DNA of 59,007 nt, taken from assembly GCA_024508935.1 (NCBI GenBank), contig JANINW010000003.1, forward strand, positions 1 through 59,007, given 5' to 3'. Positions 1 through 59,007 of this stretch are shown here, one piece after another; within the stretch, counting starts at the first letter, position 1; each line of letters starts with the position of its first letter. Made by a program: the position numbers and the translations under genes. Under the pieces are notes generated by a model. The model was not told the DNA's origin and did not search any database. It was given only the letters and a program-made list of their open reading frames with translations. This DNA comes from Flavipsychrobacter sp. (GTDB taxonomy: Bacteria; Bacteroidota; Bacteroidia; Chitinophagales; Chitinophagaceae).

Positions 1-57
1 CCGGGGCGGATAGTTTATTTCTACCTCGCGTCCCATCATGTCTATAAAGCTGCGCAT
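1..57 (-). CDS. N-terminal fragment, probable BtuF-like substrate-binding protein (partial)
   Basis: Only the first 19 codons lie in the window; the gene runs off the left edge. The visible residues include MGREVEINYPPR, which resembles the opening of the helical-backbone metal/cobalamin-binding receptor family (TroA/BtuF fold), whose members start with a short 'D..G..V.....P.RIVSL' strand. The ATG overlaps the stop codon of the upstream membrane-protein gene by one base (TAATG), so translation is probably coupled. The family assignment rests on very few residues and is tentative; the reading frame and coupling are directly visible. Confidence 0.45.
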   Translation of the reverse strand, partial: MRSFIDMMGREVEINYPPR

Positions 58-398
58 TAGTTGAATCGTTTGATATAGGCCATCAATATCATAGAGAACA
101 GAACATCTATAAGAAAGAGCGAGCTCTCGTAATAGCGGCTGCTATCTATAAAATGAACAGCAAGGTTTGCGGTTGTAATGCCTATATAGGTGTAGGCTGC
201 CCACCGTTTCATATCACAAACAAACAGCCAGACAAATGTATAGGCAGCCATCCACAGCGGTTGTATCCATATAGAAGAACTAAATGGTTCGCCCCATGCG
301 TTGAAGATACTGTATGCCAATAAGGCTATATGAAACAAAGCCACCAACGGGAATAATGTTGGCGGCTTTTTTATAAATCTTTCTACAAAACTATTCAT
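57..398 (-). CDS. Small polytopic membrane protein, function unknown
   Basis: This 113-residue protein is mostly hydrophobic, with about four membrane-spanning stretches (roughly residues 14-34, 43-61, 67-84 and 90-108) and a basic N-terminus (RFIKKP). I recognise no family motif. It starts 8 bp after the stop codon of the cystathionine beta-synthase gene, and its own stop codon overlaps the start of the next gene, so the three minus-strand genes probably form one transcript. A transport-related role alongside a downstream binding protein is possible but not shown by the sequence. Confidence 0.75.
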   Translation of the reverse strand: MNSFVERFIKKPPTLFPLVALFHIALLAYSIFNAWGEPFSSSIWIQPLWMAAYTFVWLFVCDMKRWAAYTYIGITTANLAVHFIDSSRYYESSLFLIDVLFSMILMAYIKRFN

Positions 399-406
399 AT
401 CAATAT

Positions 407-1780
407 TTATCCTTTGCTAAAGGCATTCAATACATCGTATTTGGTAAGGATATGGTATTGTCCGCTGTCGTCACGTGTCAGTACCGCACCGTTGTCTTTA
501 TTAATATAGTGTTTCAGGCGTTCCAGCGGCGTGTCCATATCTACTACGGGCAGAGCAGCTTCCTGCACATCTGCTATATTGAAGTCTTTTACGTCCTGGT
601 TCTCTATCATGCGTTTGAACAAGCCCGCCTGCGTGATAGATGCTGTTACATCTCCATCTTTCAATACCGGTATTTGTTCTATATCGTATTTCTTCATCAG
701 TTCCAGTGCATCGCTCACTTTTGCATCTTCGTCTATGGTTACCAGCCTGCGGTGGCCCAGGCCACCTATCAGGTCCTTAACGGTTTCTACTTCCAGGAAA
801 CCGCGGTCCAGCATCCATTCATCATTATATATTTTACCTACATAGCGGCTGCCATGGTCGTGAAATACTACTACTACCAGGTCTGTAGGTTTTAATTTGC
901 TTTTCAGCTGCCTTAAACCGGCAATAACAGAGCCTGCGGAATAGCCTACAAACAAACCTTCTTCCTTGGCTATGCGGCGTGCCATTACAGCGCCATCCTT
1001 ATCCGTCACTTTTTCAAAATGGTCTATTACATCTTTAATATAGTTCTGCGGGAGGAAGTCTTCACCAAACCCTTCAGATATATAAGGGTGCACTTCATTC
1101 ATGTCAAGCTCACCTGTATCGAACCATTTCTTCAGCAGTGAACCATAGGTGTCTATTGCCCACATCTGTATATCCGGGTTCTTTTCTTTCATGAACATGC
1201 CTATACCTGTTATTGTACCGCCTGTACCCGATGCTACCACTACGTGCGTCACCTTGCCATCTGTCTGTTCCCATATCTCGGGTGCTGTGCTTTCGTAGTG
1301 CGCCTGGCGGTTGGCCAGGTTATCATACTGGTTTACATACCAGCTATTCGGTATTTCGGTAGCCAGTCTTTTTGAAACGGAATAGTAAGAGCGTGGGTCT
1401 TCCGGTTCTACATTCGTAGGGCAAACGATCACCTCTGCTCCTACGGCTTTCAGTATGTCTACTTTCTCTTTCGATTGTTTATCGGTAGTGGCGAAGATGC
1501 ATTTATAGCCTTTTATAATTGCGGCCAGTGCAAGTCCCATACCAGTATTGCCTGATGTGCCTTCAATGATGGTACCACCTGGTTTTATCTTTCCTTCTTT
1601 TTCTGCTACTTCCAGCATCTTTACAGCCATGCGGTCTTTAATGGAGTTGCCGGGGTTGAAAAAATCAACCTTAGCATAAACAGGGCAAGGCAGGTCAGCC
1701 GTTACTTTATTCAGTTTTATCAGCGGGGTATTGCCAATAGTCTGCAGTACGTTGTCGTACACTCTTTTTGAAGCATTCAT
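407..1780 (-). CDS. Cystathionine beta-synthase-like PLP enzyme with C-terminal CBS domain pair
   Basis: This 457-residue cytosolic enzyme belongs to PLP fold-type II and probably condenses serine (or O-acetylserine) with homocysteine or sulfide. The N-terminal catalytic domain (about 10-335) has the substrate motif GNTPLIKL, the PLP-binding lysine in NPGNSIKDR (K48), the phosphate loop EGTSGNTG (about 73-80) and the glycine loop GTGGTITG. Two CBS modules (about 340-457) follow, an arrangement found in cystathionine beta-synthases. Longer in-frame starts exist, but the ATG at 1780 gives the normal family N-terminus (MNASKRVYDN). It heads a minus-strand run with the small membrane protein and the BtuF-like fragment. 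Whether the product is cystathionine or cysteine cannot be decided from sequence alone. Confidence 0.9.
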   Translation of the reverse strand: MNASKRVYDNVLQTIGNTPLIKLNKVTADLPCPVYAKVDFFNPGNSIKDRMAVKMLEVAEKEGKIKPGGTIIEGTSGNTGMGLALAAIIKGYKCIFATTDKQSKEKVDILKAVGAEVIVCPTNVEPEDPRSYYSVSKRLATEIPNSWYVNQYDNLANRQAHYESTAPEIWEQTDGKVTHVVVASGTGGTITGIGMFMKEKNPDIQMWAIDTYGSLLKKWFDTGELDMNEVHPYISEGFGEDFLPQNYIKDVIDHFEKVTDKDGAVMARRIAKEEGLFVGYSAGSVIAGLRQLKSKLKPTDLVVVVFHDHGSRYVGKIYNDEWMLDRGFLEVETVKDLIGGLGHRRLVTIDEDAKVSDALELMKKYDIEQIPVLKDGDVTASITQAGLFKRMIENQDVKDFNIADVQEAALPVVDMDTPLERLKHYINKDNGAVLTRDDSGQYHILTKYDVLNAFSKG

Positions 1781-1867
1781 AAGAAGAAAAATTCTGCCGC
1801 GAAGGTACTCAAATGTTTGGAAAGGGGACGTGGGGTATATTAAGGATATGTGTATGCAAACTAAAAA

Positions 1868-1891
1868 AAAGCCCTGCATATGCAGGGCTTT
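1868..1891 (-). terminator. Rho-independent terminator of mdh
   Basis: A perfect palindrome (AAAGCCCTGCA / TGCAGGGCTTT) lies between the mdh stop codon and the beta-synthase start. On the minus strand it is followed by a run of eight Ts, so it terminates mdh transcription. Confidence 0.85.
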
Positions 1892-1913
1892 AATAAAATC
1901 AGCTAATTCAAAA

Positions 1914-2849
1914 TTATGCTACCAGTGTATCCAGTACAGCGTTCATATTGCGTACTGCTTCGGCAGATTTGTTGAATGCTTCCTGTTCTTCGGCATTCAG
2001 TTTATAATCAATTATCTTTTCCCAGCCGTTTTTGCCTACTACTACAGGCACGCCCAGGCATATATCTTTCTGGCCATACTCACCTTCAAGCAATACGCAG
2101 CAAGGGAATACTTTTTTCTGGTTGCGGATAATGCTTTCTACCAGTGCAGCTCCTGCAGCACCCGGTGCATACCATGCAGAAGTACCGAGCAGTTTGGTAA
2201 GGGTAGCGCCGCCTACCATGGTGTCAGCAGCAACTTGTTTCAGTTGGTCTGCATTCAGGAAATTGCTAACCGGCGTGCCGTTCAGCGTAGCCAGGCGGGT
2301 CAGTGGTATCATAGTAGTATCACCGTGGCCGCCTATTACTGTTGCATGCAGATCGTTTGCAGAGCAATTCAGCGATTGCTGCAGGTAGCATTTAAAGCGT
2401 GCGCTGTCCAGTATACCACCCATACCTATGATACGGTTTTTAGGAAGGCCTGTAGATTTCAATGCCAGGTAGGTCATTGTATCCATAGGGTTACTGATCA
2501 CCACTATGATGGTATTCGGAGAATATTCGAGCAGGTTTTTAGCAACTGTTTCTACAATTTTTGCATTGGTACCGATCAGTTCTTCGCGTGTCATGCCCGG
2601 TTTGCGTGGAATACCGGAAGTGATCACACATACATCAGAACCTGCAGTTTTGCTGTAATCGTTAGTAACGCCTGTAACACGTGTATTGAAACCCAGCAAC
2701 GATGCCGTCTGCATGATATCCAAAGCCTTACCTTCAGCAAAACCTTCTTTAATGTCAACCAATACCAGTTCTTCAGCCAGTTCCCTGCGGGCAATGTTGT
2801 CGGCACAAGTAGCGCCTACTGCGCCGGCACCTACTACAGTAATTTTCAT
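1914..2849 (-). CDS. mdh: Malate dehydrogenase
   Basis: This 311-residue enzyme of the LDH/MDH superfamily oxidises malate to oxaloacetate with NAD in the TCA cycle. The N-terminal Rossmann motif is GAGAVGATCAD (about 7-17). The substrate-binding arginines sit in GIPRKPGMTR (about 80-89), and the catalytic histidine is in VIGGHGDT. The length matches bacterial LDH-like malate dehydrogenases. The gene has its own promoter (2892-2923) and terminator (1868-1891), so it is probably monocistronic. Confidence 0.95.
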   Translation of the reverse strand: MKITVVGAGAVGATCADNIARRELAEELVLVDIKEGFAEGKALDIMQTASLLGFNTRVTGVTNDYSKTAGSDVCVITSGIPRKPGMTREELIGTNAKIVETVAKNLLEYSPNTIIVVISNPMDTMTYLALKSTGLPKNRIIGMGGILDSARFKCYLQQSLNCSANDLHATVIGGHGDTTMIPLTRLATLNGTPVSNFLNADQLKQVAADTMVGGATLTKLLGTSAWYAPGAAGAALVESIIRNQKKVFPCCVLLEGEYGQKDICLGVPVVVGKNGWEKIIDYKLNAEEQEAFNKSAEAVRNMNAVLDTLVA

Positions 2850-2891
2850 TTTATAAAACAGTTTTATTCGTTAGAAATGATAAAATCGGTG

Positions 2892-2923
2892 CAAAGATAG
2901 CCATCCGCAATTTCGGGTACAAA
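2892..2923 (-). promoter_or_regulatory. Bacteroidota-type promoter of mdh
   Basis: Read on the minus strand, a -33 box TTTG (2923-2920) is followed after 20 bp by TATCTTTG (2899-2892), an exact match to TAnnTTTG. The spacing is as expected for the Bacteroidota primary sigma factor. The mdh start lies 43 bp downstream. Confidence 0.75.
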
Positions 2924-3017
2924 AAAATGTATAGGGAAAAAATAAAATAAGGCCGGTTATGCAAAAGAATGTTAAAAACAGGCACGATTTTTTCGGTGTA
3001 TAAGAAACGCCCGACCA

Positions 3018-3146
3018 ATGTACTCCCGTATTAGAAAATATTATCCTTTGAAAGCCAACACAGTATCATTTGCAGGTGCCTTATTTGCACTTTTTGCATT
3101 ACTCACTATGGGTATCACTGTGATCGTTTACCTGGTAGGCCTGTAA
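3018..3146 (+). CDS. 42-residue single-span membrane protein (small ORF)
   Basis: An ATG-to-TAA frame of 42 codons encodes a basic N-terminus (MYSRIRKYYPLK) followed by one long hydrophobic helix (about residues 14-42, ending VIVYLVGL). It lies in the otherwise non-coding gap between mdh and a 55-codon gene, both on the other strand. The positive-inside pattern and uninterrupted hydrophobic stretch resemble a genuine small membrane protein. I see no clear promoter or ribosome-binding site, and chance cannot be excluded. No function can be assigned. Confidence 0.45.
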   Translation: MYSRIRKYYPLKANTVSFAGALFALFALLTMGITVIVYLVGL

Positions 3147-3168
3147 TAGTGTAGATATACTTACACGT

Positions 3169-3336
3169 CTATGCGTTGCGTAGTTTTTTGTAATTATACA
3201 CCAGGCGTTTGTTTACTACTTTTATATCCACTTCCATTATCTCGCCACGGAATGGTTTTGAATGCACCACGTAGGTCAGGAATTTGTTGCGGAATAACTT
3301 GACCGGGGCTTGCTTTACGTTAGGTAGTGTTCTCAT
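3169..3336 (-). CDS. 55-residue basic protein, function unknown
   Basis: An ATG-to-TAG frame of 55 codons encodes a lysine/arginine-rich protein starting MRTLPNVKQAPVKLF and ending YNYKKLRNA. The middle (about 20-45) alternates hydrophobic and charged residues and looks like beta-strands. There is no signal peptide or membrane segment. Codon use matches neighbouring genes, supporting a real gene. It stands alone on the minus strand between the 42-codon gene and a terminator. Confidence 0.55.
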   Translation of the reverse strand: MRTLPNVKQAPVKLFRNKFLTYVVHSKPFRGEIMEVDIKVVNKRLVYNYKKLRNA

Positions 3337-3457
3337 CTGTTATCTTATTGGGGTTGTAAATCTGCAACAATCGGCTACATCTTAAAAATTAATTGGCTGC
3401 ATTAACGAACGCTTTGCAAAACAGCCTGCTTTATAACTTCTTATTATTATCCATACA

Positions 3458-3485
3458 AAATAGCCCCGCAAAGGCGGGGCTATTT
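3458..3485 (-). terminator. Terminator of the secreted hypothetical gene at 3511-4065
   Basis: A 12-bp stem (AAATAGCCCCGC / GCGGGGCTATTT) with an AAAG loop lies just beyond the stop codon of the minus-strand gene. On that strand the stem ends in a short T-rich stretch. Confidence 0.8.
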
Positions 3486-3510
3486 ATATATAGAGAGTCA
3501 AGAAATGCTA

Positions 3511-4065
3511 TTACATAGGTGTAGCTGTATAAAGCACATTTACCTCGTATATACCCGGAGGCAGCTGCAGGCCTGGAGTGGCTTTGAACCGTACTGTAAA
3601 CGCCTGGTTATCACCATAGTTGCCATTAGATATCAGTGTAACCGGGGCAGTTGATATGGAATTATAATCAGTTAAAGCTATACCACCGGTCTGGTTGTCC
3701 TCTACTTTTACTTTAAGGATACCATTTAAAGGTACAGGTGCCTGTGATTCCTCCCCGTCATACCTGAATGTACCTGAAGTAGTGGTTAAGAATACCTTGA
3801 AGTGCTGGTTTGTTTTAACTACCAGGTTTTGTTTAGGTGTTTCAAGGCCTTTCATCATTTCATCCATACCTGGGAAGAACATTGTAATAAGGTCGCCGGA
3901 GCCATTTACTAAACCTATCGCAATCACATCACCTACCTTCAGGTTGGTGCGCTGGGCGGCGCCGGCAGATGACGCTTCCTGTGCGAATGCCGCAGTACTC
4001 ATGCAGCCTGCCACGAGGGCGATGCTGAGCCATTTTGCGAGGTTTTTAAATTGGGTCATTTTCAT
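3511..4065 (-). CDS. Secreted beta-rich protein, function unknown
   Basis: This is a 184-residue protein from the ATG at 4065 (a second ATG at 4059 is also possible; upstream in-frame sequence is low-complexity leader). Residues 1-30 form a signal peptide (basic start, hydrophobic ALVAGCMSTAAFAQ, cleavage after AFAQ). The mature part contains NLKVGDVIAIGLVNGSG near its start and ends in LPPGIYEVNVLYTATPM, a pattern like the last strand of secreted beta-sandwich domains. There is no T9SS tail. The family is not recognised. A leader of about 75 nt separates the start from a possible -7 box (GATATTTG, 4148-4141), with phased TTAA tracts further upstream. Confidence 0.75.
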   Translation of the reverse strand: MKMTQFKNLAKWLSIALVAGCMSTAAFAQEASSAGAAQRTNLKVGDVIAIGLVNGSGDLITMFFPGMDEMMKGLETPKQNLVVKTNQHFKVFLTTTSGTFRYDGEESQAPVPLNGILKVKVEDNQTGGIALTDYNSISTAPVTLISNGNYGDNQAFTVRFKATPGLQLPPGIYEVNVLYTATPM

Positions 4066-4185
4066 GTTCGTTTGTTTGATTTTTTTGTTTTGGATAGGTG
4101 TGTTTTCTAAACGGTAATGTGTTTTTGTTTGTTTGTACAGCAAATATCTTACGCTGCATGAGCCGGGAGAAATATTTTGAGCCTG

Positions 4186-4222
4186 TTAACTGTGCATTTA
4201 CAGCCACTTAACAAGCGCTTAA
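4186..4222. promoter_or_regulatory. Short phased TTAA array
   Basis: TTAA occurs at 4186, 4208 and 4219, with the variant TTAC at 4198. This is an approximately 11-bp spacing in the gap between the divergent genes 3511-4065 and 4329-4892. TTAA is its own reverse complement, so the array could serve either gene. The same pattern is far clearer at 30000-30080 and 33602-33673. Confidence 0.35.
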
Positions 4223-4328
4223 TAAATGGGTTTATTCCTGTTTTGAGCCTCGTCCCCTTGTATAGCCCGCAAACAGCGTGATATAGCGCGTATAATTATT
4301 AGTTTTACGCCTTGTTATTAAATGTTTT

Positions 4329-4892
4329 ATGAAGGCTGAGCGCATTTTTGTAATGCTGTTCCTTATAGCGGTAATCATGCGGTTGCTGCATTGGCAGGGT
4401 GGCGATGCCATGATGATCTGTGCATTAGGTGGTCTTTCGCTTACCTATTTCCTGTTTGGGTTTTACGTATTCGGGGTACCGGGTTACAGGCGCAATACAT
4501 TACTCCTGTCCATTATATCAGGTATTTTGCTGGCCACCGCACCGTTTGGCATGCTCTTCAAGCTGGAATACTGGCATATGGCCCGCCTGCAAGTATTGTT
4601 TGGGGGTATGTTCTCCCTTATCATATTGGTAGTCATGGTCATATTAAGATATACTTCTGTCTCAGAATATATGCGTGGGTTTTACCGTAATATGATCATA
4701 AGGGCAGCGGTACTATGTGTGCTCTGTAGCATTCTGTTCCTTACACGCCGCCACCACCTGCTGGCCCTGGAATACTGGGACGACCCTAAAATGGCTGTGT
4801 TGAAAACCAAATATTATAATACCCCTGAGAACCAGCAAGTAAAGCAGGAGCTTTTAGAATATATCCGGCAAAAAAACGCCCAGGGGCAATAG
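4329..4892 (+). CDS. Polytopic membrane protein, function unknown
   Basis: This is a 187-residue protein with about five hydrophobic segments (roughly 5-20, 27-48, 56-75, 88-108 and 121-140) and a charged cytoplasmic-type C-terminus (about 150-187). The early MRLLHWQGGDAMM recalls the 'LHWPG' element of GldL-type gliding proteins, but the rest does not allow that assignment. The nearby ATG at 4322 opens a frame that stops after five codons, so the ATG at 4329 is the start. No operon partner is evident. Confidence 0.75.
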   Translation: MKAERIFVMLFLIAVIMRLLHWQGGDAMMICALGGLSLTYFLFGFYVFGVPGYRRNTLLLSIISGILLATAPFGMLFKLEYWHMARLQVLFGGMFSLIILVVMVILRYTSVSEYMRGFYRNMIIRAAVLCVLCSILFLTRRHHLLALEYWDDPKMAVLKTKYYNTPENQQVKQELLEYIRQKNAQGQ

Positions 4893-4993
4893 GGTTTTAT
4901 TATGAATAATTTGCTATGATACTTTTAATATTCAGTTAAGAATTTTATATTTATCACAGAATTATCATTTTTTAACTCACAATTTTTGCTAAT

Positions 4994-6505
4994 ATGAAGC
5001 GTACTTTACTTTGTTTGGCACTGGCAGGCGGTTGTTTCGCGGGTCATGCACAGGTATCTATGGTAGAAGATTTTAATGCTACAGGCAGTTCTTCTCCTAC
5101 ATGGCTTACCGTTTTTAAAGACAAACTGGTTTTCATGGCCGATGACGGTACCAATGGCAATGAACTGTGTATGCTGGATACGGGTGGGGTGTCTTTGGTT
5201 TTCAATATAAACCCGGGTGGCGCAGCAGCTGCCGGATTTATCAATAGCCGTACCATGGCTATGACAGACAGTGGTACTTTATATTTCCCTGCCGATAACG
5301 GAACCTCCGGTTCTGAATTATATATGTGGGATGGTAAAAACATGCCATTGCTGGCCTACGATGTAAACGCCGGTGGCGCAGGTTCAGGCATTACCGAGCT
5401 GGTAGCAATAGGCCGCAAGGTATATTTTGCCTATAACGATGTAACCAATGGCAGCGAATTGTGGAGCTATGACGAAGTAGGTAAAAGCATTCAACGCCTC
5501 ACAAATATCAACCCGGGTGCGGGCAGCAGCAACCCACACAACCTGACTGTTTACAAAGGTAAATTGTACTTCGCAGCTACCAATCCTACAGCTATTACCG
5601 GTACTGGTATAGAATTATATATGCATAATCCTGCTACCAACGCTACCTCACTGGTATCTGATATCAACCCGGGTACTGTTGACGGCGACCCGGCCAGCAT
5701 GATAGTGGTAGGTAACAAAATGTACTTCTCAGCTACTGTTACCGGTTACGGACGTGAATTGTTCAGCCTGGACAGCACGAATGTGATTCGCGCTACCGAT
5801 GTATATGCACTGAACGGCAACGGTATGCCTGCTTCTGCTACAGCTGTAAAAAGGATCGTAGCTATGGACAGCAATATCTATTTTGCCGGCGATGATGGTA
5901 CTACCGGTACCCAGTTGTATAAATTGAATACTAAAACCAACAGTACATTACTGGTTTACAGCATCAACCCTGTAGGTAACAGCAACCCGGGCAATTTTGT
6001 TACATATGGCAAGAACATGTACTTCGTAGCTAACGACGGTACGCACGGTAACGAACTGTGGATGTATGACGGTAAAACTACCCCAATGATGGTGGCCGAC
6101 CTGAATGCAGGTACCAATAACAGCGATCCGAACAACCTGGTGGTTTATAAGAATGTACTGTATTTTACTGCAACAGACCTGACTACCGGTACCGAACTGT
6201 ATATGCTGAAAGATTCATCTACAGGTATACAAAATGTACGTTTTGATGCAGATGTAAAAACATATCCTAATCCTGCTACGACAGCTGTAAACTTCGATAT
6301 GAACCTGAAGAACAGCGAAGTGCTGTCTATCCGCATGATAGATATGAGCGGCAGGGAAGTGTACAATTCAGGTGTGCAACACCTGGGTGCAGGCAAAAAT
6401 GTAATTACTGTACCTGTGAATAATATGGCTCCGGGCGTTTACATCTACCAGGTAGTAAATGCAAAAGGCACTAATTATTTAGCCGGCCGCATAGTGAAAG
6501 AATAA
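4994..6505 (+). CDS. T9SS-secreted ELWxxDGT-repeat protein
   Basis: This 503-residue extracellular protein has a signal peptide (about 1-20, ending GHAQ). A series of about 45-residue repeats follows, carrying motifs such as NGNELCMLDTG, GSELYMWDGK, GSELWSYDE and GNELWMYDGK, matching the ELWxxDGT repeat family and probably forming a beta-propeller-like fold. The last 80 residues (about 423-503, beginning YPNPATTAVNF and ending AGRIVKE) are a type A T9SS sorting domain. Two TTAA tracts 11 bp apart (4925, 4936) lie upstream. It is a single gene with its own terminator. The binding target is unknown. Confidence 0.88.
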   Translation: MKRTLLCLALAGGCFAGHAQVSMVEDFNATGSSSPTWLTVFKDKLVFMADDGTNGNELCMLDTGGVSLVFNINPGGAAAAGFINSRTMAMTDSGTLYFPADNGTSGSELYMWDGKNMPLLAYDVNAGGAGSGITELVAIGRKVYFAYNDVTNGSELWSYDEVGKSIQRLTNINPGAGSSNPHNLTVYKGKLYFAATNPTAITGTGIELYMHNPATNATSLVSDINPGTVDGDPASMIVVGNKMYFSATVTGYGRELFSLDSTNVIRATDVYALNGNGMPASATAVKRIVAMDSNIYFAGDDGTTGTQLYKLNTKTNSTLLVYSINPVGNSNPGNFVTYGKNMYFVANDGTHGNELWMYDGKTTPMMVADLNAGTNNSDPNNLVVYKNVLYFTATDLTTGTELYMLKDSSTGIQNVRFDADVKTYPNPATTAVNFDMNLKNSEVLSIRMIDMSGREVYNSGVQHLGAGKNVITVPVNNMAPGVYIYQVVNAKGTNYLAGRIVKE

Positions 6506-6526
6506 TTTCATTTCTATAATAGACTG

Positions 6527-6558
6527 GAAGCCCCGCATAGTGCGGGGCTTCTTTTTTT
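6527..6558 (+). terminator. Terminator of the ELWxxDGT gene
   Basis: An 11-bp stem (GAAGCCCCGCA / TGCGGGGCTTC) with a TAG loop is followed by seven Ts. Confidence 0.9.
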
Positions 6559-6607
6559 AGGGTGGTTGCTTTTTCAAAACCTGCACAACAATACCTATAT
6601 TCGGCAT

Positions 6608-7159
6608 ATGGAAACGATACAACCCGGCGTAGGATCGCGCGTAGAGCATCCGCATTTTGGTAAAGGCATTATTGTAGAAACTACCAGTGAAACGTATACT
6701 ATCTGGTTCAAATCGCAGAACGCGGTCAAGACCATTAATAAAGATTATGAACTGAAAATAATAGACGCAGTTGAATCGGCAGCAGGTGGCGGAAACAGCA
6801 GTATCACACTATCAGATATAGAGCAGGCACTTGATAATATTTTAGAACGCAGGCTACACGAAATGCAGATAGTGCCTATGGGTACACGTTGGAATAATGG
6901 CAGCCTTATATTAAAGCCGGGCGATGATTCCCTGCAGCCTAAAGAAGTGCCTATAGAAACTTTCTTTCATAAAATAGTAATGGTGCGCGACCGCCTGAGG
7001 CTGATAGAGCAAAAGATAAATGCGCACAAGGTGCTTACCGATGAAGAAAAGGTGGACATGCAGCAGTATGTTACAGCAATATATGGTTCACTCACCACAT
7101 TTAATGTATTGTTTAAAGAAACCCACCACCAGTTTAAGGGGATGGGTGGTAAAGAATAA
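6608..7159 (+). CDS. Cytosolic protein with Tudor-like N-terminal domain
   Basis: This is a 183-residue protein from the ATG at 6608; an upstream in-frame ATG would add 14 residues with no family support. The N-terminal segment (about 5-45) GVGSRVEHPHFGKGIIV resembles the small SH3/Tudor-like barrel found at the C-terminus of UvrD/PcrA helicases. The remainder (about 60-183) is probably helical, with a possible coiled coil around LRLIEQKINAHK. No catalytic motif is seen and there is no signal peptide. It shares a bidirectional terminator with the convergent CsbD-like gene. Function is unknown. Confidence 0.75.
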   Translation: METIQPGVGSRVEHPHFGKGIIVETTSETYTIWFKSQNAVKTINKDYELKIIDAVESAAGGGNSSITLSDIEQALDNILERRLHEMQIVPMGTRWNNGSLILKPGDDSLQPKEVPIETFFHKIVMVRDRLRLIEQKINAHKVLTDEEKVDMQQYVTAIYGSLTTFNVLFKETHHQFKGMGGKE

Positions 7160-7160
7160 A

Positions 7161-7198
7161 AAATAAAAACGTCCTGCTGCGCCAGGACGTTTTTATTT
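7161..7198. terminator. Bidirectional terminator
   Basis: A 16-bp stem (AAATAAAAACGTCCTG / CAGGACGTTTTTATTT) with a 6-nt loop lies between two convergent genes. It carries T-runs on both strands, so it can end both transcripts. Confidence 0.88.
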
Positions 7199-7210
7199 TA
7201 TGGGTTTTGG

Positions 7211-7399
7211 TTATCCCAATGATTTAAGCCAGTCAATAACCTGGTCTCTTGTCTTTCCTAATTTTTGTTGTAAACGCCCGAGTAGTTCATCGTCTTTACC
7301 TTCTTCGTAGGTAAGGTCGTCTTCGGTGAAGCCGGCATAGTTTTGTTTGATCTTGCCTTTCCATTCGTTCCATTTTCCTTTTAATTCCAGTGAGTCCAT
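7211..7399 (-). CDS. CsbD family protein
   Basis: This 62-residue protein matches the CsbD-like family of small, charged, helical stress-associated proteins. It opens with [16 protein letters not shown], the family's repeated 'G.W....G.....WG.LT' style, then [19 protein letters not shown]. The family is general-stress induced in several bacteria; its biochemical role is unknown. It is monocistronic and convergent with the gene at 6608. Confidence 0.85.
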
Positions 7400-7526
7400 A
7401 TTTAGCTTTTTTCTTCATGCCTGTAAATATTATGCCATTAACTTAATCCCTAAGATTTTGTTAAGGGCCATACTGTAGTTGGGATATGGCACACTTGTTG
7501 ATTTTTCATTAGCAAGAACTAGAAAA

Positions 7527-8162
7527 ATGAAAAAGATAGGATTGATATTATTCCTGGGTATGGCTACTATTTTTACTTCTTGCGTAAAAAACGAATATTA
7601 CGATACCGAGCCTAACCAAACACCATCAGGCTACCAATACGAGTTTGATGATAATTTTGATTATGATATGCATAACTGGTCATTCAGCGACCCTTCGCAT
7701 TCGGCATACGCCAGTGTAAGCAATGGTATGCTGAAGTATAGCTACCTGCCTACAGACAACGGTACTAACACGGTAGCGGTAGCAACAGGTGCTGATGTGC
7801 GCAGGGATTTTTTAGTGCAGACACGCATTAAATCGGACTATGAAATGGGGCTTGCTTTCGGTGTGTCTAATTCAGATTATGGTTATTCATTCTTTATAGA
7901 TGATCAGGGCTATTTTGCCGTATATAAAGAGGGTAGTGCCAATACAGCAGTAAAAACAATTATAGACTGGCAGCAAAGCAGTGCCATACAGCAAGGCTGG
8001 AACGATGTAGAACTGGAGCAGGTAGGAGATTACTGGCGCGGGTATATTAATGGGACTAAAGTTTTTGAGATACAGGCGCAATACCTGGGTGGTTCTAAAT
8101 TCGGATTTATTGAAATGGCAGGTACCACTGGCTATGCCGATTACCTGACGGTGCAGTGGTAA
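7527..8162 (+). CDS. Lipoprotein with LamG-like (concanavalin-fold) domain
   Basis: This is a 211-residue protein from the ATG at 7527 (an upstream in-frame ATG lacks a signal peptide at its start). Residues 1-18 form a lipoprotein signal with lipobox FTSC, so the protein is probably anchored to a membrane, perhaps surface-exposed. The rest (about 35-211) begins DDNFDYDMHNWSFSD and contains VQTRIKSDYEMGLAFG and RGYINGTKVFE, the alternating-strand pattern of jelly-roll, laminin-G-like carbohydrate-binding domains. No catalytic residues are evident. The binding role is inferred from fold-like features only. Confidence 0.75.
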   Translation: MKKIGLILFLGMATIFTSCVKNEYYDTEPNQTPSGYQYEFDDNFDYDMHNWSFSDPSHSAYASVSNGMLKYSYLPTDNGTNTVAVATGADVRRDFLVQTRIKSDYEMGLAFGVSNSDYGYSFFIDDQGYFAVYKEGSANTAVKTIIDWQQSSAIQQGWNDVELEQVGDYWRGYINGTKVFEIQAQYLGGSKFGFIEMAGTTGYADYLTVQW

Positions 8163-8211
8163 GAGAAAAGGCAAAAGCATTATCTTAGCCAATGGATTAG
8201 CCATTGACAAG

Positions 8212-9003
8212 ATGAATGATATAAATGAAGTGCATAAAGAAGCAGGGTTTACCCCTGTTGGTTCAAAACAGGAAGCGGTATTTCTGGATGGCCCTCACTC
8301 AAGGCTGAAAGAATTATCCTTCCTGTTTAAAGTTATGAGGCAGTTCATATACGGTTTACGTAAACTGCATTTTGTGGGGCCATGTGTAACCGTGTTCGGG
8401 TCCGCGCGATTTGATGAAAACCACGAGTATTATAAAATAACCCGCCAAATGGGCGGAGAAATAGCCCGTCTCGGTTTTACGATAATGACGGGCGGGGGAC
8501 CAGGAATAATGGAAGCTGCCAACCGTGGTGCCAAAGATGTAGGGGGGCGCTCAATAGGCTGCAATATTATACTTCCGCACGAACAAAAGCCCAATCCATA
8601 TTTAGACAGGTGGATAGACCTGGATTATTTCTTTGTACGAAAAACCCTGCTCAGCAAATACTCTTATGCTTTTGTGGTAATGCCGGGAGGCTATGGTACG
8701 CTTGATGAATTTTTCGAGGCCATCACGCTGATACAGACAGGCAAGTTTCAAAAATTCCCGGTTGTACTGATGGGTACTGAATATCATAAGCGGCTTTACG
8801 ACCATATACAGCATATGATAGAGCAGAAGACCATATCAGATACAGATGCGGCGCTATTCCTGTTTACCGATTCGATAGAGGAGGCTGTGGCGCATATCAG
8901 CAAATATGCAATAGAAGGTTTTGGATTGAAGAAGATCAAACATCCCAAGCCGTTCAGGCTGCTTGGAGAAAAAAGCCTGTACTCTATTATTATGGGCGAT
9001 TAA
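8212..9003 (+). CDS. LOG family protein (TIGR00730-type Rossmann fold)
   Basis: This 263-residue cytosolic protein carries the family's two signatures: GGGPGIMEAANRGA (about 95-108) and MPGGYGTLDEFFEA (about 159-172), the latter being the PGGxGTxxE nucleotide-binding/catalytic motif. Characterised members are cytokinin riboside 5'-monophosphate phosphoribohydrolases or related nucleotide 5'-monophosphate nucleosidases; older databases call them lysine decarboxylases. About 40 residues precede the core domain. Its stop codon overlaps that of the convergent pdeM gene (shared TTAA at 9000-9003). A possible -7 box TATCTTAG lies upstream near 8180. Confidence 0.9.
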   Translation: MNDINEVHKEAGFTPVGSKQEAVFLDGPHSRLKELSFLFKVMRQFIYGLRKLHFVGPCVTVFGSARFDENHEYYKITRQMGGEIARLGFTIMTGGGPGIMEAANRGAKDVGGRSIGCNIILPHEQKPNPYLDRWIDLDYFFVRKTLLSKYSYAFVVMPGGYGTLDEFFEAITLIQTGKFQKFPVVLMGTEYHKRLYDHIQHMIEQKTISDTDAALFLFTDSIEEAVAHISKYAIEGFGLKKIKHPKPFRLLGEKSLYSIIMGD

Positions 9004-9641
9004 TTCAGCTTTTTTACTTCACCGGGCAGCACAGCATATACTTTGTTGTGCTGATCCATATCCATCATATATAGTCCGGTAAGTGTGCCGAAAGCAGGCA
9101 ACAATAAGGTATTGCCGGATAAATGAAAGCAAGGCAGCCGTAACGATTGTTTTCCCATACCACGTAGTAATATGCCTGGGTGTATATGTCCTGCAATATT
9201 CAATTTGTCGTTGCCTGTTGGTTGCAAAGGCTCGTGCGAATAAATGAATGGCCCTTCTGTCAATGCTTTATCTGAAACATCGATACACAATTTGTCAAAG
9301 AACTTATAATCTATGATGTCGTGGTTGCCTTTGATAAGTGTGAAGCAAAGACCGGGATAACTTTCTACCAATGCTGCAAAAGCATGCCAGTCACTATTCA
9401 GGCTGCTATGAAACAGGTCTCCCAGGAAGTAAACTTTTTCAGGTTTTGTTTTATCCAGCAGTTTTCTCAGTTTGGTATAATCTTCAGCCTGTGATGTTGC
9501 AGGTATAGAAATGCCATGCTTGCGGAAATGACTTGCCTTGCCCAAATGCACATCTGCTATCACCAGCAAAGATTCATCGTGCTTGTATAAGGCGCGTTCC
9601 GGCAAAAAACTGAATAAGTGTCCCGCTAAAGTAACCTGCAT
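9000..9641 (-). CDS. pdeM: Ligase-associated DNA damage response endonuclease PdeM
   Basis: This is a 213-residue calcineurin-like metallophosphoesterase. Metal-binding motifs appear in order: DVHLGKASHFRKHG (about 29-42), GDLFHS, KGNHD, HEP and AGHIHPG. This set and the MQVTLAGHLFSFLPERAL start match the PdeM family (TIGR04123) of the ligase-associated DNA-repair locus. It is last in the four-gene minus-strand operon, its ATG directly following the helicase stop codon with no gap. The family is thought to act as a DNA endonuclease or phosphodiesterase alongside the ligase and exonuclease; that role comes from family context, not from this sequence. Confidence 0.92.
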   Translation of the reverse strand: MQVTLAGHLFSFLPERALYKHDESLLVIADVHLGKASHFRKHGISIPATSQAEDYTKLRKLLDKTKPEKVYFLGDLFHSSLNSDWHAFAALVESYPGLCFTLIKGNHDIIDYKFFDKLCIDVSDKALTEGPFIYSHEPLQPTGNDKLNIAGHIHPGILLRGMGKQSLRLPCFHLSGNTLLLPAFGTLTGLYMMDMDQHNKVYAVLPGEVKKLN

Positions 9642-12068
9642 TTATTGCTCCAACTGTTTTATCATCTTCTCTATCCTGTCTTCCAGTTTTTCATTGCTCA
9701 GCTTATCTCTGAACCGCTCTGTAAGTATAGGGAAGCAGAAAGGACTGAGCTGCTCAAGGTACTGAATAATTACATTTTGATGCTGCATCCGTTCCAGCGC
9801 CTCGTACATACGCATCTGCTCCATCTGGAAGGTAAATACCTCATCATATGCCTGCCTTAGCAGCAAATTATCTTTTTCGTGCTCTTCGAATACCGAAAAA
9901 AATAGTTGTGAATTTGCCTGCACATGTCTTGTTTTTACCTGCTTGCCCGGGTAGCCGGTGAATACCAGCCCTGCTATACTGGCTATATCCCTGAATTTAC
10001 GTTTGGCCATTTCACTGATGTTCACGCTTTTCTGAATATCATCGGCGAGGTTGAGGTTATCCAGCAGGTCGTTGCCCAATGCTTCCTCAATAGGTATTTC
10101 TTGGTCGCTTAGTAGTTCGAAACCATAATCATTAAATGCCAGCGAAAAGCTCATGGGGTGTACCTGCGCTATGCGATAGGCAAACAATGCCGATAAGCCT
10201 TCATGCACATTACGCCCCTCGAAGGGATAGATAAACACATGGTAACCTTCACGGGTCTTTACTTTTTCTATCAGCAGTTCTGTTTTATGCGGCAGGTGCG
10301 AGCGTCGCTGCTGTTCGTCGAACAGGCGTTCCAGTTTTTGCAGTTCAATATCTCTATGCCCTTTGTTATAATATTCATCCAGTTTGTACCGGATGGTTTT
10401 TGACAATTGCGAGGACAAAGGCATGCGGCCGCCCTGCCACGATACGGAATAGCCTTTGCTCTTGGTGCTTTTGCGCACATATACCGTCATCTCTTTGATG
10501 CGTACAAACTCTACCATGCGGCCGGCAAAGGAAAATACATCGCCCGGCTTCAGCCTTGAAACAAAATATTCTTCTACCAATCCTAGCCTGGTACCTCCAA
10601 GAAATTTTACCTGCAGCATGGAATCGCTGACAATAACACCAATGCCCAGCCGGTGGCGCATGGCCACCCGACGGCTGGTTACCTTATATAGTCCATTCTC
10701 TATTACTACTTTATGAAACTCATCGTATGCATCCAGCATTTTACCACCCTGTGTTATGAAGTCGAGACACCAGTTAAATTCTTCGCGCGTAATAGAGCTG
10801 TAGCAATGCGTCTTTATAACCTCTTCATATATTTTATCAGGAAAAAAACCTTCAGAAATAGCGAGTGTAACCAGGTATTGTATCAGTACATCGAAGGAGC
10901 GGATGTATGGAATGCGTTGCTCTATTTCGTTGTGTTTAATAGCATGGCGCAGGGCGCTTCCTTCAATTATCTCCAGCGAATGGGTGGGGAGAAAATGTAT
11001 GGTGCTTGTTGCGCCCGGCTGGTGCCCACTTCGTCCTGCGCGCTGCATAAAGCGCGCCACGCCTTTTGCTGAACCTATTTGTATAACGGTATCCACTGGG
11101 CGGAAATCGACACCAAGGTCCAGGCTGCTGGTACATACAACGGCCTTCAGTGTGCCATTGTGCAGCGCGTTTTCCACCCATTGCCGTATCTCCTCGCTCA
11201 ACGAACCGTGGTGTAATGCTATAATGCCTGCCAGCGAAGGGTCTTCCTGCAGCAGGCGCTGGTACCATATTTCGCACTGCGAGCGTGTATTGGTGAATAT
11301 GAGTGTAGAACTGCTTTTGTGTATCACATCCAGTACTTTGGGCAGCATAGTAATGCCTAAATGACCGGCCCATGGATATTTCTCTATCACATCGGGCAAG
11401 AAGGTTTCGACCACTATCTTCTTTTCGATCTTTGCCCTGACGAGGGTTTGCTTTACATCGTCACTACCCAGTAGTATATCTTTTGCCTCTTCAAGATTGC
11501 CTATTGTGGCAGATATGCCCCATACTTTAAGTTTAGGGTTAATAGCTTTCAAACGAGATAAAGCTAATTCTATGAGTACGCCTCTTTTGTTGCCCAGCAG
11601 CTCATGCCATTCGTCTACTACTACAAACTGCAGGTTTTTAAACATGCTTTCATAGCCTTTTTGCGCCAGCAGCAAATGCACACTTTCAGGTGTGGTGATG
11701 AGCGCATGGGGCATATTTTTTTTCTGCTGTGTGCGTTCCTTTACACTGGTGTCGCCGGTGCGCATGCCTATGGTGTAGTTGGCACCCAGGTCTGCGCTTA
11801 CGCGCTGTGTAGCGTTGAGAATTTCTTTTGATAAAGCACGCAATGGCGTTATCCATAAACAGTGCAGCCCCGGCGGCTGCTTTTTCTTATTCAGGTAGTC
11901 TTGCAGTATGCCGAACCAGAGTGCATAGGTTTTGCCATAACCTGTAGGTGCATTCAGCAGTCCTGAATAGCCTTTGCCGATGGCATCCCAGCATTTCTCC
12001 TGGAACTCGTGTGGCTGCCAGTCTTTTGATCTGAACCAGTCTTGTGCTATTGTATGGCCCGCTTTCAA
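9642..12068 (-). CDS. Ligase-associated DEXH-box helicase (Lhr-like)
   Basis: This is an 808-residue superfamily 2 helicase of the TIGR04121 type. Visible motifs are Walker A NAPTGYGKT (about 39-47), motif II VDEWHE, motif III SATIGN, and motif VI QRAGRSGH in the second RecA domain. A winged-helix and Lhr-core-like region follows. The start is a TTG at 12068, placed immediately after the ligase stop codon; the next in-frame ATG is about 100 residues inside the helicase core and would delete Walker A. The protein probably unwinds DNA for the ligase-exonuclease repair set. Gene spacing of 0 bp on both sides indicates strict co-expression. Confidence 0.93.
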   Translation of the reverse strand: MKAGHTIAQDWFRSKDWQPHEFQEKCWDAIGKGYSGLLNAPTGYGKTYALWFGILQDYLNKKKQPPGLHCLWITPLRALSKEILNATQRVSADLGANYTIGMRTGDTSVKERTQQKKNMPHALITTPESVHLLLAQKGYESMFKNLQFVVVDEWHELLGNKRGVLIELALSRLKAINPKLKVWGISATIGNLEEAKDILLGSDDVKQTLVRAKIEKKIVVETFLPDVIEKYPWAGHLGITMLPKVLDVIHKSSSTLIFTNTRSQCEIWYQRLLQEDPSLAGIIALHHGSLSEEIRQWVENALHNGTLKAVVCTSSLDLGVDFRPVDTVIQIGSAKGVARFMQRAGRSGHQPGATSTIHFLPTHSLEIIEGSALRHAIKHNEIEQRIPYIRSFDVLIQYLVTLAISEGFFPDKIYEEVIKTHCYSSITREEFNWCLDFITQGGKMLDAYDEFHKVVIENGLYKVTSRRVAMRHRLGIGVIVSDSMLQVKFLGGTRLGLVEEYFVSRLKPGDVFSFAGRMVEFVRIKEMTVYVRKSTKSKGYSVSWQGGRMPLSSQLSKTIRYKLDEYYNKGHRDIELQKLERLFDEQQRRSHLPHKTELLIEKVKTREGYHVFIYPFEGRNVHEGLSALFAYRIAQVHPMSFSLAFNDYGFELLSDQEIPIEEALGNDLLDNLNLADDIQKSVNISEMAKRKFRDIASIAGLVFTGYPGKQVKTRHVQANSQLFFSVFEEHEKDNLLLRQAYDEVFTFQMEQMRMYEALERMQHQNVIIQYLEQLSPFCFPILTERFRDKLSNEKLEDRIEKMIKQLEQ

Positions 12069-13667
12069 CTATTGTACATTTAGCAATTCCAGAAGATCGT
12101 CTTTTGTGTTGGCTTCTTTCGCGGTTTTATCCTGCCGCCAGCGCAATATACGTGGAAAGCGCAATGCTACGCCCGATTTGTGCCGTGGTGAAGGGTTGAT
12201 ACCCTCAAACCCCAGTTCAAATACGAGCTCCGGTATCACGCTTCTTACGGGCCCAAATTTATCTAATGTGTTTTTCTTTATCCATGCATCTACCTGCAGC
12301 AGTTCCTTATCTGTAAGCCCCGAATATGCTTTGGTAAATGGCACTAATTCTTCGCCATCCCATACGGCAAATGTAAAATCTGTATAAAGGTTTGCCCGCC
12401 GGCCATGCCCCCGCTGGGCATATATCAACACGCCGTCTACACTGTACGGGTCTACCTTCCATTTCCACCATTCGCCACGGCGGCGCCCGGTTTTGTAAGT
12501 GCTGCTTTTTAATTTCAGCATCAGGCCCTCGCAATTCAATTCGCGCGAACGGAGCCGTTCATCTGCCACCTGCACCCAGCTATGGCACTCCACAATCGGC
12601 GAAAGCACCAATGGAAGGTGATTATGCAATTTGCCGGTTTCTTCAAGTAAAGTCTCCAGCCGTTTTCTCCGTACCTGCATGGGCTGTTCACGTATGTCTT
12701 CACCGTTCTCTTCCAGCAGGTCATAGCATATCATCATCAGCGGCGCCTCCTGCAAAGCTTTCTTGGTAACATTCTTTCGACCTATACGGGTTTGCATTAC
12801 ATGAAAGGGCAGTACTTCCCCGTTTTTCATAGGCAATATCTCCCCATCTATCACTGTGCCATTGGGTAGCACGTCTGCCAGCGGATGAAATTCTATGAAT
12901 TTATCCGTCATCAGGTCTTCACCACGGCTCCATACAAAAAGCTGGTTGTCGCGCACAATCAGTTGCCCACGTATGCCATCATATTTTCGTTCTATCTGCC
13001 AATTACTTACCGCGCCAAGTTCATCGACCGGCGTGTCCAGTGCATAAGCCAGGTAAAAAGGGTAGGGTCGGCTTATGTCATCGTTTACGTCTGTTTGGGC
13101 AAGTAATTCTTTCACACTGGTATGCCTGGCATCCCATTTGCCAATGATGCGGTGCGCTACAATATTTTCATGTATATCATAAAACTTAGCAAGGGCCTTT
13201 ATAACTATCTTATCCGATACCCCCATTCTGAACCCGCCTGTTATCAGTTTGTTGAATACGAATAATTCCGTGCCGTTCAGTTGCCGCCACATATTCAATA
13301 TGTATGCTTTTCGCTCCGCTTCATCTTTTCCATCAAGATCTATGAGCGCATCAATAATCGAGTGTAACCGGTAATCGTTATGCAGGCTGTTTTTTGGCAA
13401 GAGCAGTGTAATGGTTTCTGCAAGGTCGCCGACAATATGATAAGACTCTTCCAGCAACCATTGAGGGATATTGCTCATCTCCACGCTCCAGTCGCGCAAT
13501 TCTCCGCTACGCACGGTACGTTTAGGGCGTTTATGCGTAAGCAGGGCCACGCACCACGCAATATCCTTATCGTCGGCTATGGAGAAATAATGCACGAGTG
13601 CATCTATCTTCTCATTGGTAGAAGTGGTTTGGTCTATACGGGTAAATAATTCGCTAAATGCCTTCAT
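12069..13667 (-). CDS. ATP-dependent DNA ligase (ligase-associated repair type)
   Basis: This is a 532-residue ATP-dependent DNA ligase (TIGR04120 type). The N-terminal DNA-binding region (about 1-200) precedes the nucleotidyltransferase core, where the adenylated lysine is K228 in ERKYDGIRG. Later motifs include DGEILP, EGLMLK and WWKWK. The C-terminal OB domain ends with ALRFPRILRWR. The ATG at 13667 (MKAFSELF) is preferred over the in-frame start at 13700 because it limits the overlap with the exonuclease gene to 14 bp and gives a normal family start. It would seal DNA ends in the repair pathway shared with its operon partners. Confidence 0.93.
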   Translation of the reverse strand: MKAFSELFTRIDQTTSTNEKIDALVHYFSIADDKDIAWCVALLTHKRPKRTVRSGELRDWSVEMSNIPQWLLEESYHIVGDLAETITLLLPKNSLHNDYRLHSIIDALIDLDGKDEAERKAYILNMWRQLNGTELFVFNKLITGGFRMGVSDKIVIKALAKFYDIHENIVAHRIIGKWDARHTSVKELLAQTDVNDDISRPYPFYLAYALDTPVDELGAVSNWQIERKYDGIRGQLIVRDNQLFVWSRGEDLMTDKFIEFHPLADVLPNGTVIDGEILPMKNGEVLPFHVMQTRIGRKNVTKKALQEAPLMMICYDLLEENGEDIREQPMQVRRKRLETLLEETGKLHNHLPLVLSPIVECHSWVQVADERLRSRELNCEGLMLKLKSSTYKTGRRRGEWWKWKVDPYSVDGVLIYAQRGHGRRANLYTDFTFAVWDGEELVPFTKAYSGLTDKELLQVDAWIKKNTLDKFGPVRSVIPELVFELGFEGINPSPRHKSGVALRFPRILRWRQDKTAKEANTKDDLLELLNVQ

Positions 13668-14688
13668 CTGCCTGCTGTTCTTTTGTAATATCTGTTTCAC
13701 CTTCTACCTGTTCACCGGTATATAATGTTTCTACTTCTGTGGCATTGAGCCCGTATTCAGTTTGCAGCCATTTAGCATAGATGGACTTGTAGCCATGTGT
13801 TACATAAATGTTTTCAGCACCGGTGGCTTTAACTGCTGTATTTAATTGTGCCCAGTCGCAATGGTCTGACATGATGAAGCCCCTGTCGGCACCACGGCGG
13901 CGCCTGGCACCACGCAATTGCATCCATCCACTGCATATGGCTAATTTGTAAGGAGACAGCTTTTTCAGCCAGGGTGTATTATCGGCAGAAGGCGGGGCAA
14001 TGATCATAGCGCCTTGTATATCCTTAGTATTTATCGAAGCATCAATTCTTTTTGCAAGTGGCAGCTTTCCTATTTGTTGTTCATACAGTTTGTTGATATT
14101 ATCTACAGCGCCATGTGTATATATATCGCCTATGGAAACATCCAGTTTGTTTATGACACGTTGCGCCTTGCCGAGTGCATAGGCCAGGATAACCGAATTC
14201 TTCCCTTCCTCTTTATTTTGCCGCCACCAGGCATTTATATCATCGTGTACGGTATCTACATCCGGGAAATTGTATATGGGAAGGCCAAAAGTGCTTTCAG
14301 TAATAAAATGATGGCAGGGTACCAGTTCGAAAGGAGTAGAGATGTGGTCGTTTTGCAGTTTGTAATCACCACTCACTACCCATACCTCACTTTTGTATTC
14401 CAGTCTTACCTGTGCAGAACCCCATATATGCCCCGCCGGGTGCAGGCTGATACGTACGCCGTTCATTTCGAATAATTCCCCGTAATCCACACCCTGTATG
14501 CTGATGTCCTGCCCCAGGCGGTAACGTAACACAGGGATGGTATTGTGCACCGCCAGGTAGTGCTTCATGCCCCAGCGGGCGTGGTCTGAATGGGCATGGG
14601 TTATGATGGCTTTATCTACCGGCTTCCATGGGTCTATATATACATTGGCCTGTTTGCAATAAATACCATTATCATCGAAACTGAGCAT
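13654..14688 (-). CDS. Ligase-associated DNA exonuclease (MBL fold)
   Basis: This is a 344-residue metallo-beta-lactamase-fold nuclease, TIGR04122 type, related to SNM1/Artemis and CPSF enzymes. The metal-binding motif THAHSDHAR lies at about residues 29-37, followed by HPAGHIWGSAQ and VSGDYK, and a C-terminal VTHGYK. It is the first gene of the operon, so the likely order of expression is exonuclease, ligase, helicase, PdeM. It is expected to trim DNA ends before ligation; this is family knowledge. The last 14 bp overlap the ligase gene. The operon's promoter would lie in the 52 bp shared with the divergent M28 peptidase gene. Confidence 0.92.
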   Translation of the reverse strand: MLSFDDNGIYCKQANVYIDPWKPVDKAIITHAHSDHARWGMKHYLAVHNTIPVLRYRLGQDISIQGVDYGELFEMNGVRISLHPAGHIWGSAQVRLEYKSEVWVVSGDYKLQNDHISTPFELVPCHHFITESTFGLPIYNFPDVDTVHDDINAWWRQNKEEGKNSVILAYALGKAQRVINKLDVSIGDIYTHGAVDNINKLYEQQIGKLPLAKRIDASINTKDIQGAMIIAPPSADNTPWLKKLSPYKLAICSGWMQLRGARRRRGADRGFIMSDHCDWAQLNTAVKATGAENIYVTHGYKSIYAKWLQTEYGLNATEVETLYTGEQVEGETDITKEQQADEGI

Positions 14689-14712
14689 ACACTAATTTAC
14701 TGGCTATTTAAC

Positions 14713-14720
14713 TAATTTTA
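14713..14720 (+). promoter_or_regulatory. Possible -7 box of the M28 peptidase gene
   Basis: TAATTTTA matches TAnnTTT(G/A) 20 bp before the ATG. No convincing -33 box is seen, and the intergenic space is only 52 bp. Confidence 0.35.
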
Positions 14721-14740
14721 GGTGTAACAATCATTGCGCT

Positions 14741-16474
14741 ATGAAGAAACAACTACTGCTGGTTTTTTGTTTTGTGAACTTCACGGTTTCCTGTGCTTTT
14801 TCACAAACAAATATCCTGTCTACCAATGCTGCCGCAGAACTGGTAATGCAGGGCAATTATGCCCCGGCTGCTTACCAGGCCAGTGTAGTAATTAAAGACC
14901 CCACGGTCATCAGCAATGATATACTTGCCAGGGTATCGCCCGATTCGCTGCATGCATACCTGGAAGTATTGCGTACATTCAAGAATCGCAACTCAGCTTC
15001 AGATACCATGTCTGCTACCAGGGGTATAGGTGCCGCCCGCAGCTGGATCTATTCTAAGTTCCAGCAATTCAGTAGCCAGAACGAAAATAGGCTATTAGCA
15101 TCCTACCTCCAATTCGACCAGGCTATATGTACCATGGGCAGGCATAAAAATGTGATGGCTGTGTTACCGGGTACGGATACGGCAGATAAATCTATCATAA
15201 TAATAGAAGCCCATATGGACAGCCGCTGTGCCGATGTTTGTGATACCGCCTGCCTGGCAGAGGGCATGGAAGATAATGGCAGCGGTACGGCCCTGGTAAT
15301 GGAACTGGCCAGGGTGATGAGTAAATATAGTTTTAACCATACTATTGTATTCACAACGGTAACTGCTGAAGAACAAGGACTGGATGGATCTATTGCCTTT
15401 GCCAAATACGTACAGCAAAAAGGAATAAAAGTAAAAGCTGCGCTGAATAATGACGTGATTGGCGGTATTATCTGCGGTAAAACTTCCTCACCACCCAGCT
15501 GCCCGGGCCTCAATAATATAGACAGTACCCAGGTGCGCCTGTTCTCTTTTGGCGGCTTTAATTCATTCCATAAAGGTTTATCGCGTTATATTAAGCTGGA
15601 ATACAAAGAGATGATATTCCCGCATGCTGCTGTGCCTATGACTGTTACAATTATGTCTGCAGAAGACCGCACCGGCCGCAGTGGCGATCATATTCCGTTC
15701 AGGCAATTCGGTTACCCCGCCATGCGTTTTACATCGGCCAACGAACATGGCGATGCGAATGTAACGGCCGCAGGTTATGACGACCGCCAGCATACATCTG
15801 CTGATGTGCTGGGTGTGGATACCGATGGCGATACCATACTGGATAGTTTTTTTGTAGACTTTAATTACCTGGCGCGGAATACAGTTATCAACGGTAATGC
15901 TGCCGCTATGATAGCATTGAGCCCTGTAACACCGGATTTTGTGGTAAACGGCTGGAACCCTAACCGTGTTGATGTGCAGATCACCGACCAGAAACAGTAC
16001 AATAGCTACAGGGTAGGCGTGCGTACTACTTCTAATGATTGGGATTCGGTATATACCATTAACGGAGGCTATAGTCTCAGCATACCAGTTGCCACAGGCC
16101 CTTATATAATCAGTGTAGCATCGGTAGATGATAAAGGTGTGGAAAGCCTTTTTTCGAGGGAGTGGATGGTAGTGACCGGTGTTGATAAAACAGCGGCACA
16201 GCAAAACCTCGACCTGCTGCAGAACAGGCCTAACCCGGCTGATGAGGCAACTATCATCTCTGTTAAGGTCAATAATTTTTTCAGCTATAAAGAAGCATTT
16301 ATAAGTATTACAGATATTGCCGGCAAGGAAGTAAAGCGTATACCTATTGTTTTAAAACCCGGTGTAAACGAAGTGTTGTACGACCACGGGTATAATATGG
16401 CCGGTACTTATATTTATACCTTGGTGGTAGATGGTAAACAGCAGCAATCTAAAAAAATGCAGTTTATAAATTAA
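14741..16474 (+). CDS. T9SS-secreted M28 family metallopeptidase
   Basis: This is a 577-residue secreted zinc peptidase. A signal peptide covers about 1-22 (ending AFSQ). The M28 (aminopeptidase Y/glutamate carboxypeptidase-like) domain shows its metal ligands and catalytic residues: EAHMDS (about 155-160), MEDNGSGTA (about 175-183), TAEEQG (about 208-213) and a distal HTSAD (about 351-355). An Fn3-like segment (about 390-480) follows, then a T9SS sorting domain starting LQNRPNPADEA (about 490-577). It probably trims peptides outside the cell or on its surface. Unlike the beta-helix genes it has no TTAA array upstream. Confidence 0.92.
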   Translation: MKKQLLLVFCFVNFTVSCAFSQTNILSTNAAAELVMQGNYAPAAYQASVVIKDPTVISNDILARVSPDSLHAYLEVLRTFKNRNSASDTMSATRGIGAARSWIYSKFQQFSSQNENRLLASYLQFDQAICTMGRHKNVMAVLPGTDTADKSIIIIEAHMDSRCADVCDTACLAEGMEDNGSGTALVMELARVMSKYSFNHTIVFTTVTAEEQGLDGSIAFAKYVQQKGIKVKAALNNDVIGGIICGKTSSPPSCPGLNNIDSTQVRLFSFGGFNSFHKGLSRYIKLEYKEMIFPHAAVPMTVTIMSAEDRTGRSGDHIPFRQFGYPAMRFTSANEHGDANVTAAGYDDRQHTSADVLGVDTDGDTILDSFFVDFNYLARNTVINGNAAAMIALSPVTPDFVVNGWNPNRVDVQITDQKQYNSYRVGVRTTSNDWDSVYTINGGYSLSIPVATGPYIISVASVDDKGVESLFSREWMVVTGVDKTAAQQNLDLLQNRPNPADEATIISVKVNNFFSYKEAFISITDIAGKEVKRIPIVLKPGVNEVLYDHGYNMAGTYIYTLVVDGKQQQSKKMQFIN

Positions 16475-16519
16475 GCACCAGGTCAATAGGTACTGAAGCA
16501 GGCATTTGCCGTATATCTC

Positions 16520-16527
16520 TATCTTTG
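16520..16527 (+). promoter_or_regulatory. -7 box of the GT-C-like gene pair
   Basis: TATCTTTG is an exact TAnnTTTG match, 22 bp before the GTG start at 16550. No -33 TTTG is seen at the usual distance. Confidence 0.5.
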
Positions 16528-16549
16528 ACTTTATACTACAAATTTCTAA

Positions 16550-17899
16550 GTGTTTAAAAATACCCGGCAGTCAGACAGGCGATTTTTGCTGGCTATGTTT
16601 ATAGCTCATGCTGTCTTTTTTTTACTGGCGCTGCATTACAAGCGCATTTATAACGGTGATTCGGCCGAGTATATTTATATGGCGCTGAATATAAAGCATA
16701 GCGGATGGTTTTATAGCGGCAACCCCGTTTTGCCTGTCAATATAGATTATCTCACATTGCGTCCGCCGGGTTACCCATTATTCCTGTTGGCTGTATATAT
16801 GTTCGCTGTAAATAACTGGGTAGTCCTGTTTTTGCAGAACCTTATCTCGATAGTTAACACCTATATGCTGCGCCATACCATGCAAAGGTTGGGCTATGAT
16901 ACGCGGTACGATTGGTTACTGGTATTGTTTATTATTGCGTATCCATCACAGTTTATCAATGCTAACCTAATTGCACCCGATATACTGCTGCAGACGTTTG
17001 TATTGCTTTATACCAGGCATTTTATTGCACTCGTGCTTGATAAAAAAATAAGTAACGCCTACCTGATGGCTGTGGCATTGATAGTTGGGTTATTTGTAAA
17101 ACCTGTGCTATACCCGTTTGTATATATTCACATCATAGTATTGATAGTAGTAGCCATAAGCAGTAAACTGAAATTTCAAAAGCTGTTGGCTGCAATGTTA
17201 TTGCCGCTGCTGGCGGTGTGCCTGTACAGTGGCTGGAATTACCACCGCACCGGCAAATATCATTTTTCCAGCATCCAGTCTTTCAATGCCATATTCTACT
17301 ACCAGTACTTCTTTTCGGCGCGGGAAGATGAGCAGGCAGGTAAATCATTTCTGGAAAAAGAACGCGCTAAAATAGTGGCGCTGCCCGGTTTTTCGCAACA
17401 GTATGATTATGCCAACCAGCGCGGGATGCAGTTGCTTAAAGATAACGCCGCAGCATACATACCCTTTCACTTAAAGCATAGTGCTAAGCTGTTGATAGAC
17501 CCAGGTAAAGGCGAATTGGATATGTTCAGGAACAGACTCACGCTGGATATTCTCTATAAGCATAAAACGAAAAGCTTTTCTGAGATGCTGAAACAAGGAG
17601 ATGCCAAGGCATTGAAAAAATATATAACAGCCAATCCGGTGCTTTTTATCGCTATTGCTATTCTGATGTTTAATATCTTACGACTGGCAGGCCTTGTATA
17701 TTTCCTGGGTAATAGCAGAACTGCAGTTATAATAAGGTTGTTCATTGGTGGCCTGGTGGCTTATTTCATATTGCTGACCGGCCCTATTGGCAGTCCGCGT
17801 TATTTTATACCGGTATCATTAATTGCCATTGGCTGTGCTGTCATGGGTTTCCAGTTTTATAAAGAACGTAGTAATAAAAAAATAAAGGCTATAAGCTGA
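16550..17899 (+). CDS. GT-C-like integral membrane protein (family 39-related)
   Basis: This is a 449-residue polytopic membrane protein with about ten hydrophobic helices. The first loop holds YNGDSAEYIYMA and LRPPGYPLFLL, a pattern typical of ArnT/PMT-like GT-C glycosyltransferases that use lipid-linked sugars, where the acidic residue of the first loop is catalytic. It starts with GTG at 16550, preceded by a good -7 box; the next ATG (16595) would remove the positively charged N-terminal tail. Its TGA overlaps the ATG of the next gene (TGATG), so the two are translationally coupled. The substrate is unknown. Confidence 0.8.
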   Translation: MFKNTRQSDRRFLLAMFIAHAVFFLLALHYKRIYNGDSAEYIYMALNIKHSGWFYSGNPVLPVNIDYLTLRPPGYPLFLLAVYMFAVNNWVVLFLQNLISIVNTYMLRHTMQRLGYDTRYDWLLVLFIIAYPSQFINANLIAPDILLQTFVLLYTRHFIALVLDKKISNAYLMAVALIVGLFVKPVLYPFVYIHIIVLIVVAISSKLKFQKLLAAMLLPLLAVCLYSGWNYHRTGKYHFSSIQSFNAIFYYQYFFSAREDEQAGKSFLEKERAKIVALPGFSQQYDYANQRGMQLLKDNAAAYIPFHLKHSAKLLIDPGKGELDMFRNRLTLDILYKHKTKSFSEMLKQGDAKALKKYITANPVLFIAIAILMFNILRLAGLVYFLGNSRTAVIIRLFIGGLVAYFILLTGPIGSPRYFIPVSLIAIGCAVMGFQFYKERSNKKIKAIS

Positions 17900-19452
17900 T
17901 GCAGAAACTAAAGACATATTATCCATTTCTGCTGGCTGCTATATTATTGGTTGCTGCGATTGCGTTGCTGTTTCCTTACTGCCGTCATTATATAGACCCT
18001 GATACAACTGCGTATCTTACCATTGCACGCAGGTACGCTGCAGGTGATATTGCAAAAGCGGTAAACGGGTACTGGAGCCCCTGGAGTTGCTGGCTTACTG
18101 CCTTATTCATCAAAGCAGGCTGGGATGAAATGGCAGGTGCGGTTATCGCTAATACCATAGCTGGCATTGGCTTTTTGTTTATTACACAGGTATACCTGTT
18201 GATGTTTGATATAAACCGGAAGCTCCAATGGGCTTTATGTGCCGCGTTGGTCATTTTTCTTTCCTATGCGGTCTATTTCCAGTTGTTCGATGACCTGTGG
18301 GAGTGTTTCTTTTTGCTGAGTGTATTATACCTGCTGTTAAGAGATGACTTCAGCCGTAAACCATTGTTGTGGGTGGGTGCCGGTGTGTTGGGCAGCCTGG
18401 CTTATTTCTCAAAAGCTTATGCATTCCCGTTCTTTGTACTGCATTTTGTTACCGCTTCATTATTGATAACTAAAGGATGGCAAAGAAATGCACGCAGGCA
18501 ATGGCTGACCATTTGCGGAGTAGCTATAGGTACCATGATCTTCTGCAGCAGCCCCTGGTTGTATTTGCTGCACGCCAAATACGGGCAATGGATGACCTCT
18601 ACAGCAGGTAAGCTCAATATGTCGTGGTATGTGGTGGGGCACCCATACTGGAAGGAGAGCATAGCGCACCTGCTGCCTCCTGTTTATCCCGATTCACCCT
18701 CTTACTGGGAAGACCCCTGGATGGTAAATGGTGCAACGCCTTATTTCTGGAATTCGCTTAGCCTTTTTATAAGGCAAATAGCAAAGCTGGTGCTGAATGA
18801 ACTCAGGTTTTTGCTGAGCGGGCTGCAGATAGCAGTATGGTACTTGCCTGTATGGTTCCTGTCTTTGATAGCCGTGCTAAAGCGGCGCACCTATTATGCC
18901 GATGCAAAGAGCTATGTGCTCATGTATTCATTTATTCTTTTCCCTTTACCGTTCCTGCTCATCAATTTCGAAGCACGGTATATATGGTATACATTGCCGC
19001 TTAGTATGGTTGCCGGTTCGCTGGTATTGCAACGCATGACCGCGATTAGATTTCCCGGCAGGGAAAATGTACTTACCGGCTTGTTTGCTGTTGCCTATAT
19101 CATTTGGCCATTGTACGATTTTAAAACGATATGGAATGAGGGCAAAGCGGAATATTTGTCTGCTCAAGAGATAAAGCAGGCGGGGATAAATGGCAGCTTT
19201 ACTGCCCGTGCCTCGTTTGGCAATCAATCCTTAATACAACTGCAACGCATAGGTTTCTTTACAGGCAATCCATATTATAATATGCCTTATGTGAATGTGC
19301 CGGATAATGAACTACTGAAGGAGATACGCAGGTATGGCATAAAATACTATTATTATACTGCCGGCGATACTGTTTTGCTGAAAGACGAGGCGGGGAAAGC
19401 CTTTCCTGTTAAGGAAGCAGGGGGCTGGAAAATAGCTGTACTGGCAGAATAG
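17899..19452 (+). CDS. Second GT-C-like integral membrane protein
   Basis: This is a 517-residue membrane protein with about ten transmembrane helices and a soluble C-terminal part (about 410-517). The first loop HYIDPDTTAYLTIARRY has the acidic residue expected in GT-C enzymes, and WSPWSCWLTALFIKAG takes the place of the 'PPGYP' region. It is coupled to the preceding gene by a TGATG overlap, and the two may act as a pair in extracytoplasmic glycosylation. The donor and acceptor cannot be inferred. Confidence 0.75.
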   Translation: MQKLKTYYPFLLAAILLVAAIALLFPYCRHYIDPDTTAYLTIARRYAAGDIAKAVNGYWSPWSCWLTALFIKAGWDEMAGAVIANTIAGIGFLFITQVYLLMFDINRKLQWALCAALVIFLSYAVYFQLFDDLWECFFLLSVLYLLLRDDFSRKPLLWVGAGVLGSLAYFSKAYAFPFFVLHFVTASLLITKGWQRNARRQWLTICGVAIGTMIFCSSPWLYLLHAKYGQWMTSTAGKLNMSWYVVGHPYWKESIAHLLPPVYPDSPSYWEDPWMVNGATPYFWNSLSLFIRQIAKLVLNELRFLLSGLQIAVWYLPVWFLSLIAVLKRRTYYADAKSYVLMYSFILFPLPFLLINFEARYIWYTLPLSMVAGSLVLQRMTAIRFPGRENVLTGLFAVAYIIWPLYDFKTIWNEGKAEYLSAQEIKQAGINGSFTARASFGNQSLIQLQRIGFFTGNPYYNMPYVNVPDNELLKEIRRYGIKYYYYTAGDTVLLKDEAGKAFPVKEAGGWKIAVLAE

Positions 19453-19493
19453 AGATTTTTCCACAGCTATATAATGTAAATTCCTATAATTCT

Positions 19494-19501
19494 TACCTTT
19501 G
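19494..19501 (+). promoter_or_regulatory. -7 box of fructose-bisphosphate aldolase gene
   Basis: TACCTTTG is an exact match to TAnnTTTG, 29 bp before the ATG. No TTTG is visible at -33, so the promoter may be only half-canonical. Confidence 0.55.
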
Positions 19502-19530
19502 CACCACTTTTTAAAAAATTACACCATTCT

Positions 19531-20589
19531 ATGGCATCAAACAAAATACAGGAATTACTGGGCGACAAGGCTGAGTATTATCTGAATCACGTGTCCAAAA
19601 CAATTGATAAATCGGTACTGCACGCTCCTGCTGCTAATGCAGTGGATGATGTATGGTCTGTTTCAAACCGTAACATTCCAACCATCCGCAGCATACAGGC
19701 TTTGATGGGCAATGGCCGCCTGGCCAATACAGGTTATGTATCTATACTGCCTGTAGATCAGGGTATAGAACACAGCGCCGGCGCTTCTTTTGCTCCGAAC
19801 CCGATTTATTTCGACCCGGAAAATATCGTAAAACTGGCTATAGAAGGTGGTTGTAACGCGGTTGCTTCAACTTATGGTGTTTTAGGTGCTGTTGCACGTA
19901 AATACGCGCATAAAATACCGTTCATTGTAAAGATCAACCATAATGAATTCATTTCTTATCCTAACCGTTTCGACCAGATCATGTTCGGCACAATTAAAGA
20001 TGCATGGAATATGGGTGCTGTAGCGGTAGGTGCTACTATTTATTTTGGCAGCGACGAGAGCGCACGCCAGATAGTAGAAGTAGCTAAAGCTTTTGAATAT
20101 GCACACGAATTAGGTATGGCTACGGTATTGTGGTGCTACCTGCGCAACCCTGCATTTAAGAAAGATGGTGTAGACTATCATACTGCTGCCGACCTTACTG
20201 CACAAGCCAATCACCTGGGTGTTACCATACAGGCAGATATCATTAAACAAAAATTACCGGTAGGTAATGGTGGTTACAATGCACTGAACTTTGGTAAAAC
20301 ACATAAGAAAGTGTACGAAGAGCTGACTAGCGAACACCCGATAGACCTTTGCCGCTACCAGGTAGCTAATTGCTACATGGGCCGTGTAGGTCTTATCAAC
20401 TCAGGTGGCGAATCGAAAGGCGCATCTGATATGGCGGAAGCTGTAATGACCGCAGTTGTGAACAAGCGTGCAGGTGGTATGGGTTTGATCAGTGGCCGTA
20501 AAGCATTCCAAAAACCAATGACTGAAGGTATAAGCCTGCTGAATACTATCCAGGATGTATATCTTGATAGCTCAATTACGTTAGCTTAA
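19531..20589 (+). CDS. fbaB: Class I fructose-bisphosphate aldolase (DhnA/archaeal type)
   Basis: This 352-residue enzyme cleaves fructose-1,6-bisphosphate to glyceraldehyde-3-phosphate and dihydroxyacetone phosphate in glycolysis, or condenses them in gluconeogenesis. The motif [12 protein letters not shown] (about 74-85) is diagnostic of the DhnA-type class I aldolases, which form a Schiff base and need no metal. IVKINHNEF and GGNGGYN-like loops support the TIM-barrel phosphate sites. It is monocistronic, with its own -7 box and terminator. The catalytic lysine was not pinned down by eye. Confidence 0.92.
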
Positions 20590-20607
20590 TATAATCAATT
20601 TGTTATG

Positions 20608-20635
20608 AAAAGGCTGCCAATTGGCAGCCTTTTTT
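20608..20635 (+). terminator. Terminator of fbaB
   Basis: A perfect 13-bp palindromic arm pair (AAAAGGCTGCCAA / TTGGCAGCCTTTT) is followed by further Ts. Confidence 0.88.
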
Positions 20636-20762
20636 ACTTATTAACTAAAAGCAATTATTATCAAGGCAATTAATATTTTTTTAATTGCATACCATGTAAA
20701 ATATATGTAATTTTCTATTGCAATTTGAGAGAATTGCCAAGATTTATTTTAAACCCAAGACT

Positions 20763-22580
20763 ATGCGCTCCTTTCTACCACTACTAAAAACATGGTGCCT
20801 GCTTGCATTAGCTATTGTTTGCAACCTTAACCAGGCCAACGCTCAATCCGTAATTGCTTCCGGATACATTTTTACAGCTAGCTCAAAAACATTTAACTAT
20901 GTAACAGGAGGTACATCTGTGTCTGCCATTGAAACGGATGACAATTGGGCAAACCTTCCCATCGGATTTACATTTACATTCTGTGGTGTAGACTATACGG
21001 ATGTTTGTGTGTGTTCAAACGGGTGGTTAAGGTTTGGTACCGGTGTAGGTACAGCCAGTGCCAACTGGAACTTTAATGCTTCTCCCGGGTCTGGTATAGA
21101 ACCTGCGGTGTTTGCGTTATATGAAGATGTGAGCGGCGCTTCAGGTTCTGCAAACTATGTAGTAACCGGTACTTCTCCCAACAGGGTGTTTACAATGGAA
21201 TGGAGGGACTGGCTTTGGGATTACGCTGCCTCAAACCCCAGTGTAACCTTCCAGGTAAAATTGTATGAAACAACTAATAAGATTGAGTGTATTTATAAAC
21301 AAGAAGCAGGATCTGTAGCTGTTAATTCAAGCGGCGGAGCATCAATTGGTATATCAAACAGTGCTACCGACTGGCAGGTGCTGACAGATGTTACATCTGC
21401 ACCTGTATCTTCATCTACAACATATACCGGCACCTTAAGTAGCCTGCCGGTTACCGGGCAAAGTTATGAATGGGACCCCGGTGCGCCTTGTCCTAAACCT
21501 ACACCTATTAACATCACTAATTTCAATTCAAAAGGTGTGACTTTCGATTGGCCGGCCATTACCGGTTCTGCAGGGTATGAATATGTAGTTGATAAGAATT
21601 CAGGTTCTCCTGCTACAGCAGGTACACCTACAACAGGTAACAGCGCTACGGTCGGAGGGCTTATTCCAAGTACTGCTTATTACATACATGTCCGCAATAA
21701 ATGCAGTGCTTCTAATATTTCTAAATGGGAAACATTATCCTTCCAGACAAGACCTGATTGTACAGAACCGCAAAATGTGCAAGCTAACAATGTAGATTCT
21801 AATTCGGCTGTCATATACTGGACGCCTGTACCAGCAGCCAGTCCTTACCAGTATATTGTAGATAACAGCAATGTTCTTATACCGCCCGATCTTACTAATG
21901 TGCAATCAACCACCACAAATGGTATGAACCTTACCGCGCTTAATTCAGGAGTAGATTATTATGTACACGCAAGAAGTTTGTGCGCGGGCAATGATAGTTC
22001 TGCCTGGGTACTGTTCCCATTCCATACACCGTTATCTTGTAAAACGCCTGCGCTTGCTACTACAACCGTTAGCAATCATGATGCAGTGATTTATTGGCCT
22101 TCTATAAATACGGCTATGGGTTATGAGTATGTATTAGACCAATCACAAGCTACGCCACCATTAGGCACACCATTAGCCAGTCCGTATTTTCATGCCAACC
22201 CCCTCGCTGCCGATGAAACCTATTATTTACATGCTAGAGCTATGTGTACCGATCATAATATAAATACCACATCGCCATGGGCGCTGGTAGAGTTCCATAC
22301 CTTGCCTCCTACCGGCATTGCAGGATTGGCTGCAGGTATTGCACCTGGTATGCAACTGTCTCCTAACCCGGTAAAAAGCATATTGGCTGTAAAAGTGACT
22401 TATAATACGAATAATGTTCAAAGTGTTTCTGTTTATAACCTGGATGGACAACTGGTAAAGAAAGTTGCAATGAATAAAAATGAATGCGAGGTAAACATGG
22501 ATAAATTACCGGCGGGGCTATACATTGTCACCTACAAGGATGGTGAGCATACTGAATCTCAGCGTGTTATTAAGCAATAA
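20763..22580 (+). CDS. T9SS-secreted protein with three Fn3-like domains
   Basis: This is a 605-residue protein from the ATG at 20763; an in-frame TTG upstream is not needed. A signal peptide (about 1-28, ending ANAQ) is followed by a beta-sandwich region (about 30-235) containing NWANLPIGFTFTFCG and CSNGWLRFGTG. Three Fn3-like repeats follow (about 240-330, 333-425 and 426-515), each with a 'VIYWPSI....GYEYV' strand and a Cys pair. A T9SS tail starts LSPNPVKSILAV and ends RVIKQ. Its Fn3 repeats and tail resemble those of the four beta-helix proteins downstream. A possible -7 box TAATTTTC lies at 20708. It is probably a surface adhesin or binding protein. Confidence 0.85.
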   Translation: MRSFLPLLKTWCLLALAIVCNLNQANAQSVIASGYIFTASSKTFNYVTGGTSVSAIETDDNWANLPIGFTFTFCGVDYTDVCVCSNGWLRFGTGVGTASANWNFNASPGSGIEPAVFALYEDVSGASGSANYVVTGTSPNRVFTMEWRDWLWDYAASNPSVTFQVKLYETTNKIECIYKQEAGSVAVNSSGGASIGISNSATDWQVLTDVTSAPVSSSTTYTGTLSSLPVTGQSYEWDPGAPCPKPTPINITNFNSKGVTFDWPAITGSAGYEYVVDKNSGSPATAGTPTTGNSATVGGLIPSTAYYIHVRNKCSASNISKWETLSFQTRPDCTEPQNVQANNVDSNSAVIYWTPVPAASPYQYIVDNSNVLIPPDLTNVQSTTTNGMNLTALNSGVDYYVHARSLCAGNDSSAWVLFPFHTPLSCKTPALATTTVSNHDAVIYWPSINTAMGYEYVLDQSQATPPLGTPLASPYFHANPLAADETYYLHARAMCTDHNINTTSPWALVEFHTLPPTGIAGLAAGIAPGMQLSPNPVKSILAVKVTYNTNNVQSVSVYNLDGQLVKKVAMNKNECEVNMDKLPAGLYIVTYKDGEHTESQRVIKQ

Positions 22581-22620
22581 TTAATATCAGCCATTTTAAT
22601 AATTCTTAATTAAAAAATAA

Positions 22621-22659
22621 AAAGGAACAGCCCCTGATCGAGGGGCTGTTCCTTTTTTT
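22621..22659 (+). terminator. Terminator of the Fn3 protein gene
   Basis: A 15-bp stem (AAAGGAACAGCCCCT / AGGGGCTGTTCCTTT) with a GATCG loop runs into a T-tract. Confidence 0.9.
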
Positions 22660-22719
22660 AATCCGTTTCATTTCCCAATTATCCCGTTTCAGCATTATTG
22701 AGTTTGGCATAACAGTTTT

Positions 22720-22787
22720 TTAATGGAATTTTCATTCATATTTAATCTTGTTTTTAACAATTTTAATACGATTTTAAAAAGGATTAA
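22720..22787. promoter_or_regulatory. Phased TTAA array upstream of beta-helix gene 1
   Basis: TTAA starts at 22720, 22742, 22754, 22763, 22774 and 22784. The first gap is 22 bp (two helical turns, with a TTCATT at the midpoint); the others are 9-12 bp. A -7 box after the array is unclear (TAACGTTC at 22808 is weak), so the link to transcription is less certain than for genes 3 and 4. Confidence 0.5.
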
Positions 22788-22828
22788 CTACGAATTTGAT
22801 AAATGCGTAACGTTCTAAATACATATAA

Positions 22829-25800
22829 ATGAAACAATTCAACATTCTCAAATTGTTTATGCCCTTATTGCTGGCGCTGGGATCTTACCAGTCCGCCTGG
22901 GCCCTTGCCGGGGGCACTTACACGATCGGTGCAGGTGGAAACTATTCCAACCTTGCCGCTGCGGTGTCTGATCTTAACCTGGGTATAACAGGGCCTGTTG
23001 TGTTTAACGTACTGCCCGGTACTTATTCTGGTACGGGCTGGCAGGGGCTTATTGGTAACGTTACCGGGGCAAGCTCCACCAATACAATTACCTTCCAGGC
23101 ACAAAACGGGCCTGGTACTGCAAGCATTAGTTTTGCAGGTACATCTACCGCTAACTATGTGTTTGGATTGAATAGTGCGCGGTATGTAACTATACGCAAC
23201 CTGACGCTGGCAAACACCAATACTTCTTATGGTAATGTTGTTCGCATGATGGGCACTGCTTCATTCAATACAATTGCAGGTTGCCGTCTTGTAGGACCTT
23301 CTGTCAGCTCATCAAGTGCCGATCTTGCAGTTGTATGGGCCGGGCAGTCTGGCAACGTGTTTACTGGTAGTGATATAACCTGCCAGAATGATACTTTCCA
23401 GAATGGTAGTGCGGCTTACTGGTCTTACGGTAGTGCTTCTACCAATCTGACTATGAACCATACAATAACCAACTGCCAGATAAATAACCCGTATTATAGT
23501 TTGTTGTATTGCTATTATACAGGTAATATCAATGTATCTGGTTGCTCTTTTACAGCCAACAGTTCCGGTCTTAACTATGGTTTTTATTTCTACTATCCGG
23601 GTAATGGTGTAAGCTTTACGAATAACACTGCTAATATTACTACTACCTATTCAGGGCACTATACATTCTATTGGTATAACGTAAACTATACTTCCGGCGT
23701 TCAGGGTACTACTACCAATGCGTATAATACCATCAACGTAAACTCTACTTCAAATACGGTTTACGGCATGTATCACTATTATAACTATAATATGACCATG
23801 CAAAACAATACGTACAATTTCAATGGTACCTCAGGTACTATTTATGCACCGTATTACATGGCCTATTATTGGAATGCCGGTTCTGTAGCAAAAAACAATA
23901 CAATCAATGTTACTGTAACTACTGGTACTGCTTATGTGAATGGCGTTTGTGCCGGAGCAAGCGGTACTGCTGTTAGAAATAATACATTCAATGCTACCGC
24001 AACAGGTTCAGGTGCTGCTCATGCGGGCTATTACCTGAACGCATACGGTACAAGCGACACGGTAGAGAACAATACATTCAATGCAACTACAACATCCGGT
24101 TCTTGTTATAGTTACAAATACGGAGAAACGGGCCTGACACGTAATAATACTTTCAACCTTAACTCCACGTCAGGTACTATCTACAATTATTTCTATTACA
24201 TGAATGCTGCTAACTTCCGTAACAATACCATCAAGATGAATAGTACTACAGGTACCATTTACGGATGTTACGATTACAACTATTACAGCAGCAATACGGC
24301 AGTAAGCACTATTGCATACAATACATTCGATGCAAGAAGCTCGTCTGGTGGTACTGTATATGCTTATTACAATGCTGGTACTCCGGTAGCAGGGGCTGAA
24401 TACGTAAGCAATCTGTTTACTACAAACACATCGGGTACATCTTACCTGTTGTATCCAACAGCCAACCCTGGGGCTGATATGAAATTTATACACAACACAT
24501 TCCACAGCAACAGTACAGGTACTGTCAACTATCTTGTATACACCCCTGCCGGCAGCTCTACTTATCCCGGCAAATACATCCTTACCAATAATATTTTCTC
24601 AAGAATTAATAATAATGGTACTGCTGTTTACCGCGGCGATACTACTTACAACAGGGCAGACTATAACCTGTATTATTCAGGTGGTGGGGTGCAGACTTTC
24701 CAATGTGGTAGCCCTGCAATTACCACGACTTCTTTGCAAACATGGCGCACAAGTACACGTGGTTTCGATATGAATTCACTAACCTATGATCCTGGCTTTG
24801 TATCACCTGCTACTTATGATTTCCGCCCAAGTGCTGGTAATGCGAATGCCTGGTCTGTAAATGGCCGCGGTACGCATCTTGCCAATGATACAATGGACAT
24901 AGCCGGTAATGCACGCGCCCGTACCAAACTGCAGGGTGTGCCTGATTTGGGAGCATACGAATTTACTCCAACCAGTACACCACCAGATGCAATAGCTACG
25001 CCTGCTACGCCTGCTGCAAATACTGCCCAGACATTTACTTTTGGACAGGATACGGTATGTGTGATAAACTGGGGAGCTACGGTGCCTGCAACTGCTACTG
25101 TTAAACAATATACCGGGGTACAAGCTACAGGTATACCAGCCGGTGTAGGAAAAATGTTCTTCTATAATGATGTAGCCACTACACTTGGCGTATATAGCTA
25201 TAAAGCAGTACCATATTATAAAGATCCGTGGATAGGAGATATCAGTACTGAGCCTAATGCACGTATTGCAAAATCAAGCAACGGTGCTTCATGGGCCGGG
25301 TATAATTATACCAATGGTATAACAGATATAAATCGCAACACCATGACTACTGCCGCTTTCCTGGATAGTATGCCATCACGTTTTACAGGTGTTGAGAATG
25401 CACGTATAGGTATACGTTGTGTAATAGCACCAACAGGTTTAAAAAGCAATGGTGTGACAGCATTTACTGCAACCGAAACATGGGATGCTGTATTTTCTCC
25501 TATCGGTTACCAATATGTTTATAAGAATGTAAAAGGTACACCTGTCACAGGTACGCCTGCTTATTTTGTTAGTTCTAATAGTGCACCATTAACCGGCCTT
25601 ACAGAAGATACGACATACTATATCTATGTACGCACAATCTGCGGTCCCGGCGATACATCGGGCTGGGCACTGGACTCTTTCCATACCATCATCAGTTGTC
25701 ATGCGCCTGACCTGAAGCTTTCTTATATGGACAGCAAACAGGCTGTTATATACTGGGCGCCTATAAAAACTGCAGTAGGTTATGACTGGGCTGTGACTAC

Positions 25801-26227
25801 AGATGCTAATCCGCCTGCCAACGGCACGCCAACAGCAAGTACTTCATTATTGGCTGCTTACCTGGCACCGGGCACTACTTATTACGCACACGTTCGTTCA
25901 AGGTGCAGTACTATTTACAGTCAATCGGGCTGGTCAACTATTTCATTCAAAACCTGGACAACAGGTGTAGATAATGTGAGCGGAAGTGCAATAGGTCTAA
26001 TAGCCTATCCAAATCCTGTAAAAGAAGTACTTACCGTAAATATGCAGGGTGTGCGGGCTAACAATGCACAGTTGACTATAATTGATATTACGGGCAAAAT
26101 AGTACGTAGTATGGCTGTAGTTTCAGATAAGAATGAGATCAATATGAATGGGCTCTCTTCTGGTGTATATATATTAAAATACAGTGACGATGCCCATACT
26201 GAAATGACTAAGATTACAAAAGAATAG
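22829..26227 (+). CDS. T9SS-secreted beta-helix protein, paralogue 1
   Basis: This is an 1132-residue secreted protein. The signal peptide covers about 1-26 (SAWA-L). A conserved head, GGTYTIGAGGNYSNLAAAVSDLNLGITG, opens a right-handed parallel beta-helix (about 27-700). Its coils repeat an NNTFN-like asparagine ladder and Tyr-rich strands roughly every 26-30 residues. The helix ends at DLGAYEF (about 706-712), as in 'choice-of-anchor Q' beta-helix proteins. Fn3-like domains follow (about 860-950 and 955-1040), then a T9SS tail (about 1045-1132, YPNPVKEVLTV to KITKE). No pectate-lyase-type catalytic triad was recognised, so an adhesin role is likelier than an enzyme. It has its own terminator. 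Confidence 0.85.
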   Translation: MKQFNILKLFMPLLLALGSYQSAWALAGGTYTIGAGGNYSNLAAAVSDLNLGITGPVVFNVLPGTYSGTGWQGLIGNVTGASSTNTITFQAQNGPGTASISFAGTSTANYVFGLNSARYVTIRNLTLANTNTSYGNVVRMMGTASFNTIAGCRLVGPSVSSSSADLAVVWAGQSGNVFTGSDITCQNDTFQNGSAAYWSYGSASTNLTMNHTITNCQINNPYYSLLYCYYTGNINVSGCSFTANSSGLNYGFYFYYPGNGVSFTNNTANITTTYSGHYTFYWYNVNYTSGVQGTTTNAYNTINVNSTSNTVYGMYHYYNYNMTMQNNTYNFNGTSGTIYAPYYMAYYWNAGSVAKNNTINVTVTTGTAYVNGVCAGASGTAVRNNTFNATATGSGAAHAGYYLNAYGTSDTVENNTFNATTTSGSCYSYKYGETGLTRNNTFNLNSTSGTIYNYFYYMNAANFRNNTIKMNSTTGTIYGCYDYNYYSSNTAVSTIAYNTFDARSSSGGTVYAYYNAGTPVAGAEYVSNLFTTNTSGTSYLLYPTANPGADMKFIHNTFHSNSTGTVNYLVYTPAGSSTYPGKYILTNNIFSRINNNGTAVYRGDTTYNRADYNLYYSGGGVQTFQCGSPAITTTSLQTWRTSTRGFDMNSLTYDPGFVSPATYDFRPSAGNANAWSVNGRGTHLANDTMDIAGNARARTKLQGVPDLGAYEFTPTSTPPDAIATPATPAANTAQTFTFGQDTVCVINWGATVPATATVKQYTGVQATGIPAGVGKMFFYNDVATTLGVYSYKAVPYYKDPWIGDISTEPNARIAKSSNGASWAGYNYTNGITDINRNTMTTAAFLDSMPSRFTGVENARIGIRCVIAPTGLKSNGVTAFTATETWDAVFSPIGYQYVYKNVKGTPVTGTPAYFVSSNSAPLTGLTEDTTYYIYVRTICGPGDTSGWALDSFHTIISCHAPDLKLSYMDSKQAVIYWAPIKTAVGYDWAVTTDANPPANGTPTASTSLLAAYLAPGTTYYAHVRSRCSTIYSQSGWSTISFKTWTTGVDNVSGSAIGLIAYPNPVKEVLTVNMQGVRANNAQLTIIDITGKIVRSMAVVSDKNEINMNGLSSGVYILKYSDDAHTEMTKITKE

Positions 26228-26246
26228 AATTATAGTTTTTTCATAT

Positions 26247-26289
26247 AAAAAAGCGCAAAGGCCTCATTATGAGGCCTTTGCGCTTTTTT
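26247..26289 (+). terminator. Terminator of beta-helix gene 1
   Basis: A 19-bp perfect stem with arms at 26247-26265 and 26271-26289 (core GCGCAAAGGCCTC) has an ATTAT loop and ends in six Ts. Confidence 0.92.
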
Positions 26290-26316
26290 ATATATGGTTT
26301 AAACTGCTGGCCAGCC

Positions 26317-26382
26317 TTAAAATAAGGTAAAAAAATTATTAAATATTGATTAAAAAAGTTAACTTGATTAAAAATTTATTAA
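26317..26382. promoter_or_regulatory. Phased TTAA array upstream of beta-helix gene 2
   Basis: TTAA starts at 26317, 26339, 26350, 26359, 26368 and 26379. Spacings are 22, 11, 9, 9 and 11 bp. TACTTTAA at 26406, 27 bp after the last tract, could be the -7 box, which would give a very short leader before the ATG at 26427. The region is very AT-rich, so chance contributes more here than before genes 3 and 4. Confidence 0.45.
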
Positions 26383-26426
26383 TAAACAAACTGGTTTACT
26401 CCAATTACTTTAAAAAAACGCCGGAA

Positions 26427-29400
26427 ATGAAGCATTTTAACATTTTCAAATTAATGATGCCTGTACTGTTGTCGCTGGTATCCTATCAATCGGCCTGGGC
26501 GCTTGCCGGAGGAACTTATACAATCGGTTCGGGAGGTAACTATACTACCCTGGCTGCCGCTGTATCTGATCTTAACCTCGGTATTACCGGCCCTGTGGTA
26601 TTTAACATCCTTCCCGGTACCTATTCGGGTACAGGCTGGCAAGGTCTTATCGGTAATGTTACCGGTGCAAGTGCTACCAATACCATTACATTCAAATCCC
26701 AGAATGGTCCGGGTACAGTTAGCATTAGTTTTGCTGGTACATCGTCTGCCAACTATGTCTTTGGTTTAAATGGTGCCAGTTATGTAACTATTAAAAATCT
26801 TACTTTAAGTAATACCAGTACTACCTATGGTAACGTCATCAGGTTTACAGGTACATCTACATTTGATAGTGTAGTAGGTTGTAAAATGTCCAGCCCGGTT
26901 GTTTCTTCAACTAGTGCAGACGTGGCAGTAGTGCAGGCGGGTAGCTCAAGCGCTACTTTCCCGGGTGGAGACTTAGTATTTAAATCAGATACCTTCCAAA
27001 ACGGTAGTGCAGCGTATTGGGCTTACGGCCCAAGTGCACTTACTTCAAATCATACATTTGATGGTAATGTAATCACCAATCCATATTACTGTTACATGTA
27101 CCTGTATTATGTAGGTAATGCAAAAGTGGCTAACAACTCATATACCGCTAACAGCTCTGGCATGAACTACGGGTTTTACAGCTACTATGTAGGTAATAAC
27201 TACGAGTTCAGGAATAATGTTATTAATACCACTACCACTTATTCAGGTCACTATGCTTTCTATTTCGCATATATCAACTATAACAGCGGGCAGCAGGGTA
27301 TTACAACATTTGCCAATAATACCTCTACCGTAAACTCAACCAGTAATACAATATACGGTACCTATTTCCTTTACAACTACAATACAACCATGACTAATAA
27401 TACGTTTAGCGTATCGGGTACCACAGGTACTTGCTACAACCCGTATTACATGGCTTATTACTGGAATGCGGGATCTGTGGCATCTAACAACGTGTTCAAT
27501 ACTTCTGTAACAACAGGTGGTGCATACAACTACATCATAAATTACTATACAACCGGTACACGTGTTGTCAATAATACGTTCAATGCAAATGCATCGGGTA
27601 GTGGTACGGTATATAGTCCTTACTATACAATGTATGGTGCTACTTCTTCAAGCACCAGCAATAATACCTTCAATGCCACCACTGCTTCAGGTTCGGGTAC
27701 GAGCCTGTATTATATGAACTATAATGGTAGCTCTGATACAGTTGATAACAATACCTTCAACATGACGGCGCCAGGTGGTATTACTTCATACAAGTATTAT
27801 ATGGTTGGTGTAAACCGCAATAATACTTTTAACTGGAATGTAACATCAGGTACGTTGAACAATTACTTCTACTATCCTGATGGATGCCTGTTCTCTGGCA
27901 ATAAGTTTAATTTGACCAGTACTTCAGGCCTTATTTATGGTGCCTATGTATATGGTACTACGTCTTATGCCGGTGGTAACTTCATCAACAACGTATTTGA
28001 CGCCCGCAGTACATCAAGCGGCACTGTGTACGGGTTCTATGGCCAGTATTCAAAAGACAATACGTTCATAAATAATATTTTCGCGAATACTACAGCAGGT
28101 ACAAGCTACCTCTATTACAACCCAAGCGGTTATTACGGCGATAATAAATTTTACAATAATACCTTCCATAGCAACAGCACCGGTACAGTTAACTACCTGC
28201 TGTATAATAGCGCCGGTAACACCACTTATTTGGGTAAAGCTATTCTGAGTAACAACATCTTCTCCCGTTTGAACAATAACGGTAATGCTGTTTACCTGGG
28301 AGACACTGCTTACTCAAAATTGGACTATAACTTGTATTATTCAGGTGGCGCAGCACATACTTACCAGTGCGCATCTCCGGCTTTAACAACTACATCATTA
28401 AATACATGGCGTGGTGCAACTAAACAAGATCTGAACTCACTTTCTTATGACCCGGGTCTGACCAGTCCGTCTACTTATGATTTCAGGCCGAATGCGGCTA
28501 ATGCCAATGCTTGGTCTGTAAACGGCCGTGGTAACCATTTTGCAAATGATACTGCTGATATCTTAGGTGTAGCACGTGCTAAAAACCGCTTCCAGGGTGT
28601 ACCAGACCTTGGGGCTTATGAATTTGTGCCAACCAGCACGCCACCTGCAGCAATAGCTAATCCGGCTGCTCCTGTAGCCAGTGCACCACAGGCTTTCACT
28701 TTTGGTGAAGATACAGTTTGTGTTATCAACTGGGGCGCTGTAGTGCCTGCTTCAGCTACTGTAAGGCAGTATACAGGTACACAAGCTGCTGGCATACCAA
28801 CCGGCGTAGGCAAAATGTACTTCTATAATGATGTAGCTACTACATTGGGCGTATACAGCTATAAAGCAGTGCCATATTATAAGAACCCATGGCTGGGCGA
28901 TATCAGCTCAGAAACAAATGCGCGTATCGCTAAATCAAGCAACGGTGCTGCTTGGGCAGGATATAACTATACCAATGGTATTACAGATACTAACCGTAAT
29001 ACAATGACGACAGCAGCATTTTTAGATAGTATGCCTTCGCAGTTTACCGGTGTTGAAAATGCACGTATCGGTATACGTTGCGTAGTAGCACCTTCAGGCC
29101 TCAAGAGCAATGCTGTGACTGCGTATACTGCAACAGAAACCTGGGATGCTGTGTTCTCACCTATCGGCTACCAATATATTTACAAGACAAAGAAAGGTAC
29201 CCCTACAAGTGGTGCCGGCGCTTACTTCGTAACATCTAACAGTGCGGCATTAACTGGTCTGACAGAAGATACTACTTACTATATATATGTACGTACTATA
29301 TGCGGCCCTAACGATACATCTGGCTGGGCTTTGGATTCTTTCCATACTATTATCAGCTGCCATGCACCAGATCTGAAACTGTCTTATTTGGATAGCAAAC

Positions 29401-29888
29401 AGGCTGTTGTTTATTGGGCGCCTATTAAAACTGCAGTAGGTTATGAGTGGGCAATTAGTACAGATGCTAATCCGCCTGCAAATGGTACCCCAACTGCAAA
29501 TACTTCTATACTGGCAGCGTATCTTGCTCCTGGTACTACTTATTATGCACACGTACGCTCAAATTGTAACACAGTATATAGCCAGTCAGGCTGGTCTACG
29601 CTTTCTTTCAAGACATGGGCTACAGGTGTGGATAATGTAAGCGGTGGTACAATGGGACTGATGGCTTATCCAAACCCTGTAAAAGAAGTATTGACCATAG
29701 ATATGAAAGGTATTCGCGCCAACAATGCTCAGCTTACAGTAAGTGACATTACCGGTAAAGTATTACGCATGATGAATGTTGCTGCCGATAAAACAGAAAT
29801 CAATATGAATGGTTTATCATCAGGCGTTTATATACTGAAGTATAGTGACGATGCACATACTGAAACAATAAAAGTGACCAAGGAATAA
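26427..29888 (+). CDS. T9SS-secreted beta-helix protein, paralogue 2
   Basis: This is an 1153-residue protein from the ATG at 26427; an upstream in-frame frame adds 27 lysine/asparagine-rich residues that would precede a normal signal peptide and are probably untranslated. The architecture is that of paralogue 1: signal peptide (about 1-26), head GGTYTIGSGGNYTTLAAAV, beta-helix to DLGAYEF (about 727-733), Fn3-like domains (about 885-1060), and a T9SS tail ending KVTKE. It carries one more approximately 29-residue coil module (around SNNTFNATTASGSG) than paralogues 1 and 3. Its middle section is the closest match to that of paralogue 4. Probably a cell-surface or released adhesin. Confidence 0.85.
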   Translation: MKHFNIFKLMMPVLLSLVSYQSAWALAGGTYTIGSGGNYTTLAAAVSDLNLGITGPVVFNILPGTYSGTGWQGLIGNVTGASATNTITFKSQNGPGTVSISFAGTSSANYVFGLNGASYVTIKNLTLSNTSTTYGNVIRFTGTSTFDSVVGCKMSSPVVSSTSADVAVVQAGSSSATFPGGDLVFKSDTFQNGSAAYWAYGPSALTSNHTFDGNVITNPYYCYMYLYYVGNAKVANNSYTANSSGMNYGFYSYYVGNNYEFRNNVINTTTTYSGHYAFYFAYINYNSGQQGITTFANNTSTVNSTSNTIYGTYFLYNYNTTMTNNTFSVSGTTGTCYNPYYMAYYWNAGSVASNNVFNTSVTTGGAYNYIINYYTTGTRVVNNTFNANASGSGTVYSPYYTMYGATSSSTSNNTFNATTASGSGTSLYYMNYNGSSDTVDNNTFNMTAPGGITSYKYYMVGVNRNNTFNWNVTSGTLNNYFYYPDGCLFSGNKFNLTSTSGLIYGAYVYGTTSYAGGNFINNVFDARSTSSGTVYGFYGQYSKDNTFINNIFANTTAGTSYLYYNPSGYYGDNKFYNNTFHSNSTGTVNYLLYNSAGNTTYLGKAILSNNIFSRLNNNGNAVYLGDTAYSKLDYNLYYSGGAAHTYQCASPALTTTSLNTWRGATKQDLNSLSYDPGLTSPSTYDFRPNAANANAWSVNGRGNHFANDTADILGVARAKNRFQGVPDLGAYEFVPTSTPPAAIANPAAPVASAPQAFTFGEDTVCVINWGAVVPASATVRQYTGTQAAGIPTGVGKMYFYNDVATTLGVYSYKAVPYYKNPWLGDISSETNARIAKSSNGAAWAGYNYTNGITDTNRNTMTTAAFLDSMPSQFTGVENARIGIRCVVAPSGLKSNAVTAYTATETWDAVFSPIGYQYIYKTKKGTPTSGAGAYFVTSNSAALTGLTEDTTYYIYVRTICGPNDTSGWALDSFHTIISCHAPDLKLSYLDSKQAVVYWAPIKTAVGYEWAISTDANPPANGTPTANTSILAAYLAPGTTYYAHVRSNCNTVYSQSGWSTLSFKTWATGVDNVSGGTMGLMAYPNPVKEVLTIDMKGIRANNAQLTVSDITGKVLRMMNVAADKTEINMNGLSSGVYILKYSDDAHTETIKVTKE

Positions 29889-29907
29889 TTGTGTTTTTAT
29901 ATAATTG

Positions 29908-29934
29908 AAAGCCGGCTAAAGCCGGCTTTTTTTT
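29908..29934 (+). terminator. Terminator of beta-helix gene 2
   Basis: A 9-bp stem (AAAGCCGGC / GCCGGCTTT) with a TAAA loop is followed by a run of eight Ts. Confidence 0.88.
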
Positions 29935-29999
29935 GTGTTATTTATTAGCTGTGATGTGAATTTGATATAATTAACTTGTTCTTAATTATGTAAGTGTAT

Positions 30000-30080
30000 T
30001 TAATTCCTGTTTAATGGAATGTTTAACTCTGTTTAATCAATTGTTTAATGCAATTTAATCGGTCATTAACTGGCTTTTAA
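30000..30080. promoter_or_regulatory. Strongly phased TTAA array upstream of beta-helix gene 3
   Basis: Eight consecutive TTAA tracts start at 30000, 30011, 30023, 30033, 30045, 30055, 30066 and 30077. Spacings are 11, 12, 10, 12, 10, 11 and 11 bp, a mean of exactly 11. Most are TTTAAT or TTTAAC. Two more at 29971 and 29982 are also 11 bp apart. The last tract lies 26 bp before the -7 box, that is, in the -33 position. Between the tracts the bases differ, so this is not a simple tandem repeat. Confidence 0.75.
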
Positions 30081-30102
30081 GACTGCGGAATAGCTGCTTG
30101 GT

Positions 30103-30110
30103 TACTTTTA
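30103..30110 (+). promoter_or_regulatory. -7 box of beta-helix gene 3
   Basis: TACTTTTA (TAnnTTTA) sits 26 bp after the last TTAA tract and is followed by TGATATG. The same arrangement occurs before gene 4 at 33696. It implies a leader of about 75 nt. Confidence 0.55.
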
Positions 30111-30188
30111 TGATATGTGAATAAAGCTATTTTGTTCATATTAATAATACAATAAAAGGTATATCATAAACATTTAAAGCAGTTTATC

Positions 30189-33100
30189 ATGAAGCTTATT
30201 TACAATGCGAAAGCTGCATTCTTATCGTTCTCCTGTTTAGTGCTGAGCCAGGCTGCATTGGCGCTTGGTGGTGGTACTTATACCATAGGCTCCGGTGGTA
30301 ACTATACCAACCTTGCCGATGCTGTGTCTGACCTTAACCTGGGTATTACCGGCCCTGTAGTATTTAATATACTTCCCGGCAGCTATTCCGGTACCAACTG
30401 GAAAGCAGAGATCACTAATGTTACGGGTGCCAGCTCTACCAATACAATTACTATACAGGCACAAAATGGCCCGGGTACAGTATCTATCAGTGCGGCAGGC
30501 TCTTCGTCTGATAATTATGTAATAGGCCTGAGCAGTGCTAATTATGTGAGTATCAAAAATCTTACGATTTCCAATACAAGCACTTCTTATGGAAATGTGA
30601 TACGTTTCACCGGAACAGCATCTTATGATAGTGTGCTGGGTTGTAAATTATCTTCTCCCAGCACTTCTTCCAGTTCGCAGAACATGGCAGTTGTTTTAGC
30701 GGGTTATTCAGGTGGCTCTTTTACAGGGGGTAATCTTGTGTTTGACAATGATACATTTCAAAATGGTAGTGCCTCTTATTGGACATACGGTTCGAGCACA
30801 TCGAACCTGACCCAAGGGCATAAGATTACAAATTGCTATGCAACGGGAGCTTACTATTACTTATTGTATAGTTATTATGCCGGCGATTTCAACATTAGTA
30901 ATAACACATTTATCAGCAACAGCTCAGGGCTTTATCGCGGCTTTATGATGTATTATACCGGTAATGGGCTTACTTTCTCTAATAATGATGTAAATATCAA
31001 TTCAAACTATTCAGGCCATTATACTTTTTACCTGTATTATAGTAACTATTACGTTACAGGACAGACTATATTTACCAATAATAATATCAATGTAGCAACT
31101 ACCAGCGGTACTAAATATGCTACTTATCTGCCATACAATCAGAATGTAGAATTTGCCAACAATACATTTACCTATACCGGTACTTCTGCCACCATATATA
31201 ACCCATATTACCTGGCCTATGGCTGGAATGCAGGGTCTTCGGCACACAACAATACATTCAACGCGAATACTACAAGTGGTAGCCCCAATTCGCCATATTA
31301 CCTGCAGTATAGTTCCAACGGTACCAGTATAAGGAATAATGTTTTTAATTCAACTGCCACAACCGGCAGCGCTTCCAGTTTTTGTTATTACCTGAATTAT
31401 TCAGGATCTAACGATACTGTAGAAAACAATACTTTCAATGTTAATACCCCTGGTGGAATTTCGTCTTATAAATATTACACCAGTAACCTGACCCGCAATA
31501 ACACCTTCAATATGTCTACGGGTAATGGTACTTTAAACAATTATTTCTATTACCCCAATGGTGGTTTGATCACAGACAATACGTTTAATCTATCAAGCAC
31601 CGGGGGTACTATTAATTCTATGTACGTCTATGGTTCGTCTTCGTACATGGGCGGTGTTTTTTCAAATAATATTTTCGATGCGCGTAGTACTTCAGGGACT
31701 ATCTATGGTTTTTACGGGCAGTATTCAAAAGGCAATATACTCCTCAATAATGTGATAACAACGCAAACGTCGGGGTCTAGTTATTTGTATTATAAGCCTA
31801 ACGGGTACTATGGCGACAATAAATTCTATAACAATACGTTCCACAGTAATAGCACCGGTGCCACTAACTATTTAATATACCATTCTTCGGGTGGTTCCTC
31901 TACGTACAGTGGTAAAGCCTACCTGAATAACAATATTTTTTCGCGACTGAACAATAACGGTACTGCTGTTTACATTGCTGATACCGTCTATTTTAAAAGC
32001 GATTATAATCTCTACTATTCAGGTGGTGCGGCACATACCTATCAATGCGCCAATCCTGCTGTTACTGCTACTGCATTGCAAAGCTGGCGCACGGCTACGC
32101 ACCAGGACATGAACTCATTGAGTTATGATCCGGGATTTAAAGACCCAGCAGCATTTAATTTTGAACCGGATGCAACTAATGTAAACGCTTGGTCGGTGAA
32201 CGGAAGAGGTACTCATTTAGATGGTGATACCATGGACATTAACGGTGTAACACGCGCGAAGACCCGTTTCCAGGGAGTGCCGGATCTGGGTGCGTATGAA
32301 TTTGTACCAACGACTACACCACCAGCAGCGGTAGCTACTCCTGCAAGCCCTGTAGCGAGCACACCACAGGCGTTCACATTTGGTGAGGATACCGTATGTG
32401 TAATCAACTGGGGTGCTTCTGTTCCTACGTCTGCCACAGTAAGGCAGTATACAGGTATACAGGCAACGGGTATGCCTGCCGGTTTTGGCAAGATGTATTT
32501 CTACAACGATGTAAGCACCCCGCTGGGCGTGTATAGCTATAAGGCAGTACCGTATTACAAGAACCCATGGCTGGGCGATATCAGTTCTGAAACGAATGCG
32601 CGTATAGCCAAATCAAGCAATGGTGCATCATGGCAAGGATATAACTATACCAATGGTATTACCGATACGATCCTTAATACGATGACCACCGCCGCCTTCT
32701 TAGACAGTATGCCATCTAAATTCACCGGTGTAGAGAACGGCCGTATCGGTATCCGCTGCGTAGTAGCACCAAGTGGTCTTCAGAGTTCAGCGGTAACGGC
32801 TTTCTCAGCTACAGAAACCTGGGATGCGGTATTTGCACCGATAGGTTACCAGTATATCTATAAATTAACCAAAGGCACACCAACCAGCGGTACAGGGTCT
32901 TATTTTGTGACCAGCAACAGTGCACCGCTTACAGGCCTTGTAGAAGATACCACCTACTATATTTATGTACGCACCATCTGCGGACCAAACGATACCTCAG
33001 GCTGGGCTGTAGATTCCTTCCATACGATCATCAGCTGCCATGCACCTGACCTGAAACTGTCGTACCTGGATAACAAGCAGGCAGTGGTCTATTGGGCAAC

Positions 33101-33566
33101 CGTTAAAACAGCAGTAGGGTATGACTGGGCAATAAACACTGACGCTAACCCACCGGCAAATGGTACACCAACCACCAATACATCTATATTGGCAGCTTAT
33201 CTAGCCCCCGGTACTACGTATTATGCGCATGTACGCTCTAACTGTAATACGATGTACAACCAGTCAGGCTGGTCAACGATCTCGTTCAAGACCTGGGCAA
33301 CGGGTGTAGAAAATGTAAGTGGTAGCAGCATAGGATTGATGGCTTATCCAAACCCGGTAAAAGAAGTGCTGACGGTAAATATGCAGGGTATCCGTTCGAA
33401 CAATGCACAGTTGACGGTAAGCGATATCACGGGTAAAGTGGTACGTACCATAGCAGTAAGTGCAGACAAGACCGAGATCAATATGAATGGCTTATCATCA
33501 GGTGTATACATCCTGAAATACAGTGATGATGCCCACACTGAAACCATTAAACTGACCAAGGAGTAA
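30189..33566 (+). CDS. T9SS-secreted beta-helix protein, paralogue 3
   Basis: This is an 1125-residue protein with the family architecture: signal peptide (about 1-25, QAALA), head GGTYTIGSGGNYTNLADAV, asparagine-ladder beta-helix up to DLGAYEF (about 698-704), Fn3-like domains (about 860-1035) and a T9SS tail (about 1041-1125) ending KLTKE. Residues from GVTRAKTRFQGV (about 686) to the end are identical to those of paralogue 4, because the DNA from 32244 to the stop codon is almost the same in both genes. The beta-helix part is clearly more diverged. No terminator is visible after the stop codon. Confidence 0.85.
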   Translation: MKLIYNAKAAFLSFSCLVLSQAALALGGGTYTIGSGGNYTNLADAVSDLNLGITGPVVFNILPGSYSGTNWKAEITNVTGASSTNTITIQAQNGPGTVSISAAGSSSDNYVIGLSSANYVSIKNLTISNTSTSYGNVIRFTGTASYDSVLGCKLSSPSTSSSSQNMAVVLAGYSGGSFTGGNLVFDNDTFQNGSASYWTYGSSTSNLTQGHKITNCYATGAYYYLLYSYYAGDFNISNNTFISNSSGLYRGFMMYYTGNGLTFSNNDVNINSNYSGHYTFYLYYSNYYVTGQTIFTNNNINVATTSGTKYATYLPYNQNVEFANNTFTYTGTSATIYNPYYLAYGWNAGSSAHNNTFNANTTSGSPNSPYYLQYSSNGTSIRNNVFNSTATTGSASSFCYYLNYSGSNDTVENNTFNVNTPGGISSYKYYTSNLTRNNTFNMSTGNGTLNNYFYYPNGGLITDNTFNLSSTGGTINSMYVYGSSSYMGGVFSNNIFDARSTSGTIYGFYGQYSKGNILLNNVITTQTSGSSYLYYKPNGYYGDNKFYNNTFHSNSTGATNYLIYHSSGGSSTYSGKAYLNNNIFSRLNNNGTAVYIADTVYFKSDYNLYYSGGAAHTYQCANPAVTATALQSWRTATHQDMNSLSYDPGFKDPAAFNFEPDATNVNAWSVNGRGTHLDGDTMDINGVTRAKTRFQGVPDLGAYEFVPTTTPPAAVATPASPVASTPQAFTFGEDTVCVINWGASVPTSATVRQYTGIQATGMPAGFGKMYFYNDVSTPLGVYSYKAVPYYKNPWLGDISSETNARIAKSSNGASWQGYNYTNGITDTILNTMTTAAFLDSMPSKFTGVENGRIGIRCVVAPSGLQSSAVTAFSATETWDAVFAPIGYQYIYKLTKGTPTSGTGSYFVTSNSAPLTGLVEDTTYYIYVRTICGPNDTSGWAVDSFHTIISCHAPDLKLSYLDNKQAVVYWATVKTAVGYDWAINTDANPPANGTPTTNTSILAAYLAPGTTYYAHVRSNCNTMYNQSGWSTISFKTWATGVENVSGSSIGLMAYPNPVKEVLTVNMQGIRSNNAQLTVSDITGKVVRTIAVSADKTEINMNGLSSGVYILKYSDDAHTETIKLTKE
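32244..33566 (+). repeat. 1323-bp near-identical block, copy A
   Basis: This segment matches 35925-37247 at a constant offset of 3681 bp. By eye I find three differences (32276, 32279 and 33548). It covers the end of the beta-helix, the Fn3-like domains and the T9SS tail, and similarity ends at the stop codon. Confidence 0.92.
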
Positions 33567-33601
33567 GGATTTAAGATTGCTAAAAATATTTGTTTACATA
33601 T

Positions 33602-33673
33602 TTAATTGTTATTTTTAATCTCGTTTTAATTTTATTATAATGCCTCATTAATGTCGTTTTAATGCTCTTTTAA
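33602..33673. promoter_or_regulatory. Strongly phased TTAA array upstream of beta-helix gene 4
   Basis: TTAA starts at 33602, 33615, 33626, 33648, 33659 and 33670. The expected position 33637 holds the variant TATAA. After the first gap of 13 bp every step is exactly 11 bp. The last tract is 26 bp before the -7 box, the same distance as for gene 3. Confidence 0.75.
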
Positions 33674-33695
33674 CGGTAGCGTTTTCGCATGCAAG

Positions 33696-33703
33696 TATCT
33701 TTA
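33696..33703 (+). promoter_or_regulatory. -7 box of beta-helix gene 4
   Basis: TATCTTTA (TAnnTTTA) is followed by TGATATG, as before gene 3. The leader is about 75 nt and includes a hairpin. Confidence 0.55.
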
Positions 33704-33717
33704 TGATATGCAGAAAA

Positions 33718-33748
33718 TTGTAATTATTTAATGTTAAAATAATTACAA
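33718..33748 (+). other. Hairpin in the 5' leader of beta-helix gene 4
   Basis: A perfect 12-bp stem (TTGTAATTATTT / AAATAATTACAA) encloses a 7-nt loop. It begins about 15 bp after the -7 box, so it would fold near the 5' end of the mRNA. No T-run follows, so it is not a standard terminator; it may stabilise the transcript. Confidence 0.5.
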
Positions 33749-33782
33749 AGGAACATATTGTAAAACAGGTAAATTTTTGTTT

Positions 33783-36700
33783 ATGAGATACTTTTCCATG
33801 TTAAAAAAGACAGCCTTATCGTTAGCTGTAGTGGCAGGGGCCTGCCAGGGCGCCTGGGCATTAAGCGGAGGTACCTATACGGTCGGTTCAGGAGGTAATT
33901 ATACCACTCTGGCCGACGCTATCTCTGACCTTAATCTTGGTATAACCGGTCCAGTAGTATTTAATATACTACCCGGTACTTATTCCGGTACCAACTGGAA
34001 AGGGGAAATAACTAATGTAACGGGTGCCAGTGCTACTAATACCATTACTATCCAGGCACAGAACGGGCCGGGAACAGTGAGTATAAGTTCTGCAGGTACA
34101 TCCACGGCCAAATATGTAATTGGCTTTACAAGTGCCAGTTATGTTACTATTAAAAATCTTTCGATAACGAATACCAGTACTACCTATGGCAATGTGCTTC
34201 GTTTTACCGGTACTGCTTCCAATAACAACGTTTTAAACTGTAAACTGACCTCTCCAACCACTACCTCCAGCTCTACAGATATGGCTGTAGTGCAGGCGGG
34301 TTATTCAGGCGGCTCTTTTACCGGTGGTAATCTTGTGTTTGATAATGATACCTTTCAAAATGGTAGCACCTCTTACTGGGCCTATGGTTCCAGCACTTCA
34401 AACCTGACACAAGGGCACACAATTACCAACAGCCTTTTGACAGGTGCGTATTATTATCTCTTGTACTCTTATTACGGAGGTAATTTTAATATCTCAAACA
34501 ATACTGTGACCAGCACAAGTAATGGATTGGCTTACGGGTTTTATATGTACTATACCGGCAATGGCCTGACATTCTCAAATAATAATGTCAACGTAACTTC
34601 TACCTATTCCGGCCAGTATATGTTTTACCTTTACTATAGCAACTACTACGTGGCAGGGCAAACTATATTTACCAATAATAATGTGACAATGACCACTACA
34701 AGTGGTACGAAGTATAGTCACTACATGCCTTATAACTATAACCTGGAGTTTGCTAATAACACGTTTACATTTACAGGTACTTCAGCTACCATTTATTGCC
34801 CTTATTATGCGGCATATGGCTGTAATACAGGTTCAACAGTGCATAATAATACCTTCAACGCTTCAGTTACAACCGGTGGTGCATACACTTATATGATCAA
34901 TTATGCTACAACCGGTACCCGCATTTATGATAATACCTTCAATGCTACTGCTTCCTCCAGCGGCTCATTGTATTCTCCGTATTATTTAATGTATAGCTGC
35001 ACAGGTTCCAGCAACAGGAATAATACATTCAATGCTACCTCTGCCAGCGGCTCTGCACAAGCATTATACTACATGTGTTATTCAGGAAGTACTGATACGA
35101 ACGAGAACAATACATTCAATCTTACAGCACCTGCCGGTATATCATCAAACAAATATTATACAATAGGCATAAACCGTAATAATGTTTTTAACTGGAACAC
35201 TACATCCGGCACTATTTATAATTATTTCTATTATCCTGACGGTGCATTGTTTGCGAACAATAAGTTCAATTTGAACAGTACTACCGGTACTATTTACAGC
35301 GCTTATGTATACGGTACTACCTCTTATGCAGGCGGTAATTTCAATGGCAATGTTTTTGATGCCCGCAGCTCATCTGGTGGTAGTGTATATGGTTTTTATG
35401 GCCAGTATTCGAAAGACAACACTTTTATAAACAACATCTTTGCTAATACTACTACCGGTACCAGCTATCTCTATTACAATCCGAGCGGATTTTACGGCGA
35501 TAATAAATTCTATAATAATACTTTTCACAGTAACAGTACCGGTACTACCAACTACCTGTTATACAATGCGGCAGGTAGCACTACCTATAATGGTAAAGCT
35601 TACTTGAGTAATAATATTTTCTCTCGACTGAACAATAATGGTACGGCCGTTTATATTGGTGATACTGTTCGTTCAAGGCTTGATTATAACCTGTATTATT
35701 CAGGCGGTTCAGTACACAATTATCAATGTGGTAGCCCTGCCATTACTACATCTGCATTGCAGGCATGGCGCAGTGCCACTAAACAAGATCTGAACTCATT
35801 GACGTATGACCCGGGAATGGTTGATCCTGCGAACTATGATTTCAGGCCAAATGCCAGTAATGTGAATGCATGGTCTGTAAATGGCCGTGGCAACCACTTT
35901 GCCGGCGATACCATGGATATCCTGGGTGTAACACGCGCGAAGACCCGTTTCCAGGGGGTACCGGATCTGGGTGCGTATGAATTTGTACCAACGACTACAC
36001 CACCAGCAGCGGTAGCTACTCCTGCAAGCCCTGTAGCGAGCACACCACAGGCGTTCACATTTGGTGAGGATACCGTATGTGTAATCAACTGGGGTGCTTC
36101 TGTTCCTACGTCTGCCACAGTAAGGCAGTATACAGGTATACAGGCAACGGGTATGCCTGCCGGTTTTGGCAAGATGTATTTCTACAACGATGTAAGCACC
36201 CCGCTGGGCGTGTATAGCTATAAGGCAGTACCGTATTACAAGAACCCATGGCTGGGCGATATCAGTTCTGAAACGAATGCGCGTATAGCCAAATCAAGCA
36301 ATGGTGCATCATGGCAAGGATATAACTATACCAATGGTATTACCGATACGATCCTTAATACGATGACCACCGCCGCCTTCTTAGACAGTATGCCATCTAA
36401 ATTCACCGGTGTAGAGAACGGCCGTATCGGTATCCGCTGCGTAGTAGCACCAAGTGGTCTTCAGAGTTCAGCGGTAACGGCTTTCTCAGCTACAGAAACC
36501 TGGGATGCGGTATTTGCACCGATAGGTTACCAGTATATCTATAAATTAACCAAAGGCACACCAACCAGCGGTACAGGGTCTTATTTTGTGACCAGCAACA
36601 GTGCACCGCTTACAGGCCTTGTAGAAGATACCACCTACTATATTTATGTACGCACCATCTGCGGACCAAACGATACCTCAGGCTGGGCTGTAGATTCCTT

Positions 36701-37247
36701 CCATACGATCATCAGCTGCCATGCACCTGACCTGAAACTGTCGTACCTGGATAACAAGCAGGCAGTGGTCTATTGGGCAACCGTTAAAACAGCAGTAGGG
36801 TATGACTGGGCAATAAACACTGACGCTAACCCACCGGCAAATGGTACACCAACCACCAATACATCTATATTGGCAGCTTATCTAGCCCCCGGTACTACGT
36901 ATTATGCGCATGTACGCTCTAACTGTAATACGATGTACAACCAGTCAGGCTGGTCAACGATCTCGTTCAAGACCTGGGCAACGGGTGTAGAAAATGTAAG
37001 TGGTAGCAGCATAGGATTGATGGCTTATCCAAACCCGGTAAAAGAAGTGCTGACGGTAAATATGCAGGGTATCCGTTCGAACAATGCACAGTTGACGGTA
37101 AGCGATATCACGGGTAAAGTGGTACGTACCATAGCAGTAAGTGCAGACAAGACCGAGATCAATATGAATGGCTTATCATCAGGTGTATACATCCTGAAAT
37201 ACAGTGATGATGCCCACACTGAAACCATCAAACTGACCAAGGAGTAA
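33783..37247 (+). CDS. T9SS-secreted beta-helix protein, paralogue 4
   Basis: This is an 1154-residue protein from the ATG at 33783; an in-frame TTG six bases earlier is less likely. The signal peptide covers about 1-27 (QGAWA). The head GGTYTVGSGGNYTTLADAI and first third resemble paralogue 3 (shared GYSGGSFTGGNLVFDNDTF). The middle third resembles paralogue 2 (shared TTGTR and YGTTSYAGGNF) and has the extra coil module. From GVTRAKTRF to the end it is identical to paralogue 3. DLGAYEF lies at about 727-733 and the T9SS tail at about 1070-1154. The gene therefore looks mosaic. The role is inferred to be adhesive or surface-layer-like; no enzyme motif is seen. Confidence 0.85.
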   Translation: MRYFSMLKKTALSLAVVAGACQGAWALSGGTYTVGSGGNYTTLADAISDLNLGITGPVVFNILPGTYSGTNWKGEITNVTGASATNTITIQAQNGPGTVSISSAGTSTAKYVIGFTSASYVTIKNLSITNTSTTYGNVLRFTGTASNNNVLNCKLTSPTTTSSSTDMAVVQAGYSGGSFTGGNLVFDNDTFQNGSTSYWAYGSSTSNLTQGHTITNSLLTGAYYYLLYSYYGGNFNISNNTVTSTSNGLAYGFYMYYTGNGLTFSNNNVNVTSTYSGQYMFYLYYSNYYVAGQTIFTNNNVTMTTTSGTKYSHYMPYNYNLEFANNTFTFTGTSATIYCPYYAAYGCNTGSTVHNNTFNASVTTGGAYTYMINYATTGTRIYDNTFNATASSSGSLYSPYYLMYSCTGSSNRNNTFNATSASGSAQALYYMCYSGSTDTNENNTFNLTAPAGISSNKYYTIGINRNNVFNWNTTSGTIYNYFYYPDGALFANNKFNLNSTTGTIYSAYVYGTTSYAGGNFNGNVFDARSSSGGSVYGFYGQYSKDNTFINNIFANTTTGTSYLYYNPSGFYGDNKFYNNTFHSNSTGTTNYLLYNAAGSTTYNGKAYLSNNIFSRLNNNGTAVYIGDTVRSRLDYNLYYSGGSVHNYQCGSPAITTSALQAWRSATKQDLNSLTYDPGMVDPANYDFRPNASNVNAWSVNGRGNHFAGDTMDILGVTRAKTRFQGVPDLGAYEFVPTTTPPAAVATPASPVASTPQAFTFGEDTVCVINWGASVPTSATVRQYTGIQATGMPAGFGKMYFYNDVSTPLGVYSYKAVPYYKNPWLGDISSETNARIAKSSNGASWQGYNYTNGITDTILNTMTTAAFLDSMPSKFTGVENGRIGIRCVVAPSGLQSSAVTAFSATETWDAVFAPIGYQYIYKLTKGTPTSGTGSYFVTSNSAPLTGLVEDTTYYIYVRTICGPNDTSGWAVDSFHTIISCHAPDLKLSYLDNKQAVVYWATVKTAVGYDWAINTDANPPANGTPTTNTSILAAYLAPGTTYYAHVRSNCNTMYNQSGWSTISFKTWATGVENVSGSSIGLMAYPNPVKEVLTVNMQGIRSNNAQLTVSDITGKVVRTIAVSADKTEINMNGLSSGVYILKYSDDAHTETIKLTKE
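35925..37247 (+). repeat. 1323-bp near-identical block, copy B
   Basis: This is the partner of 32244-33566 (differences seen at 35957, 35960 and 37229). The flanking DNA on the 3' side is unrelated, so identity stops at the stop codon. Confidence 0.92.
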
Positions 37248-37263
37248 ACTCGATATACGTTTT

Positions 37264-37302
37264 AAAAAAGAAAAGCTGTCCAACGGGCAGCTTTTCTTTT
37301 TT
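37264..37302 (+). terminator. Terminator of beta-helix gene 4
   Basis: A long stem (AAAAGAAAAGCTGTCC / GGGCAGCTTTTCTTTT, with one wobble pair) is followed by a T-run. Confidence 0.85.
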
Positions 37303-37346
37303 ATGGCACAATATTATTACTACAATTTTTATACATGCATTTCATG

Positions 37347-37354
37347 TAATTTTA
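37347..37354 (+). promoter_or_regulatory. Possible -7 box of the 37376 gene
   Basis: TAATTTTA (TAnnTTTA) lies 21 bp before the ATG at 37376. No -33 box is evident. Confidence 0.35.
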
Positions 37355-37375
37355 TGTATATATAAAACTATAGTT

Positions 37376-38191
37376 ATGAAACAGTTCGTATTTACTTGCG
37401 CTTTTTTGATGATCTGCGTAGCGGCTTCAGCACAGAACTGGAACCGTAATCATAATATCTATAAAATGCCGGCTACCGGCACGCCTAAGGTGGTAACAAA
37501 GCTGGGCACTGATCCCCAGTTTCAGTCATTGCGACGGGTGTCGGACAGGGACGTGATGTTGCATAATTTTAAAGAGTTGGGCAACAACGGCCGCTATAAA
37601 AACGAGATCAATAGTTTGTTTGTAAGTATGGGTTACAGCGGAGTGAATGATCCCGCTTTTGGGACTGAAGACCTTACGGCTACCGAGGTGCCTTTTGGTG
37701 CTATCGGTATGTTGGGCAATGGTGGTAATAATTATCAATATTGCATGATAGCTATACCCAACCAGACATCTGTAAAATGCTGGAGGGTAAAGGCTGCCAA
37801 TGGTAATCCAGATCTATATTTCATGTCTGAATGCGGTAATGCATTTTATTATGCCAATGCACCACAGGAACGTGTAGTCATACGCGAAGTAGTAAAACCT
37901 GTAGAACGCGCCGGAGAAGCAAGACTGAAAGTAAAAGTATATGCCCGTTACACAAAAGAAGACCAATGCAATTGCTGTGAGGCAACAGACGATGGCTGGG
38001 TGTATGAAGAAAAAGCTTTACTGGCAGAAGATATTATAGAGCCTATACCCGTTACTGCAGATGATGACAACATTCCTGTGAAAAAGATATACATAGACGT
38101 TGAGAAACCGGCTTTCAGGAAAATAAAAGCTTATGATGTGAATGGTAAATATGACAAGCATGCCGATGATGACCAGTTAGCATCATACTAA
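37376..38191 (+). CDS. Secreted protein, function unknown
   Basis: This is a 271-residue protein with a clear signal peptide (about 1-19, ending ASAQ). The mature part has a conserved-looking glycine/asparagine region (FGAIGMLGNGGNNYQYCMIAIP) and a central stretch with five cysteines, including DQCNCCEATDDGW, that may bind metal or form disulfides. The C-terminal third is acidic (DDDNIPVKKIYIDVEKP). There is no lipobox and no T9SS tail, so it is probably periplasmic. The family is not recognised. Confidence 0.7.
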   Translation: MKQFVFTCAFLMICVAASAQNWNRNHNIYKMPATGTPKVVTKLGTDPQFQSLRRVSDRDVMLHNFKELGNNGRYKNEINSLFVSMGYSGVNDPAFGTEDLTATEVPFGAIGMLGNGGNNYQYCMIAIPNQTSVKCWRVKAANGNPDLYFMSECGNAFYYANAPQERVVIREVVKPVERAGEARLKVKVYARYTKEDQCNCCEATDDGWVYEEKALLAEDIIEPIPVTADDDNIPVKKIYIDVEKPAFRKIKAYDVNGKYDKHADDDQLASY

Positions 38192-38216
38192 AAGAAACAT
38201 ACGATGATGTCGAAAG

Positions 38217-38247
38217 GGAAAGGGGCATATACTCCTTTCCTTTTTTT
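38217..38247 (+). terminator. Terminator of the 37376 gene
   Basis: A 9-bp stem (GGAAAGGGG / CTCCTTTCC with one wobble) is followed by seven Ts. The T-run touches the stop codon of the convergent gene. Confidence 0.7.
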
Positions 38248-38848
38248 AATTAAATGCGTAGCGATAGCCTATGCCGTTGCCGGTAAAGCAGATACCCTGC
38301 ATCAGCTTGTACCATTTCTTATCTTGTTTCTGGTGCATGGCGTACATAGTACCGTCGAATAGTAATAAGCCTATGCCTTGTAGTGCTATAGATTTGCCAA
38401 ACCCATGCATTTGCGCGGGGTTTTTCATATCACCGGCATAGGCATTCAATACCAGGCCTGTGCCGATGTACAGGCCATCCAGCCCGGCATTTAATAAAAA
38501 AAGCCTTTTAGTGCTTTCATACTTGTGCAGCATATCATCGCAGGAAAGGTTTAGTTGTCTTTCCTTTGCTGCGCCCCAATAGCCAAAGCCTGCAAATCCC
38601 AGGTTCACCACTCCCCATATTACGTTCATTCCGTGGAAAGCTTTCCACTCCTGGTCTTTGGCAGTGAAATAACCAACAGCGCCACCTGCTATGTTTACGG
38701 CTGCCCATCCACCCAATACACTCATGCCTGTTCTATTGGTTTTGCATTTGAGCGCATGCAATTCATCGAACGAAGGTTTATCCAGGTGTTGTGCCTGTGC
38801 CGTATTTAATATCATTAGCATGCACAAGGCAGAAATGTAGTACCGCAT
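38246..38848 (-). CDS. Membrane protein with signal peptide, function unknown
   Basis: This is a 200-residue protein with a cleavable signal peptide (about 1-19, TAQAQ). At least four hydrophobic segments follow (about 40-62, 72-92, 120-140 and 150-170), rich in glycine (GGWAAVNIAGGAVGYF). It resembles Bacteroidota DUF6992-type membrane proteins, but I am not certain of the family number. It lies 59 bp downstream of pyruvate kinase on the same strand and may be co-transcribed with it. Confidence 0.65.
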   Translation of the reverse strand: MRYYISALCMLMILNTAQAQHLDKPSFDELHALKCKTNRTGMSVLGGWAAVNIAGGAVGYFTAKDQEWKAFHGMNVIWGVVNLGFAGFGYWGAAKERQLNLSCDDMLHKYESTKRLFLLNAGLDGLYIGTGLVLNAYAGDMKNPAQMHGFGKSIALQGIGLLLFDGTMYAMHQKQDKKWYKLMQGICFTGNGIGYRYAFN

Positions 38849-38907
38849 ATTTGTAGGTGTTACTTACATTGATAAACGAAGCACAGCTCAAAAAGGTTTG
38901 AGCCAGC

Positions 38908-40329
38908 CTAAACAACCTTTGTTATTTTCAGGGTATTGGTAGGCAGGTGTTCATGTATAGGCGTGCTGCCGGTGTTTACCACTATATCGTCCGTTTTTAG
39001 CAAGCCCTTTTCTTTCAGGAAACTTATCTGGTCAGCTATGATAGCATCCAGGCTCTCTTCTTTATCATAATAAAATGCCTGCACGCCCCAGCTAAGGCTT
39101 AATTGGTTTACCAGTGTATGTGTTTTGGTAAATACATATAGCGGCGAGCGGGGGCGGTAGCTGGAAAGCATAAACCCTGTGTAGCCTGATTGCGTCATAC
39201 CTATCAATGCATTTGCTTTAATATCCTTGGCTATCTCACAGGCATTGTAACACAGTGCATCGCTCATAAAAGAAGGAGAGTGGGGCTGTGGTACCAGGTT
39301 GCGGTTATAAACGATCTCTTCTTTTTCTACCTCTCCAATAATGCTTACCATAGTTTTTATTACCAGCTCAGGATACTTGCCCATGGCGGTCTCTCCACTC
39401 AGCATTACAGCATCGGCACCTTCCAGCACGGCGTTGGCAACGTCTGTTATCTCGCTCCGGTTGGGGCGGGTACGGTCTATCATACTTTCCATCATCTGTG
39501 TGGCAATAATCACCGGCTTGGCACGGTGTATACATTTCCTGATGATGTTCTTCTGTATCATAGGTATCTGTTCCAACGGTAATTCTACACCCAGGTCGCC
39601 ACGGGCAACCATTACGGCATCAGAGGCCAATATGATCTCGCGTATATGCTGTAAAGCTTCCGGTTTTTCTATTTTAGAAATGATCTTGGCATTGCTGTTC
39701 TTTTCTTTGATAATAGCACGCAGGTTATGTACATCTTCTGGTTTGCGCACAAAAGACAAGGCTACCCAATCTATATCCTGGCTGATGATGAAATCAAGGT
39801 CGGCCAGGTCTTTTTCAGACAGGGAAGGCAAGGATATTTGCGTGTCAGGAAGGTTCACTCCTTTGCGTGGCAATAAGGTGCCTGCATTCAGCACCTGCAC
39901 TCTTACTTTTTTGTCCTCGGTTATCTCAGTCACCATTACCTCTATCTTGCCGTCATCCAGCAATATCTTTTCACCTATCCGCACATCTTTATAAAAATTA
40001 GGATAGGATATATAGATGCCGTCCTTATCGCCAACCCTTTTTTCGTTGGTGAAATAAAAAACATCATCCTTTTCAAGTTCTATTGCACCATTTTCCAGGT
40101 CGCCCACCCTCAGTTTCGGGCCTTGCAGGTCGGCCAGGATGGCAATATTAAAGGGGAAATCGGCATTGATCCGCTTTATATGTTTTATTACATCTTTATG
40201 CTGTTCATGTGTGCCGTGCGAAAAATTCAGCCTGAAAACATTGACGCCTTCCTGTACCAGGGCCAACAGTTTTTCATAAGTATTGCAGGCAGGTCCTACA
40301 GTTGCTATTATTTTGGTCTTATGCAGCAT
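38908..40329 (-). CDS. pyk: Pyruvate kinase
   Basis: This 473-residue enzyme converts phosphoenolpyruvate and ADP to pyruvate and ATP. It begins KTKIIATVGPACNTYEKL and shows the active-site features LNFSHG, ADLQGPKLRVG, MVARGDLGVELP and the signature RTRPNRSEITDVANAVLEGAD with SGETAMGKYP. The C-terminal domain runs to the end. The ATG at 40329 gives the usual N-terminus; a start 14 codons earlier would add an unrelated tail. It is divergent from atpG, with about 200 bp between the genes. Confidence 0.95.
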   Translation of the reverse strand: MLHKTKIIATVGPACNTYEKLLALVQEGVNVFRLNFSHGTHEQHKDVIKHIKRINADFPFNIAILADLQGPKLRVGDLENGAIELEKDDVFYFTNEKRVGDKDGIYISYPNFYKDVRIGEKILLDDGKIEVMVTEITEDKKVRVQVLNAGTLLPRKGVNLPDTQISLPSLSEKDLADLDFIISQDIDWVALSFVRKPEDVHNLRAIIKEKNSNAKIISKIEKPEALQHIREIILASDAVMVARGDLGVELPLEQIPMIQKNIIRKCIHRAKPVIIATQMMESMIDRTRPNRSEITDVANAVLEGADAVMLSGETAMGKYPELVIKTMVSIIGEVEKEEIVYNRNLVPQPHSPSFMSDALCYNACEIAKDIKANALIGMTQSGYTGFMLSSYRPRSPLYVFTKTHTLVNQLSLSWGVQAFYYDKEESLDAIIADQISFLKEKGLLKTDDIVVNTGSTPIHEHLPTNTLKITKVV

Positions 40330-40471
40330 ATATAAACAAGTTCGGGCGCAAATTACACTTGTTTGCCCCAATTGTAAATGATTTCAGTATTATTGAATTA
40401 TAACCGTAAAAACCGTTCCCAACAGGTAATTTTATATATGATAAATTCGGCTCATTTTATACTGAATGTCT

Positions 40472-40503
40472 TTTGAGAATGTCGTTTTCATGCTGTACCT
40501 TTG
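40472..40503 (+). promoter_or_regulatory. Promoter of atpG
   Basis: TTTG (40472-40475), a 20-bp spacer and TACCTTTG (40496-40503) form a full Bacteroidota promoter 31 bp before the ATG. This shows that atpG has its own transcription start. Confidence 0.75.
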
Positions 40504-40534
40504 CGCCCAGTTTTACAATTGATCTCTTTTTAAT

Positions 40535-41419
40535 ATGTCGGGACAGCTTAAAGAAGTTCGCAACCGTATAAAATCAGTTACCTCTACACAGCAGATAACT
40601 AAAGCCATGAAAATGGTGAGTGCTGCCAAATTGCGCCGTGCGCAGGATGCCATTTTACAAATGCGTCCGTATGCGCAGAAATTGCAGGAAATGCTTAGCA
40701 ATATCGTAAGCAGCGCATCGGGCGATATGGAATTGCCGTTGGCTGATGAACGCGCTGTAGAGCGTGTATTGCTCATTCCTATTACCAGCGACCGTGGATT
40801 GTGCGGTGCCTATAACACCAACGTTATAAAGGCAACCCGCCAGGTAATAGCAGAGAAATATGCAGCCCAGCAGGCAAAGGGTAATGTTACTGTAATGCCG
40901 ATCGGTAAGAAAGGTTATGAATATTTTACGCGTTTAGGATATAAAGTGATAGACAATTACTGGACCATTTTCTCTGACCTGAATTTTGATAATGTACGCA
41001 CAGCAGCGGTACATGCTCAAAAAGCTTTCCTGAATAAAGAATTTGACAGGGTAGAAATAGTTTACAGCCAGTTTAAAAATGCGGCTACACAGGTATTTGT
41101 AAGTGAACCTTACCTGCCTATACCAAAGGTGGAAAAAACAGGTGACAGCAATAAAAATTCGGATTTCATCTATGAGCCATCTAAAGAAACATTGCTGCTG
41201 GAATTAATGCCTAAAATATTGAATACACAGGTTTATAAAGCTGTACTGGATGCTAACGCATCTGAACACGGTGCACGTATGACGGCAATGGATAAGGCGA
41301 GCGAGAATGCCAACGAACTGCTGAGGAACCTGAAGATCAGCTACAACCGTGCCCGCCAGGCAGCCATTACTACAGAACTTACAGAAATAGTAAGTGGTGC
41401 TGCTGCTTTGCAAGGCTAA
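40535..41419 (+). CDS. atpG: ATP synthase F1 subunit gamma
   Basis: This 294-residue protein is the central rotor shaft of F1F0 ATP synthase. It begins with the family signature GQLKEVRNRIKSVTSTQQITKAMKMVSAAKLRRA and ends with the matching C-terminal helix RARQAAITTELTEIVSGAAAL, so it is full length. SDRGLCGAYN marks the Rossmann-like middle domain. No other atp gene is adjacent: pyk lies upstream in the opposite direction and a T9SS gene follows after a terminator. Own promoter and terminator indicate a monocistronic gene. Confidence 0.95.
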   Translation: MSGQLKEVRNRIKSVTSTQQITKAMKMVSAAKLRRAQDAILQMRPYAQKLQEMLSNIVSSASGDMELPLADERAVERVLLIPITSDRGLCGAYNTNVIKATRQVIAEKYAAQQAKGNVTVMPIGKKGYEYFTRLGYKVIDNYWTIFSDLNFDNVRTAAVHAQKAFLNKEFDRVEIVYSQFKNAATQVFVSEPYLPIPKVEKTGDSNKNSDFIYEPSKETLLLELMPKILNTQVYKAVLDANASEHGARMTAMDKASENANELLRNLKISYNRARQAAITTELTEIVSGAAALQG

Positions 41420-41439
41420 TAAATAATTATGCTTTTTGT

Positions 41440-41477
41440 AAAACCGCTGCCTACATTGCAGCGGTTTTCTTATTTTT
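41440..41477 (+). terminator. Terminator of atpG
   Basis: An 11-bp stem (AAAACCGCTGC / GCAGCGGTTTT) with a 7-nt loop runs into a T-rich stretch. Confidence 0.87.
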
Positions 41478-41483
41478 AATAAA

Positions 41484-43346
41484 ATGGTTTCAATGAAAAA
41501 GCTACTCTTTGCGTCTGCTACCTGTTTTATGGTTTTTACTGCCCGGGCGCAGCAGGTGCACCAGTTTACTGCGGCATTTATGGGCTCTGTAGATATGAAA
41601 GCTGCAGAAGATAAATACAATGCCCAGGTAGTAAACCTGGAAATGCCTAACCCGGATGCAAGCGCTGAAAAAAAACGCCTGCGCCAGTTAAAAGAAGCCT
41701 CTGCAAAACTATACCCGTATAGAAAAGCTGCTGTACCGCAGAAAAAGGCTACGGCTGTACCGCAGCCGGTTGTTACTATAGGCTTTGTAGCAGATTCCTT
41801 TCCTGGCGTGCCGCCGGATAATGATATGGCAATTTCCAAACAGAATAAAGCTGTGTCTGTCATCAACAGTAATATAGCTGTACTGGATGGGCAAAATGGG
41901 TCGATGGCATACCGCAAAAATCTTAAAACCTATTCAGCAGTAGTAGGACTGAACAATATATATAATGACTACAGGTACGACCCTAAGATCATTTACGATC
42001 CTGTAGCAGATAAATATATCAGTATAATGCTGAACGGTACCAACCAGTTCAATTATATAGTAGTAGGCTTCTCGCAAACCAATGACCCCGCTGGTCGCTG
42101 GAACTTTTATAAATTCCAGGGTAATTACAAAAACGACAGCACCTGGTTCGATTATCCTGCTATTGCTATCACCAAAGATGAATTTTTCTTTACCGGCAAT
42201 AAGATCAAATACAGCTCAAGCTGGCAGACAGGGTTTACCGAAACCGTTATTTACCAGCTTAAAAAGCAGGATGGATATGACAGCAGTGCTAACCTGGGCT
42301 ACCAGGTATGGGATGGTATAACTTATGATGGCAAACCTATACGTAATCTATTCCCCGTAAAAAGCGGCTGGAATATGAATGGCCCCGAACAATACTTTTT
42401 ATCTAACCGGAATTTTGATGCGCAAAACGATACCATATTCCTGGTGAAAGTACCGGATGTTATCAGCAGCGGTAATAAAAACCTTAGCATTACTGTATTG
42501 AAATCGCCGGTAAGCTATGGTGTGCCATTAGATGGCAGGCAGCCCGATACATCTGCAACACTGGCCACCAACGATGGCCGTATACTGGGTGCATATGCCA
42601 TAGATGATGAAATACAATTTGTCAGCACATCTATCAATACACCGACAGGTGCTTCCGGCATATTTCATGGCCGTATAGCTAATTACAAAACCAGTCCGTC
42701 AATTTCACACGCGCAGATATTCTCGATAGACACACTTGATTTTGGCTATCCTAATATTACCTTCTGCGGCAACCCATGGGGGCTGAACCAATCTATTATT
42801 TCGTTCAACTATACAGGTCCAAGTACTTATCCGGGCCTTGGCGCCATTACATTTGATGGTGCACAATATTCTGATCTGCTGCAGGTGAAAACAGGTGATA
42901 GCAGTATTAAAGTACTGGCAGGCAAACAGCAGCGCTGGGGAGATTACAGCGGTGCACAGCCTGATTGGAACGCCTATGGTGCAGTATGGATAGAAGGTAT
43001 ATATGGGCGTAGGGATAAAAACTATGGCAACTGGATGGCCAGGTTAAATTCGCCGCTGCTGGATGTAAAGAATATGAAAATTGAGCAACCGGCTGCAGTA
43101 TTGTATCCTAATCCTGCCATGGAATATATCCAGTTTGATTTTGAAACAGATGAACAGCAGGTGCTGAGTTTTGCCATTTATAACAGCGCCGGGATACTGG
43201 TAGATAAAGTTTTGCAGCAACGCTGCAAATATGGCCAGAACCGTATCCGGTTCAATATTGCTTCATTACCTGCAGGCAATTATTATTTAAAAGCAACACA
43301 GGAAAACGGGAAATCCATAATGACTCGTAGTTTTGTGAAACAATAG
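41484..43346 (+). CDS. T9SS-secreted protein, function unknown
   Basis: This is a 620-residue protein with a signal peptide ending TARAQ (start at the ATG 41484, or at the ATG 41493, which gives an MKKLLF start). The body (about 90-520) contains DPKIIYDPVADKYI, FVADSFPGVPPDNDMAIS and WGDYSGAQPDWNAYGAVW, a layout seen in secreted beta-propeller-like Bacteroidota proteins that begin 'PDN.MA'. The T9SS tail starts LYPNPAMEYIQF (about 538) and ends SFVKQ. The permease gene starts at the very next base, suggesting one transcript. Enzyme activity is not evident. Confidence 0.82.
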   Translation: MVSMKKLLFASATCFMVFTARAQQVHQFTAAFMGSVDMKAAEDKYNAQVVNLEMPNPDASAEKKRLRQLKEASAKLYPYRKAAVPQKKATAVPQPVVTIGFVADSFPGVPPDNDMAISKQNKAVSVINSNIAVLDGQNGSMAYRKNLKTYSAVVGLNNIYNDYRYDPKIIYDPVADKYISIMLNGTNQFNYIVVGFSQTNDPAGRWNFYKFQGNYKNDSTWFDYPAIAITKDEFFFTGNKIKYSSSWQTGFTETVIYQLKKQDGYDSSANLGYQVWDGITYDGKPIRNLFPVKSGWNMNGPEQYFLSNRNFDAQNDTIFLVKVPDVISSGNKNLSITVLKSPVSYGVPLDGRQPDTSATLATNDGRILGAYAIDDEIQFVSTSINTPTGASGIFHGRIANYKTSPSISHAQIFSIDTLDFGYPNITFCGNPWGLNQSIISFNYTGPSTYPGLGAITFDGAQYSDLLQVKTGDSSIKVLAGKQQRWGDYSGAQPDWNAYGAVWIEGIYGRRDKNYGNWMARLNSPLLDVKNMKIEQPAAVLYPNPAMEYIQFDFETDEQQVLSFAIYNSAGILVDKVLQQRCKYGQNRIRFNIASLPAGNYYLKATQENGKSIMTRSFVKQ

Positions 43347-44594
43347 ATGTCGCAGATACTTTTTAATCTTAGTCTTGCTTTTCGTGCTATACGCACCAAC
43401 CGTTTGCGGACGGTACTAACTGTAGCCATTATAGGCCTGGGTATCATGGCGCTGGTCGGTATCCTTACTTCTATAGAAGTGATGAAGGCCAGTGTGTATT
43501 CCAACTTCAGCAGTATGGGGTCAAATACATTCCAGGTTACCAGTGATGTGATAAAGAAAAAGAACAGAAGGAGAGGAGGAGTGAACATCAGTATTACTGA
43601 CGGAAAGATCATAAAATACGAAGAAGCAAAGGCCTTTAAAGAAAGGTATAAATTCCCCGCCATGGTAGGGCTTTCTATGTCAGGAAGCGGTATCGCAACG
43701 GTACGGTATGGTTCCGTAAAAACCAATCCCAACATCAGTGTTATGGGTATTGATGAGAATTACCTGAACATCTCAGATACCAAACTGGAAGCAGGCCGTA
43801 GTTTTTCTGCCTACGAACAGGAATTTGGCAGTTATGTATGCATATTGGGTAACAGTATTGCTAAAAAGCTGTTCGGCACAAAATATAAACAGGCGGTTGG
43901 TACGGTAGTATCCATCGGCGATATAAAATATCATATTGAAGGTATAGCCGAAGCCAAAGGCGGCAGTATGATGATGAATATGGATAATACTGTATTCGTG
44001 CCGCTTACCAATGCACGTATCGTATATGGCAATAATGAGCGTTTTGTAATAAACGTGATGGTGAAAGACATTGCCCAGAAAGCAATAGCAGCAGAAGAGG
44101 CGGAAGGTCTTTTCCGTGTGATACGCAAAGTACCAGCAGGAACAGAAAATGATTTTACCATTCAGCAAAACGACAACCTGGCTACTATGCTTATTGACAG
44201 TATACAGTACATAGGTATAGCGGCCCTGGTGATAGGTATTATCACCTTGCTGGGTTCCGTTATCGGTTTAATGAATATTATGCTGGTGTCTGTTGCAGAG
44301 CGTACCCGCGAAATAGGCGTAACTAAGGCGCTGGGCGCCAAACCAACGGTAATACGGCAACAGTTTCTTACTGAATCGGTATTGATAAGCTTGTTTGGGG
44401 GGATTGTAGGAGTAATCCTTGGTATGCTGGTAGGTAATATATTCAGCCTTATATTTAAAACAGGATTTATAGTGCCCTGGGTATGGATAGGTACCGGGGT
44501 AGGGCTGTGTGCTGTTGTAGGTATCATTTCCGGTATATACCCTGCCATTAAAGCCTCTAAACTAGATCCTATTGTAGCTTTGCGTTATGAGTGA
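43347..44594 (+). CDS. MacB-like ABC transporter permease (FtsX family)
   Basis: This is a 415-residue inner-membrane protein with the MacB/LolC arrangement: one N-terminal helix (about 17-40, [16 protein letters not shown]), a large periplasmic MacB-type domain (about 45-275), and three C-terminal helices forming the FtsX domain (about 280-410). [18 protein letters not shown] is the characteristic cytoplasmic coupling loop. Type VII ABC systems use it for mechanotransmission, efflux or lipoprotein handling. The ATPase partner is not next to it. It begins directly after the preceding stop codon and overlaps rsgA by 8 bp. Confidence 0.9.
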
Positions 44595-45522
44595 TAAGAA
44601 AGGACTGGTTTATAAATCTACCGGTAGCTGGTACACGGTGAAGGACGAAGAAGGTACTGTGTGGAACCTGCGCGTACGAGGAAAACTCAAAATAGATGAA
44701 GATATATCTTCTACCAATCCTATAGCAGTAGGCGATACTGTATTGTTTGACGCGGAAGATGAAACAGGCCATATAGGTACCATAAAAGATGTAGCGCAGC
44801 GTAATAATTATATCGTGCGCGTATCTCCCCACAACAGGAACCAGAAACATATTGTAGCGGCCAACCTGGATGCTGCTTTGGTAATGGCAACAATAGCAGA
44901 GCCCCGCACATCGCAGGGCTTTATAGACCGGTTTCTGATTACTGCAGAAGCCTACCATATACCGGCTATTATAGTCATTAATAAAATAGACCTGCTGAAG
45001 CCTAAACATAAGGAACAACTGGAGCATTGGCAGGACATGTACGAAGCGGCCGGTTATGAAGTGTACCCTGTTATTGCATTGGAGCCGGCATCTATTGCAG
45101 CACTATCGGCGAGGTTGCACAATATCACTACACTGTTCAGTGGGCATTCGGGTGTAGGAAAAAGTACACTCATCAACCAGCTGATCCCCGGTTCTGATCT
45201 CAGGACACAGGATGTATCCGGCTGGAGCGGTAAGGGGCAGCATACTACCACGTTTGCTGAAATGTTTGACATTCCTACCGGAGGCAGGATCATAGATACA
45301 CCGGGCGTAAAGGAGTTTGGACTTATAGATTTTGAGCGCGAAGAATTGTCTCAATATTTCCCCGAGATGCGGGCAGTACTGAATAATTGCAAGTTCAATA
45401 ACTGCCTGCATTGCGATGAGCCGGGATGTGCAGTAAAAGAGGGTGTGAATGACGGCTCTATTTCTGCCGACAGGTATGTAAGCTACCGTACCATATTGGA
45501 TAGTATTGAAAAGAAATGGTAA
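44587..45522 (+). CDS. rsgA: Ribosome small subunit-dependent GTPase A
   Basis: This is a 311-residue circularly permuted GTPase that helps mature the 30S subunit. An N-terminal OB domain (about 1-75) is followed by the permuted G motifs: G4 NKIDLLK (about 131-137), then G1 GHSGVGKST (about 186-194), then G3 DTPGVKEFG (about 237-245). The C-terminal zinc knuckle is formed by [14 protein letters not shown] (about 268-281). It overlaps the permease gene by 8 bp (ATG within the last codons), and DUF4286 follows after 14 bp, so these genes are probably co-transcribed. Confidence 0.95.
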
Positions 45523-45536
45523 GTAATAATTAATTC

Positions 45537-45842
45537 ATGATCATATATAACGTAACCGTAAAAACAGAGCCGGGTATTGCAGCCGAGTGGGAGCAATGGA
45601 TGAAAGAAGAGCATATGCCTGAATTGCTGACCACAGGCCTGTTTACCGAATATAAGCTATGCAGGCTGCTGGAGCAGGACGAAATGGAAGGGATAACCTA
45701 TGTGGCGCAATATTTTTGTAAAGACATAGCAGCGTATAATGCTTATATAGCCGACCATGCACCGCTGATGCGAGAAAAAGGGTTTAATCGCTTTGGCAAC
45801 CGGTTTATAGCATTTCGTACCGTAATGGAGGTGGTTTCTTAA
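45537..45842 (+). CDS. DUF4286 family protein
   Basis: This is a 101-residue protein starting MIIYNVTVKTEPGIAAEWEQWM with HMPELLTTGLFTEYKLCRLL, the conserved pattern of DUF4286, a ferredoxin-like alpha/beta-fold family common in Bacteroidota. The biochemical role is unknown. It follows rsgA by 14 bp and two possible terminators follow. Confidence 0.85.
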   Translation: MIIYNVTVKTEPGIAAEWEQWMKEEHMPELLTTGLFTEYKLCRLLEQDEMEGITYVAQYFCKDIAAYNAYIADHAPLMREKGFNRFGNRFIAFRTVMEVVS

Positions 45843-45907
45843 AAATATTTTAAAATACCCGCCGGGCCTTGATTTTAGCGGGTTTTGCTGAGAGCAAATT
45901 TCTTGCC

Positions 45908-45951
45908 AATATGCGCAAATCCTTTATGGTAAAGGGTTTGCGCATATTTTT
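45908..45951 (+). terminator. Long hairpin terminator after DUF4286
   Basis: A 19-bp stem (45908-45926 / 45930-45948, one wobble pair, core ATGCGCAAA) with a TGG loop ends in five Ts. It probably ends the 41484-45842 transcript. A weaker stem (ACCCGC / GCGGGT) precedes it near 45857-45883. Confidence 0.75.
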
Positions 45952-46040
45952 CATTTACCGCGAATGTGCAAAAATGTTGATAAACTGTGGAAAGCTGCTA
46001 CAGGCAAGGGTTTGGCAGGGTAAAAAAGATTTTGAGGATA

Positions 46041-46071
46041 TTTGGAAGTGCAGTAAAGCTGAGTATATTTG
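46041..46071 (+). promoter_or_regulatory. Promoter of the HU gene
   Basis: TTTG (46041-46044), a 19-bp spacer and TATATTTG (46064-46071) form a canonical Bacteroidota promoter. The ATG lies 49 bp downstream. Confidence 0.75.
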
Positions 46072-46120
46072 CTTATTCCACTGAAAAAATATTTTTCACA
46101 ACCAAACACGCAAAAAAGCT

Positions 46121-46405
46121 ATGAACAAAGCTGAACTGATCGATAAGATCGCAAAAGATGCCGGCGTTACTAAAACACAAGCTAATGACGCACTGGATTC
46201 TTTCACTAATGCTGTAGTTGCTTCTCTGAAAAAAGGAGACCGCGTTACACTGGTAGGCTTCGGTACATTCTCTGTATCTGAACGTGCTGCCCGTAATGGC
46301 CGCAACCCGCAAACAGGTGAAGTTATCAAGATCAAAGCACGTAAAGTGCCTAAGTTCAAAGCTGGTAAAGAGTTTTCTACAAAAATCAGCAGCGGTAAGA
46401 AATAA
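46121..46405 (+). CDS. HU family DNA-binding protein
   Basis: This is a 94-residue nucleoid protein. It starts [22 protein letters not shown], has the beta-arm hinge [11 protein letters not shown] (about 43-53), the DNA-minor-groove arm [10 protein letters not shown] with the conserved proline (about 61-70), and [11 protein letters not shown] at the end. The length and motifs are those of bacterial HU (IHF shares the fold). It bends DNA and compacts the chromosome. It is monocistronic, with its own promoter and terminator. Confidence 0.95.
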
Positions 46406-46424
46406 TTTTCTTATGAAACACATT

Positions 46425-46458
46425 GAAAGCAGGGGCCGAAATGTTCCTGCTTTTTTTT
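46425..46458 (+). terminator. Terminator of the HU gene
   Basis: An 8-bp stem (AAAGCAGG / CCTGCTTT) with a 12-nt loop is followed by eight Ts. The T-run leads directly into the next gene's -7 box. Confidence 0.75.
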
Positions 46459-46465
46459 ATTTTTG
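46458..46465 (+). promoter_or_regulatory. -7 box of the bTHX gene
   Basis: TATTTTTG (TAnnTTTG) lies 21 bp before the bTHX ATG, overlapping the end of the HU terminator. Confidence 0.5.
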
Positions 46466-46486
46466 CACCCTAAATACTTTTTAACT

Positions 46487-46600
46487 ATGGGCAGAGGCGA
46501 TAAACGCACTAAGCGCGGTAAAATATCAATGGGCAGTTTCGGTAAGGTCCGTCCTGCAAAAGTTGCAAAGAAAGCCGCAAAAACTGAAAAGAAAGCATAA
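46487..46600 (+). CDS. 30S ribosomal protein bTHX
   Basis: This is a 37-codon gene encoding a highly basic peptide that begins MGRGDKRTKRGKISMGSFG and continues KVRPAKVAKKAAK to its end. This matches the THX (bTHX) family of tiny 30S proteins, first seen in Thermus and common in Bacteroidota, which bind in the 30S head. Its start, length and charge all fit. It sits between the HU terminator and its own terminator with a -7 box of its own. Confidence 0.88.
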   Translation: MGRGDKRTKRGKISMGSFGKVRPAKVAKKAAKTEKKA

Positions 46601-46620
46601 ACGAATTTCAGTAGCAGATG

Positions 46621-46645
46621 CGCCGCCTTACAGGGCGGCGTTTAT
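46621..46645 (+). terminator. Terminator of the bTHX gene
   Basis: A 7-bp GC stem (CGCCGCC / GGCGGCG) is followed by TTTATGTTTA. Confidence 0.75.
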
Positions 46646-46704
46646 GTTTATGGTATTAACGATTCAATAGTAAAGATAAGAGGTGATATTTATCATATTT
46701 CCTC

Positions 46705-46712
46705 TAAGTTTG
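46705..46712 (+). promoter_or_regulatory. -7 box of the epimerase gene
   Basis: TAAGTTTG is an exact TAnnTTTG match 20 bp before the ATG. A -33 TTTG is not seen. Confidence 0.5.
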
Positions 46713-46732
46713 CGCAGATTTTACAAGACAAT

Positions 46733-47716
46733 ATGCAGCAGTTTCATACTAAAGACATTCATAAACTTTCTTTCCTGGTTACAGGCGGAGCTGGATTTAT
46801 TGGTTCGCATATTGTTGAATACCTGCTGAAACAGGGCGCCGGAAAAGTGCGTGTGTTGGATAACCTGGCTACAGGATTGCAAAGCAATATTGACTTGTTT
46901 AAGGATAATCCTGCTTTTGAATTTATGAATGGGGATATACGTGATGCTGCTGTTTGCCGGCAGGCATGCGAGGGTATAGACTATGTAAGCCACCAGGCAG
47001 CATTAGGCTCTGTACCGCGTTCTATTGCAGACCCTATTACCAGCAATGATGTGAATGTAGGTGGCTTTGTAAATATGCTTACGGCAGCAAAAGATGCCGG
47101 AGTGAAAACATTCGTGTATGCTTCTTCTTCATCTGTATACGGGGATGATCCTGAATTGCCTAAGCGCGAAGTAAAAACCGGCAACCCCTTATCTCCATAT
47201 GCAGTTACTAAAAAGGCGAATGAACTGTATGCTGATGTCTTCTCGAAACTGTACGGGATGAAGCTCTGTGGCTTCCGTTATTTCAACGTATTCGGCCCGC
47301 GCCAGGACCCTAACGGTCCTTATGCTGCCGTTATTCCCTTGTTTGTAAGCGGCATATTGAATAATACTGCTGTTTATATTAATGGTGACGGTGAGCAAAC
47401 ACGCGATTTTACTTTTGTTGATAATGCAGTGCAGGCAAACATAAGGGGTATGCTTGCTGAGAATGATACTGCTTTTGGTGAAGTATATAACGTAGCTGTA
47501 GGCGAGAACTTCTCCGTTAATTTCCTGTATACAGCTATCCGCGACCTGTTGGGCAAAGAGCACCAGGCTACTTATCGCGAAGCACGTGCAGGGGATGTAC
47601 GTAATTCGCTGGCTGATATTTCTAAAGCAAAATCATTACTGGGATACGAGCCTACACAGCGCTTTGCCCAAGGCCTGGAGGAAACGGTGTCATTCTTCAG
47701 GGCGATGCATGCCTGA
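46733..47716 (+). CDS. WbpP-like UDP-N-acetylhexosamine 4-epimerase
   Basis: This is a 327-residue extended short-chain dehydrogenase/reductase. The NAD-binding motif VTGGAGFIGSH (about 16-26), the catalytic Ser region ASSSSVYGD, and SPYAVTKK with its Tyr-Lys pair (about 155-162) are present. HQAALGSVPRSIADPITSNDVN and FNVFGPRQDPNGPYAAVIP are very close to the WbpP/TviC group, which interconverts UDP-GlcNAc and UDP-GalNAc (or their uronic acids). It probably supplies a sugar donor for surface polysaccharide with the neighbouring glycosyltransferase. It ends 3 bp from that convergent gene's stop codon. Confidence 0.88.
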   Translation: MQQFHTKDIHKLSFLVTGGAGFIGSHIVEYLLKQGAGKVRVLDNLATGLQSNIDLFKDNPAFEFMNGDIRDAAVCRQACEGIDYVSHQAALGSVPRSIADPITSNDVNVGGFVNMLTAAKDAGVKTFVYASSSSVYGDDPELPKREVKTGNPLSPYAVTKKANELYADVFSKLYGMKLCGFRYFNVFGPRQDPNGPYAAVIPLFVSGILNNTAVYINGDGEQTRDFTFVDNAVQANIRGMLAENDTAFGEVYNVAVGENFSVNFLYTAIRDLLGKEHQATYREARAGDVRNSLADISKAKSLLGYEPTQRFAQGLEETVSFFRAMHA

Positions 47717-47719
47717 TAA

Positions 47720-48964
47720 TTATTCTTCAAGAAAAACAGGCACAGGTCTTCCACGCCTGCTGCGGTAGTCTACATTCTTACGGTCGAGCAGGGAGTAATA
47801 ATACTCGCTCATATCACCTACCAGGCGCTGGTAAGAATATTTGCTCTGAACAAAATTGCGGCCCTGGGTGCCAAAATAAGTTCTGAGCTCCGGTTTGTTT
47901 ATTAACTGTAGCAGGGCTTCCGCAAATATGTCTATATCATTAGGCTCTGTAATAAAACCGCATTGATTATCTCTTACTACATCGGCAACGCCACCTACGT
48001 TGGTAGAAACTACCGGTTTTGCTGCTGCCTGTGCTTCTATGAGAGAAACCGGAGTACCTTCGTTATGGCTGGTAAGTGCTACAATATCTAATCCCGCCAA
48101 TACCGTATCCATTTCTGTTTGCCAGGAAGTACATATAGCCGTTGCTTCTCGGTTGTCCGCAGGGATGTACGCATAGTCAATGCCTGCTTCCCGAAACTCC
48201 GCTTCCATTTGCTCGCGCATATCGCCATCGCCTATCACCACAAATTTTACGTGTTGCGATGTTTGTTCCAATACTCGTTTAGCAGCAGCAACAAACAGGC
48301 TGTGGTTTTTTACCGGTACTATCCTGCCAATGATACCAATGGCTATATCATCGTCCAGCAAGCGGTAGCGTTTGCGGAATATGCCGCGTTTTATATCCTG
48401 CTTTTGCTGGAATTTATCAAGGTCGAGACCAAGTGGTATGATCTTAATTTTATCTTCATTGCAAATCTCGTAGGTATGTGCCAGTTCATTTTTCTGGCTT
48501 TCACTTATAGCAATGATACCTGTAGAACGTCTTGCCAGGTAGCGTTCTATTTGTATAAATGTATTGGTCTTCCACTTGCTGAAATAACTGTGGAAGATAT
48601 GGCCGTGAAATGTATGCACAATAACCGGTACACGGCAGGCATCTGCAGCCAGGCGGCCTATTACGCCTGATTTTGCAGCATGTGTATGTACTATGTCCGG
48701 TTTAAATTTTTCAATGAGCTTTTTCACTTTGCGGTAGGCCATACCGTCATTCATAGGTTGTATATCCCGTTTCATTTCCGGGATAACTATCGGTTCTATA
48801 CCCAGGTCTACGCTCAGGTGGTCTGCATCCTGCTCATGGTCATCTTTGCCGCCAATTACCAGCATGGTCTCAAACTCCGGGGCCATATATTTGGTGAGGT
48901 AAGTGGCATTGATGGCAGGGCCGCCAATGATAAGTCTGTTCAGTATACGCAGTACGCGGGGCAT
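47720..48964 (-). CDS. GT4 family glycosyltransferase
   Basis: This is a 414-residue GT-B-fold retaining glycosyltransferase. The N-terminal domain has IVHTHAAKSGVIGRLAA and IGGPAIN near the start; the C-terminal domain has IGRIVPVKNHSLF and the donor-binding EX7E motif in NEGTPVSLIEAQ (about 300-312), followed by PVVSTNVGGV. It probably adds a sugar to a lipid-linked polysaccharide intermediate at the cytoplasmic membrane. It is the second gene of a minus-strand pair, 53 bp after asnB. The sugar and acceptor are not predictable. Confidence 0.92.
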   Translation of the reverse strand: MPRVLRILNRLIIGGPAINATYLTKYMAPEFETMLVIGGKDDHEQDADHLSVDLGIEPIVIPEMKRDIQPMNDGMAYRKVKKLIEKFKPDIVHTHAAKSGVIGRLAADACRVPVIVHTFHGHIFHSYFSKWKTNTFIQIERYLARRSTGIIAISESQKNELAHTYEICNEDKIKIIPLGLDLDKFQQKQDIKRGIFRKRYRLLDDDIAIGIIGRIVPVKNHSLFVAAAKRVLEQTSQHVKFVVIGDGDMREQMEAEFREAGIDYAYIPADNREATAICTSWQTEMDTVLAGLDIVALTSHNEGTPVSLIEAQAAAKPVVSTNVGGVADVVRDNQCGFITEPNDIDIFAEALLQLINKPELRTYFGTQGRNFVQSKYSYQRLVGDMSEYYYSLLDRKNVDYRSRRGRPVPVFLEE

Positions 48965-49017
48965 GAGTGATATGTTAGGTCAAAAATACAATAGATAAAG
49001 GGCTATGTCAAATGGTG

Positions 49018-50928
49018 CTACAAATAGTACTTCTTCCACCAGTACTGGAATACGATCAGCGCCCATATGGTAGCATGGCTATCTTCCGGGTTGCTGCTGT
49101 GCAGTTTCTTTTTCAGGTTTTCTATGGCCGCTACGTTAAATATGCCTTGTTGGGCTACGAAATCTTTTTGCAGCAGGTCGTCATTTATCAGTCCCCATAG
49201 TTCTTTGCGAAACCAATCAAGTAGCGGTATCTCAAAGCCATGCTTAGGACGGTTATAAATAGCTTCCGGCAGCATAGGACGGAAGGCATCCTGAACTATT
49301 TTCTTCTTTAAGGTGCTGTCTATCTTATAGCGCACTGGCAAACCAAAGGCAAAATCAACCACTTTATTATCCAGGAAAGGGCTGCGCACTTCCAGGCTGT
49401 TGGCCATGCTCATCAGGTCTACTTTTACCAGCATATCGCTCAGTAGTACCAGGTTCATGTCTGTCAGCAGCACTTCATTAAAATCGCCCGAGTGCAAAAA
49501 CTGCAGCAGTTGCTGTTTTTCTTTTTCAATCAATGGGGCGTTTACTTGCTGCTGTGATGCAGGGCTTAGTAAATTGTTTACGCTTTGTGTATTGTTGAAA
49601 GAAGCCCAGCGCCAATAGCGTTCTTTTGTGGAAAGACTGGCGCCTTCTGCAAAGCGGTGCAGCTGGCGGAATTTGTTGGTTATTTTATTATTACGGCTGC
49701 GGGGCAGGGCATTCCAAACAGGTAAGCCGGCCTTTACCAATGCATTTGCCAGCGATTGTTTACGCACCCGCCATTCGGCAGCATGCTTATTATAGCCTGC
49801 AAATACTTCGTCTCCTCCATCGCCGCTCAATGCTACGGTCACATATTTCCTGGTGTGTTTGCAGAGGATGTATTCCGGTATGGCCGATGAATCTGCAAAT
49901 GGCTCATCGATATAGTCCAGCACATCATATACATGCTCCAGGAAATCGTTGTTGCTTAAAGAAAATACCGTGTGATTGGTCTTATACTTATCAGCCACCA
50001 GTTTGGCATAATGCGTTTCGTCAAAAAAAGCATTGTCTTTGTAGCCAATTGAGAAAGTGTTGAGCTGCGATGTGTGCCTGCTGGCCAGTGCTACAATTAC
50101 AGATGAATCTATGCCGCCACTAAGGAATGCGCCCAGGGGTACATCTGCTATCATACGTTCCTGCACGGCAGTATCCATATGTACTACCAACTGTTCTTTA
50201 GCTGTTTCGTAGTCGTATTGTTCGTAAGACCCCGGGTGCGTGCGCAATTGGTAATATGGTTTGCATTCCTGTATACCCCAGGGTGTGCATATCATATAAT
50301 GCGCCGGTTTCAGCTTGGCTACGCCTTTCAGCATGCTTTGCGGCTGTGGTATATAATTGAGTTGCAGGTATTGATGCAGCACAGAATAGTCCAGCTCTTT
50401 GGGGATACCCCATTCAAGCAATGCCTTCATCTCTGAAGCAAATGCGATGTGGTCTTCTGTGGCATGATACAGCAGCGGCTTCTTACCGTAGCGGTCGCGG
50501 GCCAATATCAATGTGCCTGTTTCCTTATCGTAAAAAGCAAAAGCAAAGAAACCGCTTAGCCATTCGAGGCACTTAGGGCCATATTCAATCAGCAGGTATA
50601 GCAGTACTTCTGTGTCAGATGTAGTAGCAGGTCCGTCTATTCGTTTCCATACAGCAGGAAGATATTGTTCAGAAAGTTGCTGAAAATTGAATATTTCGCC
50701 ATTGAAAACGATCTGGTACCTGCTGCTCTTATCGGCCATAGGCTGCATGGCACCTGTAGAAGTATCTATAATAGATAAACGCCTGTGCCCCAGGGCTACC
50801 TTGGCATCTCTGTAAACATTACCGCAATCGGGGCCACGCAAAAACATTTTCTGCGTGGTTTGTTCTATTTTTGCGAGATTAGGTGTTGCGTTGTTATTGA
50901 AGGCATAATAGCCCGATATACCACACAT
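49018..50928 (-). CDS. asnB: Asparagine synthase (glutamine-hydrolysing)
   Basis: This is a 636-residue two-domain amidotransferase. Cys2 of MCGISGYYA is the N-terminal nucleophile of the class II glutaminase, with RGPDCG and FNGEIFNF. The synthetase domain carries the PP-loop LSGGIDSSV (about 265-273) and SGDGGDEVFAGY. Proteins of this length are often found in Bacteroidota and proteobacterial polysaccharide clusters, where they may amidate a sugar acid rather than aspartate; the neighbouring GT4 and epimerase genes make that plausible here. It is divergent from the membrane gene at 50966 with only 37 bp between. Confidence 0.9.
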   Translation of the reverse strand: MCGISGYYAFNNNATPNLAKIEQTTQKMFLRGPDCGNVYRDAKVALGHRRLSIIDTSTGAMQPMADKSSRYQIVFNGEIFNFQQLSEQYLPAVWKRIDGPATTSDTEVLLYLLIEYGPKCLEWLSGFFAFAFYDKETGTLILARDRYGKKPLLYHATEDHIAFASEMKALLEWGIPKELDYSVLHQYLQLNYIPQPQSMLKGVAKLKPAHYMICTPWGIQECKPYYQLRTHPGSYEQYDYETAKEQLVVHMDTAVQERMIADVPLGAFLSGGIDSSVIVALASRHTSQLNTFSIGYKDNAFFDETHYAKLVADKYKTNHTVFSLSNNDFLEHVYDVLDYIDEPFADSSAIPEYILCKHTRKYVTVALSGDGGDEVFAGYNKHAAEWRVRKQSLANALVKAGLPVWNALPRSRNNKITNKFRQLHRFAEGASLSTKERYWRWASFNNTQSVNNLLSPASQQQVNAPLIEKEKQQLLQFLHSGDFNEVLLTDMNLVLLSDMLVKVDLMSMANSLEVRSPFLDNKVVDFAFGLPVRYKIDSTLKKKIVQDAFRPMLPEAIYNRPKHGFEIPLLDWFRKELWGLINDDLLQKDFVAQQGIFNVAAIENLKKKLHSSNPEDSHATIWALIVFQYWWKKYYL

Positions 50929-50965
50929 TGAACGGTAGATGGAGATTGATTAACAGGACGTTTCT

Positions 50966-52318
50966 ATGTACGAATTTATAACATTACTCGACTATTTTCT
51001 TCTGCCGTTTTATTTAGTAATTATTTATGTCATTGCTACTACTATACGCAACCACCAATACCCGGTAGGCCATCCATGGCGGCCGTATTTTCTTCCCGGC
51101 CTTACTGCCAAGATACTAGGAGCGTTGTTTATTGGTTTTATCTACCAGTATTATTACGGCGGGGGAGATACCGCCAACTATTTTTACCATGCGCAGGTCA
51201 TCAACAGTTCATTCGGCGAATCGCCCGAAAAATGGTTTAACCTCATCCTTCACCTACAGCCCTGGTATGAAGGTGCTTATTCTGAATATATAAGCAAACT
51301 ATGGTGGTATGATGCCCCTACAGAATATATAGTGTGTTGTATTACCGCTTTCCTGGGCATATTTACGTTCACTACCTACCTGCCAACATCGGTATTGCTG
51401 GCCAGTATAGCTTACACGGGTATCTGGGCATTGTTCCGCACTTTTGCTACTAAATATCCTGCGTATATTAAATATGTAGCTATGTCTGTATTGTTCATCC
51501 CCAGCACTATCATGTGGGGGTCGGGCATTTTTAAAGACAGCATTTGTATGTTTGGCGTAGGCTGGCTCACTTATGGTGCCTTCCGCCTGCTTATCAACAG
51601 GGATTTCCGTCCCAGGATCATCATAATGACCATTGTGAGCTTTTACCTGGTAGGCGCTATTAAGGTATATATCTTATTGGCCTTTATTCCTGCAATGATA
51701 TTATGGATACTGTTTACCTATTCTCATAAGATACAAAGCCGGTTCACCCGTTTCATGCTAAAGCTGGTTGTGGTAGGTGCTTCCGTCGGTGGTTTCCTGG
51801 TATTCTCTCAAAAATTTGCCACCGAATTGGGCAAGTATTCACTGGAAAATGTAGCAAAGACATCCTATACCACCAGCTCCTATATCCAGTCTGTATCAGG
51901 TGACCAAGGCTCCGGGTACGACCTGGGTGGGGGATTAGACCCGTCTTTGGGAGGGATGCTGAAAAAATTTCCGCTGGCGGTAAATGTGAGCCTGTTTCGT
52001 CCATATATATGGGAAACGCGCAAACCTATCCAGTTGCTGAACGCCATAGAAGCCACGCTGTTTTTATGGGTAACGATAAAGATATTATTATCAATCGGGC
52101 CGAGGCGGGCATGGAAAACGATCTCGGATGACCCCACCATACAATTCTGCCTGATATTTGCTATTGTGTTTGCTTTTGCCGTGGGTATATCGTCTGGTAA
52201 TTTCGGTACGCTTTCCCGTTATCGTATACCCTGCCTGCCGTTCTATAGCATGGCACTTGTGCTCATTTATTATAAGCACAATCCTATCTATAAAAATATT
52301 CTTTCTTTCAGGCTTTAG
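50966..52318 (+). CDS. Polytopic membrane protein of polysaccharide cluster
   Basis: This is a 450-residue membrane protein with about ten hydrophobic helices. A conserved-looking first loop contains YQYYYGGGDTANYFYHAQ, followed by a periplasmic part before helix 3. A second large loop (about 285-335) is rich in Ser and Gly. The GGGDT loop after an early helix recalls GT-C or polymerase-like proteins, and the position beside asnB, GT4 and the epimerase suggests a role in polysaccharide assembly. The family is not recognised. Its stop codon overlaps that of convergent panC by 4 bp. Confidence 0.75.
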   Translation: MYEFITLLDYFLLPFYLVIIYVIATTIRNHQYPVGHPWRPYFLPGLTAKILGALFIGFIYQYYYGGGDTANYFYHAQVINSSFGESPEKWFNLILHLQPWYEGAYSEYISKLWWYDAPTEYIVCCITAFLGIFTFTTYLPTSVLLASIAYTGIWALFRTFATKYPAYIKYVAMSVLFIPSTIMWGSGIFKDSICMFGVGWLTYGAFRLLINRDFRPRIIIMTIVSFYLVGAIKVYILLAFIPAMILWILFTYSHKIQSRFTRFMLKLVVVGASVGGFLVFSQKFATELGKYSLENVAKTSYTTSSYIQSVSGDQGSGYDLGGGLDPSLGGMLKKFPLAVNVSLFRPYIWETRKPIQLLNAIEATLFLWVTIKILLSIGPRRAWKTISDDPTIQFCLIFAIVFAFAVGISSGNFGTLSRYRIPCLPFYSMALVLIYYKHNPIYKNILSFRL

Positions 52319-53205
52319 TTCAGCAGCATATTATCTATCAGCCGCACATTGCCGAGTTTGGCGGCGATCAGTACTATCATTTTGCGGTTACTGTCGAAAT
52401 CTGTGAGCAATTCAAGGTTATTTGCATCAGCCAGGGATATGTATTCTGGAGAAAAACCTTTTTCTTCCAGCAGGTCATTGCATTCCTTTTGCACCAATTC
52501 AAACTTATCGGTCGATTGTTTGGCCTGGATAGATACCAGGCATTGATAAATAAGTGCAGCAATAGCCCGTTGCGGCTCAGTAAGCCTCCTGTTGCGGCTA
52601 CTCATAGCCAGCCCGTCCGGTTCGCGTTGAGTAGATGAGATATGAAGGTTTATGGTGTCTTCCTTACCCAATTGGCGGATGAGATCTTTCAATACCATGC
52701 ATTGCTGGTAGTCTTTTTGCCCCAGGTATAGTTCATCCGGTTGCACAATATCCAGCAGGCGGGCTACTACCTGTCCTACACCTTTAAAATGTCCCGGCCG
52801 CTGCGCGCCTTCTAATACCGTCTCCAGGTATCCAAATTCGAATGTAGGTATATTGTCAGGTCCGCCGGGGTATATTTCCGTTACCTGCGGCATGAAAAGC
52901 ACATCGCAACCTGCTTCTGCCAGCATTTGAATGTCATTTTCACCCGAAACGGGGTATTTTTCAAAATCTTCTTTGTCATTAAACTGGGTGGGGTTTACAA
53001 AAATGCTGGCTACGGTTAATTTTTTAGCGGGTATTGCTATGGCGCTATTATAACCAGCAGGTTTTGCCTGCTTAGCCTCGTTAATAAGGGATATATGCCC
53101 GTTGTGTAATGCACCCATTGTAGGAATGAAGGCGATACGAAAACCTTCTTCCCTTTTGTTTTCAAGGTAATATTTTACGTCTTCTATATATTTAAAAATT
53201 ACCAT
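52315..53205 (-). CDS. panC: Pantoate--beta-alanine ligase
   Basis: This 296-residue enzyme joins pantoate and beta-alanine using ATP, the last step of pantothenate synthesis. It has the HIGH-like motif PTMGALHNGHISLI (about 29-42), LGQKDYQQ, and the KMSKS-like MSSRNRRL. The start is the ATG at 53205. It is divergent from the one-domain glycosyltransferase gene at 53328, a neighbour combination seen in several Bacteroidota. Confidence 0.95.
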   Translation of the reverse strand: MVIFKYIEDVKYYLENKREEGFRIAFIPTMGALHNGHISLINEAKQAKPAGYNSAIAIPAKKLTVASIFVNPTQFNDKEDFEKYPVSGENDIQMLAEAGCDVLFMPQVTEIYPGGPDNIPTFEFGYLETVLEGAQRPGHFKGVGQVVARLLDIVQPDELYLGQKDYQQCMVLKDLIRQLGKEDTINLHISSTQREPDGLAMSSRNRRLTEPQRAIAALIYQCLVSIQAKQSTDKFELVQKECNDLLEEKGFSPEYISLADANNLELLTDFDSNRKMIVLIAAKLGNVRLIDNMLLN

Positions 53206-53263
53206 TTGATATAATTATATTGAAGGATGTACAAAGTAAAAAGTTTGGAATTTATTATTTTCG

Positions 53264-53271
53264 TAATTTTG
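53264..53271 (+). promoter_or_regulatory. -7 box of the GT5-like gene
   Basis: TAATTTTG matches TAnnTTTG 56 bp before the ATG. A TTTG at 53244 is only 16 bp upstream, shorter than usual. Confidence 0.45.
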
Positions 53272-53327
53272 CAGACAATTTTCCGACAAGTATAATTGTT
53301 TTCCTTGTTTTAATCTAAAACAACAGC

Positions 53328-54152
53328 ATGTCTGCAGACAAAAAACGCGTATTAATTGTTGCCAACGAGCTTTCTCCTTATATAGAGTTTACAGATTTCG
53401 CTCATATACTTAACAAACTCGCTGTTAAAACGTTCGATTCAGGATTGGAAGTGCGTGTTATTATGCCCCGTTTCGGGCTTATTAATGAACGCCGCCACCG
53501 CCTGCACGAAGTAGTGCGGCTGTCAGGTATCAACGTAATCATAGATAAAGACGACTACCCGCTGATAATAAAAGTCGCTTCCCTGCCAAATGCACGCTTA
53601 CAGGTGTATTTCATGGACAATGACGATTATTTCAAACGCAAGCAGGTATTCCGCGACGACCAGGATAATTTCTTTGACGATAATGCAGAGCGTATGATAT
53701 TCTTCTGCAAAAGCGCCCTGGAAACCGTTAAGAAGTTTGGATGGCCTCCGCATGTGATACACTGTCATGGCTGGATGACCTCTTTGATCCCGCTGTACCT
53801 CAAGACTGCTTATAAAAAAGAACCTGTTTTCAACTATTCTAAAGTTATATACACGGCCCAGGATAGCCAGTTCAGCGAAAAGCTCAATCCCAACTTTATT
53901 AAGAAAGCCCTTATCAGCAACGAGATAAAGGAGAAGGATATGGATGCGTTTAAAGATGGCACCAATCTTGCTTTGACATTGGGGGCAAGCAAATGTGCAG
54001 ATGTAGTTATAATGGGCTCTGAAAAGCCGGAGAAAGCTTTAGTGGAGGAGATAAAACCAAGCCGCTACAAAAAAGTGGTGAAGTATGACGAGGCATGGAA
54101 AGAAGATGTAACGCAGCTGCTGGACCTCTATAAAAGCTTAACAGAGTCTTAG
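53328..54152 (+). CDS. Single-domain glycogen/starch synthase-like protein (GT5 N-terminal domain)
   Basis: This 274-residue protein matches only the N-terminal half of GT5 glycogen synthases (usually about 480 aa). It starts KRVLIVANELSPYIEFTDFA, has VIMPRFGLIN, and contains the ADP-glucose-synthase-like HCHGWMTSLIPLYL (about 144-157) and a degenerate KVIYTAQDSQF. The usual KTGGLAD lysine loop is replaced by EFTDFAHILNK, and the C-terminal donor-binding domain is missing, with no remnant in the next 36 bp. It may be a regulatory or non-catalytic protein. The next gene is DUF4270, then glmS, on the same strand. Confidence 0.82.
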   Translation: MSADKKRVLIVANELSPYIEFTDFAHILNKLAVKTFDSGLEVRVIMPRFGLINERRHRLHEVVRLSGINVIIDKDDYPLIIKVASLPNARLQVYFMDNDDYFKRKQVFRDDQDNFFDDNAERMIFFCKSALETVKKFGWPPHVIHCHGWMTSLIPLYLKTAYKKEPVFNYSKVIYTAQDSQFSEKLNPNFIKKALISNEIKEKDMDAFKDGTNLALTLGASKCADVVIMGSEKPEKALVEEIKPSRYKKVVKYDEAWKEDVTQLLDLYKSLTES

Positions 54153-54188
54153 AATTTCTTTTATCACTTTCGCTGAAAATATTTTCAT

Positions 54189-55577
54189 TTGAAACACCGC
54201 TTTCACAACTTAATTGCTGCCTTTTGGGGTATGGCATTGTTCCTATCTCTCACAGGCTGTAAGGAAGATACTATTATAAAGGCTAAGGTTGCCCCCGGAG
54301 TAGACGGGGTGAACGTTATAGCCACCAGTATGCCCTTTAACTGTAAAACTGTATTTGACGATTCTGTTATTACCAGTAAGGTTATTTCAGGTTTACCTGT
54401 ACTTGCGGGTGTCGGCAATATCAATGATGGTTTCTTTGGTCAAACCCAATGGGGCGCGTACTTGCAGGTAGCACCCAGCGCTGCTAATTTTGCGTTGCCT
54501 CAAAATTGCGATTCTGCCGTATTAGTGTTGCCTTATTCAGGTTTCCGCTGGGGAGATACAGCAGATGCCACAGCAACCCAAAACTATGTAGTTTACGAAG
54601 TAACCGACACCATGAGTGTAAGTGCTACGTATTATAGTAAAACAGTAAAGAATTACAATGCAACCCCTGTCGGTACAGCGTCTAATGTAAATATTTCTCG
54701 TTTAATTAAAGATTCAGTTAAGGTGGCAGGTTTAAACCGTGGTCCACATTTAAGGATAAAACTGACGCAGGACTTTATCAACAAAATGTTGTCCCAGGCT
54801 GCGGGTAGTACCAGCAATGCTGATTATGTAAGCAAGGTGCCGGGTATATATGTTGCGTCAAATACAACAAACGGCAGATTGGTACCATTCTTCTATCTTG
54901 ATGGTTCTGCGGATTATTCACGTGCGGGTGTTATCTTTTATTATCATATTACCAGCACCGATCCTGACAGCGTTAAATCTGCTTCCTTCAGTTTTGTAAC
55001 AGCAGATTGTGCCCATTATAATTATATCCAGCGCAACTATACATCTGCACCCGCCAATAACTATATTAACAAAGATGTAGATTCCATATTATTGGTGCAA
55101 AACGAACCGGGTGCAGCTATAGACATTAAGATCCCTAATTTGGGTTCATTGCCTGTTTCCGTAGTAAATAAAGCAGAACTGGTCTTCACTAAGATCAGTA
55201 TTGCCAACGACCCTGAAGCGGATATGACCACGGGGAAATACAAATTATTTGAGCCTGCACGTTTATTCCCATATGTTATAGATGCCAGCGGCGCTACTAC
55301 CGATGTACTGGATGCCGGCGGCAGCCTGGTAACACAGAGCAGCCTGGATTTTGTAGATGGCAGTAAACGTACAATTACTGTGAATGGTATGGATATTACG
55401 CAGTATGTGATCAATATACCGCGCGAAGTGCAGCGTGCTATTGTAAACAAAACGGATACCTTACATTTGCGTATAAATGGTACCACTACATTCCCCGGTG
55501 CCTACCGGCTTGTAGCAGGCGGTAAGCGCAGTATGTACCAGGCAGCATTAAACATCACCTATTCTAAACTAAAGTAA
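54189..55577 (+). CDS. DUF4270 family lipoprotein
   Basis: This is a 462-residue protein with a lipoprotein signal (basic MKHRF start, hydrophobic core, lipobox LTGC at about 21-24), so it is exported and lipid-anchored. The rest has the DUF4270 pattern: an early DDSVITSK segment, QTQWGAYLQV, DSAVLVLPYSGFRWGD, and a C-terminal GTTTFPGAYRLVAGG. DUF4270 members are Bacteroidota surface or periplasmic proteins of unknown role. The start codon appears to be TTG at 54189; the first ATG (54231) would cut the signal peptide to ten residues. It ends 12 bp before glmS. Confidence 0.83.
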   Translation: MKHRFHNLIAAFWGMALFLSLTGCKEDTIIKAKVAPGVDGVNVIATSMPFNCKTVFDDSVITSKVISGLPVLAGVGNINDGFFGQTQWGAYLQVAPSAANFALPQNCDSAVLVLPYSGFRWGDTADATATQNYVVYEVTDTMSVSATYYSKTVKNYNATPVGTASNVNISRLIKDSVKVAGLNRGPHLRIKLTQDFINKMLSQAAGSTSNADYVSKVPGIYVASNTTNGRLVPFFYLDGSADYSRAGVIFYYHITSTDPDSVKSASFSFVTADCAHYNYIQRNYTSAPANNYINKDVDSILLVQNEPGAAIDIKIPNLGSLPVSVVNKAELVFTKISIANDPEADMTTGKYKLFEPARLFPYVIDASGATTDVLDAGGSLVTQSSLDFVDGSKRTITVNGMDITQYVINIPREVQRAIVNKTDTLHLRINGTTTFPGAYRLVAGGKRSMYQAALNITYSKLK

Positions 55578-55589
55578 ACTGGAAAACAT

Positions 55590-57428
55590 ATGTGCGGCAT
55601 CGTTGGCTATATTGGTAATAGAGAAGCCTTCCCGATACTGATTAAAGGTCTTAAAAGACTGGAGTACAGGGGATACGACAGCGCCGGCATAGCGCTGCTT
55701 AACGGCGACCTGAGTGTATATAAAAAGGCAGGTAAGGTAAGCGAACTGGAAAAAGTTACAGACGGCAAACCTACTTATGCTACTATAGGCATAGGCCATA
55801 CACGCTGGGCTACGCATGGTGAGCCTAATGATACCAATGCCCACCCGCATCTTTCGCAATCAGGCAACCTGGCCATCATACACAATGGCATTATAGAGAA
55901 CTATGCTTCTATAAAAGCAGAATTACAAAAACGCGGATATACTTTCCATTCTGATACAGATACCGAAGTACTGGTAAATCTTATTGAAGAAGTAAGAAAG
56001 CAGGAAAAATCTTCATTAGAAGATGCAGTGCGTATTGCTTTGAATGAAGTAGTAGGTGCGTATGCAATTGTAGTATTAGATAAAGCCAATCCTGATTACC
56101 TGGTGGCGGCCCGTAAAGGCAGCCCATTGGTGATAGGCATAGGCGAAGGAGAATTTTACGTGGCTTCTGATGCCACCCCTATTATTGAATACACTAAAAA
56201 TGTGGTGTACCTGGATGACCAGGAATATGCAGTAGTAAGGCGCAATGGCGAGTTTACAGTGAAGACCCTCGGCAACGTTCAGAAATCTCCTGCCATTCAA
56301 AAGCTGGAAATGAGCCTGGAAACCATCGAAAAAGGTGGTTTTGAGCATTTCATGCTGAAAGAGATCTATGAACAGCCTAAAGTGATAGCAGACAGCCTGC
56401 GCGGCAGGATGAGCGCTTCACAGGGTTGGATAAAACTGGGTGGTTTAAGTGAGTACATCAACCGTATAGATAAAGCTGACCGTTTTGTGGTAACAGCATG
56501 TGGTACTTCATGGCATTCGGGCCTGATAGGCGAATACCTGATAGAAGACCTGGCACGCGTATCGGTAGAGGTAGAGTATGCTTCTGAGTTCCGTTACCGG
56601 AATCCTATTATAGACGAGAAGGATGTGGTTATAGCTATTTCGCAATCGGGAGAGACTGCAGATACATTAGCCGCTATTGAATTAGCAAAGGAACGCCGTG
56701 CATTGATATATGGTATTTGTAATGTTATCGGTTCTTCCATAGCCCGTGCTTCTCACGCAGGCTCTTATACTCATGCAGGGCCTGAAATAGGGGTGGCTTC
56801 TACCAAGGCATTTTCTACGCAGATATGTATCCTTACACTGATCGCTCTACAGATAGCACAGCAAAAAGGAACTATATCTACTTCCAAGCTGCGCGAGATA
56901 TTATACGAGCTGGAGAACATTCCTAGCAAAATAGAAGAAGTATTAAAGCTGGATGCACAGATAAAAGAACTGGCTGCTATTTATAAAGACGCTTCCAATT
57001 TCCTGTACCTGGGCCGTGGCTACAATTTCCCGGTGGCCCTGGAAGGTGCTTTGAAACTGAAAGAGATATCTTATATACATGCAGAAGGATATCCTGCAGC
57101 TGAAATGAAGCACGGACCTATTGCATTGATAGATGAAGAGATGCCGGTAGTATTCCTGGCTACGAACCAGAGTGCTTATGAGAAGATCGTATCAAACGTG
57201 CAGGAAGTGAAAGCCCGCAAAGGCAAGATCATTGCTGTAGTAAATAAAGGGGATACACAAATACGTGCATTAGCCGACCATATAATAGAAGTACCGGAAA
57301 CAGAAGAAGTGCTTTCTCCGCTGATCACTATTGTGCCGCTGCAATTGCTGGCGTACCACATAGCTATTTTACGTGGCTGCAATGTTGACCAGCCCCGTAA
57401 TCTGGCCAAATCTGTCACAGTGGAATAA
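55590..57428 (+). CDS. glmS: Glutamine--fructose-6-phosphate aminotransferase (isomerising)
   Basis: This 612-residue enzyme makes glucosamine-6-phosphate, the first step towards UDP-GlcNAc for peptidoglycan and lipopolysaccharide. Cys2 of MCGIVGYIG is the glutaminase nucleophile, with RLEYRGYDSAG and HTRWATHGEPND. Two SIS domains follow, with TACGTSWHSG and SQSGETADT in the first, and the C-terminus ends NLAKSVTVE, as is typical. It follows DUF4270 by 12 bp, so the GT5-like, DUF4270 and glmS genes are likely co-transcribed. No glmS-type ribozyme leader is possible in that space. Confidence 0.96.
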   Translation: MCGIVGYIGNREAFPILIKGLKRLEYRGYDSAGIALLNGDLSVYKKAGKVSELEKVTDGKPTYATIGIGHTRWATHGEPNDTNAHPHLSQSGNLAIIHNGIIENYASIKAELQKRGYTFHSDTDTEVLVNLIEEVRKQEKSSLEDAVRIALNEVVGAYAIVVLDKANPDYLVAARKGSPLVIGIGEGEFYVASDATPIIEYTKNVVYLDDQEYAVVRRNGEFTVKTLGNVQKSPAIQKLEMSLETIEKGGFEHFMLKEIYEQPKVIADSLRGRMSASQGWIKLGGLSEYINRIDKADRFVVTACGTSWHSGLIGEYLIEDLARVSVEVEYASEFRYRNPIIDEKDVVIAISQSGETADTLAAIELAKERRALIYGICNVIGSSIARASHAGSYTHAGPEIGVASTKAFSTQICILTLIALQIAQQKGTISTSKLREILYELENIPSKIEEVLKLDAQIKELAAIYKDASNFLYLGRGYNFPVALEGALKLKEISYIHAEGYPAAEMKHGPIALIDEEMPVVFLATNQSAYEKIVSNVQEVKARKGKIIAVVNKGDTQIRALADHIIEVPETEEVLSPLITIVPLQLLAYHIAILRGCNVDQPRNLAKSVTVE

Positions 57429-57458
57429 TGTTAATTGAATAATTGGGTAATTAAGTTT

Positions 57459-57479
57459 ATTGCGCTAATTTGGCGCAAT
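57459..57479 (+). other. Short hairpin between glmS and metK
   Basis: A 7-bp stem (ATTGCGC / GCGCAAT) with a 7-nt loop lies 30 bp after glmS. No T-run follows, so it is a poor terminator; it may attenuate read-through into metK or act as a leader element. Confidence 0.35.
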
Positions 57480-57521
57480 TCATAAATTATATAACGTAAA
57501 TATCATAAATCACAATTTAAA

Positions 57522-58775
57522 ATGCCTTATTTATTTACTTCGGAATCTGTGTCAGAAGGACACCCTGATAAAGTAGCCGACCAGATCTCAGATGCCCTCG
57601 TTGACAATTTTCTTGCTTGGGATGCTAATTCAAAAATAGCCTGCGAAACACTGGTAACAACCGGGCAGGTAGTATTGGCGGGTGAAGTAAAATGTAATAC
57701 TTATATAGACGTACAAAGCATAGCACGCGATGTGATAGCAAAAATAGGCTACACTAAAAGCGAGTATATGTTCGAAGCAAATTCTTGCGGTGTGCTGTCT
57801 GCTATCCACGAACAATCTCCTGATATCAACCAGGGTGTAGATAAAAAGAAAAAAGAAGAACAAGGTGCAGGTGACCAGGGTATGATGTTTGGTTATGCAA
57901 CCAACGAAACTGCAAGTTACATGCCGCTGGCATTGGATATGGCTCATTTGCTGCTGCGCGAACTGAGTGCTATACGCCGTGAGGGCAAACAAATGAAATA
58001 CCTGCGCCCTGATGCTAAAAGCCAGGTAACACTGGAATATAATGATGATAACAAACCTGTTCGTATCGATACGATCGTTATCAGCACGCAGCACGATGAT
58101 TTTGCTGACGAGAAGAAAATGCAGGAAACTATTACAAAAGATGTAAAGAACATCCTGATACCACGCGTTATCAAAAGCATGCCGCAGAACAAGCACTTGT
58201 TCAACGATAAAATAAAATATCACGTAAACCCTACCGGTAAATTCGTTATCGGTGGTCCTCACGGCGATACTGGTTTAACCGGCCGTAAGATCATCGTAGA
58301 TACGTATGGTGGTAAAGGTGCACACGGTGGTGGTGCATTCAGCGGTAAAGATCCAAGCAAGGTAGACCGTTCAGCAGCTTATGCTACCCGCCATATTGCT
58401 AAAAACCTGGTAGCTGCAGGTGTATGCGATGAAGTACTGGTACAGGTTTCTTATGCTATTGGTGTTGCAAAACCAATGGGTATCTATGTAAATACTTATG
58501 GTACTGCTAAAGTAAAAATGAACGATGGCCAGATAGCTAAGATCGTTGAAGAAGTATTCGATATGCGTCCTTACTTCATTGAGCAACGCCTGAAACTGCG
58601 CCAGCCTATGTATAGCGAATGTGCTGCTTACGGACATATGGGCCGTGAACCACAAAATGTGACCAAAACATTTAAAGCTGCTGATGGTAAGACCAAAACA
58701 GTAAAAGTAGAACTGTTTACATGGGAAAAGCTGGATTATGTAGCTAAGGTTAAGAAAGCATTCAAGCTGAAATAA
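57522..58775 (+). CDS. metK: S-adenosylmethionine synthetase
   Basis: This 417-residue enzyme forms S-adenosylmethionine from methionine and ATP. It has [13 protein letters not shown] (about 14-26), [15 protein letters not shown] (about 118-132) and [19 protein letters not shown] (about 268-286), the signatures of the three-domain MAT fold. The first ATG gives the canonical start [17 protein letters not shown]. The 93-bp upstream gap is AT-rich and holds a weak TAAGTTTA (57452) as a possible -7 box; I see no SAM-riboswitch-like pattern. A strong terminator follows. Confidence 0.96.
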
Positions 58776-58796
58776 TTAATAAACACACAAAGCACG

Positions 58797-58828
58797 AAAG
58801 CCTCGTACAATATGTACGGGGCTTTTTA
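58797..58828 (+). terminator. Terminator of metK
   Basis: A 13-bp stem (AAAGCCTCGTACA / TGTACGGGGCTTT, one wobble) with an ATA loop is followed by Ts. Confidence 0.85.
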
Positions 58829-58876
58829 TTTGCCCTTCTTGAAATGCGCTGCTGTAAAGTGTTTGGGCGTTTTAGG

Positions 58877-58938
58877 TTAAGATCTGTTTGTTAATCGCTG
58901 GTTAAGCGTTTGTCAAGCCGGGGTTAAAACGGCATTAA
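58877..58938. promoter_or_regulatory. Phased TTAA array at the right edge
   Basis: TTAA starts at 58877, 58891, 58902, 58924 and 58935, with TCAA at 58913. From 58891 onward every step is exactly 11 bp. CATCTTTG at 58965, close to TAnnTTTG, follows 30 bp after the last tract, and an AAACAAAC-rich leader runs to the window end. The controlled gene lies beyond 59007. Confidence 0.65.
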
Positions 58939-59007
58939 AATTTCCTTGTGGTGATATACCGCCGCATCTTTGTGTCATCAAAGGAAAAACAAACAAAATT
59001 TTAAAAT

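Follow-up and report, generated by a model that had tools for sequence, protein, structure and literature searches.

The window analysed here, a 59,007-nucleotide stretch of the genome of Flavipsychrobacter sp., carries two beta-helix genes which are each preceded by a run of TTAA tracts recurring about once per helical turn, and the question is what such runs are and what they might do. Gene 3 (30189..33566, + strand) encodes a secreted beta-helix protein of 1125 aa with a T9SS C-terminal sorting domain (Por_Secre_tail above cut-off, Beta_helix under its curated cut-off), while gene 4 (33777..37247, +) encodes its 1156-aa paralogue, with 74% identity across the aligned part. The spacings given in a preliminary description were confirmed for both arrays. 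Upstream of gene 3 (array at 29990..30087, +), eight TTAA start at 30000, 30011, 30023, 30033, 30045, 30055, 30066 and 30077, with spacings as read of 11, 12, 10, 12, 10, 11 and 11 bp; upstream of gene 4 (33602..33680, +), six TTAA start at 33602, 33615, 33626, 33648, 33659 and 33670, plus an ATAA at 33637, giving spacings of 13, 11, 11, 11, 11 and 11 bp. The phased array first described thus stands, although the 10- and 12-bp jitter before gene 3 does not, since it comes from tracts read within T runs and vanishes in a strict 11-bp register. This register runs from 30000 before gene 3, where all eight units start with TTAA or TTTAA, and over six units from 33615 before gene 4, and it supports the phasing by one helical turn that had been proposed. 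In both genes the last tract starts 26 bp before a TAnnTTTA box, again as described, the proposed -7 boxes being TACTTTTA (30103..30110, +) for gene 3 and TATCTTTA (33696..33703, +) for gene 4. As the last tract occupies the -33 position, the 26 bp are the ordinary core-promoter spacing (-33 to -7). The TGATATG that directly follows both boxes is not retained in homologues, while the box and its distance are.

Chance was assessed with dinucleotide-preserving shuffles, 2000 per upstream region, scored against the observed chain score, which was matched by none for gene 3 and by one for gene 4. Three further arrays were found in the window. The first, a 12-unit chain with several degenerate units (22688..22817, +; 0/2000 shuffles), precedes gene 1 (22829..26227, +; 1132 aa), which belongs to the same protein family as genes 3 and 4, and no TAnnTTTR box was found at 26 bp from it. 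The second and third, before a gene at 3511..4143 (0/2000) and at the window end (1/2000), are four-unit modules described below. Gene 2 (26346..29888, +), of the same family as genes 1, 3 and 4, has no outstanding array upstream, its chain score being matched by 233/2000 shuffles. In 360 kb of DNA from the same genome, sampled without regard to arrays, jittered period-11 chains with a score of at least 4 were absent and only one reached at least 3.4; likewise, none of 325 control ORF upstream regions held an array with a score of at least 3.6. Moreover, the search for TTAA arrays in genomes of the genus that had been suggested gave the expected excess: three phased TTAA occurred 30 times in the own genome, as against 9 for the reversed control, and 348 vs 122 times summed over 13 genus genomes, with the excess present in every one. 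In 7 genomes of other families no such excess over the reversed control was seen (239 vs 288).

The arrays of genes 3 and 4 are not independent by themselves, because the genes are paralogues whose upstream regions still align weakly; the independence of the evidence comes from other species. In the genus, an array scoring at least 3.6 stands in 17 of 42 beta-helix upstream regions (vs the 0/325 controls), leaving 25 without one, and the number of units varies from 4 to 9. The distance of 26 bp had been expected to recur in homologues, and this was borne out by the arrays of forward polarity, 7/8 of which end 26–27 bp before the box, but not by the other 9 of the 17, which are reversed or mixed in polarity and lack that distance.

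The supposed link to beta-helix or T9SS cargo genes was not upheld, as the arrays are not confined to them and the largest set fronts a multicopy pilin-like (S) family. In its promoters the clearest form found in the genus consists of four 11-bp direct repeats, each TTGTTAAC-like, a module present in 61/93 cases (48 bits); the remaining 32 have no array. When the spacing was left free over 9 to 13 bp, all 61 modules chose 11, 11, 11. The earlier reading of selection on spacing is supported, arrays being rare in shuffled and control DNA. The -7 box lies 42 or 43 bp from the module in 50/61 of them. In a second set of 52 loci, defined as those not identical to a training module, the module was found in 45, all at these distances (43 bp in 35 and 42 bp in 10). 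Among the 325 control ORFs a single one carried the module, and that ORF is itself an S gene. In addition, the number of modules tracks the number of genes across 15 genomes (r 0.90), 12 of which carry 17 to 25 copies each. The unit, TTGTTAAC, is directional and non-palindromic: a conserved G precedes TTAA and C or T follows, and GTTAA forms the core in units 1, 2 and 4. The spacers contain G and C and have diverged within the fixed register; the earlier claim that the arrays are not a copied repeat therefore holds in this respect, and is qualified by the paralogy of genes 3 and 4. These promoters also retain a distinct TTTG-like -33 element, 24–25 bp before the box, upstream of which the module ends. 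In the window, the four units TTATTAAGCGC, TTGTTAAGTGG, CTGTAAATGCA and CAGTTAACAGG (4183..4226, - strand) precede a pilin-like gene of the S family (3511..4143, -), which encodes a small secreted protein and whose likely start lies within the ORF. The -7-like box GATATTTG (4141..4148, -) lies 42 bp past the last TTAAC and, because its first base is G, was missed by the box pattern used in the counts. The module at the window end (58888..58931, +) is followed by the box CATCTTTG (58965..58972, +), 42 bp past its last TTAA, and its gene lies beyond the contig end. The two groups differ in consensus, the beta-helix units being TTTTAAT-like and those of the S family TTGTTAAC-like, and their layouts are offset by about 17 bp, which is no whole number of 11-bp units.

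These runs of one-helical-turn repeats before genes for secreted and pilin-like surface proteins most likely serve as docking sites for a protein that switches genes. Direct repeats of 11 bp are what OmpR/PhoB regulators bind (PMC4415409, in part), cooperative binding extends over three and four such repeats at a strict spacing (PMC4832192, in part), and in Synechocystis the sites comprise no fewer than three CTTAACCT repeats in tandem, joined by a 3-bp linker (PMC1906773, in part). The arrays are probably tandem direct-repeat operators for a regulator bound head-to-tail, with an OmpR/PhoB-family response regulator as the leading candidate. Each 11-bp unit would be the half-site of a protein whose copies line up head-to-tail on one DNA face, and 4 to 9 units could therefore accommodate two or more cooperating dimers. 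In a distal layout, the last unit stands 42–43 bp before the -7 box with the TTTG-like -33 element in between, and in an overlapping layout, that of genes 3 and 4, it lies on the -33 element itself; a single regulator may serve both. Most likely it would activate, rather than repress, the primary-sigma promoters from which surface and secreted proteins are expressed. Points against this reading are the offset between the layouts, the differing unit consensus, the 9 beta-helix arrays of reversed or mixed polarity, the upstream regions that have no array, and the 10 LytTR proteins encoded in the own genome. A bolder and rather unlikely version has a regulator devoted to these arrays, perhaps from outside the two-component families, which would coat 4–9 units of 11 bp as a nucleoprotein filament and jointly control the expanded pilin-like family and the T9SS-secreted beta-helix proteins in one Chitinophagaceae clade (Flavipsychrobacter and its kin), with array length setting promoter strength.

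Other binders fit the period less well. A LytTR-family response regulator is doubtful; one dimer would occupy the GTTAA cores of units 2 and 4, which lie two turns apart, and another, interleaved with it, units 1 and 3. The GTTAA core of units 1, 2 and 4 presumably resembles that of LytTR sites, the own genome encodes 10 LytTR proteins, and a unit every 11 bp does contain 22-bp pairs; LytTR sites, however, are pairs about two turns apart, whereas the 11-bp period is strict in 61/61 modules and runs reach 6 to 9 units. For AgrA, a LytTR regulator, the site consists of two direct repeats with a centre near -60 (PMC4227749, in part), which speaks for the family. Somewhat harder to accept is a small protein of the BldC kind, or another that oligomerises, coating the array head-to-tail as a filament: the variable unit number, 4 to 9, recalls the varying numbers of direct repeats bound by BldC (PMC5859096, in part), but the latter covers 9 bp per subunit, as against 11 bp here in 61/61 modules. 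Furthermore, HTH_17 proteins number 1 to 9 per genome in 13 genus genomes and are scattered, with no obvious shared candidate by counts, which are not orthology. Weaker, and improbable, is the idea that no regulator is involved and that the tracts serve RNA polymerase as an UP-like element or form intrinsically bent DNA. The AT-rich phased tracts of genes 3 and 4 do extend to the -33 region, but an UP element is an AT-rich stretch directly upstream of -35/-33 with no conserved G or C, whereas the S modules (this comparison concerning them only, not the T-rich beta-helix arrays) conserve the G before TTAA and the C after it, hold G and C in their spacers and end above a separate TTTG-like -33 element. 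Strong conservation in the pilin-like promoters reaches beyond TTAA, above all to the preceding G, and on this ground two of the three explanations first offered are not favoured; the one supported is cooperative binding of a protein along the promoter. Finally, chance in AT-rich DNA or copying of one duplicated promoter, for which the paralogy and weakly alignable upstream DNA of genes 3 and 4 and the multicopy S genes might speak, is hardly credible, being contradicted for the main arrays by the shuffles, reversed-pattern counts and control ORFs and by spacers which diverged while the register stayed fixed.

Candidates for the OmpR/PhoB-family regulator were sought in the genomes. In the own genome the corresponding DNA-binding domain (Trans_reg_C, over cut-off) occurs in 8 proteins, and a search by genomic pattern singled out none, the genus-wide OmpR-type regulators occurring also in sister genera without the module. 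The gene of an RprY-like regulator adjoins an array (C30:157971), but close orthologues (67–68%) exist in only 3 of the 14 other genus genomes; restricted to 4/15, it could not serve all arrays. In 4/4 genomes the promoter of its operon shows a pair of GTTAA cores at a distance of 10 bp, and the array of the neighbouring M43 peptidase gene has five TTAA in the own genome and two in the other 3. A Cus-like regulator near beta-helix clusters in genomes G000, G020 and G001 was likewise set aside, no array of at least 3.4 being found at the G000 cluster. A phosphate regulon was also considered, and given up since the targets read encode surface proteins; none looks phosphate-related, pst and phosphatase promoters lying outside the sample.

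The host bacterial group is little studied. Among the literature matches listed, none dealt with gene regulation in Flavipsychrobacter by title or abstract, none described such a regulon in Chitinophagaceae, a search for TLP pili had no match, and the motif words are absent from an RprY paper (PMC6032018). In keeping with the preliminary description, which knew of no named element of this form in Bacteroidota, none was found for the clade among those matches. The arrays supply a precise putative operator for a clade without such a regulon in the matches listed, and by one kind of promoter they connect T9SS-secreted proteins with the multicopy pilin-like family. Moreover, paralogues differ naturally in the length and position of their arrays, which makes cooperative binding on tandem repeats testable across many native promoters.

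Among known systems, AgrA/LytTR sites have what we take to be a GTTAA-like core, as in the arrays here, and differ in forming pairs about two turns apart instead of one unit every turn. They too are direct repeats upstream of a promoter (PMC4227749), and the sites of Streptomyces BldC are direct repeats of variable number bound head-to-tail (PMC5859096). The BldC unit, however, has 9 bp with AATT and a C, compared with 11 bp and TTAA here. Sites of mycobacterial PhoP and E. coli PhoB share the 11-bp direct repeats, head-to-tail dimers, strict spacing and extension to three and four repeats (PMC4832192, PMC4415409), although with another core sequence and usually two to four repeats. In the case of the cyanobacterial Pho box, bound by SphR of the OmpR/PhoB family, the genes served are phosphate genes, whereas here they are those of surface and secreted proteins, with 4–9 units, a Bacteroidota promoter and a regulator proposed at the level of class; nevertheless, the likeness extends to the TTAAC core, to an 8-bp unit and 3-bp linker forming 11-bp tandem direct repeats, and to the presence of at least three units (PMC1906773, PMC3264485, both in part).

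Two arrays of TTAA units about 11 bp apart had been given in the preliminary description, one from 30000, before the T9SS-sorted beta-helix gene 3 (30189..33566, +), and the other from 33602, before its paralogue, gene 4 (33777..37247, +), and on re-reading of the sequence both matched. In fact, all the units before gene 3 start with TTAA or TTTAA once read in strict 11-bp register from 30000, and six units before gene 4 are strict at 11 bp from 33615. Chains were scored by counting 1 for an exact TTAA and 0.4 for a one-mismatch unit, with 0.2 deducted wherever the spacing was 10 or 12, and each upstream region was compared with 2000 dinucleotide shuffles of itself. The score was reached in 0/2000 shuffles for gene 3 and in 1/2000 for gene 4, bearing out the expectation that such arrays would be rare in shuffled sequence. 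The corresponding figures were 0/2000 for gene 1 (22829..26227, +) and 233/2000 for gene 2 (26346..29888, +), so that, of the four large tandem genes, all but gene 2 are preceded by an array; for the array of the 3511..4143 gene (-) and that at the window end (58888..58931, +) they were 0/2000 and 1/2000. In 360 kb of DNA from the same genome, chosen regardless of arrays, period-11 chains scored at least 3.4 once and at least 4 never. Directly upstream of the four tandem genes, at 20718-22580, a further gene codes for a protein that carries both T9SS sorting and fibronectin type III domains.

The pattern TTAAN{6,8}TTAAN{6,8}TTAA occurs 30 times in this genome, against 9 for its reverse. The proposed search of related genomes pointed the same way, since the sum over 13 genus genomes, this one included, was 348 against 122, the forward count being higher in each; in seven genomes of other families 239 forward and 288 reversed matches were counted. 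The relatives, found by protein search, are mostly metagenome assemblies, labelled Flavipsychrobacter, Chitinophagaceae bacterium and Taibaiella among others, and some labels look misnamed (e.g. Azovibrio, uncultured Bacteroides).

Strong arrays elsewhere sit before one family of small secreted proteins of about 180 aa (the S family), which is present in 14/15 genus genomes, the number of matches per genome ranging from 0 to 28; the 3511..4143 gene is its window member. The AlphaFold2 model of this member has a mean pLDDT of 71.6, residues 1-43 falling under 50, and its best Foldseek match is TLP-1a (E 5e-4), followed by type 1, P and CS20 pilus subunits, among others (E 6e-3 to 4e-2, TM 0.3-0.4), which suggests, short of proof, a pilin-like fold.

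From 114 family ORFs, 94 distinct upstream regions remained after removal of duplicates and short ones, and 93 after exclusion of one with N. A module of four 11-bp direct repeats, with consensus TTGTTAATCGC TcGTTAACCGg TTGCAAAtcaG GGGTTAACaAG, was present in 61 of the 93 (48 bits, the weight matrix being built from close paralogues), and with spacing left free at 9-13 all 61 preferred 11,11,11. Counting from the start of the last TTAAC, a -7 box of the form [TCA]AnnTTTG lies at 43 bp in 43 of these promoters and at 42 bp in 7 (together 50/61), with a TTTG- or TTTC-like -33 element 24-25 bp upstream of the box; four of the other 11 (L142, L146, L156, L158) have the box at 64 bp, the gap being filled, by eye, by two extra units. 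Among the 32 array-less S promoters, 19 carry a TTAGTGAT-like element, against 0/61 of the module promoters. This array-less class (tandem clusters L166, L167, L168, L169 and L175) has a conserved ACTACTAATGTTAGTGATGT-like element upstream of a TATGTTTG box, the core being found in 19/32.

A separate collection of 78 S loci, 76 with enough upstream DNA, shares species and genes with the first, and in 24 of its loci the module exactly repeats one used for training; among the other 52, 45 score at least 20 bits, the box lying 43 bp away in 35 of these and 42 bp away in 10. One of 325 control ORF upstream regions reached that score, and it belongs to an S gene. Modules per genome track S gene counts (r = 0.90, 15 genomes), G003 having one module and no S gene. 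Of 27 genus-wide module matches inspected, 19 stand before an S gene, three before something else and five have no ORF in the retrieved sequence. One non-S target, small at 89-110 aa, recurs in G000 (C4:22048, L207), G004 (L385) and G006 (L387), the proteins looking alike by eye. In this assembly a number of contigs break off at S-gene promoters (window 58888-59007; L025 1-87; the ends of C23, C97, C95 and C6), which are near-identical repeats; copy counts are therefore lower bounds, and S genes are probably undercounted here. Across 79 genomes of the order, this one included, two others match the module, G091 once, inside an ORF (E 1.5e-5), and G044 twice, weakly; under stricter filters it was found in none of four other genera of the family. 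No comparable element appeared among the matches listed in a literature search on Bacteroidetes OmpR motifs, Flavipsychrobacter, OmpR direct repeats and pilins, and Chitinophagaceae regulons.

As regards beta-helix genes, a chain of at least 3.6 was found in 17/42 upstream regions (six of the 42, lacking an upstream stop, probably being internal repeats) against 0/325 controls. Eight of these arrays have TTTAAY polarity, namely those of genes 1, 3 and 4, two in G020 and one each in G001, G010 and G011. The 26-bp distance, earlier proposed as fixed, recurs in homologues, with a TAnnTTTR box at 26 or 27 bp in seven of the eight: at 26 bp for genes 3 and 4 (boxes at 30103 and 33696), G001 and one G020 array, and at 27 bp for G010, G011 and the other G020 array, the gene 1 array having none at 26-27 bp. 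Since the arrays of G010/G011 and of G020/G001 seem to belong to pairs of orthologues, about four independent lineages are counted, independence being assessed by eye. Polarity is reversed or mixed in the remaining nine, of which three have a box (at 42, 32 and 29 bp) and six have none. In beta-helix promoters a TTAA lies within one or two bases of where S promoters have the -33 TTTG; taken with a report on a flavobacterium that puts the -7 box at -12 to -5 (PMC9723704), this places the last beta-helix unit over the predicted -33 element, whereas the S module stops about 10 bp above it.

Eight OmpR/PhoB-type proteins are encoded in the genome, of which four are nearest the RprY model, one is nearest PhoB, one is nearest both RpaB and PhoB, one is Cus-like and one KdpE-like; every protein scores under the NCBIfam cut-off for the model it matches best, and no single one stands out. 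The RprY-like C6:324k protein has a match in the same identity band in 15/15 genus genomes (91-94% in the 11 compared), and also occurs in three sister genera at 78-80%, with the same recognition helix by eye. The module was absent from both sister genera searched with the model and from G034. Genus-wide OmpR-type regulators, of which this protein is one example, also occur in sister genera without the module, and their distribution favours no particular member; this is the chief weak point of an OmpR/PhoB reading. Separately, the promoter of an RprXY-like two-component operon (L019 4494-8076; L039-L042) contains, in 4/4 genomes, a pair of GTTAA cores spaced by 10 bp, and the M43 peptidase gene after the operon has a 10-bp-spaced TTAA array in this genome. 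At L088 14269-19698, an RprY-like regulator gene without adjacent kinase follows a PorP/SprF-like gene (by eye) and a large secreted protein gene.

Regarding the putative binder of the arrays, a LytTR protein may be considered as one rival candidate, ten being encoded in this genome. A BldC-like protein, the other rival, would cover 9 bp per subunit, as reported for BldC (PMC5859096), on units about 11 bp apart. Of the candidates, an OmpR/PhoB-family regulator matches best in period, core, directionality and number of units: members are reported to bind 11-bp direct repeats (PMC4415409), serial binding of three and four repeats at strict spacing has been described (PMC4832192), and for a Synechocystis regulator of this family the use of tandem runs of three or more TTAAC-type repeats is reported (PMC1906773, PMC3264485).
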